IMG/VR virus record: IMGVR_UViG_3300028840_008184
Span: 52,049-116,048 of that record
Reading direction: 5' to 3' (one strand)
DNA from: a virus
DNA length: 64,000 nt
Shown here: one piece after another, positions 1-64,000 of the stretch
Layout of the letters: the number at the start of each line of letters is the position of its first letter
Numbering within the stretch: position 1 is the stretch's first letter
The notes under the pieces: generated by a model
The model's database searches: none
What the model was told of the DNA's origin: nothing
What the model saw: only the letters and a program-made list of their open reading frames with translations
Position numbers and translations under genes: made by a program

Positions 1-1016
1 TATTCCCTTCCAGTGAGGGCCTTCTCGATTTGTGAAGCCACATCACCAGCGGGTGCTGGCGGCTGTGCTACTTTGCGAAGTGCATGCGCTCCCTCATAAA
101 AACCCTCTTTTTCAAGCTTATTTGCCGTGCGAATTATACAATCTTGCATGGTCGTTGCAGTTTTAAGAGGAATGATTTCCCTCTGCAAAAACGAAAGCAT
201 TTCATCAAGATGAGTCCATTTATCAACGGGCCAAACATTAGCGAACTCTCTAAGCAGCTTTCTTGCTGAATCAAGCCTGCTTATTAACCCACGCTTAGAA
301 TCATCTACCGTTCTTTCCACCTTTCTTGGTCTGCCCGGTCTTCTTGTCTTGGCCAGTTCTATTTTTGGTTCCACTTCTGCCTTAGGTTTTGACTCCGGTT
401 CTGGCTTTTGTTCTTCTTCAAATATTTCCCCTTTAAAAGGAATAGAGGGCGGAGTAAACTCGGCGGCAGATTTTTGTAGATTATACTTTTCCTGATCGCC
501 GTTTTCATAATATCTTGCCCAACCTTCAAAGTCGAATTTTTCCATTGGGTCCCATCCCTCCGTAACTTTTTGAGTGGCTTCAGCACGACCTTTACCCCTC
601 TTCATGGCGGCGTATATAGAAGCAAGCGCTTGGATCCATTTAGCTATATCTCTGAGCGGCCCTTTGTTTGAGCTTCTTATTCCAATATTGTTGGGATAAG
701 CGACCGTCTCTTTATTTTGCAGGGCCTCATGAACCGCCCTGCGAATGTCGGTTAGATCTACTTTCTCTTCATCGCGAAGTTTGGCGAAGGCACAAGCGAG
801 CACCTTTTCTTTGGGCACAGCCTCTTCCAGCTCAAACTCCTCAACCAAATCTTCATAAAAGTTGTCCAAATAAAAATATAGGTTTCTTTCTCTGTCGCTC
901 TTGGCTCCCAATTCTGACAGCATGCCAGCATCACCATGAGCCAATTCCCACAGCTCTTCGGTCATGCCTTCGTCGGACATATTAATCAAAACATCTTTAG
1001 CATAATTAGTCGCCAT
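1..1016 (-). CDS. Unknown protein with AT-hook, C-terminus off window
   Basis: An open frame starts with ATG at 1016 and runs off the left edge, giving at least 338 residues. I do not recognise a family. It is acidic and helical at the N-terminus. It has a Pro/Lys/Glu linker and then an AT-hook-like basic motif, RRPGRPRK, at about residues 225-232, which suggests minor-groove DNA contact. Near the edge it carries a helical-hairpin motif (KLEKEGFYEGAHALRK) like the LDExGFxALADK repeats of the gene ending at 1833. Its start overlaps the end of the upstream gene by 11 bp, so the two are translationally linked. It may be a virion or DNA-packaging accessory protein; that is inference only. Confidence 0.8.
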   Translation of the reverse strand, partial: MATNYAKDVLINMSDEGMTEELWELAHGDAGMLSELGAKSDRERNLYFYLDNFYEDLVEEFELEEAVPKEKVLACAFAKLRDEEKVDLTDIRRAVHEALQNKETVAYPNNIGIRSSNKGPLRDIAKWIQALASIYAAMKRGKGRAEATQKVTEGWDPMEKFDFEGWARYYENGDQEKYNLQKSAAEFTPPSIPFKGEIFEEEQKPEPESKPKAEVEPKIELAKTRRPGRPRKVERTVDDSKRGLISRLDSARKLLREFANVWPVDKWTHLDEMLSFLQREIIPLKTATTMQDCIIRTANKLEKEGFYEGAHALRKVAQPPAPAGDVASQIEKALTGRE

Positions 1017-1755
1017 ATCCATCCTCTATTTCGGCTTCCAGCATTTTCACATCTGTATGTATTTTCTCAAACTTGGCTGGCTTATTGCGATATGAAAGAT
1101 CCCTCATCTTCACGTCCAGCCTTTCAAGGAACTTCGCCGCCAGTCCAGGATCCATCTCCATCATCGTCTCTCTTACAGCCTCTCTAATCAAGGCCATCTG
1201 GTCTTCAATAACAGTCACATTAATATTGGTCTCTATCCTTTGGTCGGCAACCTTGTCTATATATTTAGCCCACTTCTCAATTACCGCAATATAAGTGGTG
1301 AAATATCCCTGCAAGTTTCTTTCTTGGTTTGTAGTCGCCTCACCATCTTGAGCCTTGTTGAAAAGATCTTCCATTCGGGACTCAATTACTAAAGAAAGCT
1401 TTGCCAATTGCTCTCTAATATCCAGGTGTAAATCTACAGCCTCTTTAACTTTCTCTTTGTAAGAAGGTAGATACTTAACTTGCGTGTGCTCCTTTTTAAC
1501 ATCCTTTTCTAACTTTTGTTCTCTGGCCACGTCTTTCATGTATTTGAGAGCTTCACCATCAACCGCCAGATGCTCTTTTCTAAACTTCTGCAATGTGCCG
1601 GGAGAAAGCCACTTGTCTTTTTCATCTGGAAACATTTCCTTAAGTGCTTCCGACAGCTTCCTTACTCCCATTGGCCCCTTGAGCATCTTCACAATCCAAT
1701 TTTTTTTCGGATGCCCCATCACTTTCGGGAACGTTTGTTTTTTCTTTTTAGGCAT
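1006..1755 (-). CDS. Unknown helical protein, possibly small-terminase-like
   Basis: A 249-residue protein when started at the ATG at 1755. A GTG at 1788 in the same frame would lie inside the terminator hairpin at 1768-1823, so the shorter start just after its T-run is preferred. The N-terminus is basic (MPKKKKQTF). The segment SPGTLQKFRKEHL looks like a DNA-binding helix, and most of the rest predicts as long helices. The layout (basic N-terminal helical part, long coiled middle, acidic end) would fit a small terminase subunit, but no diagnostic motif is visible and the family is unassigned. It overlaps the next gene by 11 bp. Confidence 0.8.
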   Translation of the reverse strand: MPKKKKQTFPKVMGHPKKNWIVKMLKGPMGVRKLSEALKEMFPDEKDKWLSPGTLQKFRKEHLAVDGEALKYMKDVAREQKLEKDVKKEHTQVKYLPSYKEKVKEAVDLHLDIREQLAKLSLVIESRMEDLFNKAQDGEATTNQERNLQGYFTTYIAVIEKWAKYIDKVADQRIETNINVTVIEDQMALIREAVRETMMEMDPGLAAKFLERLDVKMRDLSYRNKPAKFEKIHTDVKMLEAEIEDGYGD

Positions 1756-1767
1756 TTTTTCTCTCAT

Positions 1768-1823
1768 AAAAAAGGCCCAACTAGACACTCTTACTGTAAT
1801 GCCTATAAGAGATCCAATTGGGC
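1768..1823 (-). terminator. Rho-independent terminator after the gene ending at 1833
   Basis: On the minus strand GCCCAA (1823-1818) pairs with TTGGGC (1780-1775). An inner stem CTCTTA/TAAGAG strengthens the hairpin. It is followed by C and six T residues at 1773-1768. It lies 10 bp after a stop codon and ends 13 bp before the next preferred start codon. Confidence 0.75.
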
Positions 1824-1832
1824 GTTCTCACC

Positions 1833-2849
1833 TTAAGTAAGTCTGGACAACACATCTGATCTTGAATCGTAAAAGCGCATAGGTATTCCGCCATAATTGC
1901 TTTCCATGGGTGTCTGCGCCGCTACGCTGCCGCCCGGAACCCCTTGGCCCTCATAATTAACATAGCCGGTCTCATAATTGTATTCCTTGCCGTCTAAAGG
2001 ACATTGATAAGTATGATCATCGATCCTAACCGCCTGAACTCCTATGTGATCTGGACAGTATCTTGTAGAGAGCGATCCTTCATGTATGGGCTGAAGCGGA
2101 GGTTGGTTCTCACTTGCTTTCCCAGCTTGAGGACAATATCCATAATCCTCGGCAGTCTTAATTAGCCCAAGACTCTCATCAACTTTGTCAGCCAGTGCAT
2201 AGAAACCGTTTTCATCTAACCAATTGGCAAGCCTAGTTAAATCATAGGTGGCGCTGGAGAAAGTTTGAACATCTTTTATTCTATCAGCGTGTTTCCACAG
2301 CACCTTAGCCATGTGACGCATATCTTCGTAAATTTTCGGTTTTAATTCTTCAGTTTTGCCCCACTCAAGCTGATCCGCATGTTGCTTCAACCTCTCAGCT
2401 ATTAGGCCCATCAACGTGGCTAGCACATAACCGTCGCCTCTGCTCTCCGAAATAACCTCATATTCTTTCTCTTTCTCCTTGCTTTTTCTGGCCTTCTCAA
2501 TTGGGATAATATCAGCCTCGTCAGCTTTTTTAACCAAAGCCACCATGTCAGTAATCTTATCGGCCAGAGCATGAAATCCACTTTCATCAAGATAGTCAGC
2601 GAACTTAACCAACTCTTCAACAGAAGAAGAAGCGACCTTGGCTTTTTGATGCGCTGCCATTAATTTTTGCTGATAGTTCCTCACGAACTGCCCAAGATGG
2701 CCAACATTTTCAACCATCCTGTTAATGGCGGCTTGCCGCTGCTGAGGAGTTCCAGTATTTACCTGCCTCGTCAGCGGCACAAGATTCATACCATGGAACT
2801 GGGTTAAGTTCCTTAGCAGTTCTTGCAGAACCTCCTGATAAGGATTCAT
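1833..2849 (-). CDS. Probable virion-associated protein with two helical repeats and a zinc ribbon
   Basis: A 338-residue protein of unknown family. It holds two copies of a helical-hairpin motif, at about residues 76-108 (YLDESGFHALADK) and 202-234 (WLDENGFYALADK). The C-terminal part has a Cys/His cluster (CPDH near 265 and CPLDGKEYNYETG near 283) that looks like a zinc ribbon. The ATG at 2849 has AGGTG nine bases upstream and begins 2 bp after the previous gene's stop. A strong terminator follows the gene. Its position beside other large unknown proteins suggests a structural or head-associated role, which the sequence alone does not prove. Confidence 0.85.
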   Translation of the reverse strand: MNPYQEVLQELLRNLTQFHGMNLVPLTRQVNTGTPQQRQAAINRMVENVGHLGQFVRNYQQKLMAAHQKAKVASSSVEELVKFADYLDESGFHALADKITDMVALVKKADEADIIPIEKARKSKEKEKEYEVISESRGDGYVLATLMGLIAERLKQHADQLEWGKTEELKPKIYEDMRHMAKVLWKHADRIKDVQTFSSATYDLTRLANWLDENGFYALADKVDESLGLIKTAEDYGYCPQAGKASENQPPLQPIHEGSLSTRYCPDHIGVQAVRIDDHTYQCPLDGKEYNYETGYVNYEGQGVPGGSVAAQTPMESNYGGIPMRFYDSRSDVLSRLT

Positions 2850-2851
2850 TA

Positions 2852-4531
2852 TTAGTCACCTACCAAAACCTTAGCGTTGCTGAAGAAAGCTCCCTCCTCA
2901 TTTTGCTTCTGTCTGGCATCATAAGTGGACTTAAGGTGATAAACACCATTTTCATCCCTTACAAGATCATGAGCGGGGCGACCCAACTTCTTATGGATTG
3001 GGTAAAGTGAGTTAGGCGTCCTAACAAACTGGCTACTATCGTCAAAAGACTGGGCCAATTTTTCTCTAACATCACCAATATTCATAAGCATTTCGTGGTA
3101 ATCAGCAATCACATTTCTGTAGGTTTCCTCATCAAACTTCTGGGCAACAACTTCAATTGCCTCATCACAAGCTGGGAAGTTATTTTCCATAGCGGACTTC
3201 ACAATAACATCCTTAAGTTCTGACAGGTTAAGGCCATAGAGACTGCTGTCGCTAGCGACGATAGTCTCGTTCCTCATGCCAGTTTTACTCAGCACGAAGG
3301 CTTGAAGTTTCGCGGCGGAGAAATCATCAACGTAATCGCCATGAGCAAACACAGAAGGTAGAAGTGGAATACCACCGTTCATTTCCGTGGGAAGCTCAAT
3401 GGTTAGTTTGCCGTTAGGCGTGTGTAGATCGGCTTCGCAGATAAAGCCATCTGACATAGATGCGGCTACTCTAATCTGGGATCCCTTGAATCCCATGGAG
3501 GCAAGTTCAGCAACCAACATCCCTTTTGCCAACCTCACAGAAGCCTGCGGGTAACCAAGTGTGGTTTCCAGCACACTCTCCTCGACCTCAGATGCAATAA
3601 CCTTGAGTGGCTCAGGTGGCGCAGTCCTGGGGATTTCCACGTCTTTAAGGTCATTAGACGGATCTGGCAAAGAAGCGAAGACACCAGTTCCAGAGAGACC
3701 TTCACTGCCGTTGGCTTCGGGGATTCCGGAAGCAACCTTGGTGAATTCCTCTTCGGATACGGCATTTTTCACATTGCCAGTAATAACGTCTAGGGAGTTG
3801 AGAATTGTTGATACTTCTGGTAGGCGCTCTTCGCGAAGTGATGCTCTTGATATATAGTTGTCTAGGTTTGGTCTGCTAAGTTCATCGAAACGATCTCCAG
3901 CTACAAACACGCTAGGAAGCTGCTGTCCAGATGCATCAGCCGGGACATAGACTCTCACGGCGCCCTGGTTGGTGTCCAAATCGGACGCAAACACTAGGAA
4001 CCTTGAATTCCCACCGGCTAGTTTTACTCTGGCTCTATCAAAACCCAGGGTTCTTAATTCCATTTCCACTTTGCTCCGGGCGAAGACAGCATTTTGTGGA
4101 TCATACTTATTAGATGTGGGCTCAAAAAAGTGATCAAATCCTTCCTTAACTTCTTGATCAATATCATAGTTAAGAAAGCCTTCGGTCGGATCTCTCATTT
4201 TCCCAATATACTCCTCATTAACCACCTGAGCCTTAGGCCCTTCGGATATGAGTAAGTCTCCAAGAACCTCTCTAAATCGGGTTCCAGAAGCATTGAGTCC
4301 AACTAACTCTTGATAGAGCTTCTCCACATCGCCCTGACTAATAAGCTGTTCAGGGTTTTTAGTATGGATTTGATCCACAACATTCGCCATAGCCTTAATT
4401 ACAGTGTCCTGGGGGTTTTCTTCCGCAGCCACTTGCAGCCTTTCGTTAAGATCACTAAGCAGAAACCTCTTGCCTTCCGTTAATTTAGCCAGCGCCAACT
4501 CTGCTTGTTCTTTTAGAGAGGTAATACTCAT
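2852..4531 (-). CDS. Probable structural protein with internal duplication
   Basis: A 559-residue protein. The ATG at 4531 is chosen because GGAGG lies eight bases upstream; an in-frame TTG at 4546 would place that ribosome site inside the coding region. Residues about 148-226 and 330-412 are two diverged copies of one domain. Both contain a variant of RxKxxLxxELxxMGF near the front and both end with LPSVFxxGDxxD. The N-terminal 120 residues are helical. No family is recognised. Size, duplication and neighbours suggest a virion component, by inference. Confidence 0.85.
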   Translation of the reverse strand: MSITSLKEQAELALAKLTEGKRFLLSDLNERLQVAAEENPQDTVIKAMANVVDQIHTKNPEQLISQGDVEKLYQELVGLNASGTRFREVLGDLLISEGPKAQVVNEEYIGKMRDPTEGFLNYDIDQEVKEGFDHFFEPTSNKYDPQNAVFARSKVEMELRTLGFDRARVKLAGGNSRFLVFASDLDTNQGAVRVYVPADASGQQLPSVFVAGDRFDELSRPNLDNYISRASLREERLPEVSTILNSLDVITGNVKNAVSEEEFTKVASGIPEANGSEGLSGTGVFASLPDPSNDLKDVEIPRTAPPEPLKVIASEVEESVLETTLGYPQASVRLAKGMLVAELASMGFKGSQIRVAASMSDGFICEADLHTPNGKLTIELPTEMNGGIPLLPSVFAHGDYVDDFSAAKLQAFVLSKTGMRNETIVASDSSLYGLNLSELKDVIVKSAMENNFPACDEAIEVVAQKFDEETYRNVIADYHEMLMNIGDVREKLAQSFDDSSQFVRTPNSLYPIHKKLGRPAHDLVRDENGVYHLKSTYDARQKQNEEGAFFSNAKVLVGD

Positions 4532-4630
4532 TTTACTCGCCTCCAAGTATATTTAGTCTTTCGATTTGCTATATTAATATATGTCTTTATCAATTTTTTC
4601 AACTTCTCTTTCCATTGTTATTCTGAGATA
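4532..4630. other. 99-bp gap with AT-rich promoter-like element
   Basis: This gap separates the gene ending at 4631 from the start at 4531. It contains a self-complementary TATATTAATATA at 4570-4581, 39 bp upstream of the downstream ATG. That element resembles the TATTAATA variant of the recurring promoter motif seen at 46224. No convincing gene lies here; only a 13-codon frame is open. Confidence 0.35.
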
Positions 4631-6799
4631 TTATTCGTCATCCGCCTCAAGCTCTTCAAAGTATTCTTCAGCGGTCGGCAGAAACTCTGATTTTGAGAAA
4701 CCCTTGCTGTGATATAGATGGGTTGGCTTCTTGGTGCCAAACTCACTTTCAGCAATGTCGGCAAGCTCCATCTTAAGTTCGTTCAGTTTTTCTCTGAGGA
4801 TGCTCTTCTCATTTTCAGGCGTATCTTGTCTTCTAAGCCTGTGCTTGATGTCCCTCATATCGTCCAGTATTTCATCGATTCTTTCAGCACCAGGCTTTTC
4901 CTCTTCTTCCTCAAAGGACAGTTCTTCTCCTGGTTCCAACTGCTCCTCTTCCGCAAGCTCTCTGAAACTAAGAGGAACCCCCTCAGGTTCGTCCACGAGC
5001 TGCATCCCTTCCTCATCGGGCTCCTCTTCCTTAGCCTCTTCTCTTTCTTCAAGCTCTTCTACCATTCTTCTAAGCATGCCCACATTGCCAGAGCCTGCTT
5101 CCACATCATATATAAGACCAGACAAATCAACAGCTTCCTCGCTGCCTGGGTCTAAGTAATGTTCAAGAGCGTAATAGGCTTTCTCCAAAAGCTCTTCGTC
5201 TTTGTCTTCAACTTTCTGCTCACACTGGCCACACATGGATCTTTTAGAAAGACAAAGATCATCGGCGGCTTTGACAGGGATTCCAACACAATCGCATTCG
5301 CCTGGGGAACCACCACATATATTACATTTGGGGCACATACATCCCTCTGGTGATTTTCCACACTTGGGGCAATTTTTACACTTACACAATTTGCCAGGGT
5401 CGCCACATTTGGGGCAGATGCACTCACACAATTCTTTGGGACTACCACACTGCAAACAAGTTTTTATGTCTTCAGCCATTTTGGAAAGCTCAAGATCTAA
5501 GAAAGCAAGGCTCCATTGATCGGCGGCAAGGAGTCCAGGCTCCATACACTCGCTCTCGGTTTCTTCTATACCAAGCTCGGATTCTCCGGTTTCCACGCTA
5601 GATGGTTCTTTCGAATACTCTGGATCCCAAGGAATATATCTACCATCATCTTCCATCTCTTTTTTCCAAACCTTAAATGCTCGCTCAGGTGCATCTTTAA
5701 TGGCGTTGGCCATTCTCCATCGCAGCTTTTCCATTTTTTCTGGAGTGTTTACATCATACTTAACTTCACTCCAGGACTGATAAGCAATAAATATTCTCTT
5801 CTGGTCGTGGGTGAGATCCAACTCTTCCAGTATTTCTTCTGCGGTGGGCTCCTTTTCCTTTTCACCAAAAGGCCAAACCGCATGCTTTTTGAGCCTAATC
5901 ATATGATTGGCCATGGCCCATTGATCGGAAGCTTCGGCTTCGTCTTCCTCGTCATATTCGTCCCACCACGCATGGGGCTGCTCAAGCATCGGCAAGCTGC
6001 CATATTCAAGCGTCCCCAATCTTTTGCCAACCGCAGCAAGCTCAGAAACATCAACAATAAATACACCCTGCTCATCATTGGAGACCCCAATCATTCTGGG
6101 ATTCACATCTTTGCCTTCTGCATCTTTCACCATGCACTCAACCGAATCCCACCTCTCGCCTTCCAATGGTTCCTCTTTGACTGAAACATCACCCATGCCC
6201 TCACCATAAGGAATAGAGCTAAGTTTGTATCCATTAGGATAAGAAGTTAAATAGCTGAATCCATGAGTGGTTGGCCTATATTCTACGGAGCCACCACTCT
6301 GCTCTAAAATAGACTTTATCTCCTCGGCTGTAAAATCATCCCAGGCGACAATCTCTTTTAAAGCGGCTTGCTTATCAGAAGGAAGACTAAAATAAAAACT
6401 CCTAATAAACTTCTGGTCGCTATTAAGTCTCTCATAAATGGTATCCCTAAGCATCCAAGCTTCTTTTGTATTAGTGGCTCCATACTCTTTACAGGCCACG
6501 CGCTTGATAGGAATATTTTGATAAGCGACAGTGATGTTCTCTTCTTTCTTATCGAGCATAACTTTCCAGTTGCTCGTCACCACATTTTCCTCATCGCCTA
6601 TATCAAAAGTGCGAACAAGGAACTCGCCATCGTCATTAGACTGAATCTGCCAGAGTTCCTCGGGGCCACTGTCTTTAAATCGCACCATATCAAAAGCAAC
6701 TCTAATGATACGGTGCTCGTTCCCCTTTAGTGGGATGCGGCTTGTGTCCGGATCCACGACATTGCTAAGGGACTTATAATCTAGTTCAAACTTTTCCAT
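4631..6799 (-). CDS. Large acidic unknown protein with tandem CPxCG cysteine repeats
   Basis: A 722-residue protein of unknown family. The first half is mixed alpha/beta. Around 5270-5465 it encodes a dense run of short cysteine repeats of the form CPKCGxxxxxCxC, about five units. These probably bind several zinc ions, like a string of small zinc ribbons. The C-terminal third is very acidic and helical, rich in Glu. The ATG at 6799 is preceded by AGGAG, 11 bases away. The gene has its own promoter-like motif at 6856-6864 and stands alone between that motif and the gap at 4532. A virion or nucleic-acid-associated scaffold is possible; nothing in the sequence names a reaction. Confidence 0.8.
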   Translation of the reverse strand: MEKFELDYKSLSNVVDPDTSRIPLKGNEHRIIRVAFDMVRFKDSGPEELWQIQSNDDGEFLVRTFDIGDEENVVTSNWKVMLDKKEENITVAYQNIPIKRVACKEYGATNTKEAWMLRDTIYERLNSDQKFIRSFYFSLPSDKQAALKEIVAWDDFTAEEIKSILEQSGGSVEYRPTTHGFSYLTSYPNGYKLSSIPYGEGMGDVSVKEEPLEGERWDSVECMVKDAEGKDVNPRMIGVSNDEQGVFIVDVSELAAVGKRLGTLEYGSLPMLEQPHAWWDEYDEEDEAEASDQWAMANHMIRLKKHAVWPFGEKEKEPTAEEILEELDLTHDQKRIFIAYQSWSEVKYDVNTPEKMEKLRWRMANAIKDAPERAFKVWKKEMEDDGRYIPWDPEYSKEPSSVETGESELGIEETESECMEPGLLAADQWSLAFLDLELSKMAEDIKTCLQCGSPKELCECICPKCGDPGKLCKCKNCPKCGKSPEGCMCPKCNICGGSPGECDCVGIPVKAADDLCLSKRSMCGQCEQKVEDKDEELLEKAYYALEHYLDPGSEEAVDLSGLIYDVEAGSGNVGMLRRMVEELEEREEAKEEEPDEEGMQLVDEPEGVPLSFRELAEEEQLEPGEELSFEEEEEKPGAERIDEILDDMRDIKHRLRRQDTPENEKSILREKLNELKMELADIAESEFGTKKPTHLYHSKGFSKSEFLPTAEEYFEELEADDE

Positions 6800-6855
6800 A
6801 GTGAATGATCTCCTAATGAAAAATAATTACACGTATTCGTTAATAATATTGGGAT

Positions 6856-6864
6856 ATTGATAGA
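6856..6864 (-). promoter_or_regulatory. Promoter-like motif CTATCAATA
   Basis: The minus strand reads TTTCTATCAATATCCC here, 57 bp upstream of the ATG at 6799. It matches the motif found ahead of several other transcription units in this window and resembles the T4 late-promoter octamer TATAAATA. No upstream -35 element is evident. Confidence 0.5.
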
Positions 6865-7041
6865 AACTCATACACAATGTTCAGCACTCCGCTGCGCGTA
6901 TCAGTGTTTTGGCCAGCAATCTAATACGCGTAAAATCCCGAAATTAAAGAAAATGATATAAATCCGCGATATTATTGTTTTGACGCACCGAGTCGCATAC
7001 GATTTTTGAGCAAAAAATGGCCATGGCTGTGGCATGAAGAC
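6865..7041. other. Noncoding gap, about 180 bp
   Basis: This stretch lies between the terminator at 7042-7073 and the promoter-like motif at 6856. It is AT-rich with short dyads near 6885-6930. The only minus-strand frame through it crosses the terminator and has no ribosome site, so I see no gene. A small RNA or replication-associated site cannot be excluded. Confidence 0.4.
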
Positions 7042-7073
7042 AAAAAAATGGCCGGGGCGCGTGGCCCCGGCCA
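7042..7073 (-). terminator. Strong Rho-independent terminator after the HTH gene
   Basis: The minus strand forms a perfect 10-bp stem, TGGCCGGGGC with GCCCCGGCCA and a 5-base loop, followed directly by seven T residues at 7048-7042. It lies 22 bp after the stop codon at 7095. Confidence 0.93.
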
Positions 7074-7094
7074 TATAAGCGTAATTATTAAATT

Positions 7095-7634
7095 TTATTC
7101 TTCCCAACTATCTTCTAGAGGATCTCGCGTTCTCAAGTCTTCTATTTTGCTAAGTATTTCCAATATATTTTCGTCATCAGCACAGAGCTTCTTGAGTTTC
7201 TTTATAGCGCCGCCATACCGCTTTTTGCCGTTGGCGTAATCTATATTTCCCATGAGAAGCTTATGAACCGTGGTTTGATGTATTCCTAAATCCTCAGCTA
7301 TTTGAGTTTGTGTTTTGCCCTGCAACCGCAACAGCACTACCTCTCGCTGTCGCTTCGTAAGGTCATTATTCACAATCCTCAAGACTTCCTCTATAAGTTG
7401 TTGTCTCAAGTCGTAGAATTCCTCCGAATATTTTGCAAGATTAACCTGTGCCCCCAAGCCATTGGCCATAGGGAAGTCATTTAAGATGACTGGATCCACA
7501 GAAATCTCAACAATTTTATATTGATAAGAGTCCGATTTGTTTTTTTTACGGGGCATTAACAAAACCTCAGCGGTAGTAATATTATCTTTCACACTTTCTT
7601 CTTCATCACTCCCATAAGGGTTCAACATTATCAT
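7095..7634 (-). CDS. Sigma-region-4-like helix-turn-helix regulator
   Basis: A 179-residue protein. Residues about 90-130 form a helix-turn-helix resembling sigma-70 region 4 or LuxR-type domains. It reads LTKRQREVVLLRLQGKTQT followed by QIAEDLGIHQTTVHKLL. No sigma region 2 is visible, so it may be an alternative sigma-like factor, a sigma appropriator or a plain DNA-binding regulator. The start at 7634 lies inside the end of the primase gene with AAGGA upstream. An internal ATG at 7553 (MPRKKNK), with GAGG eight bases ahead, is an alternative. It is the last gene of its unit, followed by a strong terminator. It is the best candidate in the window for recognising the recurring CTATCAATA motif, as inference. 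Confidence 0.85.
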   Translation of the reverse strand: MIMLNPYGSDEEESVKDNITTAEVLLMPRKKNKSDSYQYKIVEISVDPVILNDFPMANGLGAQVNLAKYSEEFYDLRQQLIEEVLRIVNNDLTKRQREVVLLRLQGKTQTQIAEDLGIHQTTVHKLLMGNIDYANGKKRYGGAIKKLKKLCADDENILEILSKIEDLRTRDPLEDSWEE

Positions 7635-8376
7635 AACTTTCCTTTTCCTCTAATTTAGAAAGCAGATTTTCCAAAGGGTGTGTTCTAAGATATTGATCTA
7701 TATCCTTAATGTCCTTGGGAAACGGGTTTGCCGCTCGCAGTGTGATTCCATCATATTGTCTTCTGTTGACTATTTTGGTGGCCTTTTCCTGTGCATCTTC
7801 TTCGTTGTCCAGCAAAAGAACAATGCTGTCTGTATAGCGAGAGAGCAAAGCTATGTGCCTTGCGGATAGGAACGAGCCACAAGTGGCCGCAACGTTCTCC
7901 ATGCCCTTCTGATGCGGCATAATTACGTCGTAGTATCCTTCTACCACATAAACTTTGTTTTCCTTGATTACGCTGTCCTTCGCAAAGTTGAGGCCATACA
8001 AGTGTTGAGTCTTTGGATAGACTGAGTTCATGTATTTGGGGATGCCCTGGCGGTCTCTCTCCTCTTCAGACATCATTGTTCTGCCCGCTAGTGCTACATA
8101 GTTCCCATATACATCTCTGATAGGCATCACCAGGTTCCAAAGCCTAAACATACTCTTAGACGCATGCTTAATAAGACCCGCTGCTCGTAGCTCCTTGGGA
8201 TCTACTATTTCAAACAATTCCCTCAAATCATGAGGGAATAGTCCAATCTGAAACTTCTCAATAGAATCAAGAGTAAGTTGCCTCTTCTCCGTCAAATATT
8301 TTAAAGTCTTGTCATCTTTCAGCAGCCTTTTCCGACAAAATTTCGCCACTTGCTCAACAATTTTGTCTTGTTCCAC
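7606..8376 (-). CDS. dnaG: DNA primase catalytic (TOPRIM) subunit, DnaG-like, lacking zinc domain
   Basis: A 256-residue DnaG-type primase core that would synthesise RNA primers for lagging-strand replication. It shows the DnaG-specific N-terminal stretch (YLTEKRQLTLDSIEKFQIG), then MPIRDVYGNYVALAGR. The TOPRIM domain follows, with E146-GYYD150 and the acidic LLLDNEED near 187-194. It has no CHC2 zinc-binding domain. That domain is encoded separately at 28574-29197, so the primase appears split over two genes 20 kb apart. There is also no C-terminal helicase-binding domain of usual size. It starts 1 bp after the zinc-ribbon gene and overlaps the HTH gene by 29 bp. Confidence 0.9.
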   Translation of the reverse strand: MEQDKIVEQVAKFCRKRLLKDDKTLKYLTEKRQLTLDSIEKFQIGLFPHDLRELFEIVDPKELRAAGLIKHASKSMFRLWNLVMPIRDVYGNYVALAGRTMMSEEERDRQGIPKYMNSVYPKTQHLYGLNFAKDSVIKENKVYVVEGYYDVIMPHQKGMENVAATCGSFLSARHIALLSRYTDSIVLLLDNEEDAQEKATKIVNRRQYDGITLRAANPFPKDIKDIDQYLRTHPLENLLSKLEEKESYDNVEPLWE

Positions 8377-8706
8377 TTATTCCTCTTTTTCTTCATCTTC
8401 CAAGTGCATCTCCAAGCCTTTTAGAAATGCGGCAGTCACCCGAACTTGCGTTCCGCAAGTCTTACAGAACGCCTGACCATTTTCGATATAGAGTGGCCTG
8501 CCCGCTCTACACTGGTGGCACTGTGCCTGGAAGGCCGTCTTAGGGCTGCGCATAACTTGCTTGGCATCCTCAAGCGCCTTCTTGATAAAACTTGTGATTC
8601 CCTCAATTGGATTCTCACATGCTTCACAAATCACCTCGCCGGTTGCTTTGTTAAGCTTTGCTTCAGTTTGCTGTAGGCAGCCTTTCTTCGTGCAGTTAAT
8701 TAACAT
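8377..8706 (-). CDS. Small double zinc-ribbon protein
   Basis: A 109-residue protein with two Cys4 clusters: C5/C10 with the CEAC pair near 29-32, and CHQC with CKTC further on. These predict two zinc ribbons joined by a helix. The function is unknown. It lies in the recA-primase operon, its ATG overlapping the recA stop codon (TAATG), with GGAGG upstream. The context suggests a replication or recombination accessory factor. Confidence 0.85.
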   Translation of the reverse strand: MLINCTKKGCLQQTEAKLNKATGEVICEACENPIEGITSFIKKALEDAKQVMRSPKTAFQAQCHQCRAGRPLYIENGQAFCKTCGTQVRVTAAFLKGLEMHLEDEEKEE

Positions 8707-9812
8707 TACTCTTCCTCCTCTATTGGTTCCTCTGCTTTTGCACCAGAGGCTCTTGCTTCATTAGCCTTTTGAACAAGTTCCTCAGTAATTCCCTTTTGTT
8801 CAATATAATCATAAAAGTTTTTCTTTCCCTTTATCTTCTGGTCGCCATATTCATACATCACATTGTTTGGTCTTACCACTACTCCATATTTTATAGCCAA
8901 GTCCGCCGCTTCAATGTGTCTATTGGTCAAACCCTCTGTATATCTAATATCAAACTCCCCAGAACGGAAAGGGGGCGCAACCTTATTCTTATCTATACGA
9001 GCCTTTACTCTGTGGCCAACTTGCACATCACCTTCCGTAATCCTAGTGTCAGCGGACGACAAGGGCAAGAAGTGAACCATTACAGAGCAGTAGTGCTTCC
9101 AAGCAGAGCCGCCCGTTGTGGTGGTTGGATCGCCCCACATCTTACCAGGGTCGGTCCTAACTTGATTGATGGCGATGAACACAACTCCGGTCTCAGACAG
9201 CAATGGCGTTAGTTTCCTAAGCTCTGGCGGCAAGAATCTTCCCATCAGGGCCATGTTGTTTTTACCAGACACGCTCGCTAGCTCCATCGGAGGAGCCACA
9301 GCAGCTATACTGTCCAATATAATTAGGCCAAGCCCCGACTCCTCTGCGCCGCCCTGAACTCTAACCAAATCCAGAAGGCCAGGTTTCAGTTTATTTTTGC
9401 CTGGTTCCTTATGCGGAACTCCACATAGCCTAGAGAATATCTTTGCGCCGTTATTTTCTTTATACAATATCAAACGATCAGGGCTTGTATCCACTCCAAG
9501 TAGCTTGGCCCAATCCATATCGAAAGTATATTCTGCGTCTATAAAGAGAACATAGTTTTTTGGATCCTTCTGCTGCCACTCTCTAGCGGCCATGAGACTC
9601 ATGAGAGTCTTGCCGCTGCTCTCTTTTCCGGCATACTGAGTAATCCTGCCCATGGGCAAGCCACCAACCCCCAGGGCGTCATCTACGGCTGGGCTCCCTG
9701 ATGTTATTGCTTTTACATCAGCAATCAGGTCGTCATCTCCTCTATAAAATCCATCATCTCCATATTGTTTGATCATCTCGGACCATAGTGCTTCTACTTT
9801 GCTTTTAGCCAT
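8706..9812 (-). CDS. recA: RecA/UvsX-type recombinase
   Basis: A 368-residue RecA-family ATPase for strand exchange in recombination-dependent replication and repair. The Walker A motif AGKESSGKT is at 61-69 and Walker B (LGLIILDS) follows. The signature INQVRTDPGKMWGDP and the glycine-rich TTTTGGSAWKHY correspond to RecA loop 2 and neighbouring core elements. The C-terminus ends in an acidic tail (EEPIEEEE), typical of RecA. It overlaps the dnaJ stop codon (TAATG). SSB, RuvC and a possible mediator gene lie upstream. Confidence 0.95.
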   Translation of the reverse strand: MAKSKVEALWSEMIKQYGDDGFYRGDDDLIADVKAITSGSPAVDDALGVGGLPMGRITQYAGKESSGKTLMSLMAAREWQQKDPKNYVLFIDAEYTFDMDWAKLLGVDTSPDRLILYKENNGAKIFSRLCGVPHKEPGKNKLKPGLLDLVRVQGGAEESGLGLIILDSIAAVAPPMELASVSGKNNMALMGRFLPPELRKLTPLLSETGVVFIAINQVRTDPGKMWGDPTTTTGGSAWKHYCSVMVHFLPLSSADTRITEGDVQVGHRVKARIDKNKVAPPFRSGEFDIRYTEGLTNRHIEAADLAIKYGVVVRPNNVMYEYGDQKIKGKKNFYDYIEQKGITEELVQKANEARASGAKAEEPIEEEE

Positions 9813-10774
9813 TATTTTTGTTCTCCTTTTTCTAATGATTTTTTAAGCTTACTGAGCAATTCGGTTTGTTCTTCAGTGAGATTTTTGGGCAATTCTATTT
9901 TAACTTCTATTAGGTGATCACCCCAATGGCCAAATTTATCCTTCATACCTCCGTCTTTAATTCGTATGACTGAGCTGGGTTGTGTGCCTGGAGCAATCTT
10001 TAGTTTCTTTTTACCTCCCAGAGTTTTTATTTCTATCGTATTTCCAAGTAAAGCATCAAACATACTTATTTTTAGTGAACTTAATATATCAGATCCATTA
10101 TCCATCAGGCGGAACTCTTTGTGCGGAGCGTATATTACCACAAAGTCAATTTCTTTCGTGGCTGGTATTACCTGACCATACGCTGTGCCCGCAGGGATCG
10201 AGATTTCTATTTCATCTGAAACAATCTTGCCCCCACGACCATTGCACTCTTCACAATGACCCTTAACTTCTTTACCCATGCCCCTGCAATATCCGCAGGA
10301 GCTTCGCATCTTAATGACACCCCTATCTACAATCTGCTCACCAAGTCCGTTGCAATTAGGGCAGTTCTTGTCTCCAAAGAGGATGCCCTGGGTGCATTTA
10401 TCGCAATTAACCGTAGTGTCTATCCTAACCTTCTTCTTGCCGCCATTAAAAGCATCTTCCATGGGGACGGCAATATTTGCCGTTCTTTTCCGTTGTCTTC
10501 TAACTCTTGGGTTTTGAAACGGGCTTTGAAAGCCAAAACCCCCAAATGTTTGACTAAACAGATCGTTTAAGTCTTGCATGGGGTTAGGGCCATGAACCGT
10601 GCCATTCTTAATCGAATCATAAGCGGCATTGATTTCTTTGAACTTTTCTTCTGCGTCCTTGCTTCCCTGATTCTTATCAGGATGCCATTTCTGGGCAAGC
10701 TCTTTCCAAGCTTTCTTGGCATCTTCCTTAGAGGCTCCTGGGCTCAAGCCTAGCACTTTATACGGATCTTGCAT
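9812..10774 (-). CDS. dnaJ: DnaJ (Hsp40) co-chaperone
   Basis: A 320-residue type-I DnaJ that would stimulate host DnaK. The J domain spans residues 4-60 with HPD at 31-33. The central zinc domain at about 124-181 has the four CxxCxGxG-like repeats (CDKC, CPNC, CGYC, CEEC). The C-terminal beta domains follow. The Gly/Phe linker is short, around residues 74-90. It is translationally coupled to ruvC, with 17 bp overlap and GGAG seven bases before the ATG. Sitting between ruvC and recA, it may help assemble or dismantle replication complexes, as DnaJ does for phage lambda. Confidence 0.96.
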   Translation of the reverse strand: MQDPYKVLGLSPGASKEDAKKAWKELAQKWHPDKNQGSKDAEEKFKEINAAYDSIKNGTVHGPNPMQDLNDLFSQTFGGFGFQSPFQNPRVRRQRKRTANIAVPMEDAFNGGKKKVRIDTTVNCDKCTQGILFGDKNCPNCNGLGEQIVDRGVIKMRSSCGYCRGMGKEVKGHCEECNGRGGKIVSDEIEISIPAGTAYGQVIPATKEIDFVVIYAPHKEFRLMDNGSDILSSLKISMFDALLGNTIEIKTLGGKKKLKIAPGTQPSSVIRIKDGGMKDKFGHWGDHLIEVKIELPKNLTEEQTELLSKLKKSLEKGEQK

Positions 10775-11375
10775 CTTTCAACTCCAGAACACATGCCCAA
10801 GCGGCTGCAATTCCATCAGCCTCGTCATAAGCTTCTTTGGCTACATTGCCCTTTCTATTTATGAGTGTTTCAAATGTCGGTTCCAGTTTGTCGATAATCA
10901 GATCTGGTATTCCTTCTTTTTCTATCTTCTTGGGAAGCTTACAAGCATTCTTGATAATCTTTCTAATCGTCTGGGACGGATAGAATATAATCTCTGCATC
11001 GCTATTTTTATGAGCAGAGAGGGCTGCGACTCTGTTGAACGTAGCTAAAATCGTGATTGTCTTTGCCTGAGACTTCCCTTTCATGAATAACAATATGTCT
11101 TCTATGGAAACGTGCGTGGGCTCAAGCTCCTCGCACAGGGTCTTTATAGTTTCATAGACGCCATCCAGTCGCTCTATAAGTCCATGTTTGCTGTCGAGCG
11201 GCTTGATATGGCCATAAGCTAATAGATGGGGCTCGTCGTTCAAGTCAACAAGACCCCATCCAATTGTAGATGAACTACAATCTAATCCCAATACTTTAAT
11301 GTCAGCTTTAGAATCGGCTACTTTAACGAGCCGACTCTTTTTTATACATTTCTCTTCTTTTTCTAATTTCCTCAT
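10758..11375 (-). CDS. ruvC: RuvC-like Holliday junction resolvase
   Basis: A 205-residue RNase H-fold resolvase that would cut four-way and branched DNA before packaging. The acidic catalytic set fits RuvC: D32 in GLDCSSSTIGWG, E92 in SIEDIL, and D184/D187 in AYDEADGIAAAW. The start is uncertain. The ATG at 11375 makes a 53-bp overlap with the upstream gene and has no clear ribosome site, but no better start precedes the first catalytic Asp. It is followed by dnaJ and recA in one operon. Confidence 0.9.
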   Translation of the reverse strand: MRKLEKEEKCIKKSRLVKVADSKADIKVLGLDCSSSTIGWGLVDLNDEPHLLAYGHIKPLDSKHGLIERLDGVYETIKTLCEELEPTHVSIEDILLFMKGKSQAKTITILATFNRVAALSAHKNSDAEIIFYPSQTIRKIIKNACKLPKKIEKEGIPDLIIDKLEPTFETLINRKGNVAKEAYDEADGIAAAWACVLELKDARSV

Positions 11376-11760
11376 TAATATCTAATCTGTGAAAGACTCC
11401 CATGGTTTTACCTTCTAAGACCCTTTTATCATACAACCTTTTCATATTAACTATATCATTGACGCGCCTCTGGTCGATATTACCACACCTCTCAACCTCG
11501 GGCTCTACTTTGCACAGCTTAGAAAGAGCATCAATTATATAATCCCTATGTTCGCCAGACATAAATTCAAGTAGATTATCTATGTGTTCCCATTTACTCC
11601 AATAAGAACTCACTCTTTCTTTTGCTTTGGACATCTTTTTGTCCCAAGTTTCCTTGTCGTCATCAACATTTAGGTCGCTGATCAATGCCTTCATAAATTC
11701 TTCAAACATCTCTCTTTCGTTTTCCCACCTTCTCATTTCTTCTATCCAATTGTCAGACAT
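11323..11760 (-). CDS. Unknown helical protein, paralogue of the gene at 11762-12088
   Basis: A 145-residue helical protein of unknown function. The ATG at 11760 is preceded by AAGGTG; the GTG at 11769 lies within that ribosome site. Its C-terminal half matches the upstream neighbour in the pattern of DxxVNxKRxxDKR followed by GxFHRxDxxE. The neighbour carries the same leader, GGTGATTGAGATGTCTGA. The pair therefore arose by tandem duplication. It overlaps ruvC. Confidence 0.8.
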   Translation of the reverse strand: MSDNWIEEMRRWENEREMFEEFMKALISDLNVDDDKETWDKKMSKAKERVSSYWSKWEHIDNLLEFMSGEHRDYIIDALSKLCKVEPEVERCGNIDQRRVNDIVNMKRLYDKRVLEGKTMGVFHRLDINEEIRKRREMYKKESAR

Positions 11761-11761
11761 C

Positions 11762-12088
11762 TCAATCACCTTCTTCGGGGTCTATTCTATGAAAGCACCC
11801 TATACTACCCTTTTTTATATGTCTTTTATCACTATCTCTTTTTGCATTGATAAGCTTATCTATAATCTTTTGATCCACAACACTGTCAAAGGATTCCATG
11901 CGATTCGCAAAGTCGGCTATTTTCAACAAAGTTTCTTCGACATTTTCTACATTAGTGCTTTTCATCCCAACAAGTTGTCGAACTTCGTCCATCGTTTTGC
12001 GCCACCCCTCGTCATCGTCTGGGTTCAAATTTTTCAGAGCTTTCATTACTTTTCGAATTCTTTCAATTTCTTTATCATTTTCAGACAT
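11762..12088 (-). CDS. Unknown helical protein, paralogue of the gene at 11323-11760
   Basis: A 108-residue protein from the ATG at 12088, which has AGGTG upstream. It is a shorter copy of its downstream neighbour, sharing the C-terminal pattern KLINAKRDSDKRxxxxGSIGCFHRID. The function is unknown. Its TGA stop is followed immediately by the neighbour's ATG (TGAGATG), so the two are translationally coupled. Confidence 0.8.
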   Translation of the reverse strand: MSENDKEIERIRKVMKALKNLNPDDDEGWRKTMDEVRQLVGMKSTNVENVEETLLKIADFANRMESFDSVVDQKIIDKLINAKRDSDKRHIKKGSIGCFHRIDPEEGD

Positions 12089-12098
12089 CTCAATCACC

Positions 12099-12698
12099 TC
12101 AGTTGGGCTCGGGATCTGCTTCCTCAAGCTCATTTATTAAATCACTCAGTTTATGACCTATAAGACCAATGTCTTTCTCATTTATTTTCTCGAACTCCTG
12201 ACAACTCTTAACGAAATCAGCTTCAAGCTTTCTGCCTGAGCCCATTAAAGATTTGTGTAAGTCTGCCCAAGAGCCGTTGTAGTTCTGATCCCTGATGGCC
12301 GCGAGCCTTTCAGGATAGAACTCTTGTATGTTGAATTCTGAGAACATAGATAAATCTACCACTGAGAAGTCCAGCTGCTTATTAAAGTCATCTGCGAACT
12401 TTTTGATGTCTGCTAAACACGCGCATATCTTATGTAAATACTTATTAAGCGACCTTGAGGTGGGCATTATTGTTCCTACATAGAAGGTCATTATGGGGTC
12501 ATCTGGACTATCAAAATTGGGTGGAGAGCACCCAAAGCCATGACTGTGAGTGATTTCCATAATCTTGAATATCAACTTCTGACTTATGTGATCGCGATCA
12601 AATATAACCTGTGCCTCAATCCTTGGGGGCCTGGACATAAAGTGAAGCACATTAAACTCTTCCAGCTCAATTATCTCTACATCAATAGGTTTGTCCAT
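12099..12698 (-). CDS. Unknown protein, first gene of the ruvC-dnaJ-recA operon
   Basis: A 199-residue protein with a mixed alpha/beta N-terminal half and a helical C-terminal half. I do not recognise a family. It starts 22 bp after the hairpin at 12721-12763, with only a weak GTGAG ribosome site, so it may be read from a leaky terminator or a start site I cannot see. Its partners downstream are recombination genes. Confidence 0.75.
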   Translation of the reverse strand: MDKPIDVEIIELEEFNVLHFMSRPPRIEAQVIFDRDHISQKLIFKIMEITHSHGFGCSPPNFDSPDDPIMTFYVGTIMPTSRSLNKYLHKICACLADIKKFADDFNKQLDFSVVDLSMFSEFNIQEFYPERLAAIRDQNYNGSWADLHKSLMGSGRKLEADFVKSCQEFEKINEKDIGLIGHKLSDLINELEEADPEPN

Positions 12699-12720
12699 AT
12701 ATTATACTCACAAAATAAGT

Positions 12721-12763
12721 GCCGCTGGGCTCCAGGCCACGTTGAAGTTTGGAGCCCAGCGGC
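12721..12763 (-). terminator. Terminator after the ssb gene, possibly bidirectional
   Basis: A perfect 13-bp inverted repeat, GCCGCTGGGCTCC with GGAGCCCAGCGGC, has a 17-base loop. On the minus strand it is followed by ACTTATTTT. On the plus strand it is followed by five T residues. It lies 19 bp after the ssb stop codon. Confidence 0.8.
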
Positions 12764-12782
12764 TTTTTGCTACTATTGCTGC

Positions 12783-13430
12783 TTACAGTTCATCTCCGAA
12801 GTTGAAATCATCGTCACTAATGGACGGCTTCGAATCAGCTGAAACGGTCTTGGTTCCAACGGCATACTGGGCACCAGTCCCATTATCACCGGAGGCTCCC
12901 ATCTTTTCCAGCACTTCTTCGGGAGTGAGTGGCTGGGTGAACTTGGTAATGTCCACGCGCTCGAAAAAGCCCTTGGCCAGCGCCTTCTCCTCATCGGTCA
13001 ATGGAGACTTGTTAGGATCACCCATCACCGTGTAAAGAGGCTGAGAGCCCTTAGGGCCCCTGTTGACGCTGATATCATAGGCAGTCACGTCTCCCCACTT
13101 GGGGTTGTTCACATGCTTCTTGATACCCAGATAAATCTGACTGGAAATCTCCAGAATCTTGGGCTGACCGGATTTGCGATCCAGAACACCCAGGTACCAA
13201 CGGCACTGAGTCTTCTCACCCTTTTTGCAAAGGGGGCAATTCTCAATAGCGCAACGAATCTTACGAGTCGATCCGCTAGCGTCCTTAACCCAATGGACGA
13301 CGAACTGGTAAGGCTTAGTAAGGACTCTCACCTCATTATCACCTTGCTCCAAGTTCATGAAATCATTTCCACCAGAAACATTTCCTTCGTCCCAATCTAC
13401 CTGTCCGTATTTAATCTCTGCGTTTGCCAT
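12783..13430 (-). CDS. ssb: Single-stranded DNA-binding protein, gp32-like
   Basis: A 215-residue protein that would coat single-stranded DNA during replication. The ATG at 13430 has AAGGAG nine bases upstream; the longer in-frame TTG start at 13514 has an unusable spacing. A zinc-type Cys cluster lies at C60, C65, C68 and C76, as in the T4 gp32 core. The protein ends in an acidic tail with aromatic residue (SDDDFNFGDEL), the usual docking tail of SSBs. A strong terminator follows. A CATATCAAAAAT element at about 13492-13503 could be a weak promoter. Confidence 0.85.
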   Translation of the reverse strand: MANAEIKYGQVDWDEGNVSGGNDFMNLEQGDNEVRVLTKPYQFVVHWVKDASGSTRKIRCAIENCPLCKKGEKTQCRWYLGVLDRKSGQPKILEISSQIYLGIKKHVNNPKWGDVTAYDISVNRGPKGSQPLYTVMGDPNKSPLTDEEKALAKGFFERVDITKFTQPLTPEEVLEKMGASGDNGTGAQYAVGTKTVSADSKPSISDDDFNFGDEL

Positions 13431-13545
13431 AATTTTTCTCCTTGTTGCCCTTGGTGCTCTCTCGGCACATAATCGGGCGGTTAGATTTTTGATATGTTTT
13501 GCAAAAGACTTCAACTCCTTTGACGAACATATCTTTCAACGTGGC

Positions 13546-13791
13546 CTATCTTTGTTTATACATTAAACTTCTTACATGATCAATGTTACTTCCGTGAATC
13601 CATTCTTCAACGAGGTCTCGCTCGCCAGGCTCTGCAAGTTTCTTCTCCATATCCGGATCTGAAACCCAAAATCCAACTCCATGAAACCATGAACCCTCAA
13701 AAGGAGGCCCCTTCTTTACAACAACGAACACCTTCTTGGTTTCCTTCGTATATGCAGCCCAATATAAATCTTCTCTTTTTATCTCTACCAT
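13546..13791 (-). CDS. Small unknown protein
   Basis: An 81-residue beta-rich protein (MVEIKREDLYWAAYT...). No family is recognised. It overlaps the upstream gene by 7 bp and sits between the possible mediator gene and ssb, in the same unit. Confidence 0.75.
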   Translation of the reverse strand: MVEIKREDLYWAAYTKETKKVFVVVKKGPPFEGSWFHGVGFWVSDPDMEKKLAEPGERDLVEEWIHGSNIDHVRSLMYKQR

Positions 13792-14303
13792 TCTTTCTCT
13801 CCCCAGCTTGTTTTATCGGTGGTTACTTCAGAAAAGCCAGCAGATCGCATATGTTGCTGCTCCGCCTTGAGCTTATCTTTCATATACTGATGTGATTTCA
13901 GAAACCACTTATGCTTGTCTTCAAACCAGTGCTTCACAGTCTCGGCTTTCATCAAAGCCTCACAAGCCTCTACATAATCAGGATGACTTTCAGCATAAGC
14001 CTTTCTTTCCTCTACTGTCTTATGCCCCTCACCCTTGGCTGCTAAATATAGCTTCTGTCTCGTTGTATTTTTCTCAAGCTTCATCTTTTGCGTATGATGA
14101 ATAAGAGCCGAATGAATTTCGCTACATCTATCAGCCGCCCTCAGATATACGCCCGCGAGTTTTTCAGCAATGGCTATATCAATATTAGTATCTTGAGGCA
14201 ATTGCTCCGACATCTCTTTGAACTCCGATATATCTATATTCATCGGGTCAAATGTGTCTAGTGCCAATGACTCTTTAAGCGTCAGACTTTTTTCCTCGGT
14301 CAT
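13785..14303 (-). CDS. Helical protein next to ssb, possible recombination mediator
   Basis: A 172-residue, almost wholly helical protein. A central basic stretch (KMKLEKNTTRQKLYLAAKG) is followed by an ERKAYAESHPDYVEAC segment and a long C-terminal coiled coil. Size, helix content and position between ssb and recA recall UvsY-type recombination mediators, which load recombinase on SSB-coated DNA. I see no clear sequence identity with UvsY, so this is inference. It overlaps the upstream gene by 29 bp. Confidence 0.75.
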   Translation of the reverse strand: MTEEKSLTLKESLALDTFDPMNIDISEFKEMSEQLPQDTNIDIAIAEKLAGVYLRAADRCSEIHSALIHHTQKMKLEKNTTRQKLYLAAKGEGHKTVEERKAYAESHPDYVEACEALMKAETVKHWFEDKHKWFLKSHQYMKDKLKAEQQHMRSAGFSEVTTDKTSWGEKEW

Positions 14304-14568
14304 TTAATATTTCCCTTACCTGTCTTTCTACGCGCCTAAGGCGCTGGTTTATCATCAGATTTTGCAGAAAAAATATAACGCCCCAGCCAATCTGTCTGCC
14401 CGGAGGCGTTTTGATTAGAATAATGCAACCATCGCCATCCACTTCAAACATGTCTCTAAACTGATCTTTGCCTGAATACGTTCCATAAGTAAAAGACTCA
14501 ACAATCTTTTTGTATTCTTCGTATTCTGCATTAGTCATATCGACTTGCTTGTAGTCAACGACTTTCAT
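14275..14568 (-). CDS. Small unknown protein
   Basis: A 97-residue protein starting MKVVDYKQVDMTNAEYEEY. The middle (GWGVIFFLQNLMINQRLRR) is hydrophobic and could be a short membrane-associated or core helix. The C-terminus is a basic helix. The function is unknown. The start touches the upstream stop codon and the gene's end overlaps the next start. Confidence 0.8.
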   Translation of the reverse strand: MKVVDYKQVDMTNAEYEEYKKIVESFTYGTYSGKDQFRDMFEVDGDGCIILIKTPPGRQIGWGVIFFLQNLMINQRLRRVERQVREILNDRGKKSDA

Positions 14569-15191
14569 TAACCACTCCTACGAACCGATCCAGAACCCGA
14601 CTTCAAAGCCTGCTGCTGTTTGGCCAATCTCAACAATCTCTCTTGTTCCAGCCTGGGGTTTCCATCAAGTTCGGAATCGCTCATATGACCGCCACCACCC
14701 TTTGCTCCAAGTTGAGATAGGACATTGGCCATATTGGCATGTTCATCCTCCACAGGCCCTTCCTGGTCCATCCCAGCAGCCACTACAGCCGCCTGGTCCA
14801 CCATACTATACTTTTCCCTAACAGCCTGCTCAAAAAGTTGCTCTCGCGTCTTGGGATCTATACCTTCCATCTGGGAAACATTAATAATGTCTGCGTCTTC
14901 CACCTCTTCAGTCACAACTTCTCTATTTGAAAGTTCCTGTTTCTGCCGCCTTGGCGGAGCCTTACGCTGCACAAGAGGAGAAATTTCATATTTGACCGCC
15001 AAGGCAGTCGCCAGCTTCCTCACGGTGCCCTCGCGCAAGGCCACTTCAGAGGAAATTGTCTGCTCAAGATCTTCTATTAGAGCAAGTAGTTCCTCATCCA
15101 TGATTTGATTGCCGCAAGAAGGGCATACATTTTGAGCAATTGCGTGCTTAAGCTCTGGTGATATTTCAAAATTACAAGATCTGCATTTCAT
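14568..15191 (-). CDS. Zinc-ribbon protein, first gene of the ssb unit
   Basis: A 207-residue protein. The first 35 residues form a zinc ribbon (MKCRSC and CPSCG). A helical middle follows, then a low-complexity Gly/Ser/Gln tail. The function is unknown. AGAGG lies upstream of the ATG, and a promoter-like CTATCAATAA motif is 35 bp ahead, making this the first gene of the unit that ends with ssb. Confidence 0.8.
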   Translation of the reverse strand: MKCRSCNFEISPELKHAIAQNVCPSCGNQIMDEELLALIEDLEQTISSEVALREGTVRKLATALAVKYEISPLVQRKAPPRRQKQELSNREVVTEEVEDADIINVSQMEGIDPKTREQLFEQAVREKYSMVDQAAVVAAGMDQEGPVEDEHANMANVLSQLGAKGGGGHMSDSELDGNPRLEQERLLRLAKQQQALKSGSGSVRRSG

Positions 15192-15225
15192 TTTCGTTCT
15201 ACCTCTCTACCATAATTTAATGCCT

Positions 15226-15234
15226 TATTGATAG
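15226..15234 (-). promoter_or_regulatory. Promoter-like motif CTATCAATA
   Basis: The minus strand reads GACTATCTATCAATAAGG, 35 bp upstream of the ATG at 15191 and just after the polymerase gene's stop. It is one of six intergenic copies of the motif. Confidence 0.55.
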
Positions 15235-15250
15235 ATAGTCAAGTCTTTTT

Positions 15251-18200
15251 CTACAATCCTTGCGCTTTTTCTATCTCTCGTAGCATAATGGTCTTTACTC
15301 CATTAAATTCGCTTACTTGGCATTTTGCTCTGATTGGTCTTCCCTCCTTCATAATTTTCTTAGCAATTTCATACTGATCCGGCCAAACAGTCAATTCGGT
15401 TTCGCCACCATCCACGTCCGCCACACGATATTTAATCATCATTTGGCCCTTGTATCTTCCGCTTTTTATTTTGAACTCTCTCAACATATTTTTGACGAGG
15501 AACTCAACCATTATATTGTGGCGATCTGGCAGAATCTTGAGTCTGGCCATGGGTGTTGTGCCCACACCCGTGAAGAAACCGGGAAACATATCATTTACAT
15601 TCCCTGTGAGCAACTCTCCCAATACATCCTGCTCATGTCTCAAAAGCTCCTGTCTTGGCCACTCCTCTTCCTCAACCTTTATAGCGCACTCCTCAACAAC
15701 CAGCTCGGCACCATAACCATCCTTTTTCTTGTTCCTGATGAAAGCGGTCATTTTATCTCTGTTCTTTTTAGCCCCATCATGAACTCCTTTGCGAGATAGA
15801 TTAAAAGAATCAAAGCAACCAGCTTTGGCAAGAACTTCCTGCCTGGTCTTGTTTATAATCCTGCCGTCAGTTTTATAGAGAAACTCCATAATGTTGGCGT
15901 AGGGCTGTTTATTTACAATTTCTGCAACAGCCTTTTCACCTAAGCCCTTAATAGCCGCAAAGCCCATAACTATTGATTCCTCATCAAGAACCTCATAGCT
16001 GGCTCCGCTTCTGTTAAGATCGGGCGGAATTATCTTAATGCCCATTCTGCGGCACTCTTCCTTAGCCATGGCCACTTCTTCGTCCTTGTGAATGCCGCCG
16101 CGCTCAGTTTTTACTTTTAGATATGCAGCCAAAAAAGCTGCTGGATAATGACACTTTAGATATGCTGTGATATATCCATTGATAGAATAGAATACTGCGT
16201 GAGACTTATTAAAACCATAGCCGCTGAACTTACCCACGACCTGATCCCAAAGATTCTTGGAGAATTCATATTCTACATCGTGTTTCTTCATCAAACCCTC
16301 GATGAAGTCCACCTCTAATTGAAGAGCCAGTTCTGGATTCTTGCCCTTGAGTTTCGTAAGCTTCCTCAAGCCATCCGCCTTATTGAGGTCCCAGCCTGCT
16401 ACATCTTGGGCCACACCCATCAACTGCTCCTCCATGACGCACAATCCATATGTAGGGGTGAGAGATTTTGTCAAACTTGGGTGCAGATATGAGATTTTCT
16501 TTCTTCCAAACCTACGATCAATATATTCTTGTCTTTCCTCCTTAGAACATGACGGACGGCCAAGGGCATTTACCATGGCAATGTCCAAGATATTGTTGGG
16601 TTTTACTTTTTTGCAAAGCGTCACCATCATCCCTGACTTGCCCAACTGGAAAACACATCTGGTATTTCCATTTTGAATCATCTTATAGGTTTCTTCATCG
16701 CCCATAGGAATATCTTCCATTCTTTCTGGGCCCTTCATTCCCAGACGCCTAATATTCTTGAAAGTTTCATCTATAACATCCAAGGTGGAAATGGCCAAGA
16801 AGTCCATTTTAATCAACCCAAGAGATTCACACCTATTCTTCTCATATTGGACGGCGACATCACCGTTCTTATCAACCCTTAGTGGCGCAAATTCGATAAT
16901 CGGTATGTCTGAAATTACCATAGCCGCCGCATGTGTGGAGAATTCTTTAGGCATCCCAACAATTTGGTCAGCATATTCCATAAGTTCTGGGCACCTATCG
17001 GCAAATTTCCTTAGATCTGCCGAAAGCTCCATCGCTCTTTCCAGCGTCTTAACCCTCTTTCCTTTATTATCTTGTTCTGGAATAGCTTTCTTAATGGCCT
17101 CGGACACTCTCACATAGTTAGTTCCCTCAGGAACAAGCCCAGGCATAACGTTCCTCATGGACTTTACCAAATCGGGAATGACACTTTTGGCTGTATATGA
17201 ATTGATATTAGAAACTGTTGCACAATGATCATGGCCATATTTCTCTCGAACATAATTCTGAACTGCATCCCTCCCCGAGGAAGTAAAATCCGTATCGATG
17301 TCGGGGAGGTCGGTTTTATAAGCATTTTGAAACCTCTCAAATAACAGACCATATTCTATTGGATCTACGCCATGAATACCCAGCAAATAAGCAACCATAC
17401 AACCACCAACACTGCCTCGTCCTACGCCAACCAGTATGCCATTTTCTCTGGACCAATTGATAAAGTCGGCAGTAACCAACATATAAGATGAGAAGTCATT
17501 TGCTTCCAATACCTTAAGCTCATGAACCACCCTGTCCCAACGCTCTTTCCTTTCTTCTGTAGACATATGCCCAAACTTTTCCTTAAAGCCCTTGACAAGC
17601 CTGAAGCGCATGAACTCAACATCTTCCTTGAGCCCAGATGCCATCTTTGCCGTCTTGCGCCAATCAAGGAACTCATCATAGTCTTTTTCGACTTCAGGTT
17701 CGAACACAGGAAGGTGATTACCTGTGGTTTCCATATAGTCCGGAGGCTCGCACATACCGGCGATCTTGACCGTATTTCCAAGTGCTTCATCGGCCACTTC
17801 AGTTCCATAGTGTTTGGATAGAAAGTCATATACCTCTTCACCAGATTTGGCGTAGAACTCGTCTAACCCATATCGATGCCTATTGGGATCATCGACAGGA
17901 GCTTTAGAATTTATGGCCATAAGCGTGTCGTGGTATTTTTCGGAATCTCTGGTTAAGTAGTGTGTATCAACCGAAACCGTCAATGGAATGCCCAGCTTGT
18001 TGCCAAGCCTTATAAGACCTTCATTAATTATCTTTTGGTCTATTCGTTCGTTTTTAAGGTGATGTGGCTGTATCTCTACAAAGAAACGTTCGCCAAAAAT
18101 ATCGAGGAACCTAAGAGCCACTTCCTGTGCCTCGTCTAGCTTGTCATCCATAATCAGCACAGAAAGAGGGCCACTGCTACAAGCAGAAGTGCAGATAAGA

Positions 18201-18619
18201 CCCTCATTGTGTTTCTCAAGCACTTCCCAGCTTATCCTTGGGAATACCCTGCCCATCATTAAAACAAAATGTTGGAACCCAATATAGTTGGCCTTGAGAA
18301 GGTTCTTATAACCAACCTCATTTTGGGCCAAGAGGATCAGGTGCTTCCGCTTCTCAGTCCTCTTTCTTTTGCCTTCAGCCTGTATGAAATCATAGGAGTG
18401 GACAAAATACATCTCACATCCGGGAACAAATTGAACCCCAGTTCTTTTGTAAGCCTTGTGAGCATCAAAATGAGCTGCTAGGGTGCCGTGATCCGTTATA
18501 GCCAGGGCTTTTTGACCAAGTTCTTTCACCCTGTCAAAAAGCTCGTCAACGCCACACAAAGCATCCAGCATAGAACCCAAATTGGTGTGGGCATGTAGAT
18601 TTACGAATTCAACGCTCAT
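15251..18619 (-). CDS. dnaE: DNA polymerase III alpha subunit (DnaE, C-family)
   Basis: A full-length 1122-residue C-family replicative polymerase. The N-terminal PHP domain has HAHTNLGS at 9-16 and ITDHG near 41. The catalytic acids are in PDIDTDF (D442, D444) and MDFLAISTLD (D606), matching E. coli D401, D403 and D555. YGFNKSHAVFYS marks the fingers. A helix-hairpin-helix (AAIKGLGEKA) and a C-terminal OB fold complete the layout. No DnaQ-type exonuclease or clamp is evident in the window, so proofreading may come from the PHP domain or a partner elsewhere. It overlaps the preceding gene by 4 bp. Confidence 0.97.
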   Translation of the reverse strand: MSVEFVNLHAHTNLGSMLDALCGVDELFDRVKELGQKALAITDHGTLAAHFDAHKAYKRTGVQFVPGCEMYFVHSYDFIQAEGKRKRTEKRKHLILLAQNEVGYKNLLKANYIGFQHFVLMMGRVFPRISWEVLEKHNEGLICTSACSSGPLSVLIMDDKLDEAQEVALRFLDIFGERFFVEIQPHHLKNERIDQKIINEGLIRLGNKLGIPLTVSVDTHYLTRDSEKYHDTLMAINSKAPVDDPNRHRYGLDEFYAKSGEEVYDFLSKHYGTEVADEALGNTVKIAGMCEPPDYMETTGNHLPVFEPEVEKDYDEFLDWRKTAKMASGLKEDVEFMRFRLVKGFKEKFGHMSTEERKERWDRVVHELKVLEANDFSSYMLVTADFINWSRENGILVGVGRGSVGGCMVAYLLGIHGVDPIEYGLLFERFQNAYKTDLPDIDTDFTSSGRDAVQNYVREKYGHDHCATVSNINSYTAKSVIPDLVKSMRNVMPGLVPEGTNYVRVSEAIKKAIPEQDNKGKRVKTLERAMELSADLRKFADRCPELMEYADQIVGMPKEFSTHAAAMVISDIPIIEFAPLRVDKNGDVAVQYEKNRCESLGLIKMDFLAISTLDVIDETFKNIRRLGMKGPERMEDIPMGDEETYKMIQNGNTRCVFQLGKSGMMVTLCKKVKPNNILDIAMVNALGRPSCSKEERQEYIDRRFGRKKISYLHPSLTKSLTPTYGLCVMEEQLMGVAQDVAGWDLNKADGLRKLTKLKGKNPELALQLEVDFIEGLMKKHDVEYEFSKNLWDQVVGKFSGYGFNKSHAVFYSINGYITAYLKCHYPAAFLAAYLKVKTERGGIHKDEEVAMAKEECRRMGIKIIPPDLNRSGASYEVLDEESIVMGFAAIKGLGEKAVAEIVNKQPYANIMEFLYKTDGRIINKTRQEVLAKAGCFDSFNLSRKGVHDGAKKNRDKMTAFIRNKKKDGYGAELVVEECAIKVEEEEWPRQELLRHEQDVLGELLTGNVNDMFPGFFTGVGTTPMARLKILPDRHNIMVEFLVKNMLREFKIKSGRYKGQMMIKYRVADVDGGETELTVWPDQYEIAKKIMKEGRPIRAKCQVSEFNGVKTIMLREIEKAQGL

Positions 18620-18942
18620 TTTCCCTTCTTTCCGTGGACATAGGCCGCCAAGGCCGTTTCAAACCGTCTGACCACTTCAGCCACGTCTTTACTTTTCTTA
18701 AACGTAAGCTTTATTTCTCTCAACTTGTCTATACCCACTATAGAGTAATTAGGAGTTTCTATTTTAACCATACGCGTCTTATTGAATGGACGACAATTCT
18801 TACCAAATGATTTCATGGCTCCTACTATACTCTCGTCCAGGCGCACTGGTAGTATATAGGTATATACCAAACTCCTCTTGCTACAAGAGCAACCAGAACG
18901 CACTTTGAATCTAACTTTTAGTTTTTTAAGCTGGTCAAGCAT
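18616..18942 (-). CDS. Small unknown protein coupled to dnaE
   Basis: A 108-residue basic protein with a CSC motif near residue 18 and an IVGIDKLREIKLTF core. No family is recognised. It ends within the first codons of dnaE (4-bp overlap) and starts 1 bp after the upstream stop, so it is made together with the polymerase and may be an accessory factor. Confidence 0.8.
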   Translation of the reverse strand: MLDQLKKLKVRFKVRSGCSCSKRSLVYTYILPVRLDESIVGAMKSFGKNCRPFNKTRMVKIETPNYSIVGIDKLREIKLTFKKSKDVAEVVRRFETALAAYVHGKKGK

Positions 18943-18943
18943 A

Positions 18944-19345
18944 TTAAATATCGGCCCTAGCCATAACTAACTCAACGGGGCCATCCTCCCCACGCGCAGA
19001 ATGAACGGCCAATGACTTAACCAGATCGCCGCCCTCGTCTTCATCTTCTTTCTCTACCTCAAGCACCAGCTTAATGAAGTCTTGTTTTACGGTGAAAGAA
19101 ACAACAGTTAGATCATGAGAGTCAGTATCAGTGTTCTCAAAATCTCTAAGCAAGGAGGCGCTCACCGGAGTGGAATCTGCCGCCGTAGAATGAAGCTCAA
19201 GAGACTTTAGCACATCTCCAACATCTCCATCTCCAGCCCTAATGTCATCCTTGTTTCCCTTAAGAACCGCCTTAATCTTCTCTTTCTTAACCGTGAAAGT
19301 ATCAACATAAAAACCCTGAACTGCTCTAATATTCGTGTCTACCAT
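18944..19345 (-). CDS. Unknown protein made of two tandem copies of one domain
   Basis: A 133-residue acidic protein. Residues about 14-67 and 81-133 are two copies of one unit, each with FTVK followed by an Asp/Glu-rich segment and then VLKSLELHS or LVKSLAVHS. The unit looks like a small beta-rich domain. The function is unknown. AAGGAG precedes the start. It lies between trigger factor and the polymerase operon partners. Confidence 0.82.
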   Translation of the reverse strand: MVDTNIRAVQGFYVDTFTVKKEKIKAVLKGNKDDIRAGDGDVGDVLKSLELHSTAADSTPVSASLLRDFENTDTDSHDLTVVSFTVKQDFIKLVLEVEKEDEDEGGDLVKSLAVHSARGEDGPVELVMARADI

Positions 19346-19355
19346 TTTTTGCTCC

Positions 19356-20654
19356 TTATCCCAGCGGATTCTCGGGAATCTCGCAGTTGTCGCCCGCTTC
19401 TTCTACGGGTTCTTCCTCAGTCTCGATCTGAGCCTGATTCAAAATTAGATCAAAAACTTTCCTATGCTTAATGGCGGCTATGACACCATCCATCAAACCT
19501 TCTTTTTGAATGTGGTCTTGGAGAGCCAACCTGCCCATATTCAGCCTCTCAGCTTCAGATTTTATAACCAAATCAAGCTCTTCTTGGGTGACCTTCATAT
19601 TTTCAGCTTTGTAAATGGCTTCTAGAATAAACGACCTTCTAATGTTCCTCTCAGCCATATCCCTGATGCGCTTTTTGGTTTCCTCATCAGGCTGGGATGC
19701 TTGAAGCTGGCCATATGTATGTTTCTCTTCATCTTCAACCCACTGCTCGGGAACTTCAAATTCGTGTGTTTCTACAAGCTTGTCTACAACCTGCTCTTCA
19801 AGAACTTGCCTTACTTGGTTCTCAGCTCTCTGCTTCGCATCCTTCTTGAACAATTCCATAAGCTCTTCATGGGAGGGGGCTTGCATCTTTTCAACAAGTT
19901 CCTCCTCATTGGGCTCTCTTCTTTCTGTGGCGACAATAAGCTCAATTCTCACATCAGCTTCCTTGCCAGCATGCTCATGACCTTCAGGCATGGTGATTTT
20001 CTCAGTCTTCATCTTGCCAACCTTCATGCCAACCAGATTCTCGCCAAACGGAGGTTCCTGCCCCTCGGCTATCAAGAAGTTGTTGCCCTCGCCTTTGGTA
20101 ATCTCCTTTCCATCAATATGGACCCAGAAATTCACTGTAGCCACAGAATTGAGCACAACCTCCTCAATCTTGGTCTCAACCATGTGTTGCGACCTTGCCT
20201 CTTCTATAATGTGTTCGAGGATGTGTTCTTCATCCATTTTGGGTTGTGTAAGTTGCATGCCCACATAGCCACTTGGGACAATCTCGGGCTTGATTTCTGC
20301 ATATATTTCACAGCAAAAAGTCCCGTCCATTTCAAAGTCCGCCTTTTCAATTTTGGGCTCGCCCAAGGGCTCTATCTTTTGTTCAAAACAAGCATAGAAG
20401 AAAGCCTCTTGAGATAGAATTGAAGACGCGGCAGCCTTCACATCATTGGGATGGTAAAGATCTACAAGGTGATCCGGAGCCTTCCCCTTCCTAAAGCCCT
20501 TGATTTGAACTTGCTTTCCGATTATATTACAAGCTCTTTTCATGGCCGCCTTAACAATTTCAATATCGGAGACTATTGTAAGCTTGCGCTTCAACCCTCC
20601 GAGATTCTCCATGGTTACTACGTGGTGCAGTTTATCTTGTTCTTCTTCTGGCAT
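19356..20654 (-). CDS. tig: Trigger factor (ribosome-associated chaperone, PPIase)
   Basis: A 432-residue homologue of bacterial trigger factor, which binds ribosomal protein uL23 and shelters nascent chains. The N-terminal domain carries the ribosome-docking signature GFRKGKAP at 53-60. A FKBP-like peptidyl-prolyl isomerase domain spans about 165-240, and a helical C-terminal chaperone domain fills about 250-405. Length matches host trigger factors (about 430). AAGGAG lies seven bases before the ATG, inside the upstream gene's end. A phage copy is unusual. It could compete for host ribosomes or aid folding of large virion proteins. Confidence 0.93.
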   Translation of the reverse strand: MPEEEQDKLHHVVTMENLGGLKRKLTIVSDIEIVKAAMKRACNIIGKQVQIKGFRKGKAPDHLVDLYHPNDVKAAASSILSQEAFFYACFEQKIEPLGEPKIEKADFEMDGTFCCEIYAEIKPEIVPSGYVGMQLTQPKMDEEHILEHIIEEARSQHMVETKIEEVVLNSVATVNFWVHIDGKEITKGEGNNFLIAEGQEPPFGENLVGMKVGKMKTEKITMPEGHEHAGKEADVRIELIVATERREPNEEELVEKMQAPSHEELMELFKKDAKQRAENQVRQVLEEQVVDKLVETHEFEVPEQWVEDEEKHTYGQLQASQPDEETKKRIRDMAERNIRRSFILEAIYKAENMKVTQEELDLVIKSEAERLNMGRLALQDHIQKEGLMDGVIAAIKHRKVFDLILNQAQIETEEEPVEEAGDNCEIPENPLG

Positions 20655-22266
20655 CTTCTTGCTCCTTTACAATTTTCTTGGCTTTCTCAAGCATAGTTTT
20701 TCTTCCTTCCCAAAAAGAGTTGTCTCTCGTATCAGTCCTCTCTTCCATGATAATTCTATCGATTATATCCTTAAGCGTCCTAGAGCGCAACCTCAATATC
20801 CTCTGTATTGGCGCATGTGTGCAGTGGCCAGGCATCATTATTGCCTCGACTTTAACTATATCACCGGGTTTTAGTTCTGATTTGTGAGAAATATGAATTG
20901 AATGCCACCTTAATAGTCTGATGTCTTCCGTATAATCCTTATTGTGCGCCGATATTGATAGAATCCTAGCCAGCCGTGGCCGTATCTTACCCTTAGCTGG
21001 CTTAATGTTAGAGCAATTTGATATAGACATTTTGGAAGAAACTTCCGCTTTGAATACAGACTTGGGACCACCAGAAAACTTCGGCGGCTTGCAGAACCAC
21101 TTCAAGTCTTTCAGGCTCTTAATTTGAGGGCGCATCTTGTTGATTCTATCCATGCTTTCTTCAAGAATATCCATCCAGATGTAAAATATGGACTGATGTA
21201 TGCTGCCATCTTGGCCCCTGATCACATTGGTGAATTTCTTTTTCGATTGCTCTGGAAATCTAAGCGCCTCCTTTTTGGTCGTGTCTCTTTCATGCTCAGT
21301 CCAACCAAAGAAATACAAAGAAGCATCTTTCCAGCAATTGGCCATCCAATTGGCGACAGCCATATAAAAACACCAAGAAATGAAGTTAGAGAAAGTATTT
21401 ATGTTGAGTCTAGACATCTTGATGATGATTTCTTCTAATAATATCTCTATTCTCTGCTTATTTAGTATTTCGTCATCCGGACTGAATTGATTAGCGGTCA
21501 GTTTTGGGGCCACACTCTCATCATCCAAAGTCAGTTCATCTGGTTTTACCCAAATGTGCATTGTAGGCAGTTCTTCATCTACATCGACTTGGAAATACAC
21601 AAAGCGCTTTATTTCCTCTATACTCTTTTTAGCTTCAGCTATTTCTTCAGGGTCATCTGAATTCTTCACCAACATCTTAAGATTTTCTAATTTATCTCTA
21701 CAGGTCGGACAAGAATAACAATCCAAACCCTCATAAATAAGAACAACCTTGCGGCCACCAATTAAACAGCCTGGGCAAGCAGGAACAACCCTAGATCTAT
21801 AGCCCAACTCTGCTCCGATGTCTCTTAGCGTATTGTTCTTAATCGACTCGGTTATATAGGCTCCTGGCGGCTTTATATTCTCGCCGTCATACCACTTGCC
21901 CTCTAGATATTGTCTAAGTGCTTTTGAGGTTGTATCAATAACCCTGGCTATAACAGAACGGCTCATCGGCAAGTCATCAATGCTTATTCCTAGCCTCTCA
22001 GCTTCTTTTCTTTGCTCGCTATTAATAATAGGGAAGGGAAGCCCTTTTCTCTTTCCGCTTTTCCACTTAACCTCGTCGAACCATCTTTTACCAAACAATA
22101 AGATGGCGTTAGGTAGAATCCAGGAGTTGAATAGCGCTTCGTTTTCTCGGATTTCTTTCCAGTTTTGCGGGTCGCCTATGATTTCGTTGAAGGCATCTTT
22201 AGAGCCTACGCTTTCATAGGTTTTTTGGATGCCTAACTTTTCAGGCACAGGCCACAACTTTCTCAT
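20632..22266 (-). CDS. Large unknown protein with Cys4 cluster, possible nucleic-acid-binding factor
   Basis: A 544-residue basic protein I cannot assign. The ATG at 22266 follows AAGGA. Residues about 115-160 (YITESIKNNTLRDIGAELG) faintly recall sigma-factor region 2 helices. A CPGC...CPTC pair follows and should bind zinc. A middle Trp-rich helical part and a basic beta-rich C-terminal third (LKPGDIVKVEAIMMPG) that may be an OB-like fold complete it. Its neighbours are a Cas4/AddB-type nuclease and trigger factor. Sigma-like factor, primase-like or repair protein are all possible. None is shown by the sequence. Confidence 0.85.
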   Translation of the reverse strand: MRKLWPVPEKLGIQKTYESVGSKDAFNEIIGDPQNWKEIRENEALFNSWILPNAILLFGKRWFDEVKWKSGKRKGLPFPIINSEQRKEAERLGISIDDLPMSRSVIARVIDTTSKALRQYLEGKWYDGENIKPPGAYITESIKNNTLRDIGAELGYRSRVVPACPGCLIGGRKVVLIYEGLDCYSCPTCRDKLENLKMLVKNSDDPEEIAEAKKSIEEIKRFVYFQVDVDEELPTMHIWVKPDELTLDDESVAPKLTANQFSPDDEILNKQRIEILLEEIIIKMSRLNINTFSNFISWCFYMAVANWMANCWKDASLYFFGWTEHERDTTKKEALRFPEQSKKKFTNVIRGQDGSIHQSIFYIWMDILEESMDRINKMRPQIKSLKDLKWFCKPPKFSGGPKSVFKAEVSSKMSISNCSNIKPAKGKIRPRLARILSISAHNKDYTEDIRLLRWHSIHISHKSELKPGDIVKVEAIMMPGHCTHAPIQRILRLRSRTLKDIIDRIIMEERTDTRDNSFWEGRKTMLEKAKKIVKEQEDARRRTR

Positions 22267-22281
22267 CACTTTCCTTTCTTT

Positions 22282-23043
22282 CTACCAACTATTAAAACAA
22301 GGACCCTTGAAATCGCACCAGTCGCAGAGGATAGTTGGCTTTGTAATCCAACGCTCTTCTTCTGTGATTGCCTCTGCGGCTTCCAGAAGCTCTCTCTTTT
22401 GTTTCTCAACATCTTCCTTGCTGAAATCATAGCTAATGTGCATATTCCCGAATCTAAGCATAATGTAAGAACCACGGAATCTATCTACCTCTGGGAACTT
22501 GTCCAAAAGATAGATTCCATATATTCTAAGCTGCTCTGGATCCATATACTTGGGATTCTTACTCGTTTTGTAATCTTTAATGTGGTATACCCCATCTGCG
22601 TCTCGATCCAGTCTGTCGATAATACCACGAATCTCGTATTTTTCGTTAAGAGGAAGCGTAAAGTCTTTCTCCAGCTCCAATATCTCGGAACCAATTCCCT
22701 TTTCCTCAATAGCATTCAGGTATTGAACCAAAATATCACGAGTGGTAAGCAACACTTCCGGATCCAACGAGCCTTTCTTCTCCATCTGATCTCGCTGCTT
22801 CTTAAAAGACTTTTTCATGAGACGCGCCAAGTTGCGTTTTCTCTTGCTGTCTTTTCTGTAGCTCTTGTGGAAATAATCAAGCGCACCGTGAGCAAGGGTT
22901 CCAATATCAAAGTGATCCCATTGCTTTCTGGGCAGCTTCTCCACATAGTTGTAGTAATACTTACGAGGACATTGATGGTAAGTCTTTACTTTTGAGGCTG
23001 ACAAGGTGAGAATAATTGAATCTCTATCTTCTGGCTTTTTCAT
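22282..23043 (-). CDS. PD-(D/E)XK nuclease with Fe-S cluster (Cas4/AddB/RecB family)
   Basis: A 253-residue RecB-family exonuclease. GTLAHGALDYF at 49-58 gives the conserved His. IRGIIDRLD and IKDYKT supply the catalytic Asp...Asp-x-Lys set, and QLRIYGIYL is the following helix motif. C25 together with C240, C243 and C249 makes the C...CX2CX5C pattern of the 4Fe-4S nucleases Cas4, AddB and Dna2. It would process DNA ends during recombination-dependent replication. No other cas gene or repeat array is present, so a CRISPR role is not implied. Confidence 0.93.
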   Translation of the reverse strand: MKKPEDRDSIILTLSASKVKTYHQCPRKYYYNYVEKLPRKQWDHFDIGTLAHGALDYFHKSYRKDSKRKRNLARLMKKSFKKQRDQMEKKGSLDPEVLLTTRDILVQYLNAIEEKGIGSEILELEKDFTLPLNEKYEIRGIIDRLDRDADGVYHIKDYKTSKNPKYMDPEQLRIYGIYLLDKFPEVDRFRGSYIMLRFGNMHISYDFSKEDVEKQKRELLEAAEAITEEERWITKPTILCDWCDFKGPCFNSW

Positions 23044-23052
23044 GTCTTTTCC

Positions 23053-23961
23053 TTAGATGATCATGCTTCTTCTGTTATACACCCAGCGAAACACTAATGG
23101 CTGGCCTGTTTGTCTTCTGTCTCCTAAAGCTTGTGGAACTTGTGTAGGATCATAATTTTGAATGCTCTTGATCCATCTTTGTTCATTCATATCAAGGTAA
23201 TAAGCGACTGCTATGCCCTTATCTGGATTATAGAAGGTTCTTAAATGACTTCCAGATATATAGGGGCTTGAGCCCAAAAGCTCACGGCCCTGAAGATATT
23301 TGACTACATCAACAGAACTACCCCATGGCCTATTGATAGGATATACCGACTCGTCTCCATATCCATCTCTTCCATCCAGAACGATATATAGAGATCTGGG
23401 ATTAAAGAATACGTTGTCGTCATTTGGCGAAGATGCCTCGGGATCCACCGCAGAGGCAAGCTCTCTTTGTTCTGCCGGAACTGGCCCTAGCGTGACACAT
23501 GTTCCTGGTCCATAGCCATCTGGCCCTGTTCTTGAGCATTTTATTTCGTAACATTTTAAAAGCTTGTCTGCATATCTAGCCGGTATTATAACTTCACCAA
23601 TATCGTCGGGTTTATAACCATCAAGAACTACGGGATCAACACCATAAGCATCAACTACGACGCTTGCCCCACCATCAGCGGGAAGTCTCCTTGGGGCGCT
23701 AAGCTCCGAAGAATCGGTAGAATAAACTACGCTTAGCCTACCAGTATCAGCACCACTGACGGCAAGAACTCTTAGACGAACCGTGCCAGTTGTAGGCAAA
23801 TCAATGGGAGCCAAATATATCTGAGAGAATAGATTTGGCTCAGTGCCATCCAACGTAAAGAAGATGGTAGCCGGAACATTTGTGGTAAGTATTACATTAT
23901 TAGGAATTCCGGATATAAAAAACGGACCCTGCTGGATAGCTGTGATGGTAATAACGGCCAT
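23053..23961 (-). CDS. Virion protein with chitobiase C-terminal-like (Ig-fold) domain
   Basis: A 302-residue protein with an N-terminal chitobiase/beta-hexosaminidase C-terminal-like beta sandwich at about residues 15-85 (ATIFFTLDGTEPN, then TVRLRVLAVSGADTG). The remainder is beta-rich with several DGY tripeptides, as in the tail proteins at 32414-46164. It ends in a basic RWVYNRRSMII tail. This looks like a small tail or head decoration component; the domain family often sits in surface-exposed phage proteins. Confidence 0.8.
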   Translation of the reverse strand: MAVITITAIQQGPFFISGIPNNVILTTNVPATIFFTLDGTEPNLFSQIYLAPIDLPTTGTVRLRVLAVSGADTGRLSVVYSTDSSELSAPRRLPADGGASVVVDAYGVDPVVLDGYKPDDIGEVIIPARYADKLLKCYEIKCSRTGPDGYGPGTCVTLGPVPAEQRELASAVDPEASSPNDDNVFFNPRSLYIVLDGRDGYGDESVYPINRPWGSSVDVVKYLQGRELLGSSPYISGSHLRTFYNPDKGIAVAYYLDMNEQRWIKSIQNYDPTQVPQALGDRRQTGQPLVFRWVYNRRSMII

Positions 23962-23977
23962 TTATACTAGACGCTCC

Positions 23978-24310
23978 TTATTTCACTAGTCTTAGGAATC
24001 CTTTGTGCTCGCTCTTCGAATCTGACTCGTTAAATATGATTTGAGCCACTCTTCTCACAATAGAGGCCATTTCTCTCCAGCGATTATCGTAGGTTCCATG
24101 TTCTTCAATCTTCCTGGCTCTCTCCAAAGCTTCATCGTGGAGGCCCATTAGTTCATCCTCAATCTCCATGCCTGTAAGCTTGAGATTGATTTGTTGCGCC
24201 TTATCCTGTCTGGCTGCCTGCAAAACCAATTCATAGAAAGCATCAGGAGTAGTGTCCACATACTTAGAAAAAAACATATCAATTTTGTCTGGGACAAACT
24301 CTTTTTCCAT
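23978..24310 (-). CDS. Small unknown helical protein
   Basis: A 110-residue acidic helical protein from the ATG at 24310 (MEKEFVPDK), with AAGGAAG about eight bases upstream. A longer in-frame start at 24388 would add a hydrophobic segment but has no ribosome site. The function is unknown. A virion chaperone or tail-assembly accessory would fit its position next to the virion-like protein. Confidence 0.75.
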   Translation of the reverse strand: MEKEFVPDKIDMFFSKYVDTTPDAFYELVLQAARQDKAQQINLKLTGMEIEDELMGLHDEALERARKIEEHGTYDNRWREMASIVRRVAQIIFNESDSKSEHKGFLRLVK

Positions 24311-24371
24311 TTCAATGCTTCCTTTCGTTTCTTGTGGCGGAAACCAGAACTTGATAAAGAATTCAAATATG

Positions 24372-24563
24372 TTAAACAGTATTTTCATCTTTAGGTTCGG
24401 GTCCTCTGTAAATAACTACATACTGCTCGGCGCGTTTCTTCCAACGGCACTTGTGAATAAAATCCATTAGATTGAAATCACGACTTAATTCTTTGTACCA
24501 GAAACTAAGAGCTTTGCGCACAGCTCTATGTAGTTCTAGGTCTATCCACTGCTTAATGATCAT
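24372..24563 (-). CDS. Small unknown basic protein
   Basis: A 63-residue basic protein (MIIKQWIDLELHRAVRKAL). AAGGAGG, seven bases before the ATG, supports translation. Directly upstream is a GGGCGTC/GACGCCC inverted repeat. No family is recognised. Confidence 0.7.
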   Translation of the reverse strand: MIIKQWIDLELHRAVRKALSFWYKELSRDFNLMDFIHKCRWKKRAEQYVVIYRGPEPKDENTV

Positions 24564-24576
24564 TAGACACCTCCTT

Positions 24577-24609
24577 GGGCGTCAACGACCATATGGACAT
24601 CGGACGCCC
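24577..24609 (-). promoter_or_regulatory. Leader hairpin upstream of the ribosome site at 24570
   Basis: A 7-bp inverted repeat (24577-24583 with 24603-24609) and a 19-base loop containing CCATATGG lie just before an AAGGAGG ribosome site. No T-run follows, so it is not a terminator. It may modulate translation or RNA stability. Confidence 0.4.
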
Positions 24610-24612
24610 GAT

Positions 24613-25221
24613 CTACGTTCGTTCAGGGGGTTTTTCGCTACTATCCGAGTCCATTACTCCTCCTAGAATTACTTTCTCGTAAAACTTTTCTAACTCTGTA
24701 TGTGTTTCTTCTAATGTATTGGAAGTATTCCAAAACTTAGGGTGATGTATAACATCCTTTAAGTTTATCTTAGTTCCGGGGATCCTATCCAAAGCTAATT
24801 CCTCTTTGTAATTCCTCAGGACCAATATTAGATTGGCATCAGCAAAGTGCGTAAAGTATGTGCATTCCATTTGCGTTCTAACATCGGAAATAACTGCACG
24901 TTTCACACCACTATCCCCTATGGCCTTGAGAGTCAAGTGCATAAAATGCGTGGGATTTTCAACCTCTTTGCATTTCTCAGCACTAAACTTCCATAGTCCA
25001 TCGCGAATCTTTTGTTCAAGCTCGGTGCCTCTTGCTGCCTTGAACTGCTCTTCGCTATAGCCACTTTCAGCGTAATAGCCCTTCTTAATTTCGTCTGCTA
25101 CAGCAAACTTGGCAAAACCTTTCTCAACAAGAAAATCGGCAACAGTATCTTTGCCCGCGCCCGGAGCGCCTATCAGGCCAATAATGTTGATGTCCCAAAA
25201 GGGATTGTCTTTAAAAGTCAT
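24613..25221 (-). CDS. Deoxynucleoside monophosphate kinase (T4 gp1-like)
   Basis: A 202-residue P-loop kinase with GAPGAGKDTVADF at about 18-30, the sequence typical of dNMP and dephospho-CoA kinases, and AVISDVRTQME further on. In T4, gp1 phosphorylates dTMP, dGMP and hydroxymethyl-dCMP; a similar role in dNTP supply is likely. The start at 25221 is preferred for its GGGGAAG ribosome site; an ATG at 25233 is in frame. A promoter-like motif lies 24 bp upstream. Confidence 0.85.
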   Translation of the reverse strand: MTFKDNPFWDINIIGLIGAPGAGKDTVADFLVEKGFAKFAVADEIKKGYYAESGYSEEQFKAARGTELEQKIRDGLWKFSAEKCKEVENPTHFMHLTLKAIGDSGVKRAVISDVRTQMECTYFTHFADANLILVLRNYKEELALDRIPGTKINLKDVIHHPKFWNTSNTLEETHTELEKFYEKVILGGVMDSDSSEKPPERT

Positions 25222-25244
25222 ACTCTTCCCCATTAATACTGATA

Positions 25245-25253
25245 AATTGATAG
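25245..25253 (-). promoter_or_regulatory. Promoter-like motif CTATCAATT
   Basis: The minus strand reads ATAAACTATCAATTTATC between the gp46-like gene's stop and the kinase start. It is a one-base variant of the recurring motif and is embedded in a GATAAA/TTTATC dyad. Confidence 0.45.
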
Positions 25254-25254
25254 T

Positions 25255-27372
25255 TTATCTCAACACACTACCAGATGGCCCCATGTGGACCGTTATTACA
25301 TGCTCGAACTTTTCTTTCATATATTCATTATGGGTAATTACTAATATCTTGAATTCATTAGACAATTTGGCGATGGCCTCAGCAAGTGCCTCAAGGCCAT
25401 GTCGATCAAGAGCTTGATCCACCTCATCAAAAAGTAGGAACCTCACATTGCTTCCAACACGGCGCATCAATAATTGGCTCAGAGCCAGCCTAATAGCTAT
25501 GGAAATTCTGACCTGTTCCCCACCACTAACATCCTCAAAGTCATACTTCTCACCGTCCATATCTATAACAATATCAAAGTCTTCCTTCCAAGAGCCCGTC
25601 CCGGTCTGTCTCTGGGTTACAAAATCAATCGAGATGGGTCTGTAGTATATGTTCCTAAGAATCGAATTGGCGAATTGCCTCAAGTCTTCGGTAATGTTCT
25701 CCAAGATAATGGCCTGAATTCCATCTTTGCCGAAAGCCTTGGTAAGCTTAGAATACACAGCCATGTTCGCTGAAACAACCTCAAGCTCTCCCTCAATCGT
25801 CTCCTTTTCTGATTGTCTCCTCTCTAATCTACTTCCATATCCTTTGATATTTCCCTGTTCGATACTCAGCCTTATCAGCTCCTCGCGCAGCTCAGGCAAA
25901 CTAACACTGGGATCGTCGTCTTCAGCCCCACCCAAGTGCATTTGTATGATTTTTGCACGCTCATTTAGATCTGACCACTCTTTTGCAATAATAGCAAAAT
26001 CTCTTTGGGCTGCCTCATTGCTTCTAGTAAGCTCCGAGATTGTTCCCATATGCTTGGAAATAATAAGCCCAGTTCTCTCTATCTCCACAAGCGCACTATT
26101 AGCTTTTTCTACAACACTTTTCTCTCTGTTAATTTCCCTTTCAAGCTCACGAGCTTTGATTTTTTCTTCTTTTATGCACCCTTCTAGGAACTTCTGCTTG
26201 GCCTTGCGCCTTTTTGCAACGCCCTTTGGATTCTCCATTTCGGTCAAACAAACTGGGCACTCTGTTCCAGGCTCAAGAGAGGTTAGTCTTGCTAGGTCTA
26301 TCTCATACTGGCTTATTTTCCTGTCGCGTTCATTCTTTTCTCTAACCTTTTCTTCCAGAGCCACAACATCACAGCTCCACCGTGGAGCGTTCTTGCCCGT
26401 CTTCTGCTTGTATAGGCTCCTTATCTTACTACTATCTTCATGCGGAACAGCTAAGGCTTCTAAATAGTAAGCCACAAGCTTATCTTCTAAGCTACTACAA
26501 TCATTATGAGCAATAGCTATTCCTGAGTTGTTAGATTTCACTCTTTCTTTAAGAGTATTTCTTTGTTCTAATATCTCCTCACTTCTTTTCTTAATTTGAT
26601 GGAGTTCGCCGGCAAGTTGTTTTTTACTACCAAGAGGACCAGAACAATTCGCCAGATTTTTTTCTAACTTTTCTATTTCATTTTTGACTCTGGAAACTTG
26701 CTCTTCGCTATTTCTCAGCTTCTTTGTATTTTCAGCTATTTCCTCTTCCACATTTTTAAGTGGATCCAGCCTGTCGTCCAGAATCTTTTTCTTTTCTTCT
26801 AATTTCTTCTCGGCGCCTTTAGAAATCTTTTGAAATTCGTCCCAAATGCCTATCTGTAAAGCTTCCTTCAGTATCTCCTTGCGCTTACTTACTCGGGCAT
26901 AGGCAAAACCAGACAAATCGTTCTGCCTGAAATACACGATGTTGACGAAAGTATCATCATTCATGCCCACCGTTTCTATAATCTTTCTGTTTGTAGCACT
27001 GGGAGTGTCACAAGTATAGCCCTCTGGCTTGTATTCATCTCCAACCTTTTTAGTGAAATCCAGCGTGATGATGCCGCTCTTCGCATTCAAGGTTCTAATT
27101 ATTTTGTATTCTTCATCGTCAACAGAGAATATAAGTTCCACTTTGCAAGAGGGCTTGCCCCTCTTTACCACTTTGCTCTTGGTACTATACTTACACTTAC
27201 CATACAGAGCAAATCGTATGGCCTCCATAATAGAACTTTTGCCTACACCGTTCGCTATATCCGAGTTACCTTCGAAAGAACCCACCACAAGTGCAGAGTT
27301 AAATACTGTGAAGTCCAACACAGAATAAATATGAGACACGAAGTTCTCAAGAGTTAGTTTGATGGGAATCAT
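25255..27372 (-). CDS. sbcC: Rad50/SbcC-type ATPase (gp46-like)
   Basis: A 705-residue SMC-like ATPase, the partner of the Mre11 nuclease next door. The N-terminal lobe has Walker A (NGVGKSSI) near 42-49. Long coiled coils flank a zinc hook CPVC near 371-374. The C-terminal lobe has the signature VSGGEQVRISIAIR and Walker B FLLFDEVDQALD. It is shorter than E. coli SbcC (about 1050) and near T4 gp46 (560), as expected for phages. The complex resects double-strand ends for recombination. The ATG overlaps the upstream stop codon. Confidence 0.96.
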   Translation of the reverse strand: MIPIKLTLENFVSHIYSVLDFTVFNSALVVGSFEGNSDIANGVGKSSIMEAIRFALYGKCKYSTKSKVVKRGKPSCKVELIFSVDDEEYKIIRTLNAKSGIITLDFTKKVGDEYKPEGYTCDTPSATNRKIIETVGMNDDTFVNIVYFRQNDLSGFAYARVSKRKEILKEALQIGIWDEFQKISKGAEKKLEEKKKILDDRLDPLKNVEEEIAENTKKLRNSEEQVSRVKNEIEKLEKNLANCSGPLGSKKQLAGELHQIKKRSEEILEQRNTLKERVKSNNSGIAIAHNDCSSLEDKLVAYYLEALAVPHEDSSKIRSLYKQKTGKNAPRWSCDVVALEEKVREKNERDRKISQYEIDLARLTSLEPGTECPVCLTEMENPKGVAKRRKAKQKFLEGCIKEEKIKARELEREINREKSVVEKANSALVEIERTGLIISKHMGTISELTRSNEAAQRDFAIIAKEWSDLNERAKIIQMHLGGAEDDDPSVSLPELREELIRLSIEQGNIKGYGSRLERRQSEKETIEGELEVVSANMAVYSKLTKAFGKDGIQAIILENITEDLRQFANSILRNIYYRPISIDFVTQRQTGTGSWKEDFDIVIDMDGEKYDFEDVSGGEQVRISIAIRLALSQLLMRRVGSNVRFLLFDEVDQALDRHGLEALAEAIAKLSNEFKILVITHNEYMKEKFEHVITVHMGPSGSVLR

Positions 27373-28574
27373 TATTTTCTCCTGTCTCTGATTATTCTCG
27401 TCCCCACTTCTTTCATCCGCTCTTTTATAGCCAGATCTTCTTCTAACTCAAGAAACTCGTTGAAAGCTGCCTCAAGATCAAGGCTTTCTGTAATGCTAGA
27501 TCTTCTAAGCTGTCTTTTGGAAATAACTTGTGGGTATATTCCAACACAATGATGAACCAGAAGCTTTTTCTTTATGAAGCGTCGTATACTATCCCTGCTG
27601 AAGTCAAAAATCGACTTCTCGTTCATTACTACAGTTATTCTAACTATACTACCAATCATATTATTATCACTAGAGAAATCCTCAAGATATTCTTTTGTTG
27701 ACTGAGTGGCCTCTTTGCCGCCATCTACCGAGGTCTGATCTACGATTATATCATATATGGGGCGCGATGGGAGTTTTTCAAAGTTGAAAAGCAGCTTGTC
27801 TTTGGTATACTCTATCATTAACAGATACTTATCGTATCTGCCCTCCCCGAAATCACGAGCTTCCATTTGTCCCACATAGGCAATTAGTGGATCTTTCTTG
27901 ATAATCTGGTGCGGATGAACGTGGCCCATAATGGCTGCCTGTAGATCATCAAACATAGCACAAGGTAAAACTACCTCTCCAGACTCTCCTTCAAGCACGG
28001 TACCTCCCAACTTAGTTTCCTGAAGCATCATGTGGCCTATTAGAATAGAAGGGTATTGTTTGGGAAGCCCCCTAAGCTCATATTGCAGACGGTCATTAAG
28101 ACGAGCCACCGCCTCGTCATTTGAGGCACAATCAAGCATCTGTCTCGTTCTAAATGGAAAGAATATCAGATTAATTCTCTCCTCTGTGTCATCGCTACAA
28201 CTCAAGCTTCCTATGTCTGGATATACATGAACCATTGGGAGCTTCAACGAGCGAAGAACATCAATCGTGGTTGTCTTTTGCTCCCTGATAATATCATGGT
28301 TGCCCACCAAAATATGAGTATGAATCCCAAGTTCGGTGAGCCTACGCATCTTCTTAGAGAACAGGCTAAGTTCTGAAGCTGCTGGGCGGCGGTGCTCGAA
28401 AATATCCCCGGTAATTACGAAATGTTTCACATGGTTGTTCACCATATAGTCCACAGAGAAATCAAATGTGTTCGAGAAATCGAGAAGTCTCGTATTTAAG
28501 TGGGTTCGCGCATCAGTTTTGCCTAGGGAATAGCCGCCGCCAAAGTGAGTATCGCCAAGAACTACTATTTTCAT
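27372..28574 (-). CDS. sbcD: Mre11/SbcD-type nuclease (gp47-like)
   Basis: A 400-residue calcineurin-like phosphoesterase. All metal-binding motifs are visible: GDTHFGG (8-13), TGDIFEH, GNHD, IGHMML and GHVHPH. It forms the nuclease of the gp46/gp47 complex. AGGAG precedes the ATG. It overlaps both its neighbours by one base, so the primase zinc domain, gp47 and gp46 genes are tightly coupled. Confidence 0.96.
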   Translation of the reverse strand: MKIVVLGDTHFGGGYSLGKTDARTHLNTRLLDFSNTFDFSVDYMVNNHVKHFVITGDIFEHRRPAASELSLFSKKMRRLTELGIHTHILVGNHDIIREQKTTTIDVLRSLKLPMVHVYPDIGSLSCSDDTEERINLIFFPFRTRQMLDCASNDEAVARLNDRLQYELRGLPKQYPSILIGHMMLQETKLGGTVLEGESGEVVLPCAMFDDLQAAIMGHVHPHQIIKKDPLIAYVGQMEARDFGEGRYDKYLLMIEYTKDKLLFNFEKLPSRPIYDIIVDQTSVDGGKEATQSTKEYLEDFSSDNNMIGSIVRITVVMNEKSIFDFSRDSIRRFIKKKLLVHHCVGIYPQVISKRQLRRSSITESLDLEAAFNEFLELEEDLAIKERMKEVGTRIIRDRRK

Positions 28575-29197
28575 TATTCTCCTTTACTACGAATCCTGTT
28601 TTTAACGCTTTTTTTAACCTTCTCGCAAAGCTCCTGCGCATATTCCCAGTCTTCATAACCAATGTTGGTCAAGAATCCATCAACTTTGGTTGCGACCTTC
28701 TCCATCCACTTCAGTTCTTTATCAAAACTTTCAGTGCCTATAAATCTTCTCATATAGTTGCGCAGGACATCACTTATCTCAAACAAGAAAGGTTCAATAT
28801 TCTTAACTGGTTCGGGAGTGGGAATAGAATCTAACTGAAGCTCATCCCAATTTCCGTCTTTGTCTATAATGCCGGCTCTCTTAGCCAGCTTGGTAAGTGC
28901 TATATGATCTGGAACGCCCTCCATATGCTGAACAAAATCTATGGGAGTTCCAGATTGTAAACACCCGAAACAAAAAAATGAGTTTGTTGTCCTAGAGACA
29001 AAAAGTGAGGGCGTTCTTTCTCTTGTTCCAGGACCCTTGCCAGAATGAAAAGGGCAATAAGTTCTATGAGTAAACTGGCCTGTAGGCTTGGGTTCCAATA
29101 CCAGCCCAGCTTCTCGCATTAAATCAACTATATTGATCTTAGCAAATACTGCGCTGCGAAACTTCCATATCTTTCCTGGGTTTTCTAACCACTCCAT
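28574..29197 (-). CDS. dnaG: Primase CHC2 zinc-binding domain protein (split DnaG)
   Basis: A 207-residue protein whose first half is the zinc-binding domain of DnaG primases. It reads INIVDLMREAG, then YCPFHSGKG, RTPSLFVS and FFCFGCLQSGTPIDFVQ. The ligands are Cys48, His51, Cys76 and Cys79 when started at the ATG at 29197, which has GGAG seven bases upstream. The second half is helical and lacks any TOPRIM motif. The catalytic part lies at 7606-8376. The domain would recognise the priming site and must act in trans. Confidence 0.9.
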   Translation of the reverse strand: MEWLENPGKIWKFRSAVFAKINIVDLMREAGLVLEPKPTGQFTHRTYCPFHSGKGPGTRERTPSLFVSRTTNSFFCFGCLQSGTPIDFVQHMEGVPDHIALTKLAKRAGIIDKDGNWDELQLDSIPTPEPVKNIEPFLFEISDVLRNYMRRFIGTESFDKELKWMEKVATKVDGFLTNIGYEDWEYAQELCEKVKKSVKNRIRSKGE

Positions 29198-30237
29198 AGT
29201 TTTCTCCACCAGCGTGTTCGCCCATTAACATTAGCAACAATATCATCTTCTTCGATCAGAGCACCCTTAAACCGCTTAAAGCTGTGCTCCGCACAATCTA
29301 TAATAGCATCGCCCTTTCCAACTAGGTTCTCAGCACCGTTCCTATCAAGTATTATCCTACTATTAACAGATTCACTCACTTTGCAGCTGATTTTTGCTGG
29401 AAAGTTTGCCTTGATAGAGCCGGTAATGATATCAACCGACGGACGCTGAGTGGCCACAACGAGATGAATTCCACAAGCTCTTGATTTCTGGGCTAAAGCA
29501 CAGATTAGTTCTTGCGATTCTTTCTTGGAGATCATCATTAGATCCGCAAGCTCGTCAATAACTACAACTATATAGGGCATTTTACGGTTATATTCACTAA
29601 TCTTGCGAACGCCAGCTTTTTCAAGCCTGGCGAACCTTGAATCCATCTCTTTCACTAAAGCTTCCAACAGCTTGAGCGAACTCTCTGTATCCTTAGCTAT
29701 TGGGCCAAACAGATTGTTAAGACCATGATAATAAGAAAACTCCACTCTCTTGGGGTCTATAAGAGCGATGAGGAGCTGTGAGTTCCCCATGAGCAGGCTA
29801 TTTATTACACATTGAAGCATTACAGACTTACCTGAGCCTGTAGCCCCTCCTATGAGCAGGTGGGGCATCTCTGTGAGGTCTGCTACAAGCGGTTCCCCTT
29901 TGCGTAGCTTTCCTAGAACCAAGGGGAGTTTAGCATTGCTTTCCAGAAATTCTTTGCTACTCACCACATCCTTGAAGGGCACAGACTTCTGCTCCTCAAT
30001 CATAACCTCCATGCGGATGATGCCTTCCTTGGTAATAGGATAGATCAATGGATCGGAGAGAGCCGTTAGAGCAAGAGCTATTTCAACCGAGCGGCTCTCT
30101 AGTTGTTTATATGTTCCGCCATCTGTTAGTGATATATCAAAAATTAGGAAGGAGTCTTCTTTCTTACATGACTTTACGTTTGCTTTAAGCTTTAACTTAG
30201 TGAATAGGTTTTCTAGAGTTTTAATGGCCTCGTCCAT
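29185..30237 (-). CDS. ftsK: FtsK/SpoIIIE-type DNA translocase motor
   Basis: A 350-residue soluble version of the FtsK/SpoIIIE motor. It has LPLVLGK, then MPHLLIGGATGSGKS (Walker A Lys near 137), Walker B VVVIDELADLM, and the conserved LVVATQRPSVDIITG segment. It lacks the N-terminal membrane segments and the C-terminal DNA-reading gamma domain. It would pump along double-stranded DNA. A role in recombination, genome segregation or packaging is possible, and its coupling to primase and gp46/47 genes argues for replication or recombination. Confidence 0.93.
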   Translation of the reverse strand: MDEAIKTLENLFTKLKLKANVKSCKKEDSFLIFDISLTDGGTYKQLESRSVEIALALTALSDPLIYPITKEGIIRMEVMIEEQKSVPFKDVVSSKEFLESNAKLPLVLGKLRKGEPLVADLTEMPHLLIGGATGSGKSVMLQCVINSLLMGNSQLLIALIDPKRVEFSYYHGLNNLFGPIAKDTESSLKLLEALVKEMDSRFARLEKAGVRKISEYNRKMPYIVVVIDELADLMMISKKESQELICALAQKSRACGIHLVVATQRPSVDIITGSIKANFPAKISCKVSESVNSRIILDRNGAENLVGKGDAIIDCAEHSFKRFKGALIEEDDIVANVNGRTRWWRKLWSG

Positions 30238-30428
30238 TACTTCCTTTCTTGAGAGTCAAGTTCCTTTTTAATTCTCTCACACAAGTCAATCAAAAGGCCG
30301 TATGTATGTTTAGCACCTGGGTCGTCTTCACCATGAAATTTTCTGTGCAGCTTCTGGTAATCTGCATGTTGTTCATCAAGCTCAGTTAATATGCGACCAA
30401 TAACTTCCTCATATTTCTTAGGAGACAT
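30237..30428 (-). CDS. Small unknown helical protein
   Basis: A 63-residue helical protein from the ATG at 30428 with GGAG eight bases upstream. It overlaps the upstream gene's end by 11 bp and its stop overlaps the FtsK-like start. No family is recognised. Confidence 0.7.
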   Translation of the reverse strand: MSPKKYEEVIGRILTELDEQHADYQKLHRKFHGEDDPGAKHTYGLLIDLCERIKKELDSQERK

Positions 30429-30903
30429 CTTCTTTCTTCTCCAGATCATTAACCTTCTCTTCTAATTGGTGGATTTTGTAAGCCAGATGATTGCCCGCAT
30501 CTCTCACAGATAGGGCAACTCGAACGGCAAAGATACAAACAGCTAAAGATCCTTCACCTCTGCTAAACCTATCTATTTCACCAGCCGCACTAACCATACG
30601 AGAAATTACATCTTGCTCGTTGGTCTTTTCTTTTACAGAGCGATTCTCAGGCAGTTTGCCATCCTTCATTAGCTCATTAAACTCACGCATAGACGACATA
30701 AGGTCTTGTCTAAGCTCGTTCAGCCTCATCACAATCTTGCTGGCATCCTCAGTTGGGGGAGGAAGCTCCTGGCCTGGCCTATCTTTGGCCGCGCCCGTTT
30801 GAACCTCAGGAGGCCTTCTTTCTTCGGGCGGCTTTCTTGGTTTGTTTTTTAGCTTTACGGCCCCCTTTGCTGGCCTTATTTCTTCCAGTTTCTTTTCCGG
30901 CAT
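30418..30903 (-). CDS. Unknown protein with Pro/Lys-rich N-terminus
   Basis: A 161-residue protein. The first 55 residues are disordered and rich in Pro, Lys and Glu; the remainder is helical with a C-terminal coiled coil. GGAG lies ten bases before the ATG at 30903. It overlaps the upstream gene by 98 bp in another frame. The function is unknown. Confidence 0.75.
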   Translation of the reverse strand: MPEKKLEEIRPAKGAVKLKNKPRKPPEERRPPEVQTGAAKDRPGQELPPPTEDASKIVMRLNELRQDLMSSMREFNELMKDGKLPENRSVKEKTNEQDVISRMVSAAGEIDRFSRGEGSLAVCIFAVRVALSVRDAGNHLAYKIHQLEEKVNDLEKKEDVS

Positions 30904-31474
30904 TTTTTATTATCTCCTCTATTATTGGTGTATATTTGTTCATCTTCGAACACTTCTCGCACTGCGAGCCAAGAGAAAACCCATCTTCTTCGCTAAAAAC
31001 TCTGTAAATACAGCATATGTTACTAACAAAGTGTTGGAGTGCTCCACAGAAAAAGAAATCTGGCTCGACTTGTTCTTTCAATGTTTCTACATGTTCCTTC
31101 TTGAAAGCCTCTCTAATCTTATCCATTTTGGTCTTCGCTTTCTCAAACTTCTTCTTTTCTTCTTTTTTGAGCGCCCTCTCTATTTTTTTCTTCTCTTTCT
31201 CTATCTTCTTTTTCTCTCGTTCTTTCTTCTTCTCTAGTTTTTCGCGCTCTAATTGGTTCTTTTTCCTAGTGGCCCATCTGAGCCACTTGGTTTCGGTTTT
31301 CGCCATTTTGCGCATTATGCTAAGAGCAGCAAGGGAGGGAACTTTGGGAAGTCTTTCCTCAATTAGGGCAAGCCTTTCCTTAGTGTTTTCTGCATCTTTC
31401 CAGCACTCATAAAGAACATCCAATTGCTTCTTTGTCAGCGCCTTTGTTTTTTTCTTTTTCTTCCTTTTAGCCAT
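30806..31474 (-). CDS. Lys-rich coiled-coil protein with basic tail
   Basis: A 222-residue, strongly basic protein. It begins MAKRKKKKK. It has a long Lys/Glu coiled coil at about residues 70-125, a Cys-containing middle (CGALQHF, CCIYRVF, CEKC) that may bind zinc, and a histone-H1-like KKA/KKQTKKAARRKK tail. The basic tail is encoded in the 98-bp overlap with the next gene. It may condense or bind nucleic acid; unproven. Confidence 0.8.
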   Translation of the reverse strand: MAKRKKKKKTKALTKKQLDVLYECWKDAENTKERLALIEERLPKVPSLAALSIMRKMAKTETKWLRWATRKKNQLEREKLEKKKEREKKKIEKEKKKIERALKKEEKKKFEKAKTKMDKIREAFKKEHVETLKEQVEPDFFFCGALQHFVSNICCIYRVFSEEDGFSLGSQCEKCSKMNKYTPIIEEIIKNAGKETGRNKASKGGRKAKKQTKKAARRKKAS

Positions 31475-31918
31475 TTATATATCTTCTTTTCGAAGCTCTT
31501 CGTTAATTGCTTTCACAGTATCCCACAATAGACTATTATCATGGTCGGCGTCCCAATCATCAAGTAGCTTTCCACCTATTACATGAGCGATCTCATGAGT
31601 AAAAGCGCTGCGGTATATTTTTCCTCGCCAAGCCACTTTGCAAGTGAGACCAACGACAAGCCCGCTATACACCTGGCCGCTGTGTGAAACAACCGTGTTC
31701 AACTTCCCGGTGCTCGGACTGGGCGCAATGTCGTTCCACCATTCCACCGTAATTTTGCTGATCGTAGCCTTTATATCTTCTAACTTAAGTTTCTCAGCGA
31801 ATTTGTCAACTAAAATCTTCAAAGCCTGATCATGAACCGCATCCGGCGGAAGGCCGGGAATTTTACGCCGGTCGATCTTACATCCCTGAGAAGTCTTGGG
31901 CTTTCTGGAAAAGCACAT
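31475..31918 (-). CDS. HExxH zinc metallopeptidase-like protein
   Basis: A 147-residue protein with HEIAH at 108-112, preceded by hydrophobic strand residues (YRSAFT) and followed by DWDADHDN, which could supply the third zinc ligand. This is the SprT/zincin pattern. The substrate is unknown. GAGG precedes the ATG, which follows the lipoprotein stop by one base. Pairing with a lipoprotein hints at a role at the cell envelope, but the protein has no clear signal peptide of its own. Confidence 0.75.
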   Translation of the reverse strand: MCFSRKPKTSQGCKIDRRKIPGLPPDAVHDQALKILVDKFAEKLKLEDIKATISKITVEWWNDIAPSPSTGKLNTVVSHSGQVYSGLVVGLTCKVAWRGKIYRSAFTHEIAHVIGGKLLDDWDADHDNSLLWDTVKAINEELRKEDI

Positions 31919-31919
31919 G

Positions 31920-32366
31920 TTACCTCACTGATTTTATTGAACAACTCACTGTCTCGTTGTCTGGAACCATCCTTGCAAAGCCATAAACCATGAAAGTTCT
32001 GTCGCTTCTGGCCTTGACTATTCTTTCTAGCTCGCCAAACACATGAGCCTCAGGATCCTGATACTCTACATTGACATTAGTTCCACTGCTCAGTTTTAGA
32101 TTTAATGACTTTTGAGGAGAGAAATCACATCTAACTCGAACTCGAACATCCGTGTATTTCTTATTAACTACCCTAACAGTAATGGATCTCAGGCTAGAGC
32201 GTGGCCCAAACATGACGCCCACTGGATAGTTATTTGCCCATGTGTAATCTGGATCGATATAAACATCTGGGGCTTTACTATGATTGAAACTAGACTTCGT
32301 TGTTGCACAGGAACCCGCAAATGCTAGTGCAAGTATCATACTTAAAACTACGAACAATTTTCTCAT
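31920..32366 (-). CDS. Predicted lipoprotein
   Basis: A 148-residue protein with a classic signal peptide: MRKL, a hydrophobic stretch, then the lipobox-like FAGSC with the Cys near residue 20. AAAGGAG precedes the ATG at 32366; a longer frame to 32402 has no support. The mature part is beta-rich. Phage lipoproteins often act in superinfection exclusion or lysis. The tail-fibre genes end just upstream, so a lysogenic-conversion or exclusion role is conceivable. Confidence 0.8.
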   Translation of the reverse strand: MRKLFVVLSMILALAFAGSCATTKSSFNHSKAPDVYIDPDYTWANNYPVGVMFGPRSSLRSITVRVVNKKYTDVRVRVRCDFSPQKSLNLKLSSGTNVNVEYQDPEAHVFGELERIVKARSDRTFMVYGFARMVPDNETVSCSIKSVR

Positions 32367-32387
32367 CTTTTCTCCTTTCGGGTTAAA

Positions 32388-32400
32388 GGCGCAGAGCGCC
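32388..32400 (-). terminator. Short GC hairpin after the tail genes
   Basis: GGCGC-TCT-GCGCC followed by TTTAA on the minus strand, 14 bp after the tail gene's stop. The stem is only 5 bp and the T-run short, so it is at most a weak terminator or RNA-end stabiliser. Confidence 0.35.
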
Positions 32401-32413
32401 AAATTACATACAC

Positions 32414-34234
32414 TTATGGTCTATATACTTTAATTCTTCTATATAATATGCGCAAAGTTGTATTATCGAGGCCATTTGTAGTTATACCTATGCCACATTT
32501 TCCAGTGCTATGTGACGTGTCTACTATCATTCGGAAATCACCTGAAGATGCTCCCTGTGCATTATAACCTAGGATTTGTCCCTCTGCTCTAATACGTCCT
32601 ACACCGCCACGACCTACATTGTCTGCTGGGCCAGGATTGCTTAAAATATCGCTATAAGATTCAGATCCAACGCATTTTGTTAAATCAAAGTCGGTCCCAG
32701 AACCAACATAACGCGCAAGATAAACATTGTCTGTTCCAGATGCGCGACAAAAAACGAATGGCCCGTGTGTCCCAGCTCCTATACTTACTGTCATCCAATC
32801 CGTTTCAACAATCACATCTTCGATATCAGGTAAATCAAATGGCAAATAAATAGCTTGTTGAGCGCCTGTACCAGTTCCAACGGCCAGTGTAATATCAATC
32901 CAAGAAAGCCCGTAAAGATTAGAAACTGTAATTGCGCTACTTCCAACATTAACAATACTGCCAACCCAACCATTGGCATCCAAGTCGGGCAAATATCCAT
33001 CGTATAGAAATTGACTAAGATCGGTGCCATTCCATTCGGTTATTAAAGTTGGGCCTCCTGGCATAACTGAGCCCTTGACAGTCATCTGAGTGGCGAACCC
33101 ATAATCATCCATATAATGTAATTCAGTATAACCATCCACTTTTTGTGCATACAGGGCACCATAGCCCTCTTCATAAGGTGGATCTGATACTTTTTCGGGG
33201 AGAGGTAGATATCCATCTACTAATCCGGAACCACCAGATATTTCAATGTCTGCCGTGCCATTGTTATCAGTTACAGCAACCCCAGAACCAAAAAAGTTAA
33301 ACGCTTGTGGCTGGCCTATTAAATTATAGCCGTCATCTTGGATAGGGACCAGACCGCCACGAAAGCGAATCACTTTTAACTTTGTGCCCGATGGCACTGC
33401 AGCACTATTACTGCTAACTTTAATTTGAATTTTTATGTTCTTCGTTCCTGCCGTAAGCTTTGGTGTAATCACGGGGCCAAAAGAGCCAGCACCAAGAGAT
33501 TCATAACCACTACTTTCACCAATTACGTCACTAGAAGGTATTAGAACCCCGCCTACATTATACTGCACATCAACTCTATTTGCCCCACCACTTCTGGTCA
33601 ATCTGCCTTCTAGAAATATCATAATTTGTTCATTGTTAAAAACATCAACATTAAGAGACAGAGCATCACCGCCACCATTATCAACATCTACAAATGATGT
33701 TGATGAGGTATTAAATTGGGCTAAAAGTTCTACGGAATCCACCAGTATCCCGCCGGCTCCAGAGCCAGTGACAGCAGTAAGCATTAAGACTGGAGGATGA
33801 TCTTGCGATGCTGTAACCTGAAAAGAAGTTCCGGCTAGAAGTTTCCCGTATGCCTTAACAGTATGGCTACCTGCAGAAAGCTCTACAACGTCGCGAAAAA
33901 CCGGCTCTGTATAATTTCCGGTTGTGGGGCGTGTTTGCCACTGCTCGTTATAACCAATTGTTTGTTCGTTAGCCTCTCCTTCATCAAATACCAGTTTAAT
34001 TTGGCCAGAAGAATTAGCACTTGGAGCGATTAATTCCCCGCTGAATTGGATAGAGTATAGGCCGCTAACTTTTGCAGTAAAAGATAGAGAGCCGCTTTCC
34101 GGCATAATTTGATAGTCGGTGCCAAGTGGAGTAGTAACTACAAGATTGCTAGAAGGAACTCCATCAGACAATACGATTACATCGCCTGGCGCAGAAAATA
34201 TTGCATCGCCTAGCTGATCAATTTTAATGGTCAT
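32414..34234 (-). CDS. Tail fibre/adhesin protein, last of four
   Basis: A 606-residue beta-rich protein. The N-terminus (MTIKIDQLGDAIFSAPG) is nearly identical to that of the next tail gene upstream. Then come a jelly-roll-like domain (SFVDVDNGGGDALSLNVDV to KLKVIRFRGGLVP), a PQAFNFFGSGVAVTDNNG linker and a GALYAQKVDGYTELHYMDD module. A C-terminal domain of about 200 residues looks like a lectin-type sandwich and is unique to this copy. The C-terminal domain is the likely receptor-binding part. The ribosome site is a weak AGAGG. Confidence 0.85.
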   Translation of the reverse strand: MTIKIDQLGDAIFSAPGDVIVLSDGVPSSNLVVTTPLGTDYQIMPESGSLSFTAKVSGLYSIQFSGELIAPSANSSGQIKLVFDEGEANEQTIGYNEQWQTRPTTGNYTEPVFRDVVELSAGSHTVKAYGKLLAGTSFQVTASQDHPPVLMLTAVTGSGAGGILVDSVELLAQFNTSSTSFVDVDNGGGDALSLNVDVFNNEQIMIFLEGRLTRSGGANRVDVQYNVGGVLIPSSDVIGESSGYESLGAGSFGPVITPKLTAGTKNIKIQIKVSSNSAAVPSGTKLKVIRFRGGLVPIQDDGYNLIGQPQAFNFFGSGVAVTDNNGTADIEISGGSGLVDGYLPLPEKVSDPPYEEGYGALYAQKVDGYTELHYMDDYGFATQMTVKGSVMPGGPTLITEWNGTDLSQFLYDGYLPDLDANGWVGSIVNVGSSAITVSNLYGLSWIDITLAVGTGTGAQQAIYLPFDLPDIEDVIVETDWMTVSIGAGTHGPFVFCRASGTDNVYLARYVGSGTDFDLTKCVGSESYSDILSNPGPADNVGRGGVGRIRAEGQILGYNAQGASSGDFRMIVDTSHSTGKCGIGITTNGLDNTTLRILYRRIKVYRP

Positions 34235-34269
34235 ATGTTATGAAAACCTCTATTAAAAAATCTCCTTTC

Positions 34270-37200
34270 TTATCCTGGAAATTGCCAAACAGCAGATCTG
34301 CCTGGTATTCCTGCAGTTGATGCATTCATGGTAAGTGTGCCAACCGAAGCGACTCTAAGTCCAATTTCAACAGTATGCGGCCCAACGGTCAAATGTTCAT
34401 CTCTAAGTGAACCTGAAATTCCTCCCCAAGCACCAGATGCTATATAGGTAGCAGCGAAACGTCGCCAAGTGCCACTATCTATACGATACCCTAGCCAAGG
34501 CGTAGAAGCACCGGAACTTGAAAGAGACATGGAAGCCTCAATTAGAATTTCATCTCCATCTCTTATTACAATATTATGCGTATTTATTGTAACAAAAGAT
34601 GTAGTAATACTTCCCACATCTGCGGAGTTTTTCTGAGCGTCTACAAGTGTTCCCCTAATGCCTTGGTTAGTAATCTGTGTAGACAGGCCATAGTCATCCA
34701 TATAATGCAACTCGGTATAGCCGTCCACTTCTTTCGTATAAATTAAACCAGCGTCATCTAGTGGAGATGGGTCAGACATCTCATCCAAATTTACATAGCC
34801 ATCTGGGAATACTGTGATTTCAGCAGCGCCATTGCTATCAGTTACACCTATATTGTTGCCAGTAAAGTTAAACGCCTGCGGTTGACCCAATAAGTCGTAG
34901 CCATCATTTTGAATTGGAACAAGGCCGCCGCGATATCTTGTAATAAAGAGCGACGATACACCTCTTGTTGCATCGCCTTCGATTGTTAGTGTACCTGAAG
35001 AGACATATGCCTGAGCCTTGATTGTATGCGAACCCGCAGATAGTCCGGCAATCGGAATGGCTATATCAAGGTTGGTACCTCCCGACGAATACGAAGCGCG
35101 TACGGATTCGTCAACAGGCGTACCATCTAGCACTATGCGAGACCATGCGCCTGCAGCGGTAGAGGTCGTCGCCGTCGCCCGCAGATATACAAAGACCGTT
35201 TCGTCTTCAGACGTATCAAAGGTGAGTTCGAGCTTATTCGCGCCATCGTCAATATCGGTCCAAGTACCTCCGATACCAGTTTGATCGGTTGTCAACGAAA
35301 TGCTATCTGTCAGGCTGCCTCCAGCCCCAGAGCCGGTGACGGCCTGAAGCCGGATAAATGGAGCACCAACGGGTCCGCTGCCCCCATTTATGTCCATATC
35401 ATTGGTATATGAACCAGCAGTCACTTCTTTACAATATGCCGTTACTTTATGTACACCAGCAACCAAATTAACATGACCTTCAAATACTGTATGATCCCAA
35501 CCACCAGGAGCCTTCCGCGTCTGCCAGTCTTCATTGTATCCGACGGACTGCTCTTCAGCCTCTCCCTCATCGAACACGAGTCTGAACTGTGCCGATGTGT
35601 GAGATTGACCACTGGGAACATTGACTATTACCCCAAGCATTGCTCGATATATACCAGATACCCTGGCAGTAAATTCCATATATGCATCAGGGCCAGCTGG
35701 GTCAGGAATTATCTGATTTTCGGCTCCGCTACCATTTATGTCGATATTGGCTGATGGCTGGCCGTCGCTAATTTCAATGTAGTCGCCTGGTGCAGCAATG
35801 GCCCCATTTCCAAGTCGCCCCTGAACAGTAATCTGTGTCTCATTACCAGAACTATCACGACTAAATAATTCTGTAACACCGTTACTATCTTTAGCATAAA
35901 GAGATAAACTACCTACTTGCTGCGATAGTTCAACCCCCTCCAATAATCTTATGCCTCTCAAAGAGTTATAAGTAGCAAGATATCCATCTTGGGTGATCTG
36001 AGTAACTTGACCATAATTATCCATAAAGAATAGTTCAGAAGTGCCATACGCATCATCATTCTTAGCATAAAGAAATCCACGATCATCGTCGGTGGCGTTT
36101 GGATCTGTGATTTCGGACAGGCTAACATAACCATCAAGATCAAGTGCTTCGTCACCAGAAGCGTCTATTTGAACCGCGCCAGCATCAGCAGTTATCGCTC
36201 TGCCGCCTATATATGCCTGATCAAGTGTGCTCGCACCAGAAATCATGGAAGATTCCAGATCAGCAAGATACCCATCGACATAACCCCTAACAATAACAAG
36301 AAATGAAATTGGGCCCACATTTTGAGAGCCCCATCTAAAATAAGCATCTCCATTGTGCAACGGCACCAAGGCCCTATTAGCATCACGCGCACTAAGATCA
36401 CAACTTATAAAAGCTCCAGGGCTTGCTCCAGATATTGTTGGAGTATACAAAACTTCGCCGCTTTCAATAAAAAGATCATATATCTCACCGCCATCCGTAT
36501 CCATATTGGCTGAAAAATCAACCTGCGCCGCAGAAATTGGCACTGCATCCCTTAGATCGTTTTGTGTGCCGCCACCTGGACCTGCACCAGATGTACTAAA
36601 AGAATACCATGTGTTTGCTGTTGGTGTTATCTCTGTTGCCCCACCACTACCACTATCATACAACCACAATGTACTATCTGTGGCATCTGGATAATCAAAC
36701 TTGTTGCCAGTTTGACTTACTATTCTTAACTTAGAAGAACCATCAATATAATAAACAGCCCCTAAGTATTTATAAATCGAATAATCTGCTGGCCCAAACC
36801 CAGGGTGCTGGTCAGAAGCTATAATACCAAAATAACCAGAATTATTAGTATCAGGAACTGCATAATTATAATACCATGTGCCACTAGTAAGAGCAGCGCT
36901 AGGTTCGCGCCCGCCCAATCCCGTAGTGCTTATATCCATCGAGATAGGGCTAGTTGCCTGATAGCGCACCCCATTATTAAATGTCAGCCGCAAATCATCG
37001 TTAGCTCCTGGTGCTGCCACATATTCATACTGATTGTCGCTAACATTATCCACAATAGGAGCATTTTCTGGTTGAATATAGCCGCCTCGGAATCTTATTA
37101 CTTGTAACCTAGCTCCCGCCAAAATTTGTATTGAAGTTGAAGAAGTTTGCGCCTGAACCATAATGGTCACAGAACCGGCTGAAAGTTCACCAGTGATTAC

Positions 37201-38526
37201 TGGGGTAAATGAACCAAGTGCTGTTGTGTACCCCGATGAATTACTTTCTCCCTGTACTGATAAAGGATATGCAGTTGCCCCTACCAAATACTGAATATCG
37301 ATTCTGTTTGCGCCACCAGAATGAACAGATTTACCTGACAGCACTAGCATAATGCGCTCGCCTTCAACAACATCTACAGTTACCGACAGAGAATCCCCAC
37401 TACCATTATCAACATCAACGAATGAGGTGCTGGATGTTGTGAAAGTCGATGCCAAAGCCACCTCTTCGACCAGTATACCTTCTGCTACGCCATTAAAGTT
37501 TATCGTAGCGGTCCCATCAATATCTGTAATGTCAACATTGGGTCCAACAAAATCAAATGCCTGTGGCTGTCCCACAATATCATAACCATCTTTCCGAATT
37601 GGAACAAGACCGCCACGGAATCTCCGCACCCAGGTACTACATTTTGGATAATATCCCCAACCAGACAGCCACTCGGTATCACCACCTAAAAAGTTCATGG
37701 GCTGGTTGTTTACCTCACCTGCAAAATCAATTGTATGACTACCAGCTGATAGCGTAAGAATCTTGGTGCCAACAAAAGTATATTCGTATTCGTTGGAGCA
37801 GAAGTCGCACATTACCCATGATCCTGAGTCAACACGATATAACACCGACCGGCCTGTTGGGGTACTTATGTTCTTATAGGTAGGAATAAACCAACCAATC
37901 TCTACCTGTTCATCCTGATAGGTAGTAAATGTTAAAGACAAATCAGTCAGTAGCGTTGCCGTAGCATTAACAGATATAGTCTGGTCAGATGTTTTTTCTG
38001 CTGTGCTCAGTAATGTACCCCCAGCTCCAGAACCCGAAATTAACTGCAACGTTACTTGAGGAGCAAGAACAGGAACAAGACCAACGATCCTCCACGCAGT
38101 TCCGTTAGTTTCTTGTCCATACACTTTAAGCGTGTGAGTACCAGCCGTTAAATCTACTTCTCCGGAAAGTGTTGGCAAAACATATGCGTTGCTCGCTGTG
38201 CGAACTTCCCAGTCAGAGTCATCGCCAACTGTTTGTTCTGCACTGTCATTTTCATCAAATAGAAGTTTATATCGCACACTTACAGCGCCAGTACCAAATA
38301 ACGTTATATTGGCTGTAACCAAATATTTTCCAGCTACAGGAACATCAAAAGTATGATAATTAGTATCTCCAGAGCCACCAGGTGGCGTATCAGGCCATGG
38401 TGAAACCTGCACAGAGCCAGCAGGAGCATCATAGTTGACTCCTGGAGGATTTTCACCGTGTATAACTATTAGAGAGCCTGGGGCAGAAAATATGGCATCT
38501 CCTAATTGATCGATTTTAATGGTCAT
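34270..38526 (-). CDS. Large mosaic tail fibre/adhesin protein
   Basis: A 1418-residue protein built from repeated phage tail modules. It shares its N-terminus with the gene at 32414. It then alternates jelly-roll-like domains that end in RFRGGLVPI or RFRGGYIQ, linkers of the PQAFNFTG type and short modules reading LYxKxxDGYTELHYMDDYG. A C-terminal domain begins near TLVDAQKNSADVGS. One part near 35400-35800 repeats the N-terminal SAPGDYIEISDGQPS unit. The repeats should form extended beta-structured fibres. Receptor binding is the usual role of such proteins. Confidence 0.85.
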   Translation of the reverse strand: MTIKIDQLGDAIFSAPGSLIVIHGENPPGVNYDAPAGSVQVSPWPDTPPGGSGDTNYHTFDVPVAGKYLVTANITLFGTGAVSVRYKLLFDENDSAEQTVGDDSDWEVRTASNAYVLPTLSGEVDLTAGTHTLKVYGQETNGTAWRIVGLVPVLAPQVTLQLISGSGAGGTLLSTAEKTSDQTISVNATATLLTDLSLTFTTYQDEQVEIGWFIPTYKNISTPTGRSVLYRVDSGSWVMCDFCSNEYEYTFVGTKILTLSAGSHTIDFAGEVNNQPMNFLGGDTEWLSGWGYYPKCSTWVRRFRGGLVPIRKDGYDIVGQPQAFDFVGPNVDITDIDGTATINFNGVAEGILVEEVALASTFTTSSTSFVDVDNGSGDSLSVTVDVVEGERIMLVLSGKSVHSGGANRIDIQYLVGATAYPLSVQGESNSSGYTTALGSFTPVITGELSAGSVTIMVQAQTSSTSIQILAGARLQVIRFRGGYIQPENAPIVDNVSDNQYEYVAAPGANDDLRLTFNNGVRYQATSPISMDISTTGLGGREPSAALTSGTWYYNYAVPDTNNSGYFGIIASDQHPGFGPADYSIYKYLGAVYYIDGSSKLRIVSQTGNKFDYPDATDSTLWLYDSGSGGATEITPTANTWYSFSTSGAGPGGGTQNDLRDAVPISAAQVDFSANMDTDGGEIYDLFIESGEVLYTPTISGASPGAFISCDLSARDANRALVPLHNGDAYFRWGSQNVGPISFLVIVRGYVDGYLADLESSMISGASTLDQAYIGGRAITADAGAVQIDASGDEALDLDGYVSLSEITDPNATDDDRGFLYAKNDDAYGTSELFFMDNYGQVTQITQDGYLATYNSLRGIRLLEGVELSQQVGSLSLYAKDSNGVTELFSRDSSGNETQITVQGRLGNGAIAAPGDYIEISDGQPSANIDINGSGAENQIIPDPAGPDAYMEFTARVSGIYRAMLGVIVNVPSGQSHTSAQFRLVFDEGEAEEQSVGYNEDWQTRKAPGGWDHTVFEGHVNLVAGVHKVTAYCKEVTAGSYTNDMDINGGSGPVGAPFIRLQAVTGSGAGGSLTDSISLTTDQTGIGGTWTDIDDGANKLELTFDTSEDETVFVYLRATATTSTAAGAWSRIVLDGTPVDESVRASYSSGGTNLDIAIPIAGLSAGSHTIKAQAYVSSGTLTIEGDATRGVSSLFITRYRGGLVPIQNDGYDLLGQPQAFNFTGNNIGVTDSNGAAEITVFPDGYVNLDEMSDPSPLDDAGLIYTKEVDGYTELHYMDDYGLSTQITNQGIRGTLVDAQKNSADVGSITTSFVTINTHNIVIRDGDEILIEASMSLSSSGASTPWLGYRIDSGTWRRFAATYIASGAWGGISGSLRDEHLTVGPHTVEIGLRVASVGTLTMNASTAGIPGRSAVWQFPG

Positions 38527-38568
38527 GTTTTAAAAAACCTCTGTTTTATGCTCTGCCTTTCTCCTTTC

Positions 38569-40629
38569 TTATGATCTGTATATGGCAATATACCAATCGC
38601 CAGATGAGCCCGAAGCTACAAATTCCGCCCTATTAAGCGACGTATTATAAGTCCATTCGATTTTACTAACTCCAAGAGAGCTAACATATCGCATTAATAC
38701 GCCATTCCTATAAACATCCAAATCTCTTAAAGAACGCCTACTAGGTGCAATCATTGGCACTTGTGAAAGCTGAATGAATGTTTCAGTTCCATCTGTAGAT
38801 GCCGGATCCAACTCATCTTCATAAGCAGTTGCGCCTATATTGAGTTTTCCATTATTTGTAATTTGCACTGATTGACCAGCATGATTCATATAGAATAATT
38901 CAAGGGCTGCAGGATTGTATCCGTCATAGGCATCTAAAACGTAAATCTCACCCTTGTTAAACTGCGGCTGCGGATCTTCAATCAAATAATGTAAACCAAG
39001 GTAGCCGTCAAGGTTCATAGCCTCATAGGCATCATATGCGTCAACATGGAAAGGTGTTCCTGGTACTATAACAATAGTATTTCCACTGTTATAAGCTTGC
39101 TGAAGAGTTCCACCACCTGCACCACCTGGTAAGTTGCCAACTTGAACTTTCTTTTTATTATTGGAATCGGCACTATCTTCTATAAGAAGCAAATCAGCTG
39201 CCACTGGAACTGCCTTTGCTGCTATGGCAGCAATTTCGCCAGCAACATTGTCATGAATTGCATCCGGATCGTTTCCGCCACCCCCAATTATAGAGCCCTT
39301 ATCGGTAATTTGTATTGCAGATCCGTAGCTATCCATATAATGGAATTCTGTATATCCATCGATATCTTTCGTATACATAATTCCAATATCTGGAGATGGA
39401 GTCGGATCGGGAATTTCTCCCAACGCCAAATATCCATCGGCTATAATATTGTCACCAGTTCCTCGTACTTGCACTGCTCCAAGAACAGGATTGTTGATTT
39501 CAGCGGTTCCTGCTGGATCTCCTGGCCCAGTGCCTGTATCAATAGTAATGTCTATATTGTGCGTGCCAGCAGATAAATTAGTAACAACATATGAGAAAGA
39601 TACGTTAGTTGCTTCCAATCCGCCACCGAGAACAGCCGCTAATATTGTAGTATAATAAGTATATACGGTAGTGCTCCCTACCGTTAAATGAATATATATA
39701 TTTTCATATGGATTTGGTGGCACAGTAGTTGGCTTAACCGAACCTGAAAAAGATACCAGTATATCTTCTCCAGCCTTTGTTGTAATGCTTGTGAAAACAA
39801 CAGGAGGAGAAGGAAATGAACCAGTTGGTATGCCTGTTGCTCCTTTTAGTGCATCGTCAACAGTGCCAACCAAACCGGACCCCATATCTGACATTTGATA
39901 CGCCTGTCCATAATCGTCCATAAAGAACAACTGGTTATATCCATCTACCGACTTCACATATAATAGGCCCTTTCCAGGAATTGGCTCAGGATCATAGCCA
40001 TCGACAAGTCCGATGTAGCCGTCTATATTAAGTGCCTCGTAGCCGTATGCGTCAACAATAATTGGTCCATCTACTAAATAGAGATCAGCACCATTAAGAT
40101 AAGCCTGCTGTAATGTAAGAGAGCCACCGCCACCACCGCTAATTTGTCCATTACTAGTTATCTGTATATCATTACCTGAGCTGTCACGCGCAAAAAGCTC
40201 AGTATTACCGGAGACTGTTTTTGCAAACAGCGTGAAGCTACCAGGCTGGTTAGGTAGATCTTCGCCCTCAAGAAGTCTAACGCCACGGAGGCTGTTATAA
40301 GTAGCTAAATACCCATCTTGCGTAATTTGAGTTACTTGACCATAACTGTCTATAAAGAATAATTCGGTTGTACCGTATGCATCGTCTTCTTTCGTATATA
40401 TGCTGCCATAATTGTCCAATGTGGGAGGATCCACATCCCTTTCTGGCATAGGCAAGTAACCATTAACTAATCCAGAACCTCCAGAAGCAACTCCAAATTC
40501 GAGTCCATCTTCTCCAGCTTTTACTATTATTGCTTTGCCACTCTGTCCAGCATAACTGCTAGGAGTATCCAGCAAATCTGTAAATTCTGAATAGCCATCG
40601 TCAATCTGAAAAGGCTGTAATTTAACCAC
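38569..40629 (-). CDS. Tail fibre/adhesin protein
   Basis: A 686-residue protein starting with GTG, supported by GGAGG eight bases upstream. Four or more copies of the LYxKxxDGYxELFFMDDYG module are present, with TLQQAYxxG linkers. The C-terminal block (about 85 residues, DELDPASTDGTETF to GDWYIAIYRS) is also found in the middle of the 1790-residue neighbour. It was therefore swapped or duplicated between the genes. It is likely a fibre or fibre-adaptor subunit. Confidence 0.83.
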   Translation of the reverse strand: MVKLQPFQIDDGYSEFTDLLDTPSSYAGQSGKAIIVKAGEDGLEFGVASGGSGLVNGYLPMPERDVDPPTLDNYGSIYTKEDDAYGTTELFFIDSYGQVTQITQDGYLATYNSLRGVRLLEGEDLPNQPGSFTLFAKTVSGNTELFARDSSGNDIQITSNGQISGGGGGSLTLQQAYLNGADLYLVDGPIIVDAYGYEALNIDGYIGLVDGYDPEPIPGKGLLYVKSVDGYNQLFFMDDYGQAYQMSDMGSGLVGTVDDALKGATGIPTGSFPSPPVVFTSITTKAGEDILVSFSGSVKPTTVPPNPYENIYIHLTVGSTTVYTYYTTILAAVLGGGLEATNVSFSYVVTNLSAGTHNIDITIDTGTGPGDPAGTAEINNPVLGAVQVRGTGDNIIADGYLALGEIPDPTPSPDIGIMYTKDIDGYTEFHYMDSYGSAIQITDKGSIIGGGGNDPDAIHDNVAGEIAAIAAKAVPVAADLLLIEDSADSNNKKKVQVGNLPGGAGGGTLQQAYNSGNTIVIVPGTPFHVDAYDAYEAMNLDGYLGLHYLIEDPQPQFNKGEIYVLDAYDGYNPAALELFYMNHAGQSVQITNNGKLNIGATAYEDELDPASTDGTETFIQLSQVPMIAPSRRSLRDLDVYRNGVLMRYVSSLGVSKIEWTYNTSLNRAEFVASGSSGDWYIAIYRS

Positions 40630-40711
40630 TTTGTGGTACCTCCGAGAAAATATATTTCTTAAACCTTACCTTTCTATTATCTATGAATTCCTGGCAGAAA
40701 AATTGCACTCT

Positions 40712-40750
40712 CTACCACTCGGAAATTTGAAATGATTTTACCTTTGCCAC
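40712..40750 (-). pseudogene. Remnant duplicated start of a tail gene
   Basis: In the 162-bp gap between two tail genes, GGAGG is followed by GTG and 12 codons (MAKVKSFQISEW) before a TAG. The downstream gene at 40629 begins MVKLQPFQIDDG with the same GGAGGTxxxxxCAAAGTGG leader. This looks like a truncated duplicate start. A functional leader peptide is possible but less likely. The rest of the gap (40630-40791) shows no gene. Confidence 0.5.
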
Positions 40751-40791
40751 TTTGAGGTTTACCTCCGGTAAATATTTATATTTCTCCTTCC

Positions 40792-43700
40792 TTAACTTAC
40801 TATAGCCCTATCAGTAACGCGGCGCCAATTAGTCCCATCAGAAAATGCCGGAACTGCGCCACCAGATTCGTCTGGCACAAAAACCATTTGTCCGGCTGGA
40901 GACGCAGCTGGCAATTGTGCTACATTATAGCTAGGCAACAGATTATAAAGCGCCCCTCTTCTCGTAATTTGAACGGACTCATCATAATTATCTACGTGAT
41001 GAAGCTCAGAATACCCATCTACATCTTTGGAATACAACAAACTGGCGTTGTCCAAACCTACCGGATCGGAAATTTCATCCAGAGTAATATATCCATCTAT
41101 CTCAAGTGCTTCATCACCTGATGCATCAATAATAACAGAACCAGCATCAGCTGTGATCAACCTTCCCGCTCCAGGGCCACCCTCATCATATGCTTGGTCA
41201 AGCGTATTATGAGTTACAGCAAGCGAGCCGCCTTGAGTAATTTGCGTAATTTGACCCGAATGATCCATATATAATAGTTCTAGGCCATAACCAGGGACAT
41301 CATATACAAACAACTGCCCCTTGTTAAATTGCGCATCTGGATAACCATCCAAATAATGTAAACCAAGATAGCCATCAAGATTTAGTGCTTCGTAAGAATC
41401 ATATGCGTCAATGTGTACTGGCACCCCAGGCCAAACTATTATCGTGTTTCCGTTGGCATAGGCTTGCTGCAAGGTTACATTGTGCGGGTTAGAAGTATCA
41501 TTGGCATGATTGTTAAAAACCGATAGTGTTGCATAGCTATCAAGCAACGTCTTTTCAGCAAGAGGATCAATATCCGCCAAAGTGGCATAGCTATCAAGCA
41601 ACGTCTTTTCAGCAAGAGGATCAATATCCACCAAAGTGGCATAGCTATCAAGCAACGTCTTTTCAGCAAGAGGATCAATATCCACCAAAGTGGCATAGCT
41701 ATCAAGAAGCGCCTTTTCAGCAAGAGGATCAATATCCACCAAAGTGGCATAGCTATCAAGAAGCGTGCTATCAATAAGAGTTGCATCTGATACCAAAGCA
41801 TTAAGCTCAGCAAGAGTGCTACTGGTGTGTTCCGAACCACCCAAAGCGTGCTTGGCTAGAGTTCCACCCTGAGTAATTTGTGTAACCACCCCAGCATGAT
41901 CCATGTAGAGCAGTTCGAGCCCAGAACCAGGAACATCAAATACGAACAATTGACCTTTATCAAACTGAGCATCTGGGTAGCCGTCAAGATAATGTAAACC
42001 AAGGTAGCCATCAAGATTAAGGGCCTCATAAGAATCATAGGCATCAATGTGAACTGGCATTCCAGGTATTATTATAATGCTGTTTCCACTAATATAAGCT
42101 TGTTGAAGCGTTACATTGTGAGGGTTGGACATATCCGAAGTATGATTTGTTAAAGCCGTTGTTGTCGCATAACTATCAAGTAGCGTATCATCAATAAGGG
42201 TTGCGTCCGACACCAAAGCATTGAGTTCAGCAAGAGTGCTGCTGGTATGTTCAATTCCACCCAAAGCGTGTTTGACCAGAGTTCCATCCTGAGTCAATCT
42301 TACCGCAACACCATAATTATCCATATAGAATAGCTCAGTATAGCCGTCCATAAGCTTCCCGTATAGATAACCGTCATATCCATCTGGATCCACTGATGGA
42401 TCTGCCACCTGCTGTTCTATTCTTATATAATCAAGATCTCCAATTTGTATATCTGCTACGCCATTATTATCAGCTACTATAACCCTGCCTGTAAAGTTAA
42501 AGGCGGCTGGAATATCAACAATGGTTGTTCCCTCATCTTGAATTGGAACCAAACCACCACGGAACTGTAGAACTTGTAGTGTTCCATAGGCATCAACGGT
42601 TAAAGTGCCAGCGCCATCCTTCATTATTTGAAAGCTGGCTGTGTGATTTCCAGCCGTAAGAGGTGGTGTTACATAGCTCTTACTAATGTCTTTAGCTTGG
42701 CTCAAACCTTCTCTTACACCGTCTTGATATCTATATCCATCAACAGCAAAAGAAGTAAAAGCATTAACAACAGAGGTTGTACTAATACTTCCACTATAGA
42801 CAAGCAGAACTTCTTCATTTTCTACAGTATCAAAGCTCACATTGAGTTCGGTAACAGTTTCCCAAGTATCTACGGACACATAGTTTTTACTAACTGTGAG
42901 CATAGTTTGGTCAGACAAAGCGCCGCCTGCTCCAGAACCTGCAAGATTTATAGCCACAAGGTTTACATAATCATCTGTGTTGATTTGAGCACCTGAGCCG
43001 CCGCCGTCATTCTGGTATTGTACAGTAATCTTGTGATTTCCGAAGCCCATTTCAACCATATGAGTAGTAAAAGAAGCGGAATAGTGCTCACCAGAAGTAA
43101 CACTAATAATATTCCAAGCATCATTATCAGTTGGTTCTATAATTTGTTCTGTAAATCCATTGTAGTCGCCTTTATCTACAATAACACGGAAATTGGTGCG
43201 TTGAGAAACTCCAGAAGCCTGATACACCTGGACATTGAACGTAAGAATGTAGCTGCCCGCCACAACAGCATCAAAATATCCGTCGGCTCCAGTTATATCT
43301 ACGAAGGATGTAGATGTTAGACCAACGGCAACAGAAGGTACGAATTCTATTACTGCGTCTGCGAATCCAGAGTTGGTAACAGCAGTGGTATTTAGTCTGC
43401 CACCAAGCGTTACCTGTGTCTCATTCCCGCCACTATCTTTTGTAAATAGCTCGGTTATACCGTTGCTGAGTTTGGCGTAGAGTGAAACTCTTCCAACCTG
43501 ATCTGTAAATTCTGTTCCCTCAAGAAGACTTACGCCTCTAAGAGAATTGTAAGTGGCCAAATATCCGTCTTGTGTAATTTGAGTGATCTGGCCACTGTCA
43601 TCCATATAAAATAGTTCAGAGGTTCCGTATGCGTCATCATTTTTGGAATATAGGAAACCCTTGTTGGCTACATTTGTAGGATCAGTAATCTCATTGAGCA

Positions 43701-46164
43701 GCATATAGCCGTCAAGTTCCAGCGCATCATTTCCAGAAGCATCCATAACCACAGCGCCTGCGTCTGTTGTTATTACTCTGCCAGCTCCTGCGCCACCTTG
43801 ATCATATGCCTGGTTCAAAGTGTTAGCGCCAAGAGTTGATCCATCCTGGGTAATCTGCACTTCGTTGCCAGCAGCATCCTGGTAGAAAAGCTCTGTGTCG
43901 CCGCCATCATCTTTTGCATAGATGTGGCCTTCATTTGGTAATCCTGTGGGAGCAGCTATTTCAGCAAGACTCAAATATCCATCAATGCCAATAGCTTCGT
44001 CGCCACCGGCATTTACAATAACTCCACCAGAGTCTGCTGTAATAATCCTGCCTGCTCCAGCACCACCTTCATCATAGGCTTGATCCAGGGTATTACCATC
44101 ACCTCCAACAGGAGAGCCCTTGTTGGTAATTTGTGTAGCAAGACCGTAATCGTCCATGTAGAACAATTCGGTGTATCCGTCAATTTCTCTGGAATATACC
44201 AATCCAGCATCTGCAAGATTGGATGGGTTAGAAATCTCATCTAATGTTAAATAACCATCTATTTCAATAGCCTCATTCCCCGAGGCATTAATAATCACAG
44301 CACCAGCATCGGCAGTAATAACTCTGCCCATATTGTATGCCTGATCCAACGAGTTAATGGCAATTTCCGGATCGGTTTTATACCTTGCGGCATACCAAGT
44401 TCCGGCTACGCCAGAAGCAACGAACTCAATGCGGTTTAGTGTAGCATTATATGTCCATTCAGTCTTGCTGGCTCCCAGAACAGCCACCCAACGCATTCTT
44501 GCGCCATTCTGGAAAACATCCAAAGCATAGCCAGAAGGCATATTATTTTGAACCATAGGAGTTCCAGTAAGCGGCAGAGAGGTCTCAATTCCGGTAGTAG
44601 TTGCCGGATTAAGCTCGTCAAACTGCTCTAATACGGTGTAGCCGTCTATGCCAAGATAGCCATCTGAGGTTATTTGGATTACATTGCCATCGCCATCCTT
44701 GTAGAAAAGCTCGGTGTTGCTGGCAATTTCCTTGGTGTACAGAAAGCCCTTATAAGGGGCAGTAGTAGGATCGGAAGGCTGCATGAATAGTCCGACACCT
44801 CTAAGGCTCTCAAAAGTGTCTAAATATCCATCGTTTGTAATACGAGTTATAGCACCAGCATCATCTATGTAATGAAGCTCTACTGCTCCGTCCACGGTTT
44901 TTGCGTATAGGTAGCCATCGTTAGCTGTTGAAGCAGTTGGATCAGCACCTTGCGTTGGTAGAGCCAAAAACTCTTCGGTTTCTACAACAAGCTTTTCGTC
45001 GCCGCCGGGATTTAACTCATCAAATACAATGTTCAAACCAGGGGACATCTTATCTTCAAGAAATCCTGGTGTTGTATCTGTAGCGCTTTTCTTAAGCTCA
45101 TAGGCGTCCGCGAGTGCGGACATATTTAAGAAGCCGTTTTTGGTAATCTGAACGACATTGCCAGAATCATCTTTATAGAAAAGCTCTGTGTCACCGGAGT
45201 CATCCTTGGTATATACGCTTCCAACCCCAACTTCTACGACAGGATCAGAGGCTATTTCACTAAGGGCGAGATAACCATCAAGCAGGCGAACATTGCCTGA
45301 CGTAAGCAGTACGTCTCCAGTATCTGCCAACAGAGCGTAATTGAAGGGCAACGTGCCGCTTGTAGCTTTGTATGCCACCATCAGGCCACTTACTGGAACG
45401 CCAGGATCCAGTGTCTCGGCACGGAAAAGATCAGTCTCAGAATCTGACGCATTGCCAGGCAAAATATCCACATAAGAATAGACGCCCAAAGCTGTGAACC
45501 CACCTGCGGGTAGGGCGCTTATAAGCTGCGAAGCTACCGAAATCGGCTCGGTATATCCATCCTGGGCAAGTGCAAATCTTACTCCAATTTGGTTATTTAC
45601 GTCTACGGCAGTTATGTCGGTCTCAAGAATTGGTTCTTGGTTTAGATCTCCAGTAGCAGCTAGGCTAAGTCCACTATCACCCCCGGATACATTCAGAAGA
45701 ATAGGTCCAGAGTCAACGGCAATAATTCTTCCAGAACCTGCGCCCCCTTCGTCATACGCCTGATCAAGAGTATTTCCTATGGCAGAGTTGGTATCAATGG
45801 CAACAAAGGCATCATACATGGCCTTGGACCAACCAATTGTTGATCCGTATTCGTCTTCCTCTCCTGTAGCTGGTATACGGATATTGAGATTGGCAGTTCT
45901 GACCGCAGCTATGGCGATGTCCGTCACTGAGCCGTTTACTGTGAGGCGGATTCGATAGGAACCTACACTATCTACTGTTTTTAGAGTAGGGGTTTTGGTT
46001 GTTGGGTTCTGGATCCAAGCGGCTGAGCCTGGTGGAGCAGACAAAAGCGCCCAGAGCCTCGTAGAAGCGCCTACTCCTACATCATTCAGATTTACGTCAA
46101 CGCCTAGCGGCAAATTAGTAACGCTGCCGACTTGACCGTTAATTTCTATGATTGCTGTGGCCAT
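40792..46164 (-). CDS. Giant repetitive tail fibre protein
   Basis: A 1790-residue protein, first gene of the tail cluster. It has an N-terminal Ig/PKD-like domain (about 1-100). Then follow many copies of a module pair: NTLDQAYDEGGAGAGRIITADAG with EALEIDGYITLDEISDP, and a strand motif TELFYMDDYGxxTQIT. Jelly-roll-like domains and a run of 18-residue repeats near the C-terminus (encoded at 41531-41765) follow. The end (VYSDGTNWRR-like, FSDGTNWRRVTDRAIVS) is typical of phage tail fibre tips. AGGAGG, ten bases before the ATG, lies inside a hairpin that may control translation. Confidence 0.87.
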   Translation of the reverse strand: MATAIIEINGQVGSVTNLPLGVDVNLNDVGVGASTRLWALLSAPPGSAAWIQNPTTKTPTLKTVDSVGSYRIRLTVNGSVTDIAIAAVRTANLNIRIPATGEEDEYGSTIGWSKAMYDAFVAIDTNSAIGNTLDQAYDEGGAGSGRIIAVDSGPILLNVSGGDSGLSLAATGDLNQEPILETDITAVDVNNQIGVRFALAQDGYTEPISVASQLISALPAGGFTALGVYSYVDILPGNASDSETDLFRAETLDPGVPVSGLMVAYKATSGTLPFNYALLADTGDVLLTSGNVRLLDGYLALSEIASDPVVEVGVGSVYTKDDSGDTELFYKDDSGNVVQITKNGFLNMSALADAYELKKSATDTTPGFLEDKMSPGLNIVFDELNPGGDEKLVVETEEFLALPTQGADPTASTANDGYLYAKTVDGAVELHYIDDAGAITRITNDGYLDTFESLRGVGLFMQPSDPTTAPYKGFLYTKEIASNTELFYKDGDGNVIQITSDGYLGIDGYTVLEQFDELNPATTTGIETSLPLTGTPMVQNNMPSGYALDVFQNGARMRWVAVLGASKTEWTYNATLNRIEFVASGVAGTWYAARYKTDPEIAINSLDQAYNMGRVITADAGAVIINASGNEAIEIDGYLTLDEISNPSNLADAGLVYSREIDGYTELFYMDDYGLATQITNKGSPVGGDGNTLDQAYDEGGAGAGRIITADSGGVIVNAGGDEAIGIDGYLSLAEIAAPTGLPNEGHIYAKDDGGDTELFYQDAAGNEVQITQDGSTLGANTLNQAYDQGGAGAGRVITTDAGAVVMDASGNDALELDGYMLLNEITDPTNVANKGFLYSKNDDAYGTSELFYMDDSGQITQITQDGYLATYNSLRGVSLLEGTEFTDQVGRVSLYAKLSNGITELFTKDSGGNETQVTLGGRLNTTAVTNSGFADAVIEFVPSVAVGLTSTSFVDITGADGYFDAVVAGSYILTFNVQVYQASGVSQRTNFRVIVDKGDYNGFTEQIIEPTDNDAWNIISVTSGEHYSASFTTHMVEMGFGNHKITVQYQNDGGGSGAQINTDDYVNLVAINLAGSGAGGALSDQTMLTVSKNYVSVDTWETVTELNVSFDTVENEEVLLVYSGSISTTSVVNAFTSFAVDGYRYQDGVREGLSQAKDISKSYVTPPLTAGNHTASFQIMKDGAGTLTVDAYGTLQVLQFRGGLVPIQDEGTTIVDIPAAFNFTGRVIVADNNGVADIQIGDLDYIRIEQQVADPSVDPDGYDGYLYGKLMDGYTELFYMDNYGVAVRLTQDGTLVKHALGGIEHTSSTLAELNALVSDATLIDDTLLDSYATTTALTNHTSDMSNPHNVTLQQAYISGNSIIIIPGMPVHIDAYDSYEALNLDGYLGLHYLDGYPDAQFDKGQLFVFDVPGSGLELLYMDHAGVVTQITQGGTLAKHALGGSEHTSSTLAELNALVSDATLIDSTLLDSYATLVDIDPLAEKALLDSYATLVDIDPLAEKTLLDSYATLVDIDPLAEKTLLDSYATLADIDPLAEKTLLDSYATLSVFNNHANDTSNPHNVTLQQAYANGNTIIVWPGVPVHIDAYDSYEALNLDGYLGLHYLDGYPDAQFNKGQLFVYDVPGYGLELLYMDHSGQITQITQGGSLAVTHNTLDQAYDEGGPGAGRLITADAGSVIIDASGDEALEIDGYITLDEISDPVGLDNASLLYSKDVDGYSELHHVDNYDESVQITRRGALYNLLPSYNVAQLPAASPAGQMVFVPDESGGAVPAFSDGTNWRRVTDRAIVS
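41531..41765 (-). repeat. Tandem 54-bp in-frame repeat
   Basis: Four full 54-bp units begin at 41531, 41585, 41639 and 41693, with a partial fifth from 41747. Each encodes 18 residues of the form LLDSYATLVDIDPLAEKT. Units differ by one to three bases, so they arose recently by slippage or unequal recombination. They would extend a helical or coiled spacer in the fibre and may vary in copy number. Confidence 0.95.
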
Positions 46165-46173
46165 TTAAGAATA

Positions 46174-46249
46174 ATCCTCCTGCCGTATCTCTCTGGATAT
46201 GGATTTCCATTAATATTTTAGAATATTAATAGATACGGCAGGATAGGAT
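46174..46249 (-). promoter_or_regulatory. Hairpin hiding the tail-gene ribosome site, with an internal promoter-like motif
   Basis: Perfect 12-bp arms (46179-46190 and 46231-46242) extend by one pair, and after a 2-base bulge by four more (46174-46177 with 46246-46249). The right arm begins at the gyrB stop. The GGAGG ribosome site (46180-46176) would be fully paired. Inside lies a second 9-bp inverted repeat (46209-46217 with 46222-46230). Transcripts from gyrB could fold and block translation, while transcripts starting inside would lack the upstream arm and stay open. Confidence 0.65.
46224..46232 (-). promoter_or_regulatory. Promoter-like motif CTATTAATA
   Basis: The minus strand reads GTATCTATTAATATTC, 60 bp upstream of the giant tail gene's ATG. 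It is a one-base variant of the recurring motif and spans the junction of the nested inverted repeats. Confidence 0.5.
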
Positions 46250-48162
46250 TATATGTCTAATCTAGCTTTTAAAGCCCCTTCTTCAATGAGCATTCTCCTT
46301 GGTTCAACTGCTTTGCCCATAAGGATGCCAAAAATCCTATCAGCTTCTAAATAATCAGTAATTTCCATTTTCACAAGTTCCCTAGTTTTTGGATCCATGG
46401 TTGTATTCCACAACTGAGTAGGGCTCATTTCTCCAAGCCCCTTAAATCTTTGGATATTCCCCTTAAACTTCTTTTCTTTGATAAAATCTTTGAGAGACTT
46501 ATCATCTTTTAAATAATAGCTTTTTCCGCGAATATCTATTCTGTAAAGTGGAGGTTGAGCCACATATATGTTGCCGTTCATAATCAACTGAGGCATCTGT
46601 CTGAAGAAAAAGGTCAACAATAATGCGCGGATGTGAGAGCCATCAACATCTGAGTCAGTCATTATGATAATTTTGTTGTAGCGAATCTTAGCTAAATCGA
46701 TGCTTCTACCAATTCCAACACCTATGGCTGTGATAAGATTACCGATTTCCTTGTTGCTCATCATTTTACTGAACTCGTTCTTCTCGATGTTGAGAACTTT
46801 ACCACGAAGAGGCAGAATAGCTTGAAACATTCTGTCCCTGCCCTGCTTGGCTGAACCACCAGCTGAATCTCCCTCGACAATAAATATTTCACAAATTTCT
46901 GGATCTTTGGAACTGCAATCCGCAAGTTTCCCAGGAAGCAGCATTCCGCCATCCTTGAGCACGGATTTTCTAACTGCCTCCTTGGCTTTCTTGGCTGCCT
47001 CTCTGGCCTTGAAGGCATTTACACATCGAGTCACTATTTTCTTGGAAAGTGGTGGATTTTTCTCCAAATAGTCCATAAGTTTCTCAGCAACAGTGCTCTC
47101 TACAGCCGTCCTGGCGTCCTCAGACACCAATTTTTCCTTGGTCTGCGAGCTAAACTTGGGGTTTGGGTGCCTGATGCTAAGAACTGCTATTAAGCCTTCC
47201 CTAATGTCGTCTCCAGACAGCGAGATTTTAAGGGATTTTGGGAGATCCGAGCTTGCTATGAAGCCATTTACGGTTCGAGTTATAGCAGTTTTGAAGCCAA
47301 CCACATGAGATCCGCCGTCTGGGTTGGGGATATTATTCGTATAACACTGCAATATTTCATCATCTTCCGCGCTGTCGAGCCACTGGAAAGCAACATCTAC
47401 TACAATTTTGGATCCATTGCCAACTTCTTGCGTAAATTCAAAGGGTTTGGTTAATAGTTTGCCTGGAGCAAGAAACTCCACGAAGTCAGAGATGCCCTCA
47501 TCGCTTCCAAACACCTCTTTATCTTTAGCTTTTTCATCAATGAACTCAATGGTTAGGCCCTTACAGAGAAAAGAAAGCTCTCTGAGCTTTTGTTTTACTC
47601 TTTCGCCGTCGAACTTAATTACATGATGGAATATGTTGTTGTTGGGGACAAATCTAATTGTGGTTCCTCTGCCCTTTCCAGTTTTTTCATCCACGCCCGC
47701 CACTTTTTTACCTTTTTCGTAGGCAACGGTGTATTCTTTGCCGTCTCTACGCACAGTTGCCCTGAGACGAGTCGAAAGAGCATTAACAACGGACACACCA
47801 ACTCCATGTAATCCACCAGAGACAGCGTAAGCCTTTTTGTCAAACTTTCCTCCAGCATGTAGCTTTGTGAGAACGGCCTCCAGCGCCGTCATCTTTTCCT
47901 CTTTCATGTATTTCACAGGGATGCCACGACCATTGTCGGCTACGGAGGCGGATCCGTCCTTGTGGAGGGAAACCACAATCTTGTCGCAGTGACCAACCAT
48001 GAACTCATCTACGCTATTGTCCAACACTTCCATGATCATGTGGTGGTACCCAGTGCCGTCTTCTGTGTTGCCGATATACATGCCTGGATTCTGCACGACT
48101 CCTTCAAGACCCTTGAGAACCTTGATGTCATCGTAGCTGTCTTTCTTTTTTCTTGGCGTCAT
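46249..48162 (-). CDS. gyrB: DNA gyrase/topoisomerase IV subunit B
   Basis: A 637-residue type IIA topoisomerase ATPase subunit, the same length as bacterial GyrB of the short type. The GHKL ATPase has EVLDNSVDEF, DNGRGIPV and GLHGVGVSVVNALS. The TOPRIM domain has EGDSAGGSAKQGRDR, PLRGKVLNIEK and the DSDVDGSHI acidic set. IQRFKGLGEM marks the C-terminal part. It would relieve supercoils with GyrA from the host or from elsewhere in the phage genome, as no gyrA lies in this window. A YacG-like gene sits two genes upstream. Confidence 0.96.
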   Translation of the reverse strand: MTPRKKKDSYDDIKVLKGLEGVVQNPGMYIGNTEDGTGYHHMIMEVLDNSVDEFMVGHCDKIVVSLHKDGSASVADNGRGIPVKYMKEEKMTALEAVLTKLHAGGKFDKKAYAVSGGLHGVGVSVVNALSTRLRATVRRDGKEYTVAYEKGKKVAGVDEKTGKGRGTTIRFVPNNNIFHHVIKFDGERVKQKLRELSFLCKGLTIEFIDEKAKDKEVFGSDEGISDFVEFLAPGKLLTKPFEFTQEVGNGSKIVVDVAFQWLDSAEDDEILQCYTNNIPNPDGGSHVVGFKTAITRTVNGFIASSDLPKSLKISLSGDDIREGLIAVLSIRHPNPKFSSQTKEKLVSEDARTAVESTVAEKLMDYLEKNPPLSKKIVTRCVNAFKAREAAKKAKEAVRKSVLKDGGMLLPGKLADCSSKDPEICEIFIVEGDSAGGSAKQGRDRMFQAILPLRGKVLNIEKNEFSKMMSNKEIGNLITAIGVGIGRSIDLAKIRYNKIIIMTDSDVDGSHIRALLLTFFFRQMPQLIMNGNIYVAQPPLYRIDIRGKSYYLKDDKSLKDFIKEKKFKGNIQRFKGLGEMSPTQLWNTTMDPKTRELVKMEITDYLEADRIFGILMGKAVEPRRMLIEEGALKARLDI

Positions 48163-48165
48163 TAA

Positions 48166-48582
48166 TTACCCCGTGCGCTTCTTCTCCAATTTTTTGGATA
48201 TATTTTCTAATACGGTTCGTATCTCCAAGCCCTCATACCTGGCCAGGGTGAGGGCCATCATCACAACGTCGCAGATTTCCTCTTCAAGCATATCATCTGC
48301 ACTTACATCACCAAACTTTTTCTTCTTGTTGGTGGAGCCATTTTCAAACTCAATCGCCTCTGCGTATTCTCCAATCTCTTCCATGAGTTTCCTGAATAGC
48401 CTATCTCTATTCTCATTTTCCCATATCTTCCATCTTCTCAAGAGATCGGCTATGTCGTCGTCAGCATAATCTACCAGATCACCAGTGCCCATTTCATATT
48501 CAACATCACGGGCCAAAACCTTTCGCTCGTTCTCTTTGATTTCTGCCCATCTATCATAATGGGTGTCTTTTCTCCAGGCCAT
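48166..48582 (-). CDS. MazG-like nucleotide pyrophosphohydrolase
   Basis: A 138-residue all-alpha protein. E69xxE72 in LMEEIGEYAEAIE and E102xxD105 in EEEICDVVMMAL fit the MazG/iMazG metal-binding motif, which hydrolyses NTPs or dNTPs to monophosphates. The ATG at 48582 has GAGG nine bases upstream; the longer frame would run through the YacG-like gene. The context with dNTP enzymes suggests nucleotide-pool cleaning or lowering of (p)ppGpp-type signals. Confidence 0.83.
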   Translation of the reverse strand: MAWRKDTHYDRWAEIKENERKVLARDVEYEMGTGDLVDYADDDIADLLRRWKIWENENRDRLFRKLMEEIGEYAEAIEFENGSTNKKKKFGDVSADDMLEEEICDVVMMALTLARYEGLEIRTVLENISKKLEKKRTG

Positions 48583-48583
48583 T

Positions 48584-48757
48584 TTAATTTCCCTCATCTG
48601 TATGCGGATTTTTCTCCGAAATGAAATACTCTTCATTTAACCACTTATACAAATCTAAGTTTTTGCACAAGAGACAGCAGAAAGGAAAGTTTCCATTTTC
48701 CTTTGCTTTATCTACATCATGATTTTTCTTGCATCCTGGACAAACTATAGTTTTCAC
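48584..48757 (-). CDS. yacG: YacG-like zinc protein, likely gyrase-binding
   Basis: A 57-residue protein with a GTG start overlapping the upstream TGA (GTGA) and GAGGAGG just before it. It has the DNA gyrase inhibitor YacG layout. CPGC (C6, C9) and CCLLC (C27, C31) form CX2C...CX3C, followed by DLYKWLNEEYFI, where YacG has a DLxxWxxxxYxI stretch. In E. coli YacG binds GyrB and blocks its DNA binding. Here it lies 422 bp upstream of the phage gyrB start in the same operon. It may protect phage gyrase, or act on host gyrase. The fit is by motif and context only. Confidence 0.82.
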   Translation of the reverse strand: MKTIVCPGCKKNHDVDKAKENGNFPFCCLLCKNLDLYKWLNEEYFISEKNPHTDEGN

Positions 48758-48942
48758 CCCTCCTCCTCGATTTTCATAAACTCATCTATCTCTTCTTCTG
48801 TATGTCCGACGCTCGGGTAACAACAATATTTGGTGTTTGCTTCTAACATATTAGAGATGTTTTCCTTATCTTTGTCGCTCAAAATAACCATAATTGGTTG
48901 GTCTTCAGCATCGTATATCGTATCACCAATTTTTACCTTCAT
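48754..48942 (-). CDS. Small unknown acidic protein
   Basis: A 62-residue acidic protein (MKVKIGDTIYDAEDQPIMV...). AAGGAG lies six bases before the ATG, inside the RNase HII gene's end. The sequence YCCYP near residue 40 is its only Cys pair. The function is unknown; it is coupled at its stop codon to the YacG-like gene. Confidence 0.8.
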   Translation of the reverse strand: MKVKIGDTIYDAEDQPIMVILSDKDKENISNMLEANTKYCCYPSVGHTEEEIDEFMKIEEEG

Positions 48943-49675
48943 TTACTTCTCCTTGTTTAACTTCTTTCCACGGATCAAAGTGGCCGTGTTTCCACAGCTT
49001 ATAATGAGTCTTCTTGTGCGCCATTTTTTCTTTGTTCTCATATTCCAGATAATCCTCAAGAGTCTTTCCATCTTTTAAGAACTCCTGATATTGATTGTGG
49101 CAGAAAAGGCAATATTGGAAATATCCAAAGTTCTCTCTGTGTAGTGTAGTAGGGCCATGTTCAATTACTCCAAGCCGATGCTTGGGACTATAATAGCCTG
49201 CGTTCTGTTCCCAATCATAATAGCTAAACTTCTCAACAGTCGCAAGCATGGCCATCACACTATCTCTCATTACCTTTGCGAGGATGCTTGCTGCACCGAC
49301 TTGCCAGATCGTTTCATCTGCCTTAATTACGGCTTCCTGCTGAATATCGACATTTGGAATCTCATAATTCCCATCGACTATGATCTTATCGATTCTATGA
49401 TTTTCTTTTAGCTTATCCACAGCCCGCTTCATCGCGAGGAAACGAGCCCAGAAGATATTCATCTCCTCGATTTTCTTGGGAGAGGCTGTGCCGAAAGCGT
49501 GTGGAAGAACAACGCTTAAATATTTGTAAAGCTCTTCCCGTTTCTTCTTGGAAAGCTTCTTACTGTCTTTCACGCCTTTAATTAATGGGGCATCTGCTCG
49601 TGAAATTACGGCACATGCTAAAACGGGCCCTGCTATGGACCCGTATCCTACTTCATCGACATATACTATATTCAT
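48923..49675 (-). CDS. rnhB: Ribonuclease HII
   Basis: A 250-residue RNase HII that removes ribonucleotides and RNA primers from DNA. It has the DEVGYGSIAGPV catalytic motif (D7, E8), a VDGNYEIP segment with the third Asp, ASILAKVMRDS and the YYSPKHRLG...GPTTLHRENF C-terminal motif. A further 55 residues beyond the usual end are basic. Phages more often use RNase HI or a 5' exonuclease, so RNase HII here is a mildly unusual choice for primer removal. Confidence 0.94.
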   Translation of the reverse strand: MNIVYVDEVGYGSIAGPVLACAVISRADAPLIKGVKDSKKLSKKKREELYKYLSVVLPHAFGTASPKKIEEMNIFWARFLAMKRAVDKLKENHRIDKIIVDGNYEIPNVDIQQEAVIKADETIWQVGAASILAKVMRDSVMAMLATVEKFSYYDWEQNAGYYSPKHRLGVIEHGPTTLHRENFGYFQYCLFCHNQYQEFLKDGKTLEDYLEYENKEKMAHKKTHYKLWKHGHFDPWKEVKQGEVNEGKNW

Positions 49676-49887
49676 ACTGTCGCCTCTCTAAATGTTCTCC
49701 GCCGCCAATACAATCCAGCAGATATGGTAAGCTCTTTTTGAACAAAGTAGAAAAACAAATGATCGAAGGTTGGAAACAGTGCGATGGTTATTTGATGAGA
49801 ATAGTCATTACCATAAAACTTTCTTTTTTCATAGTTTTTGTATTCAGGCCAAGGATTAGGTCGCTTTTTCCTGCCTGTTATTTCCAT
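49672..49887 (-). CDS. Small unknown protein coupled to RNase HII
   Basis: A 71-residue protein ending with an ATGA overlap at the RNase HII start and beginning inside the upstream gene's end, with AAGGG eight bases before. It is aromatic-rich (FPTFDHLFFYFVQ). No family is recognised. Confidence 0.65.
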   Translation of the reverse strand: MEITGRKKRPNPWPEYKNYEKRKFYGNDYSHQITIALFPTFDHLFFYFVQKELTISAGLYWRRRTFREATV

Positions 49888-50159
49888 TCCCTATCCCTTA
49901 TTAGCTTCTTAAGCCACTTGAAAATGCCGGGGGTCTCATCATCTCCAAAATTGCCCCAAAACGTGCCGGCGCTGCCAAGGAGTTTCTCTTGGGAGTCCTG
50001 CAACCTCTTATAATCTTCCCATAACCCAGCCCTTCTAAGAGGATCGGCTACATTACCCCAGGTTGTTCTCTCGCCCTTCTCCGCAGCCGCTCTTAATATT
50101 TCTATCTTTTGGTCTTCCAAGTCCAGATATTCGTCCATCAATTCAACTAATCTTTCCAT
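49878..50159 (-). CDS. Small unknown protein
   Basis: A 93-residue helical acidic/basic protein (MERLVELMDEYLDLED...). AAGGA lies seven bases upstream. It overlaps both neighbours by 10-13 bp. The function is unknown. Confidence 0.75.
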   Translation of the reverse strand: MERLVELMDEYLDLEDQKIEILRAAAEKGERTTWGNVADPLRRAGLWEDYKRLQDSQEKLLGSAGTFWGNFGDDETPGIFKWLKKLIRDREWK

Positions 50160-50404
50160 GAATCCGTCCTTCTATGTTTCATCTCTTCATATCGCTCGCT
50201 TTCTAATTCCTCCAGCCTGCGAAGCTTTCCTTTGTAGTGCGCCACCGCTTCCCAAAGCCGAAACAACCATTCACTCACTTTTCTCGCTTCCTCTGCCGCG
50301 AATTCATCATCAACATCGATGGCAAGTTGCATGATTTCCTTTTCCCTACAATTCATTTCATCAATTAACTTACTAACTTGTCTGTAATATTCTCTGTCTT
50401 TCAT
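50147..50404 (-). CDS. Small unknown helical protein
   Basis: An 85-residue helical protein (MKDREYYRQVSKLIDEM...). GAGGAAG precedes the ATG, which overlaps the upstream stop by 4 bp. The function is unknown. Confidence 0.78.
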   Translation of the reverse strand: MKDREYYRQVSKLIDEMNCREKEIMQLAIDVDDEFAAEEARKVSEWLFRLWEAVAHYKGKLRRLEELESERYEEMKHRRTDSWKD

Positions 50405-50730
50405 TTCACTTCCTCTATTCTTATCATAGTATTACCACACTTGGGACAGGTCAAATACTCACCGAAATCATTTGGAAAATCTTCAACAGTCTCATAAAGC
50501 TCTTCGAATATTTTAGAACCATTGGGATCACAATGAACGAGGTATAGAAAACTTGGATGTTTTGCTTTGTCCCAGCGCTGTCTAATGTTGCTCATGAGAA
50601 CTTCTGCTGCCGAGTCATTAGGAAACTTTTTAATTGTAACGTGGGCATCTCTGATAAAAACAGTATGACAGCCACTAATAACATGCGCAAATGCTCTACT
50701 TGGGTCTATAGTGCTATTTAGTATTTTCAT
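50401..50730 (-). CDS. Small unknown protein with C-terminal zinc knuckle
   Basis: A 109-residue alpha/beta protein ending in CPKCGNTMIRIEE, one half of a zinc ribbon. The fellow ligands would be C20 and C67 or a second molecule. The function is unknown. It overlaps both neighbours by 4 bp. Confidence 0.75.
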   Translation of the reverse strand: MKILNSTIDPSRAFAHVISGCHTVFIRDAHVTIKKFPNDSAAEVLMSNIRQRWDKAKHPSFLYLVHCDPNGSKIFEELYETVEDFPNDFGEYLTCPKCGNTMIRIEEVK

Positions 50731-51200
50731 AGAATCCCCAATTTTCTCACTTGGATTAAACTTAATTGTCGGGTTGGTTTAGTTCTTGGGGTAAGGCCAC
50801 CCACCACATCATCGGATTCTATAAATCTGTAATGGATTTCAGGAAACTTTAGACTATCGATTATTATGAACCCCTTTATTCTATTTAGTTTGTCTATGTA
50901 TTTCTCTTCATCATACTTTCTGCCCTGCCCTATCATATAAGATGGAACAAACTTGACGCCATATTTCGTGAGTATCCTGACTTCATAGAGCAGTTCCTCG
51001 CTACTTACATCATAGAATCCCCCTTCATCATCGTTGTAGTCCAGATTTTCATATGCCTTGGTAAGTAATCCAGCAGCAATAGTGCCGAGAACTCTACCAT
51101 CCACGCCCTTGAGGTTTATCAGAAGCTCCAAAGTAGTTTTTATATCATCCGGCAGCGGGTCAACACACAAAACCCTTTCTTTAATTGGTTCAAAAATCAT
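50727..51200 (-). CDS. Unknown protein
   Basis: A 157-residue protein, predicted alpha/beta, with a helical middle (TIAAGLLTKAYENLDY). No family is recognised. GGAGG lies upstream of the ATG inside the methyltransferase gene's end, so the two are coupled. Confidence 0.75.
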   Translation of the reverse strand: MIFEPIKERVLCVDPLPDDIKTTLELLINLKGVDGRVLGTIAAGLLTKAYENLDYNDDEGGFYDVSSEELLYEVRILTKYGVKFVPSYMIGQGRKYDEEKYIDKLNRIKGFIIIDSLKFPEIHYRFIESDDVVGGLTPRTKPTRQLSLIQVRKLGIL

Positions 51201-52011
51201 ATCTTTCCTCCACCAATCTTATAAGCTCTCTTTTAGAAAGTGAGCGAACACCTGCCGTATTATTTATTATCTTCGAAAAATCTATCGAGTTGATAATACT
51301 AACAAGCTCATCTGTTTCAAGCTCTTTAGACTTGATAAAGTAGTTGCTCTGCTCACTCATTTCGCTTATATTTACAAAAACTCTGCCGGTGCTTCCGCCT
51401 ACCCTTCTAACCGCAAAATCACAATCTTCCTTTGTCGCAAAATCAAACAAATCTGTGGTGATTTTGAGCTTAACTATCTCTCTTTCAACCTCTCTCCTTT
51501 CCCATATTTGGAAAGCACAAGGCACATCTATCTCCTCGCCTTCATATATGAAAGACCTTTTTGGTATATCTTCGTCATGTATTAGGTGGAAGCTTTTGTG
51601 AAGTCTATTTTGGACGCTTATTTTTCTAAAGGTTCTTGGAAGTATAAAAGCTATGTAAGTGGAGAACTCGGCAGCGTGGTTGAAAAATCTAACGGCAATG
51701 CTGGCGTTTCTCCCAAAAGGGGGATTACCAAAACAACAAACCTTCTCGCCATTTAGATTGGCGCCTTCTGGATGGAAGGCAAAGAAATCCATTTCAACAA
51801 TGGAGGGATGGGCGGGATACTTATCAATCGCTATGCAGTAGCCATCTATCTGTCGTGAAAAACTTCCATTTCCCGCTGATGGCTCAATGAACACATCTAT
51901 GTCGCTGATTTTGGATAGGATAGAAATTATGCATTTTCTTGCGACATCTACCTTGGTGTAGTATTTATCATGAACCGAATTGGTCTTATACTTTCTTTTT
52001 TCTTTAGTCAT
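51190..52011 (-). CDS. DNA methyltransferase, N6-adenine type
   Basis: A 273-residue class I SAM-dependent methyltransferase. EPSAGNGSF near residue 42 is SAM-binding motif I, and GNPPFG near 93 is the NPPF/Y catalytic motif IV of amino-methyltransferases acting on adenine (or N4-cytosine). No matching restriction enzyme is visible, so it more likely shields phage DNA from host restriction or marks it for regulation. The target sequence cannot be read from the gene. Confidence 0.88.
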   Translation of the reverse strand: MTKEKRKYKTNSVHDKYYTKVDVARKCIISILSKISDIDVFIEPSAGNGSFSRQIDGYCIAIDKYPAHPSIVEMDFFAFHPEGANLNGEKVCCFGNPPFGRNASIAVRFFNHAAEFSTYIAFILPRTFRKISVQNRLHKSFHLIHDEDIPKRSFIYEGEEIDVPCAFQIWERREVEREIVKLKITTDLFDFATKEDCDFAVRRVGGSTGRVFVNISEMSEQSNYFIKSKELETDELVSIINSIDFSKIINNTAGVRSLSKRELIRLVEERYDF

Positions 52012-52029
52012 GTCTTACAAATCTCGCTC

Positions 52030-52257
52030 CTATTGAGGTCCCGGCACGCCAAAAGCAGGCGTCTCCCGACCTCTATTGGGCACATTATCTTTGCCCCTTG
52101 GGCTGCTTGAAAAGGTGAAGTCGAAATTGAGCTTTCCGGATTCCAGAAGTTCCAGAAACTCATCCCAGCTCTCTTCTACCTTTTCGGCCATCTCCAGTTT
52201 CCCTTCTCTTACCAACTGGACGGTTAAGCCGTTTAAAAATTGAGCATACTTGTTCAT
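52030..52257 (-). CDS. Small unknown protein
   Basis: A 75-residue protein with a helical first half containing a REGKLEMAEKVEES motif, similar to the helical hairpins of the proteins near 1-2849. It ends in a Pro/Gly-rich tail. The ATG at 52257 follows GGAGG; an ATG at 52272 lies before that site. It is the first gene after the terminator and promoter-like motif at 52286-52381. Confidence 0.75.
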   Translation of the reverse strand: MNKYAQFLNGLTVQLVREGKLEMAEKVEESWDEFLELLESGKLNFDFTFSSSPRGKDNVPNRGRETPAFGVPGPQ

Positions 52258-52285
52258 TACAATCCTCCACATACCTATGAAGAAT

Positions 52286-52294
52286 TATTGATAG
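52286..52294 (-). promoter_or_regulatory. Promoter-like motif CTATCAATA
   Basis: The minus strand reads TAACCTATCAATAATTC, placed between a strong terminator and the ATG at 52257. Terminator-motif-gene order is what a promoter would show. A short ACCTAT/ATAGGT dyad overlaps it. Confidence 0.6.
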
Positions 52295-52324
52295 GTTATA
52301 ACTATTTGATTACTTTAAGAAAAC

Positions 52325-52381
52325 GCCTCCCAGCCCACTGGAGAAGGAGGTAAGGCTCTATGCCTTGGTGGGCTGGGAGGC
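52325..52381 (-). terminator. Strong terminator after the Cys-rich gene
   Basis: A perfect 14-bp stem, GCCTCCCAGCCCAC with GTGGGCTGGGAGGC, has a loop containing a smaller AAGGC/GCCTT hairpin and is followed by GTTTTCTT. It begins 7 bp after the stop at 52388. Confidence 0.88.
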
Positions 52382-52387
52382 TTTGGA

Positions 52388-52642
52388 TTACCAATCTCTA
52401 TCGCTACGCCTCTTTGCCGTGGTTGGCTCTTGCGGAACCCACTCTAGCCTCCAGCGAGGCTGTGGGGGCGGCTGTGGAACATATATCACTCTTGGGACAC
52501 ACTTCCAACACCAAGAATAATGACCGCCGCAATTCAAATCAGCGCCACAGGCGCTACAGTAATTAGTATATCGCCACCTATATGGGCAACAACCAGAGCA
52601 AGCAGTATAGGGACAGGAATAGCAATTATAGTTCAAATACAC
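52388..52642 (-). CDS. Small Cys-rich protein sharing a tail with the VWA protein
   Basis: An 84-residue protein from a GTG at 52642 with GGAGG six bases upstream. The first 50 residues hold about a dozen Cys in CxxC-type pairs (CYSC, CSGCC, CSAC, CWKC), probably a zinc fold. A Pro-rich part follows. It ends in KRRSDRDW, nearly the same as the VWA protein's KKRSNRDW. The two genes are 12 bp apart and probably act together. Confidence 0.78.
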   Translation of the reverse strand: MYLNYNCYSCPYTACSGCCPYRWRYTNYCSACGADLNCGGHYSWCWKCVPRVIYVPQPPPQPRWRLEWVPQEPTTAKRRSDRDW

Positions 52643-52654
52643 AATACACCTCCA

Positions 52655-54142
52655 TTACCAATCTCTATTTGACCTTTTCTTGCTACTTCCTTTCTCTTCC
52701 TTCTTTTCTTCCTCTTTATCTACAGCAATAGAAACACTGGGATCCGGATCTGAACTAACCATGATGCTGCCGTTCAGGTCATTGGGATATGCGCTGACTC
52801 CATTAACATCCCAGTCGTCGCCATCTCCAGCCGTAAAGCTATTTACCATGTCGTCCATAGCAGTATTGGATATAGCACCAGAGGTCTTAACTTCGGCTGC
52901 GTCAGAGCTGGAATAAGACATTACCCTTCCCTTCTTAAGGCCCTGTCTTACAGCTTTGGTAGTTCCGTGGGAAGCGTTATAACTTTCAGCACTAAGATAA
53001 TTTACACCTACACTATTAACCAAGCCCTTAACGCCTTCATCACTTATGCTATTGAAACAATCGAGCATTACGCCTCGGGCACCTTCATAGTTTCCCATTC
53101 TGGCGTAGATTTCTGCCTGATCTTGAGCCCGACCAGCGAGCAGTCTATCTCTGTGCTTCACAACATCAGCATCTTCCTCGGTTGGTTCCTCGTCAGCCTT
53201 ACAAAACTTCACCTTTACCGCCATAGTTTTAAGATCTTGCTTGCTGCCTTCCTTGTCTGTATAGCTTACATCAACCTTGAAGGCATTAACCTTACGAGGC
53301 AGCGGCTTCTCAACCTCATTCAGCTGAACCTTGGCCACGATATATTTGCTCTCTTCGCCAAGAATATCCTGAAGTTGAACGGTCGTGACGCCCTTATCCT
53401 CTACAACATCTTCGTCATTGAGAATCTCAAGAACCTTGTTGTTCTTGTCTGGAGAAATCTTGACGCTGATGTTCTGGGCATAGGTGCTCATCAGGCCACC
53501 CAGTTCGCGAGCGAACGCGGCCATGGCTGTGTCTGGAGAGTCGATAAAGGCGTAATTCCCACCGCATTTGTTTGCGATGTCCGCCAGAAGCTCCTGGTCG
53601 CAGTCATTTCCAAAGCCAAAGGCAGAAATAGAAGCTCTGCCCTTTTGCTTTTCAGCAGCTTCCAGTAGGTTTCTACCTGTGATTCCAACATTAGCGTGTC
53701 CATCCGTGAAAAGTATGACTCTCAAGATAAACTTATCTGGAAGATCAAGCTTGTTAATCCACTCAAGTGCCTGGAACAAACCTCCGGACATATTGGTGCA
53801 TGAGCCAGCGTGTAGCTCATCAACCATCTTCTTGAGATTATCTTTTTGTTCTTGTGTAATTTCGCGAGGTTCTGCGATAGGATGAACAAATGAATCAAAG
53901 CTCACAAGACCGGCGAAATCGCCAGGCGCAAGGTGATTCATAAGCTTACGGCAAGCTTTACGAACATAATCAATCTTTTGACCAGACATAGAACCACTTA
54001 CATCCAAGACCGGTAGGACGCAGATCGGCGCTCTGTCTTTTTCCCAGTCTACCTTTGGTGCCTTGAGTTCTACTAACAGGTGGGTTTCGTTATTTCTATC
54101 GTGGGCGTACTTATCCTTAGCAAGTTTTCCTTTTAATTCCAT
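52655..54142 (-). CDS. von Willebrand factor A domain protein
   Basis: A 495-residue protein. Residues about 38-230 form a VWA domain with a complete metal site: DVSGS (D47, S49, S51), a Thr in SCTNMSGG and Asp in FTDGHAN. Beta-rich and helical domains follow, then an acidic, disordered tail ending KKRSNRDW. The layout resembles bacterial VWA proteins of the inter-alpha-trypsin-inhibitor type. No MoxR ATPase partner is next to it. GGAGG precedes the ATG. It may mediate protein binding or virion assembly; the partner is likely the Cys-rich product. Confidence 0.88.
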   Translation of the reverse strand: MELKGKLAKDKYAHDRNNETHLLVELKAPKVDWEKDRAPICVLPVLDVSGSMSGQKIDYVRKACRKLMNHLAPGDFAGLVSFDSFVHPIAEPREITQEQKDNLKKMVDELHAGSCTNMSGGLFQALEWINKLDLPDKFILRVILFTDGHANVGITGRNLLEAAEKQKGRASISAFGFGNDCDQELLADIANKCGGNYAFIDSPDTAMAAFARELGGLMSTYAQNISVKISPDKNNKVLEILNDEDVVEDKGVTTVQLQDILGEESKYIVAKVQLNEVEKPLPRKVNAFKVDVSYTDKEGSKQDLKTMAVKVKFCKADEEPTEEDADVVKHRDRLLAGRAQDQAEIYARMGNYEGARGVMLDCFNSISDEGVKGLVNSVGVNYLSAESYNASHGTTKAVRQGLKKGRVMSYSSSDAAEVKTSGAISNTAMDDMVNSFTAGDGDDWDVNGVSAYPNDLNGSIMVSSDPDPSVSIAVDKEEEKKEEKGSSKKRSNRDW

Positions 54143-54151
54143 TTTTTCCTC

Positions 54152-54316
54152 CTAATGGGGTTTCACATTGACGTTAAATTCTAACCGCCGCGACGTGGAG
54201 GAGGACCGCCTCCCAAAATCGTGGCGAAATTCTATAGGTCCATCGTGCCTGCGCCACCCCAAAAAAAGGCCCAAAGGATCAACCTGCGGCTTTGGGGAGC
54301 CAAAAGAAGCACCCAT
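54152..54316 (-). CDS. Possible small protein in the VWA leader
   Basis: A 54-codon frame from the ATG at 54316 to a TAG that overlaps the ribosome site of the VWA gene. It begins MGASFGSPKPQVDP and continues with GWRRHDGPIEF. It has no ribosome site and its start lies 10 bp after a promoter-like motif, so it would be nearly leaderless. The segment also folds into hairpins, including a terminator-like one. It may be a real small gene or a structured leader; I lean only slightly to coding. Confidence 0.4.
   Translation of the reverse strand: MGASFGSPKPQVDPLGLFLGWRRHDGPIEFRHDFGRRSSSTSRRLEFNVNVKPH
54261..54296 (-). terminator. Terminator-like hairpin in the VWA leader
   Basis: CCCAAAG (54296-54290) pairs with CTTTGGG (54276-54270) and is followed by CC and seven T residues (54267-54261). 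It lies 45 bp after the stop at 54342 but also downstream of the promoter-like motif, so it could end the upstream unit or attenuate transcription into the VWA gene. Confidence 0.65.
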
Positions 54317-54325
54317 ATGTTAGAT

Positions 54326-54334
54326 TATTGATAG
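54326..54334 (-). promoter_or_regulatory. Promoter-like motif CTATCAATA
   Basis: The minus strand reads CAATCTATCAATAATCTAAC just after the stop at 54342. It would drive the VWA and Cys-rich genes through the leader at 54143-54325. Confidence 0.55.
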
Positions 54335-54341
54335 ATTGATG

Positions 54342-54599
54342 CTACTTTCTGCCGCACCAAACATCATTTACGGCTTTTTTGAGTTCATCTTCTTCCATTT
54401 CACACCAACCAATTCCGGGGCCCTGCCCACAGAACAATATGAACCAACCATATTCCGGATGATGAGCAATTCCCTCTGGTGAGCCATCATTACATAGCTT
54501 ATCTCTTACATATTGGGGCACCTCATCATATTTTTCGGGCGAGATCATATGCCCTTCAAGCATACCTGCGAAATATTGTAATCTTTCTGGATCAAACAT
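54342..54599 (-). CDS. Small unknown protein
   Basis: An 85-residue acidic protein (MFDPERLQYFAGMLEG...). It contains CGQGPGIGWCEMEEDEL and WCGRK at the end. No family is recognised. TAGGA precedes the ATG. It is the last gene of the nucleotide-metabolism unit. Confidence 0.78.
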   Translation of the reverse strand: MFDPERLQYFAGMLEGHMISPEKYDEVPQYVRDKLCNDGSPEGIAHHPEYGWFILFCGQGPGIGWCEMEEDELKKAVNDVWCGRK

Positions 54600-54603
54600 T
54601 TTC

Positions 54604-54960
54604 CTACTTTCTTTTCAACCAATACACTTTTGCCCAATCTTCCAGAGCACCGAAAATACCTTTGATTGCTTCTTCATCCGTAGAATAAAAGCCCCAAAAA
54701 TCCATGTGCCTCAAGACGCCGCCTTTTTCTATATTAGAGGTGCCCATCCCCCATTTTCCACCCCAGCAAGCTATACTTACTGATGGATCATTAAAAATGG
54801 ACACATAGGGAGCAAGAGGAGAATTCTTCTCTTCCTCCGTTCTAAAATCCCAGCTATAAAAAGAGCCCTTGTCTTCTGTCGGCTCGGGGATGTCATATTT
54901 GTCCATGAACATTCGCATCGCTTCCATCGCAATCCAGTGATCCGAATTAACTACCTTCAT
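54604..54960 (-). CDS. Small unknown protein
   Basis: A 118-residue Trp-rich alpha/beta protein (MKVVNSDHWIAMEAM...). TAGGAG precedes the ATG. No family is recognised; it lies 4 bp upstream of the next gene in the same unit. Confidence 0.78.
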   Translation of the reverse strand: MKVVNSDHWIAMEAMRMFMDKYDIPEPTEDKGSFYSWDFRTEEEKNSPLAPYVSIFNDPSVSIACWGGKWGMGTSNIEKGGVLRHMDFWGFYSTDEEAIKGIFGALEDWAKVYWLKRK

Positions 54961-54968
54961 TATTGCTC

Positions 54969-55388
54969 CTAATATATAAAACGGGCTGTTTTATATGTGT
55001 TCTTATTGTCGAGGTGCTCGCGACACATAGGAACCAAAAATCTCGTATTTGGAATTGTGGGCTCAAAATATAGACGATGGATGTAGCAACACTTTATCTC
55101 TTCATCAGTCATCGTTTTAGCTTCTTCTTTGTAGAACCAATCGCAGGCGAATACATCCAGGTGCCAATCCTCACCTTCCATGACAGCCACATGCACCCAA
55201 TTCTCAATTCTCACGCCAGCTTCTTCCTCGAACTCTCTAATCATGGCTTCTTCCGGCGTCTCATCTTCTTCAACATGGCCGCCAATCCCGTTCATAAGCC
55301 CTGCTTGCCATTCTGGACGTGTCTTCTTGATCAAATAAACCAAATCGTGTGCTGGGAAACAAAAACCTACGACCATTTTCTTTTTCAT
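54969..55388 (-). CDS. NUDIX hydrolase
   Basis: A 139-residue protein with a full NUDIX box, GGHVEEDETPEEAMIREFEE near residues 36-56 (GX5EX7REUXEEXGU). It would cleave a nucleoside diphosphate linked to another group, such as an oxidised dNTP or NAD-like compound. In this neighbourhood of dUTPase and dCMP deaminase, pool cleaning is the simplest role. It starts within the dUTPase stop codon region. Confidence 0.9.
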   Translation of the reverse strand: MKKKMVVGFCFPAHDLVYLIKKTRPEWQAGLMNGIGGHVEEDETPEEAMIREFEEEAGVRIENWVHVAVMEGEDWHLDVFACDWFYKEEAKTMTDEEIKCCYIHRLYFEPTIPNTRFLVPMCREHLDNKNTYKTARFIY

Positions 55389-55840
55389 TTATCACCTGTC
55401 GATCCAATTCCACCCTCGCCTCTATCAGTTTCACTGACTTCTTCAGTCTCTATTACTTGCATCTGGACTACGGGAGCAATTACAATTTGAGCTATTCTCA
55501 TACCATCTTCGACTGTAAAATCTTGGCCAGAGTGGTTGATAAGCCCAATCATCAGCTCCCCGCGATAATCACTATCTATTGTTCCAGGAGAGTTGATTAC
55601 AGTGATGCCCTTCTTTATGGCCATTCCGGATCTTGGCCTCACCTGAACCTCAAATCCATATGGAATATCAAGAACCAAACCAGTTGGGATCATTGTCCTC
55701 TCACCAGGCTCAAGCACTCTCATGTGTCCATAGGGCTCATTACTATCCAAACAAGCAGATACATCCATGCCAGAAGCTCGCTCGCTCATATATTTGGGGA
55801 GCTTAGCTCCTGGTCTAATCCTCTTAATGTATAGAGCCAT
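55385..55840 (-). CDS. dut: dUTP diphosphatase
   Basis: A 151-residue trimeric-type dUTPase that makes dUMP and keeps uracil out of DNA. All five motifs are present: ASGMDVSA, RPRSGMAIKKG, NSPGTIDSDYRGE, RIAQIVIAPV and RGEGGIGSTG. The ATG at 55840 has AAAGG upstream and leaves 25 bp after the HD gene. It complements the dCMP deaminase and uracil glycosylase in this cluster. Confidence 0.96.
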   Translation of the reverse strand: MALYIKRIRPGAKLPKYMSERASGMDVSACLDSNEPYGHMRVLEPGERTMIPTGLVLDIPYGFEVQVRPRSGMAIKKGITVINSPGTIDSDYRGELMIGLINHSGQDFTVEDGMRIAQIVIAPVVQMQVIETEEVSETDRGEGGIGSTGDK

Positions 55841-55865
55841 AGTTTTATACCTTTCAACAATAGAC

Positions 55866-56576
55866 CTAACCATGATCCCTATCTCCTCTCGTCATATAAA
55901 TCATATTATGACATTGATGAAAATCGATATTATGACACTGCATCACCACAGAGTCATAAGGCCACGACAAAGAAAACTGCTTTTTACCTGGAACTTCCAG
56001 GAATGGACCATAATGAAATCTGACCGCCTTGAGTATCATAGACAAGTTATTATCACCAATCTGGTTTGTTTTATTTTCAATAGCCAGTTTGTTGAATTCT
56101 GCGGCAAGCATTACCAACTGCCTATAGCCAATTTCAGGATGTTCTTTTGTGGTCTTAGGATTTCCAAGAAGCTGGGGATCTAAACCCCAATCATCAACCA
56201 TTTTTTGTGTGATTCTGTGTATATCCCCCTCTGGACCACAACGCCATCCATCATGAAGAATAAGAGCGGAATACAATTGATCTTTCTGTCTCTGTGTCCA
56301 GTGATCCTTAAACTGATGATCGCAGACCTGGCGAGCTATGTATAAACAAGCAAGCACATGATCAATTAAGCTTTCTCCAGCTCCGTGGTTAATCTGTGTA
56401 GTTGAAGCCGGAAGTGTCCAGAAATACTCTGGTAAGTGTAAAATCGCGAACTCTGTAAATTCGCGAATAGGATTGGTCTTGATTTTCTTGAGATATTTCT
56501 CAAACACCTTCAACTTCATTTCTTTAGTAGCTTCACCAAGCGCTTTCATGTTTTTAAGCATTTCTTCATTGGTCAT
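55866..56576 (-). CDS. HD-domain phosphohydrolase
   Basis: A 236-residue all-helical protein with H73 in LIDHV and H108-D109 in ALILHDGW. Later His residues (KEHPEIGY, FHYGPF) fit the HD metal site. HD enzymes of this size cleave nucleotides or cyclic and alarmone signals. In this cluster a dNTP- or dNMP-directed role is likely, though degradation of a host defence signal is also possible. Confidence 0.82.
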   Translation of the reverse strand: MTNEEMLKNMKALGEATKEMKLKVFEKYLKKIKTNPIREFTEFAILHLPEYFWTLPASTTQINHGAGESLIDHVLACLYIARQVCDHQFKDHWTQRQKDQLYSALILHDGWRCGPEGDIHRITQKMVDDWGLDPQLLGNPKTTKEHPEIGYRQLVMLAAEFNKLAIENKTNQIGDNNLSMILKAVRFHYGPFLEVPGKKQFSLSWPYDSVVMQCHNIDFHQCHNMIYMTRGDRDHG

Positions 56577-57081
56577 TTGGAGACCTCATGAACTTAATTG
56601 CCTCCCAACATTCGGGCGCCTTGAGGGCCATACCGAATTGGGAATATTCTGGAAGAAGCCGCTCATCATCATCAAAAAAGATGAAAGAGGCTTTTGGATA
56701 CATCCTTAGGACAGTATTCCTGAACACATTCAGCTTGCATTCCACTGGTCCAGACAAATCTCCATCCTCCCTCATGATTAGAGGGACAGAATCAAAGATG
56801 TCCAGATGGTTCTTAAGCCATACTCGCGTAGCATCACGAGCCCTGCTTGAGCGGCCAGTTAGGAACACAATCTTGGCCTTACATCTACGCGCCAGTTCGG
56901 GCAGAATCTCTGCTCCGGGAATCAAGCCATCCTTCTTAATCTCAACTGACCGAGTAAATTCATCAATATGCTCGTCAGTCCAATGATTCTGGCTGTCCAA
57001 TTTATACTTTTTTGTAATTTCATCAACGCGATCCTGTGTATCAGCCACGGTTCCGTCAATATCCACGACAAAAATCAACAT
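56566..57081 (-). CDS. HAD-family phosphatase, polynucleotide 3'-phosphatase-like
   Basis: A 171-residue HAD hydrolase. DIDGT (D7, D9) is motif I, FLTGRSS is motif II and FIFFDDDE is motif IV. The layout resembles the 3'-phosphatase part of T4 polynucleotide kinase without the kinase. It could repair DNA or RNA 3' ends or act on a nucleotide. The ATG at 57081 follows GGAGGA; an ATG at 57087 is in frame. Confidence 0.85.
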   Translation of the reverse strand: MLIFVVDIDGTVADTQDRVDEITKKYKLDSQNHWTDEHIDEFTRSVEIKKDGLIPGAEILPELARRCKAKIVFLTGRSSRARDATRVWLKNHLDIFDSVPLIMREDGDLSGPVECKLNVFRNTVLRMYPKASFIFFDDDERLLPEYSQFGMALKAPECWEAIKFMRSPNDQ

Positions 57082-57083
57082 AA

Positions 57084-57410
57084 TCATTCCTCCTCAATTA
57101 ATTCCAGGCGCAAAAACAAACCACACTTGGCATGCATCACGCAAAACTCCTCCATCCGACGGAAAGTTTTTTCCTCAAATACAGGTTTTCCTCTAATACT
57201 AAACTTTTCCTGGATATTCCAGATTGCTGTATGGATGTTGGAGTAGATAGGTCTATCGAATAGTTTAAAATGGGAGTCGAGATAGTTGGAAATATCTGCG
57301 TTTCTTGGAGTTTCCCTCGTTAGATCTAATATCTGGTTGGAGATCGCACCACAGGTGGTAAAATCATCTTCGGTTCGTCCCCAACATCCTAAAACTAAAA
57401 TTATTTTCAT
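57084..57410 (-). CDS. Small unknown protein
   Basis: A 108-residue protein (MKIILVLGCWGRTEDDF...) with an N-terminal beta strand followed by a Gly-rich turn. It overlaps the dCMP deaminase stop by one base and the HAD start by 4 bp or less. No family is recognised. Confidence 0.78.
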   Translation of the reverse strand: MKIILVLGCWGRTEDDFTTCGAISNQILDLTRETPRNADISNYLDSHFKLFDRPIYSNIHTAIWNIQEKFSIRGKPVFEEKTFRRMEEFCVMHAKCGLFLRLELIEEE

Positions 57411-57901
57411 TAATCATTTTTTCTCAAGTTTATTTCTATGGGTTCCACATTTGAATTAAACTCAATATATTCAACTCCAGCCAAGTCAAAGATTTTGCGG
57501 GCAGCCACAGTGAAATCTCGGTCATGATAATGATCATTCAAATAGAATATGCGACTTATTCCTGCCTGAACTACCATCTTGGCGCATTCATTACAGGGAA
57601 ATAAAGTAATATAAAGAGTGGAACCTCCCAGATCATTTCTGTTGCTATTCATTATTGCATTCTCTTCAGCATGAACAACATAAGCATATTTGGTTTCTAA
57701 AAAATCACCCACCTTTCCCCAAGGCAAATCATCATCGTCGCACCCGTTTGGAAACCCATTATAGCCCACGGCCAGAACTCTATTATTGGGGCCAACTATA
57801 CAGGCACCCACCTGTGTGGTGGGATCCTTTGAACGCATGGCTGAAAGCTTAGCCAGGGCCATGAAGTAATCACTCCACCGCAAATAGTCTTCTCTTTTCA
57901 T
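57410..57901 (-). CDS. dCMP deaminase
   Basis: A 163-residue zinc-dependent cytidine/deoxycytidylate deaminase. HAEE (H77, E79) and PCNEC (C103, C106) bind zinc and supply the catalytic Glu. NNRVLAVGYNGFPNGC is the substrate and allosteric-site strand of the dCMP deaminase family. It makes dUMP from dCMP for thymidylate synthesis, or provides uracil for hypermodified bases. Confidence 0.95.
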   Translation of the reverse strand: MKREDYLRWSDYFMALAKLSAMRSKDPTTQVGACIVGPNNRVLAVGYNGFPNGCDDDDLPWGKVGDFLETKYAYVVHAEENAIMNSNRNDLGGSTLYITLFPCNECAKMVVQAGISRIFYLNDHYHDRDFTVAARKIFDLAGVEYIEFNSNVEPIEINLRKND

Positions 57902-58473
57902 CTCTCTTGCTCCGGTTCGTCTATTTCCTCTCCAAAATATTCCATAAACACATTCACGAACTCCTCGTCTTCCGCCTCATCCTCAAGCCAAGATTTAAAG
58001 TCTTTAAGGTCGAACTTAATTTGATCTAACTTCTTCTTGGCTGGCTGTTCTATTGGGGTGGTCAGAGCCCTGCGAATCAATGCCTCTATAGCCTGAGTTA
58101 TTCTTTCGGAGATCTCACCATAACCATATCCTCCGTAGCTTCGATAAAAAGAATGAAGGGGGATCTCACTAATAAGAGCCCCATCTCCTCTCTCATATTT
58201 CATTATCAAAACGGGCTCGGAGTATGGATGTCTTCCATCAACATAAACCTCTATCATTTCTTCGGGGATTCCAAAATGATGTATAAAAACACCCTTAATG
58301 GCGTTTGTAAGTTCCCTGAAATCTGAAGAGATGAAATTGAAAGCGTCTAAATTCACACCAAAACTTGGATAGGGGTGCCCAAACATATCATTGCGCCTCC
58401 TATCATAATGTCGAAGGTCGTAATCATCTATCACGGGCATAACGCCTGGCGGAAAAAAATCTCTCGAAGCCAT
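57898..58473 (-). CDS. Unknown protein
   Basis: A 191-residue protein with an acidic C-terminal tail and a Gly/Tyr-rich stretch (SYGGYGYGE). No family is recognised. It overlaps the dCMP deaminase start by 4 bp, so it is part of the nucleotide cluster. Confidence 0.8.
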   Translation of the reverse strand: MASRDFFPPGVMPVIDDYDLRHYDRRRNDMFGHPYPSFGVNLDAFNFISSDFRELTNAIKGVFIHHFGIPEEMIEVYVDGRHPYSEPVLIMKYERGDGALISEIPLHSFYRSYGGYGYGEISERITQAIEALIRRALTTPIEQPAKKKLDQIKFDLKDFKSWLEDEAEDEEFVNVFMEYFGEEIDEPEQER

Positions 58474-58482
58474 ACTATCTTC

Positions 58483-58902
58483 CTATAAAAGTTGCAATTT
58501 TTTCAAGTATTTAGGGACATTTTCCCTTTTGATGGGAACCACTCCCATGCAAGTCAGCGTAGTTCCATCGTTTTCTTCAGGTTCCAAAGCCGTGAGGCAC
58601 CGATCATATATTAATTTAGTTCTTATTTTGTCTTCGTCAAGCTTCTTTTTGAAATTTAGCAACTTTTCCTTTGATTTCACATAGACAACAAGCTTGGTGA
58701 AGCGCCCTTGGAGCCACATTTGAACCCAAGGTGACTTGATTAATTCAATTTCACCTGACACAAAATTAGGCATATTTTCTAGTATCGCGCCCAACGAAGC
58801 GTGGGCCACTTGAGCGGCAGTTTTGCCTATGCCCATCTGTTCAATCAGGTCTTTGCGAACCACGATATACTGAACACACTCATTTCTATCTACTTCTTCC
58901 AT
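58483..58902 (-). CDS. pth2: Peptidyl-tRNA hydrolase Pth2-type
   Basis: A 139-residue Pth2-family protein. GIGKTAAQVAHASLGA near residues 25-40 is the nucleotide/tRNA-binding signature, and the LTCMGVVPI strand closes the sheet. Pth2 frees tRNAs from stalled peptidyl-tRNA and is mainly archaeal and eukaryotic; bacteria use Pth1. A phage copy may rescue tRNAs during heavy late translation. Some related domains act on other substrates, so the reaction is probable, not proven. Confidence 0.82.
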   Translation of the reverse strand: MEEVDRNECVQYIVVRKDLIEQMGIGKTAAQVAHASLGAILENMPNFVSGEIELIKSPWVQMWLQGRFTKLVVYVKSKEKLLNFKKKLDEDKIRTKLIYDRCLTALEPEENDGTTLTCMGVVPIKRENVPKYLKKLQLL

Positions 58903-58911
58903 CTTAAAACC

Positions 58912-59634
58912 TCATCGAGTCGCCTTTTCAAACATTTCCATAGCATCAAAAAGTTTCTTCTGGTAAAATAACTCACAGTTTCTACAATCAACGCAATTGG
59001 AGCTTACGGGGGTTCCGCACATACGAACACCTTTGCCCTTGTAGCGACTCATTATTCTCAAAAGCGCTTCTTGTTTGAGGCAGAAATAGTCATTTACGAT
59101 ACTCTTACGCCATTCATAATCATTCTTGGCCTCTTCTGGAATCAAGTCTCCGTTGTAATAGCGCATAAATGTAAGAACAACTGGAACTCCGTGCGTGTTC
59201 CAATAGTGCTCTACAGCCCTATCGATAGTCTCCATGTCCCACGAATTAACGCGCACTCTCACAAACATAAGATTCCAAGGCGGATCTTCTACAAGCTTCA
59301 GTTCGCCTTTCTTCCCTCCGTTGCAGGTGAATACTACCGGGTCTGGAAAGTCGAAATTGGGCACTGAAGTGTTGAAGAACTTAAGTCTATATTGTTCTGT
59401 CTTCTCTAATACCAACTCTTTTTGGCTATTTGAATCATTGCCAGAATTGACCCTCACAATTTTGTCCCCAACCTCCTCAAGGGAGGGCATCCAAGGCTCG
59501 TCCAGAGTGCGGAAAAAGCGTCCACCGTTATAGAAACACTCTGGGCACTGGTGTTTGCACTCGCCTACCTGTGGGATACAATCAATAATATTGGTTCCCT
59601 TTAGCTTGGGATTTTCTGTATAATCTTTATCCAT
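58912..59634 (-). CDS. Radical SAM-type iron-sulfur protein
   Basis: A 240-residue protein. C26, C30 and C33 form the CX3CX2C motif (ECKHQCPEC) that holds the radical SAM 4Fe-4S cluster. C206, C214, C217 and C220 (CGTP, CVDCRNC) form a second cluster site near the C-terminus. The core between is short. The substrate is unknown. Its place in a nucleotide/DNA cluster suggests nucleotide or base modification. GAGG precedes the ATG. Confidence 0.75.
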   Translation of the reverse strand: MDKDYTENPKLKGTNIIDCIPQVGECKHQCPECFYNGGRFFRTLDEPWMPSLEEVGDKIVRVNSGNDSNSQKELVLEKTEQYRLKFFNTSVPNFDFPDPVVFTCNGGKKGELKLVEDPPWNLMFVRVRVNSWDMETIDRAVEHYWNTHGVPVVLTFMRYYNGDLIPEEAKNDYEWRKSIVNDYFCLKQEALLRIMSRYKGKGVRMCGTPVSSNCVDCRNCELFYQKKLFDAMEMFEKATR

Positions 59635-59954
59635 TTTTCCTCCACTTCACATTGTTCAAAAATCCACCTAAGGGCTTCTTTGTGGGTGCTGCACTCAAAA
59701 AGTAGCTTGTCAAAGAAATTGCCGCCATCTCGTATAACGAATCTTGGCGATCTGTAAGGGTGGTGAAAAACACAGAATTTCAAACGGTCTCCGTTTTTGT
59801 TATACCCATGATCAAGGATCGTAGTCTCGCGCCAAAACTTCATATACTCATCATCAATCTCTTTCAACGCAGCGTTAAGCTCCCTCATTTTATCGCGCAA
59901 AGGCTCTAAGTGCTCGAATGCATATAGCACTTTTTCCGGGTCTATTTTATACAT
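59601..59954 (-). CDS. Small unknown protein
   Basis: A 117-residue helical N-terminus and beta-rich C-terminus protein from the ATG at 59954, which overlaps the glycosylase stop. It overlaps the radical SAM start by 34 bp. No family is recognised; coupling to the neighbours is clear. Confidence 0.78.
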   Translation of the reverse strand: MYKIDPEKVLYAFEHLEPLRDKMRELNAALKEIDDEYMKFWRETTILDHGYNKNGDRLKFCVFHHPYRSPRFVIRDGGNFFDKLLFECSTHKEALRWIFEQCEVEEKWIKIIQKIPS

Positions 59955-60570
59955 ACCAATTGTCCCCACTTATCTCTACACCATCGGCTATTAGCTTGGC
60001 GTATTTACGCAAAGTCCAAGAATCTTCCTTGCTCTCCTTGATGCCGCTGCCACGAAGATTATAGCTTGGATGAAACATAGGAAATACTGGGTATTTCATC
60101 CCATTTGACCATTCGCGAGACCACATCAACTTGCCGCGAAGCTTGGTAATTCCGGTTTTGTCGCATAGCTGCTGCGTAGCATAATTTCCAAAAGCCACTA
60201 TTAGCTTCGGGTCATTCAACACTATTTGAGCATCCAAGTGCGTCCTACACAGCTTCAACTCCACCGGGAGCGGCTTTCCATTGCCCTCTGGGCGATAAAG
60301 CACAGAATTGGTGATGAACACATCTTTTCTTTGTAGTTCTGCCGTAGCCAGAATATTATTCGTTAGGAGTTGGCCTGCTCGTCCAACAAAAGGCTTCTTG
60401 AGTTTAACTTCGTCTGCCCCAGGGGCTTCTCCCACGACCATTATATCAGCTGGGACTTTTCCTACAGCAAATACATGAGGATCTAAACCATCAACCAAAT
60501 CTCTACCAAGCGGACACTCTTTACATTCGTAGCACTTGTTTTTCAACTCATATATTCTGTCTTTATAGCT
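59947..60570 (-). CDS. udg: Uracil-DNA glycosylase, family 4-like (Fe-S)
   Basis: A 207-residue family 4/5-type uracil-DNA glycosylase. VVGEAPGADE and KKPFVGRAGQLL form the active-site region and FHPSYNLR is the second motif. The cluster Cys are C17 and C20 (CKECPLG) and C109. The fourth usual Cys, in a KCRPP-type segment, is replaced by Tyr (VLYRPEG), while an extra C14 may compensate. The ATG at 60570 has GAGG six bases upstream. A phage with its own dUTPase and glycosylase is presumably keeping uracil out of its DNA. Confidence 0.9.
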   Translation of the reverse strand, partial: SYKDRIYELKNKCYECKECPLGRDLVDGLDPHVFAVGKVPADIMVVGEAPGADEVKLKKPFVGRAGQLLTNNILATAELQRKDVFITNSVLYRPEGNGKPLPVELKLCRTHLDAQIVLNDPKLIVAFGNYATQQLCDKTGITKLRGKLMWSREWSNGMKYPVFPMFHPSYNLRGSGIKESKEDSWTLRKYAKLIADGVEISGDNWYV

Positions 60571-61765
60571 CATCTTCTTCCTCTTCCGTGAGGCACCTAA
60601 ACACTTGTTTGTTGCTCTTGTCAAACACTTGGCGGCAAACGCCCCTGATTTTACCTGGGGTCATGCTTTTAATCCTATGCAGCGTAGTGTCCAAATCATC
60701 AAGACCATTGAACTCGGATAGAGCAAGAGCACTGTTCAAACCATAAGAGGTTTCAATTCCAGAATAGATTTCAGAGATATACTTGTTTCTCGACCTAATC
60801 ATTTCCTCTTCGGTTGGCCCCTTTTCTAAAAGCAATTCAACCTCTTTATTTACCAACTTTATGCACTTATCTACATTTTCCTCAGAGGTTTTAACGACAA
60901 CAACATACCAACCAATATCTTCATAGAAAGCCAGATACGCTCCAACCAAATAGCATAGGCCGTGCTTCTGCCTAAGAGATTGGAACAATCTGGAGTCCAT
61001 AGCACTTGTAAGAAACTGATCCACATAGTTAAGAGTGAGTGCTTTCTTGCTGCTTATTGGAACTGCCCTATAGCACATAAATATTCTGGCCTGTTCAATA
61101 GCGGGGCTCTGCAATATCTTGCCTTTTCTGCCAGCATATTGATTAGGTTCCTTGTCTGCCCTAAGAAATCTGTTCGTGTTCTCGCCAAACACCTCAGAAA
61201 TGGCGTCAAAGTCCAGGTCTTCCGGGCCAGTAATAGTCAAAAGCAATCTGCTCGGTCTATAGTAATAATGGTAAAACTCCTCCAGCTCCTCTTGGGTGAT
61301 TGATTTAATCGTTTCTTCGAACCCAATAATAGGAATTGACAAGGGCCCTTTGCACAAATAATCGTGGAGAGCGTTCGCCACCATATTATCCACACTATCC
61401 CTTGAACCTCTCTCTTCTTCCAGCACCACCAGTTTCTCTTTCTCAAACTCCGCAGTATCAAACCCCTTCCTACCAAGAATATTCTTCTTGAAGAGCTTGG
61501 TTGCCTCCAAGATATTCTCTGCTGGAGAATCGATGTAGAACATCACCTTATTATGCCAGGTTGCTGCGTTTGCTTCAACTCCAAGCGAGGCTAAAGCTCT
61601 GGAATGCTCTTCTTGAGTCATATCTTCGTTGCCTTGGAATATCATGTGCTCAGCCAAGTGAGCTATTCCGGGAGTCCAAATCCCATATTCCACGTCGGAA
61701 CCAGCATCAAAAATTGCCCTAACGGTTGCCTTTCTGGAACTACACTTTCCAGTGATTACTTTCAT
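60563..61765 (-). CDS. M16-family zinc metallopeptidase
   Basis: A 400-residue peptidase of the pitrilysin/MPP family. HLAEH at 36-40 is the HXXEH zinc motif and E117, 77 residues on, is the third ligand, as in active members. The second half resembles the M16 C-terminal domain. Many relatives have a paired inactive partner, and none is obvious here. M16 enzymes degrade or mature short peptides; the phage target is unknown. The gene ends inside the glycosylase start and follows a zincin gene. Confidence 0.93.
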   Translation of the reverse strand: MKVITGKCSSRKATVRAIFDAGSDVEYGIWTPGIAHLAEHMIFQGNEDMTQEEHSRALASLGVEANAATWHNKVMFYIDSPAENILEATKLFKKNILGRKGFDTAEFEKEKLVVLEEERGSRDSVDNMVANALHDYLCKGPLSIPIIGFEETIKSITQEELEEFYHYYYRPSRLLLTITGPEDLDFDAISEVFGENTNRFLRADKEPNQYAGRKGKILQSPAIEQARIFMCYRAVPISSKKALTLNYVDQFLTSAMDSRLFQSLRQKHGLCYLVGAYLAFYEDIGWYVVVVKTSEENVDKCIKLVNKEVELLLEKGPTEEEMIRSRNKYISEIYSGIETSYGLNSALALSEFNGLDDLDTTLHRIKSMTPGKIRGVCRQVFDKSNKQVFRCLTEEEEDEL

Positions 61766-62268
61766 TATTCCTCCGTTTCTTTCTCGACGGGAACATCGAT
61801 CTTTTTAAGAGAGGCCTTGGCCTTTTTGAGTGATTTTTCTATTTTCTCAACCTTTCTGTGCATGTCCATAAAAGCTTTCTGCATCCTTGAAGTAAATTGT
61901 TCATACTTATATCTTAATTCTTTCTGCATTTGCTCATTGTCGCCAGCCGACAGTTGAGCGGTTCTATAGAAATCTCCAGAACTTAGATGAACAAGTTCGT
62001 GGCACGCTATATCATGCATGGCCTCAACAAAATCTTCTTCCTCAAAAAGCATCAAGTCGTTTGACAGTGATAATACAACCACAAAGTATTCAGCATTAGA
62101 AAGATTGAAGAAGGCTACATCCATACCCTCCTCAGCTTCTTCGCTATTATATACCTCAACACGAATCGTCCAGATTGGGTCTATATGAAGTTTGTCTCGC
62201 CACTCTTTCAATATCTTGAAGGCCAGTTTTAAGTTTTTTCTCTCTGCTTGAGTAAGCGATAAGTCCAT
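61765..62268 (-). CDS. HExxH zincin-like protein
   Basis: A 167-residue protein with HELVH at 90-94 after a hydrophobic helix (FVEAMHDIAC), the zinc-binding pattern of zincin peptidases. A C-terminal coiled coil of about 60 residues is Lys/Glu-rich. It may be a small protease or an inactive relative. It lies in one-base overlap with the M16 gene, suggesting a shared proteolytic task. Confidence 0.8.
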   Translation of the reverse strand: MDLSLTQAERKNLKLAFKILKEWRDKLHIDPIWTIRVEVYNSEEAEEGMDVAFFNLSNAEYFVVVLSLSNDLMLFEEEDFVEAMHDIACHELVHLSSGDFYRTAQLSAGDNEQMQKELRYKYEQFTSRMQKAFMDMHRKVEKIEKSLKKAKASLKKIDVPVEKETEE

Positions 62269-63038
62269 TAATTCTCCTTTATTTTACGAAAGCACTTGTA
62301 ACATATAGTAGAGGGTTTGCCGAAATGCGATGAACGAGCATCTTCTCCACATATTTTACAAGGCATTTTATACCTCTCTTTCTGATCCTCCAGTTTTTTC
62401 ATCATCTCTTCGTGGCTGTATGTTTTTACATTTCCGGATGTTATGTCATCGCTTCTGTCTTTAAGCTCTTTGAGAGCAAATGCTTTAATGTCGGGAGGTC
62501 CAACAAAAGATAGTTCATCAACTATGCCTTTAACAAGTTCCAATAATGTAAAAGACATCTTGAATTGAAAAATAACAGTTCCTTCTTCATTTTCTATTAT
62601 CACGCCTTCATTAAGCATGACGGGATATGATGTAAGCTCGTTTGTAGGTGAAAATTCTATGGCCCATGTTTCTTTGACACCCTTGCCGGAAAAGTCCATG
62701 TAGACATACAATTCTCCCTTGTCAAGAACGGCAGTTCTACCAAGCTCCAAATGGCCAAGGTCTTCTTTCTCTTCATTCACCACTTTGGCCGAAAGTGCTT
62801 CAGTTACCAAATCATCCAGAAATGGACACCCAACTGCAGTGGAAAAGGTCTCAATGTTTTTGGACACCAATAAAAATATGTCTCTAAGAGTCGTGTTCTT
62901 GTCCAAACAAACACTATCGTGTAGATGGAAAAGTAATTCATCATCGTCGATTATCTGTTCCAAATAATCTGCAAAGTCGGCATCCCATTCGTTTGTGACT
63001 AGGGAGCCGCCTTTTCTCAATTGTAAGTCATAGGACAT
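62268..63038 (-). CDS. Unknown protein with C-terminal zinc finger
   Basis: A 256-residue protein, mostly mixed alpha/beta and acidic. The C-terminus has CKIC and CYKC pairs that would form a zinc finger. The ATG at 63038 follows GGGAG; a TTG at 63044 is in frame. The function is unknown. It overlaps the zincin gene start by one base. Confidence 0.78.
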   Translation of the reverse strand: MSYDLQLRKGGSLVTNEWDADFADYLEQIIDDDELLFHLHDSVCLDKNTTLRDIFLLVSKNIETFSTAVGCPFLDDLVTEALSAKVVNEEKEDLGHLELGRTAVLDKGELYVYMDFSGKGVKETWAIEFSPTNELTSYPVMLNEGVIIENEEGTVIFQFKMSFTLLELVKGIVDELSFVGPPDIKAFALKELKDRSDDITSGNVKTYSHEEMMKKLEDQKERYKMPCKICGEDARSSHFGKPSTICYKCFRKIKEN

Positions 63039-63052
63039 GTTCAAACTCCCTA

Positions 63053-64000
63053 TTAAGCCATATCATAGAGGCCATCTGCTAAATTGACCAATCTCTTTCT
63101 GTCTTCCAGTCCCTTTCGCCATTTTGCCGGAAAAGCCTTATATCCATAGGCAGCACCCAAAATTGCCGCAGCCATGGAAGCATTTGTGTCTGCATCCCCG
63201 CCCATATTAACTAAAGTCTCAAGACAACCCTCTATGTCATTTTTATGCCTCATCATTATCGCATATGTAAAAGGTAGAGACTCATTTACAAAAGCTCCTG
63301 CCCCTAAAATTTCGCGTATTTCAATGGGCTCAGATGAATAATAATGAACATGGGCATCACGCAATTTGTCTGACAGCATATCATCGCTCGGTGGCTCAAG
63401 TCTTTCCGCAAACCGGAAAATTTCATCAAGCAAATCCCAAAACGAAATACTTCCCTTACTCTTCATAGCCTCTCCAATTAGATAAGCTTGTAGAACAGCA
63501 GCCAAAGCAGCCCTGGGATCGCCATGAGTCATTTTGGAAATATTCACGCAGGCGGCGATTAGCTCAATTAGATCAATGACTTCAAGACCATAAAGCACTC
63601 CAACTGGAGCTATCTTCATAGGCGGGCCATTTCCAGCGCCATTAGCGCCGCCAGCTTCCCACCAATTTTCGCCCATCAGGAGCCTCTGGCAGCCTTGTTT
63701 GGTAGTATTGCCCCAGCCACGACGCTCTGCGTTGAATGCATGAACATGTGCAGTCGCAATATCTTCAAAATCAAGCCCCTTCATTTTAACTATAGACTCG
63801 CCAACCGCCAAAGTCAATTGCGTATCGTCCGTCCATTGCCCTCTTTTTAGATTATGAAAGTGCCGTTTTCTGGGAGTCCTATAAGTGCTTATTTTTCCAT
63901 AGTATTTTTGGACAGTCTCGGGTTTGAGCCCTTCGGCGGGCATTCCGAGAGCATCGCCCATGGCCACTCCGACTATGGCGCCACGCACTTGGTCCTTCAT
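63053..64000 (-). CDS. ADP-ribosylglycohydrolase (DraG/ARH family)
   Basis: A 315-residue protein. GVAMGDALG, TDDTQ (57-61) and GGDADTNAS (267-275) carry the metal-binding Asp/Thr residues of the ARH fold, which removes ADP-ribose from proteins or nucleic acids. The start lies exactly at the window edge, and the sequence fits the usual N-terminus, so it appears complete. In a phage it could undo host ADP-ribosylation defences, or reverse the phage's own transferase, which is not seen here. Confidence 0.9.
   Translation of the reverse strand: MKDQVRGAIVGVAMGDALGMPAEGLKPETVQKYYGKISTYRTPRKRHFHNLKRGQWTDDTQLTLAVGESIVKMKGLDFEDIATAHVHAFNAERRGWGNTTKQGCQRLLMGENWWEAGGANGAGNGPPMKIAPVGVLYGLEVIDLIELIAACVNISKMTHGDPRAALAAVLQAYLIGEAMKSKGSISFWDLLDEIFRFAERLEPPSDDMLSDKLRDAHVHYYSSEPIEIREILGAGAFVNESLPFTYAIMMRHKNDIEGCLETLVNMGGDADTNASMAAAILGAAYGYKAFPAKWRKGLEDRKRLVNLADGLYDMA

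Follow-up and report, generated by a model that had tools for sequence, protein, structure and literature searches.

In phage T4, the long upstream RNAs of gene e (lysozyme) and of soc bury the Shine-Dalgarno sequence (SD), while the late RNA is made without the upstream strand; the late promoters of these genes are situated in the DNA from which the structure's upstream strand is transcribed (PMC3014915). I-TevI, I-TevII, I-TevIII, segB and Aeh1 mobE are late genes placed behind early or middle genes, with a hairpin over the SD, and in the leaders of this group the late promoter is sited so that late RNA cannot form the hairpin (PMC2988022). In e, soc, 49, I-TevI, segB and mobE, the late promoters are placed within, or close to, the upstream half of the inhibitory structure (PMC3014915, PMC2988022). 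The literature that we found reports such a switch, with a late promoter embedded in a hairpin, from T4-group phages only.

The window (the whole 64,000-nucleotide stretch of viral DNA that was analysed) contains a hairpin behind gyrB that had been noticed in a sequence-only reading, and the observation is confirmed. We propose, with a probability of about 0.8, that this hairpin is a late-only translation lock of the T4 gene e/soc/I-TevI type. The locus differs from T4 e and soc in its gene, a giant tail gene behind gyrB; in its late motif, TAYYAATA preceded by ATC where T4 has TATAAATA; in its stem, which is longer and starts in the upstream stop codon; and in its phage, whose major head protein is closest to that of Bacillus phage G (52% over 83%). 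I-TevI, I-TevII, I-TevIII, segB and Aeh1 mobE are homing endonuclease genes of T4-group phages, whereas here the gene is probably a structural one; an HNH-type ORF does adjoin the hairpin in one relative, L008, but it is not the controlled gene.

The border between gyrB and the tail gene

The genes lie on the minus strand, where gyrB (48162-46249) is followed by a 1790-aa ORF (46164-40792). The gyrB identity given by the sequence-only reading was borne out, the product being a 637-aa topoisomerase II large subunit (PHROG 543, E 9.4e-158). Read 5' to 3', the border is TAATCCTATCCTGCCGT-ATCTATTAATA-TTCTAAAATATTAATGGAAATCCATATCCAGAG-AGATACGGCAGGAGGATTA-TTCTTAA-ATG. The upstream arm (46231-46251) is made up of TAATCC (46251-46246), a 2-nt bulge TA and TCCTGCCGTATCT (46243-46231), and its first part is the gyrB stop codon TAA (46251-46249). 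The downstream arm (46172-46190), made up of AGATACGGCAGGA and GGATTA, contains the SD of the ORF, GGAGG (46176-46180), 11 nt before the ATG at 46164. TCCTGCCGTATCT and AGATACGGCAGGA form a perfect 13-bp inverted repeat (46178-46190/46231-46243), which TAATCC/GGATTA lengthens by 6 bp past the bulge (46246-46251/46172-46177). The perfect arm described earlier as lying right after the gyrB stop is thus present, with a length of 13 rather than 12 bp and an extension that begins inside the stop codon.

Within the hairpin, the promoter-like motif ATCTATTAATA (46224-46234) overlaps the end of the upstream arm (CTATTAATA being 46224-46232 on the minus strand), and a start ~7-8 nt behind the motif, as expected from its position, would fall at 46215-46218. 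The loop also holds a nested AT-rich inverted repeat (46206-46233), which had been described as 9 bp; in the window it is 12 nt long with 92% identity (46206-46217/46222-46233), but it is not conserved, being absent in the relative L007. Therefore it probably has no functional part and is incidental or linked to the promoter.

No intrinsic terminator (GC stem plus T run) has been reported on the minus strand at 46172-46251. A terminator reading of the hairpin was rejected, as no terminator-like site is seen between gyrB and the tail gene. Whether early or late, RNA that begins anywhere upstream and passes through gyrB would carry both arms. gyrB is presumably transcribed early, with early RNA reaching the border. 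The paired arms would bury the tail gene SD, and tail protein would not be made from this read-through RNA. The putative late promoter ATCTATTAATA would sit between the arms, and late RNA started behind it would lack the upstream arm and be translated from an open SD.

The 1790-aa protein (40792-46164) is likeliest a late tail or adhesin-like protein. The earlier assignment as a tail gene is weak on the gene's own match (PHROG tail fibre, E 5.5e-4) and draws more from its N-terminus, distant homologues of which, in other phage contigs, are encoded just downstream of baseplate wedge genes. This N-terminus is predicted to form a beta-sandwich (pLDDT 86) and has weak Ig/PKD-like matches (best E 2.8e-3). 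Its first 600 aa had no match among 50,697 phage records, and the gene had none in bacterial genomes.

Distant relatives of the tail gene were found in L005, L006 and L007, and a fourth relative in L008; all four have gyrB upstream, with 62-67% gyrB identity to the window for L005-L007 where compared. The order of an arm, TATCTAYTAATA, an arm with a GGAGG SD and the tail gene is kept in these four diverged phages. A single-sequence search of viral contigs for gyrB relatives found none. An alignment-based gyrB scan gave 80 loci, and among the 50 junctions examined the arrangement was seen only in the known relatives. A scan for TATCTAYTAATA...GGAGG...ATG (114 stretches, 80 loci read) turned up no additional locus in which an arm holds the SD. 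In L158 and L104 a stem does enclose the motif, but the SD falls outside it; the L158 stem is a strong one around TATTAATA, before a 141-aa ORF of another viral contig. The distant homologues of the tail protein N-terminus in L213-L218 and L012 have no motif just upstream.

Because the gyrB stop codon forms the beginning of the upstream arm, part of this arm would be masked by a ribosome completing gyrB, which counts against a lock. Ribosomes ending gyrB might instead open the stem and make tail gene translation proportional to that of gyrB, with the promoter adding transcripts and no temporal control. This coupling would also suit L005-L007, where the upstream arm begins 8 to 13 nt behind the gyrB stop. 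In L008, however, the hairpin is kept although an HNH-type ORF stands between it and gyrB; in addition, a terminating ribosome would be expected to leave ~8 bp and the inner stem paired in the window. We consider such coupling unlikely.

Two features of gyrB in these relatives may be mentioned here. In L008 (~5150-5930), the HNH-type ORF is followed by an apparent leftover gyrB 3' end (SEAANIDV-stop). In L005 (L005:4000-5916) and L008, gyrB is interrupted in frame, at one shared point (VEG-SAGG / HNSAKQ), by an insert whose ends look intein-like; the window, L006 and L007 lack it.

Predicted SD burial in read-through and late RNA

RNA of the gene strand from 46270 to 46160 was predicted to fold to -39.3 kcal/mol (z = -6.5), and none of 200 shuffles folded as well. 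That the partner arm holds the ribosome site of the giant gene, as claimed before, was supported: the whole GGAGG is inside the downstream arm, with each of its bases predicted to be paired with the upstream arm at a probability of at least 0.94. In upstream-initiated RNA the SD is therefore predicted to lie in a helix. The cost of opening it, 13.2 kcal/mol, is the highest among 61 genes of the window (mean 2.45, sd 2.17, next 8.6), and when only the bases from the gyrB stop to the motif were shuffled, 0/400 sequences reached this cost. A different value for the same SD, 11.4 kcal/mol, is used below; the two come from calculations with different flanks.

Read-through RNA was then compared with late RNA, modelled as starting 7 nt behind the motif, which removes the upstream arm. 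Predicted SD opening in the window cost 11.4 kcal/mol with the upstream arm and 2.7 without it, compared to 13.3 and 2.6 kcal/mol for T4 gene e, a positive control with an established mechanism. The locus thus has the same computed contrast between long and late RNA as T4 gene e. Similar values were obtained for L007 (11.8 vs 4.8 kcal/mol) and L008 (11.1 vs 2.4 kcal/mol), and smaller differences for L006 (5.9 vs 3.5 kcal/mol) and L005 (6.7 vs 6.0 kcal/mol). The late RNA of L005 is itself predicted to be partly closed, with a cost of 6.0 or 3.2 kcal/mol according to where exactly it begins; this, together with the weak stems of L005 and L006, counts against the lock. The sequence-only reading had read-through RNA locking the SD and a shorter RNA freeing it, in agreement with sequestration being predicted only with the upstream arm. 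By this prediction, the hairpin would lower tail gene translation.

Among ~24 other late-motif leaders in these phages, the change was only -1.5 to 2.5 kcal/mol, with one exception of 5.0. Most late-motif leaders being without a lock, it is a special feature of the gyrB/tail gene border. The exception is the leader at 52293 of the window, which sits behind a strong hairpin. There (52249-52384), a strong 17-nt stem comes first, then CTATCAATA at 52293, then GGAGG ahead of the ATG at 52249. Its read-through RNA is predicted to be 5 kcal/mol more closed than its late RNA, and apart from the border no other late leader differs to any great extent.

Arm changes in diverged phages

The arms are TCCTGCCG/CGGCAGGA in the window, CCTCCACCG/CGGTGGAGG in L007 and TCCTGACCA/TTGGCAGGA in L008. 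Arm pairs were matched up by their distance from the SD, as a MAFFT alignment of the leaders misplaced the downstream arm. Beyond the SD itself, at pairs -6, -5, -4, -2, -1, +6 and +7, both sides change and pairing is kept. In both directions, the cognate arm was the best of five partners for the window, L007 and L008, and not for L005 and L006. Similarly, shuffling the upstream arm gave 0/400 matches in each of the window, L007 and L008, while in L005 and L006 the lock was no better than shuffled (p ~0.27 each). The combined shuffle test over the five phages gave p ~1e-5, carried by three of them. The arm sequences thus change with pairing kept; the signal is strong in the window, L007 and L008 and weak in the other two phages.

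A chance inverted repeat beside an ordinary late promoter would fit the weak stems of the two poor cases, but leaves unexplained the fold z-score, the shuffle results in the other three phages, compensatory changes at several positions and the most occluded SD among the 61 genes; we regard it as very improbable. It is harder still to see the inverted repeat as a protein-binding operator over the promoter. The arms and nested repeat do flank and overlap the motif, yet the arm sequences differ between phages with pairing kept, and L007 lacks the nested repeat.

The late-only lock, with the logic of T4 gene e and I-TevI that the sequence-only reading had put forward, is thus supported in silico by the computed arms and SD burial, the motif set, conservation in five phages and compensatory arm changes. 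A homologue of the T4 e/soc/I-TevI leaders was rejected, given the other gene, the other late motif, the phage G-like head protein and the lack of any Rfam match within the window. We lean towards the view that the lock had an origin separate from that of T4, its lineage using another late promoter, and that it has persisted at the gyrB/tail gene border despite strong divergence, even beside an HNH-type gene. That arms co-vary in diverged phages outside the T4 lineage suggests convergent evolution. The predicted switch is of a known type and occurs here in five diverged phages that do not belong to the T4 group; if it did arise separately, it would be a general phage solution where a late gene follows an early gene with no terminator between them. 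Further cases could be sought by a simple rule, a late promoter between two arms of which one holds the SD.

Two other genes were noted. The major head protein gene in L221-L224 (G002:187659-192111) is split into pieces over ~4.4 kb, which suggests introns or other inserts, and the window encodes a phage trigger factor at 19356-20654 (Pfam Trigger_N and Trigger_C).

A putative late promoter between the arms

The promoter-like motif that had been placed inside the hairpin belongs to a genome-wide set. Across the 116-kb record containing the window, ATCTAYYAATA occurs at eight sites, of which seven are on the gene strand, and the sites are mostly intergenic. Most motif sites of the four related phages likewise fall in narrow gaps between genes, usually 38-91 nt ahead of a start codon. 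A TAYYAATA-type site, TACTAATA, is found in the short gap before the major head protein gene (L002:10369; gene call PHROG 2522, E 2.7e-76). A control pattern, the motif read backwards, is likewise uneven across strands in these AT-rich genomes; therefore strand bias alone is weak, and intergenic placement is the stronger point. Since intergenic sites precede the major head protein gene and other genes, we read the motif as a putative late promoter of this lineage, its lateness being judged from the genes it accompanies, and as a candidate late promoter for these uncultured phages. At the border, RNA from such a promoter would lack the upstream arm if it is active and starts where the motif position indicates. 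On the gene strand, neither gyrB nor the 4 kb preceding it holds a late motif, the nearest being the one at 52293.

The motif also bears on whether the hairpin is instead an RNase III-like processing site, where cutting would free the SD and the motif would be incidental. Long intergenic stems are common processing signals in phages such as T7, and this one, of ~19 bp, lies between two genes of the same direction. However, the motif is kept in 5/5 phages as part of the genome-wide promoter-like set, and the stems of relatives are interrupted or short, with 10 bp in L007 and 7 bp in L005. Processing is thus an unlikely alternative to the late-only lock.

A late motif also occurs at 15214-15242 (minus strand), inside the spacer of a sigma-70-like promoter (TTGACT-17-TAAATT). 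The pair is similar in relatives L227, L235, L237 and L242, and the gene behind it, of ~200 aa, looks orthologous among them, which suggests overlapping early and late promoters for this gene.

The region 2 sigma protein of the four relatives, a candidate late sigma of 179-188 aa, was not found in the 116-kb record of the window, which counts against the lock, although the record may be an incomplete fragment. All five phages encode another small protein, which has a helix-turn-helix resembling sigma region 4 (in one of them below the curated cut-off).

Follow-up and report, generated by a model that had tools for sequence, protein, structure and literature searches.

The 57-aa protein encoded at positions 48584–48757 of the window is a genuine YacG-family protein, and it belongs to a lineage of phages that keep its gene upstream of a gyrB of their own. 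The window is the stretch of 64,000 nucleotides analysed here and corresponds to bases 52049–116048 of IMG/VR record IMGVR_UViG_3300028840_008184 (116,048 bp). Terminase and portal genes are present in this record, which is a fragment of a tailed phage, and the DNA was thus rightly labelled as phage at the outset. We propose, with about even confidence, that this YacG-family gyrase regulator is co-inherited with the phage GyrB among large phages of one lineage, in whose contigs no GyrA was found, and that it acts as a brake on a hybrid gyrase.

The yacG gene lies on the minus strand, with a GTG start at 48757 and a stop codon at 48584–48586, and its product is VKTIVCPGCKKNHDVDKAKENGNFPFCCLLCKNLDLYKWLNEEYFISEKNPHTDEGN. 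The start is preceded by GAGGAGGAGG, with the Shine-Dalgarno-like sequence GAGGAGGAGGG immediately before it at 48758–48768 (minus strand), and the GTG shares bases with the stop codon of the 62-aa frame ahead of it. The preliminary description had taken this short GTG-start frame for a gene similar to yacG. That it is a real gene is indicated by GAGGAGGAGG before the start and by a match to the YacG family (PF03884) far beyond chance (E = 1.8e-13, profile positions 2–50 of 52), with the family matching in the corresponding position in all five related phages described below. The HMM search proposed in that description gave a score of 50.4 bits, about twice the gathering cut-off of 25.5 bits. 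The pattern CX2C...CX3C plus DLxxWxxxxYxI that it had noticed is formed by C6-X2-C9, C27-X3-C31 and D35-L36-xx-W39-xxxx-Y44-x-I46. The protein scored 32 bits against the NCBIfam YacG equivalogs NF001638 and NF002362, below their cut-offs of 79–83, but this shortfall is uninformative because the YacGs of Acinetobacter, Legionella, Verrucomicrobia and Planctomycetes likewise fell under the cut-offs.

The protein has in common with E. coli YacG (PF03884; PDB 1LV3 and 4TMA) the zinc-finger motif, the DLxxW motif, a net acidic tail and the predicted fold. Identity is 35% over the alignment, with the four cysteines, PFC, DL and the tryptophan retained; the docking residue W39 aligns with E. coli W40, following DLxx in both. 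Cysteines C6, C9, C27 and C31 form a putative zinc site and are invariant across 12 aligned sequences. An AlphaFold2 model built from these 12 sequences had a mean pLDDT of 84.5, and its best four Foldseek matches in the PDB were YacG chains I–L of the gyrase–YacG crystal 4TMA (probability 0.95–0.99, TM 0.53–0.68), with unrelated matches below a probability of 0.4. The E-values of these four matches (0.07–0.14) are modest, as expected for so small a protein. Profile match, fold and conservation in related phages together support the YacG identity of the frame. The window protein differs from E. coli YacG in an aromatic residue beside the tryptophan and in a shorter tail, with 18 residues and a net charge of −4 after the tryptophan versus 25 residues and −5 in E. 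coli. The shorter tail could weaken inhibition, and gyrase inhibition by the phage protein is putative. The gene setting is also different, since E. coli yacG lies beside coaE-zapD and the window gene beside phage gyrB.

The surrounding minus-strand cluster is headed by an RNase HII gene (48923–49675; PF01351, E = 3.1e-33), followed by the 62-aa frame from the frame list (48754–48942), for which no family match was found, and by yacG. Next are a MazG-like nucleotide pyrophosphohydrolase gene (approximately 48166–48582; PF03819, E = 1.2e-8), gyrB (46249–48162) and the gene of a large fibre-like protein. The start of the MazG-like gene was set at the ATG at 48582, while the listed frame opens at 48636. 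The placement of yacG two genes upstream of gyrB, as first described, therefore stands. Elsewhere in the window, a frame at 51190–52011 matched PADLOC models of type II DNA methyltransferases (E = 1.1e-46) and had no Pfam match. The tripeptide DGY is abundant in the large fibre-like proteins at 32414–46164, with 22 copies in a 1790-aa protein against 0.9 expected from its composition.

Searches of IMG/VR with one or two YacG sequences did not find a phage YacG. A search with an alignment of five bacterial YacG sequences returned one phage, L014 (301,683 bp). An alignment of two GyrBs, those of the window and L014, was then searched against IMG/VR and gave 26 viral contigs that included the remaining relatives. 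PF03884 was over its cut-off in five of these contigs (L014 and L024–L027), which were also the top five GyrB matches of the 26, with GyrB identities of 55–65%; counting the window, the family was found in 6/6 phages. Most other YacG matches in viral collections were bacterial, either chromosomal yacG genes next to prophages or bacterial contigs under a wrong label. In INPHARED they lay beside Maf and RNase E/G genes or beside hemH and trmB, or were on Salmonella and E. coli contigs, and plasmid matches were on megaplasmids or other bacterial replicons. Contigs classed as viral often carried a bacterial chromosomal yacG at their edge, as in L013 and L015–L018, beside integrase-like genes or structural genes of phages. 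The flank of yacG looks like a prophage integration site there, and such contigs lead to wrong assignments of YacG to phages. Such matches are what speaks for bacterial contamination or a chance frame in the window as well. We consider this extremely improbable, and it is refuted by synteny, since the window yacG is embedded in a cluster of phage genes that relatives also keep, and in three of these the terminase is 72–73% identical. No terminase was found in L024 and L025, which are contigs of 50 and 100 kb that may not cover this gene.

All five relatives carry yacG upstream of gyrB on the same strand at a distance of 0–4 kb. The two genes directly adjoin in L026, where stop and start overlap as TAATG. 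One gene lies between them in L024 and L027 and two in L014, and in L025 they are approximately 4 kb apart with MazG and methyltransferase genes in between. The order in L014 is RNase HII, YacG, MazG, an extra treble-clef gene, GyrB and a fibre protein, and its RNase HII, YacG and GyrB are 48%, 40% and 64% identical to those of the window. A MazG gene is thus found between yacG and gyrB in L014, L024 and L025 too, and RNase HII-like genes lie upstream of yacG also in L024, L026 and L027. The link between yacG and phage gyrB put forward in the preliminary description is strongly supported by its conservation in six phage contigs. The six phage GyrBs form one clade (SH-aLRT 100), so the pairing is one lineage trait and not six independent events. 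In the tree this clade nests with GyrBs of Proteobacteria and Verrucomicrobia. Inference of the host through GyrB failed, as the phage GyrBs are at most approximately 52% identical to the bacterial GyrBs found, and strong support was absent from the YacG tree.

Several other features were observed in these relatives. Inteins interrupt gyrB in L026 (9989–12808) and L027 (6270–9491), as seen from Pfam intein-splicing matches. Several small genes in L014 (8702–9971), L026 (3607–9822) and L027 (1766–5224) share the leader MKIRxGFVSNSSSSSF on unrelated bodies, and some of them sit directly upstream of yacG; the leader was not found in the record of the window. Near the yacG–gyrB cluster L026 encodes an Eco29kI-type restriction endonuclease (7640–8254; PF09517, E = 1.6e-60), and L027 contains a frame similar to it (3270–3890).

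The phage proteins could instead be zinc fingers of the YacG fold that departed from gyrase and took another role in a nucleotide/DNA cluster with RNase HII, MazG and GyrB. Their low identity (33–52% among the six phages and, for the window protein, the 35% to E. coli YacG given above) would fit this, as would the shorter tail and the scores below the NCBIfam cut-offs, although several bacterial YacGs share the latter. However, the docking tryptophan, DL, PFC and the four cysteines are invariant in all six phage YacGs and yacG is always near gyrB, and we regard such a departure as improbable.

GyrA (PF00521) was not found in any of the six YacG records, including the 301-kb one, and PF03989 was not found in the five relatives. 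The lineage likely has no gyrA, with the reservation that the records may be fragments. This is unlike other phage type II topoisomerases, as 18 of the 26 contigs from the GyrB search carry PF00521 and thus add an A-type subunit, and none of these 18 has YacG; leaving aside the YacG contigs, GyrA is present in 18/21 viral GyrB contigs. With the window counted, YacG occurs in 6/9 GyrA-less and 0/18 GyrA-bearing records (Fisher p = 2.8e-4, uncorrected for ancestry), an association that may reflect a single event given that the six GyrBs are one clade. The three records that have neither GyrA nor YacG are the 333-kb phage L028 (G006), a contig whose end falls within gyrB, and a fragment of 10 kb. 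Since such YacG-less, GyrB-only records exist, YacG characterises a single phage lineage and is not a rule for GyrB-only phages. The GyrB of L028 bears an insert; from its length and its position in the Toprim domain, an intein in gyrB (9983–13027) is inferred. GroEL-like and IMP dehydrogenase-like genes, named by eye, are near gyrB in this phage.

The finding of no gyrA changes the mechanism that has to be considered. The established action of YacG is to bind GyrB and to block the DNA gate, while topoisomerase IV is spared (PMC10886550), and the phage GyrB is a candidate target. The 637-aa GyrB of the window, identified by Pfam, NCBIfam, motif positions and alignment with E. coli GyrB, has the ATPase, Toprim and C-terminal domains (PF00204, PF00986, PF01751 and PF02518) and intact catalytic motifs (EGDSAGG at 430 and DSDVDG at 503), and it lacks the large insertion present in the E. 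coli protein. According to a paper on Toprim inhibitors (PMC5507300), F513 of E. coli GyrB contributes to the binding site of YacG residue 40. This residue is printed as F40 in that paper but is Trp in the E. coli sequence, and a critical tryptophan of YacG is mentioned in a review (PMC10886550). The equivalent of F513 in the phage GyrB is F518. The contact region reads TF-x-FRQMPQLI in 6/6 phages versus TFFYRQMPEIV in E. coli, and differs in ParE. Also retained in the phage GyrBs is the equivalent of Q517, a residue common among bacteria with YacG. Among 46 bacterial genomes with a readable GyrB, Q or H occupied this position in 17/17 genomes with YacG versus 14/29 without (Fisher p = 2e-4), the remainder of the latter having Y or N. 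As a marker of YacG-bearing genomes Q/H517 was nevertheless rejected, as control for ancestry leaves approximately two informative pairs, in the same direction (p = 0.5). From these residues the phage GyrB looks YacG-competent, and the safe reading is that, at the sole known contact site, nothing suggests an escape of the phage GyrB from YacG.

This bears on the question of whether the phage may discriminate between its own and the host enzyme, as was suggested in the preliminary description. In a version of this idea adjusted to the missing GyrA, the phage YacG would inhibit host gyrase, and an insensitive phage GyrB would take host GyrA, shifting supercoiling to the DNA of the phage. The GyrA-less YacG records and the linkage of yacG to gyrB are consistent with this, and there are precedents in the phage peptides Igy and Gip, which inhibit host gyrase (PMC10886550). 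In addition, the residue beside the docking tryptophan is aromatic in phage YacGs (DLY/DLW) and mostly Gly in bacteria, which could shift specificity, but DLY also occurs in a planctomycete YacG. Since the F513 and Q517 equivalents are kept in the phage GyrBs, there are no escape changes at these positions and the discrimination is not supported. We therefore see such a host-directed exchange of subunits as possible but doubtful.

Instead, we favour a hybrid gyrase that a paired YacG would reversibly restrain, based on the established action of YacG and the anatomy of the locus. Phage GyrB would combine with host GyrA to form the hybrid. For docking, YacG would use its zinc finger and Trp39, which would settle on the Toprim face of this subunit in the way that Trp40 of the E. 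coli protein docks close to F513. The C-terminal tail, which is net acidic in all six phages, would reach the DNA gate between GyrB and GyrA and reversibly keep DNA out. Made next to gyrB, YacG would then serve as a brake or guard on the gyrase that contains phage GyrB and, provided that the host GyrB shares this docking site, would probably restrain host gyrase as well. The takeover version, in which host gyrase is switched off and the phage hybrid on, is attractive, but the evidence from the sequences leans slightly against selective resistance. That GyrA-less large phages take over host gyrase in this way, with phage GyrB capturing host GyrA and YacG stopping the gyrase that contains host GyrB, seems rather unlikely.

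A protective function was considered as well, in which YacG shields the gyrase containing phage GyrB from poisons or toxins of the host or its mobile elements. For the E. coli protein, protection of gyrase against external poisons has been reported (Biswas 2023, cited in PMC10886550). However, the phage locus shows no sign of a poison, and PADLOC matched neither yacG nor gyrB of the window, so that we give this function a low probability.

The nearest known phage systems differ from the paired brake that we propose. For the Pseudomonas prophage vB_PaeP-D14I a YacG-like gyrase inhibitor was proposed on the basis of HHpred and of Phyre2, the latter at a confidence of 52.5 (PMC10449497). This is also a YacG in a phage genome, but the consulted part of that paper reports no pairing with gyrB. 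Igy of LUZ24, a proposed DNA mimic, and Gip of a Corynebacterium prophage, which binds GyrA, are likewise small phage proteins that act on gyrase, though by other modes, and pairing with a phage GyrB is not mentioned for them (PMC10886550). Phage type II topoisomerases such as the T4-like one likewise include a phage-encoded GyrB-type subunit, the large subunit (phrog_543). Within a partial coverage of the literature, which leaves priority unproven, we found no report of YacG–GyrB pairing in phages or of YacG together with a jumbo phage.

Work on YacG has dealt with it as a regulator encoded on bacterial chromosomes. Its retention next to GyrB in a phage lineage where GyrA was not found points to the control or capture of gyrase by subunit exchange during infection, and the yacG and gyrB of this lineage constitute a two-gene module that is directly testable.
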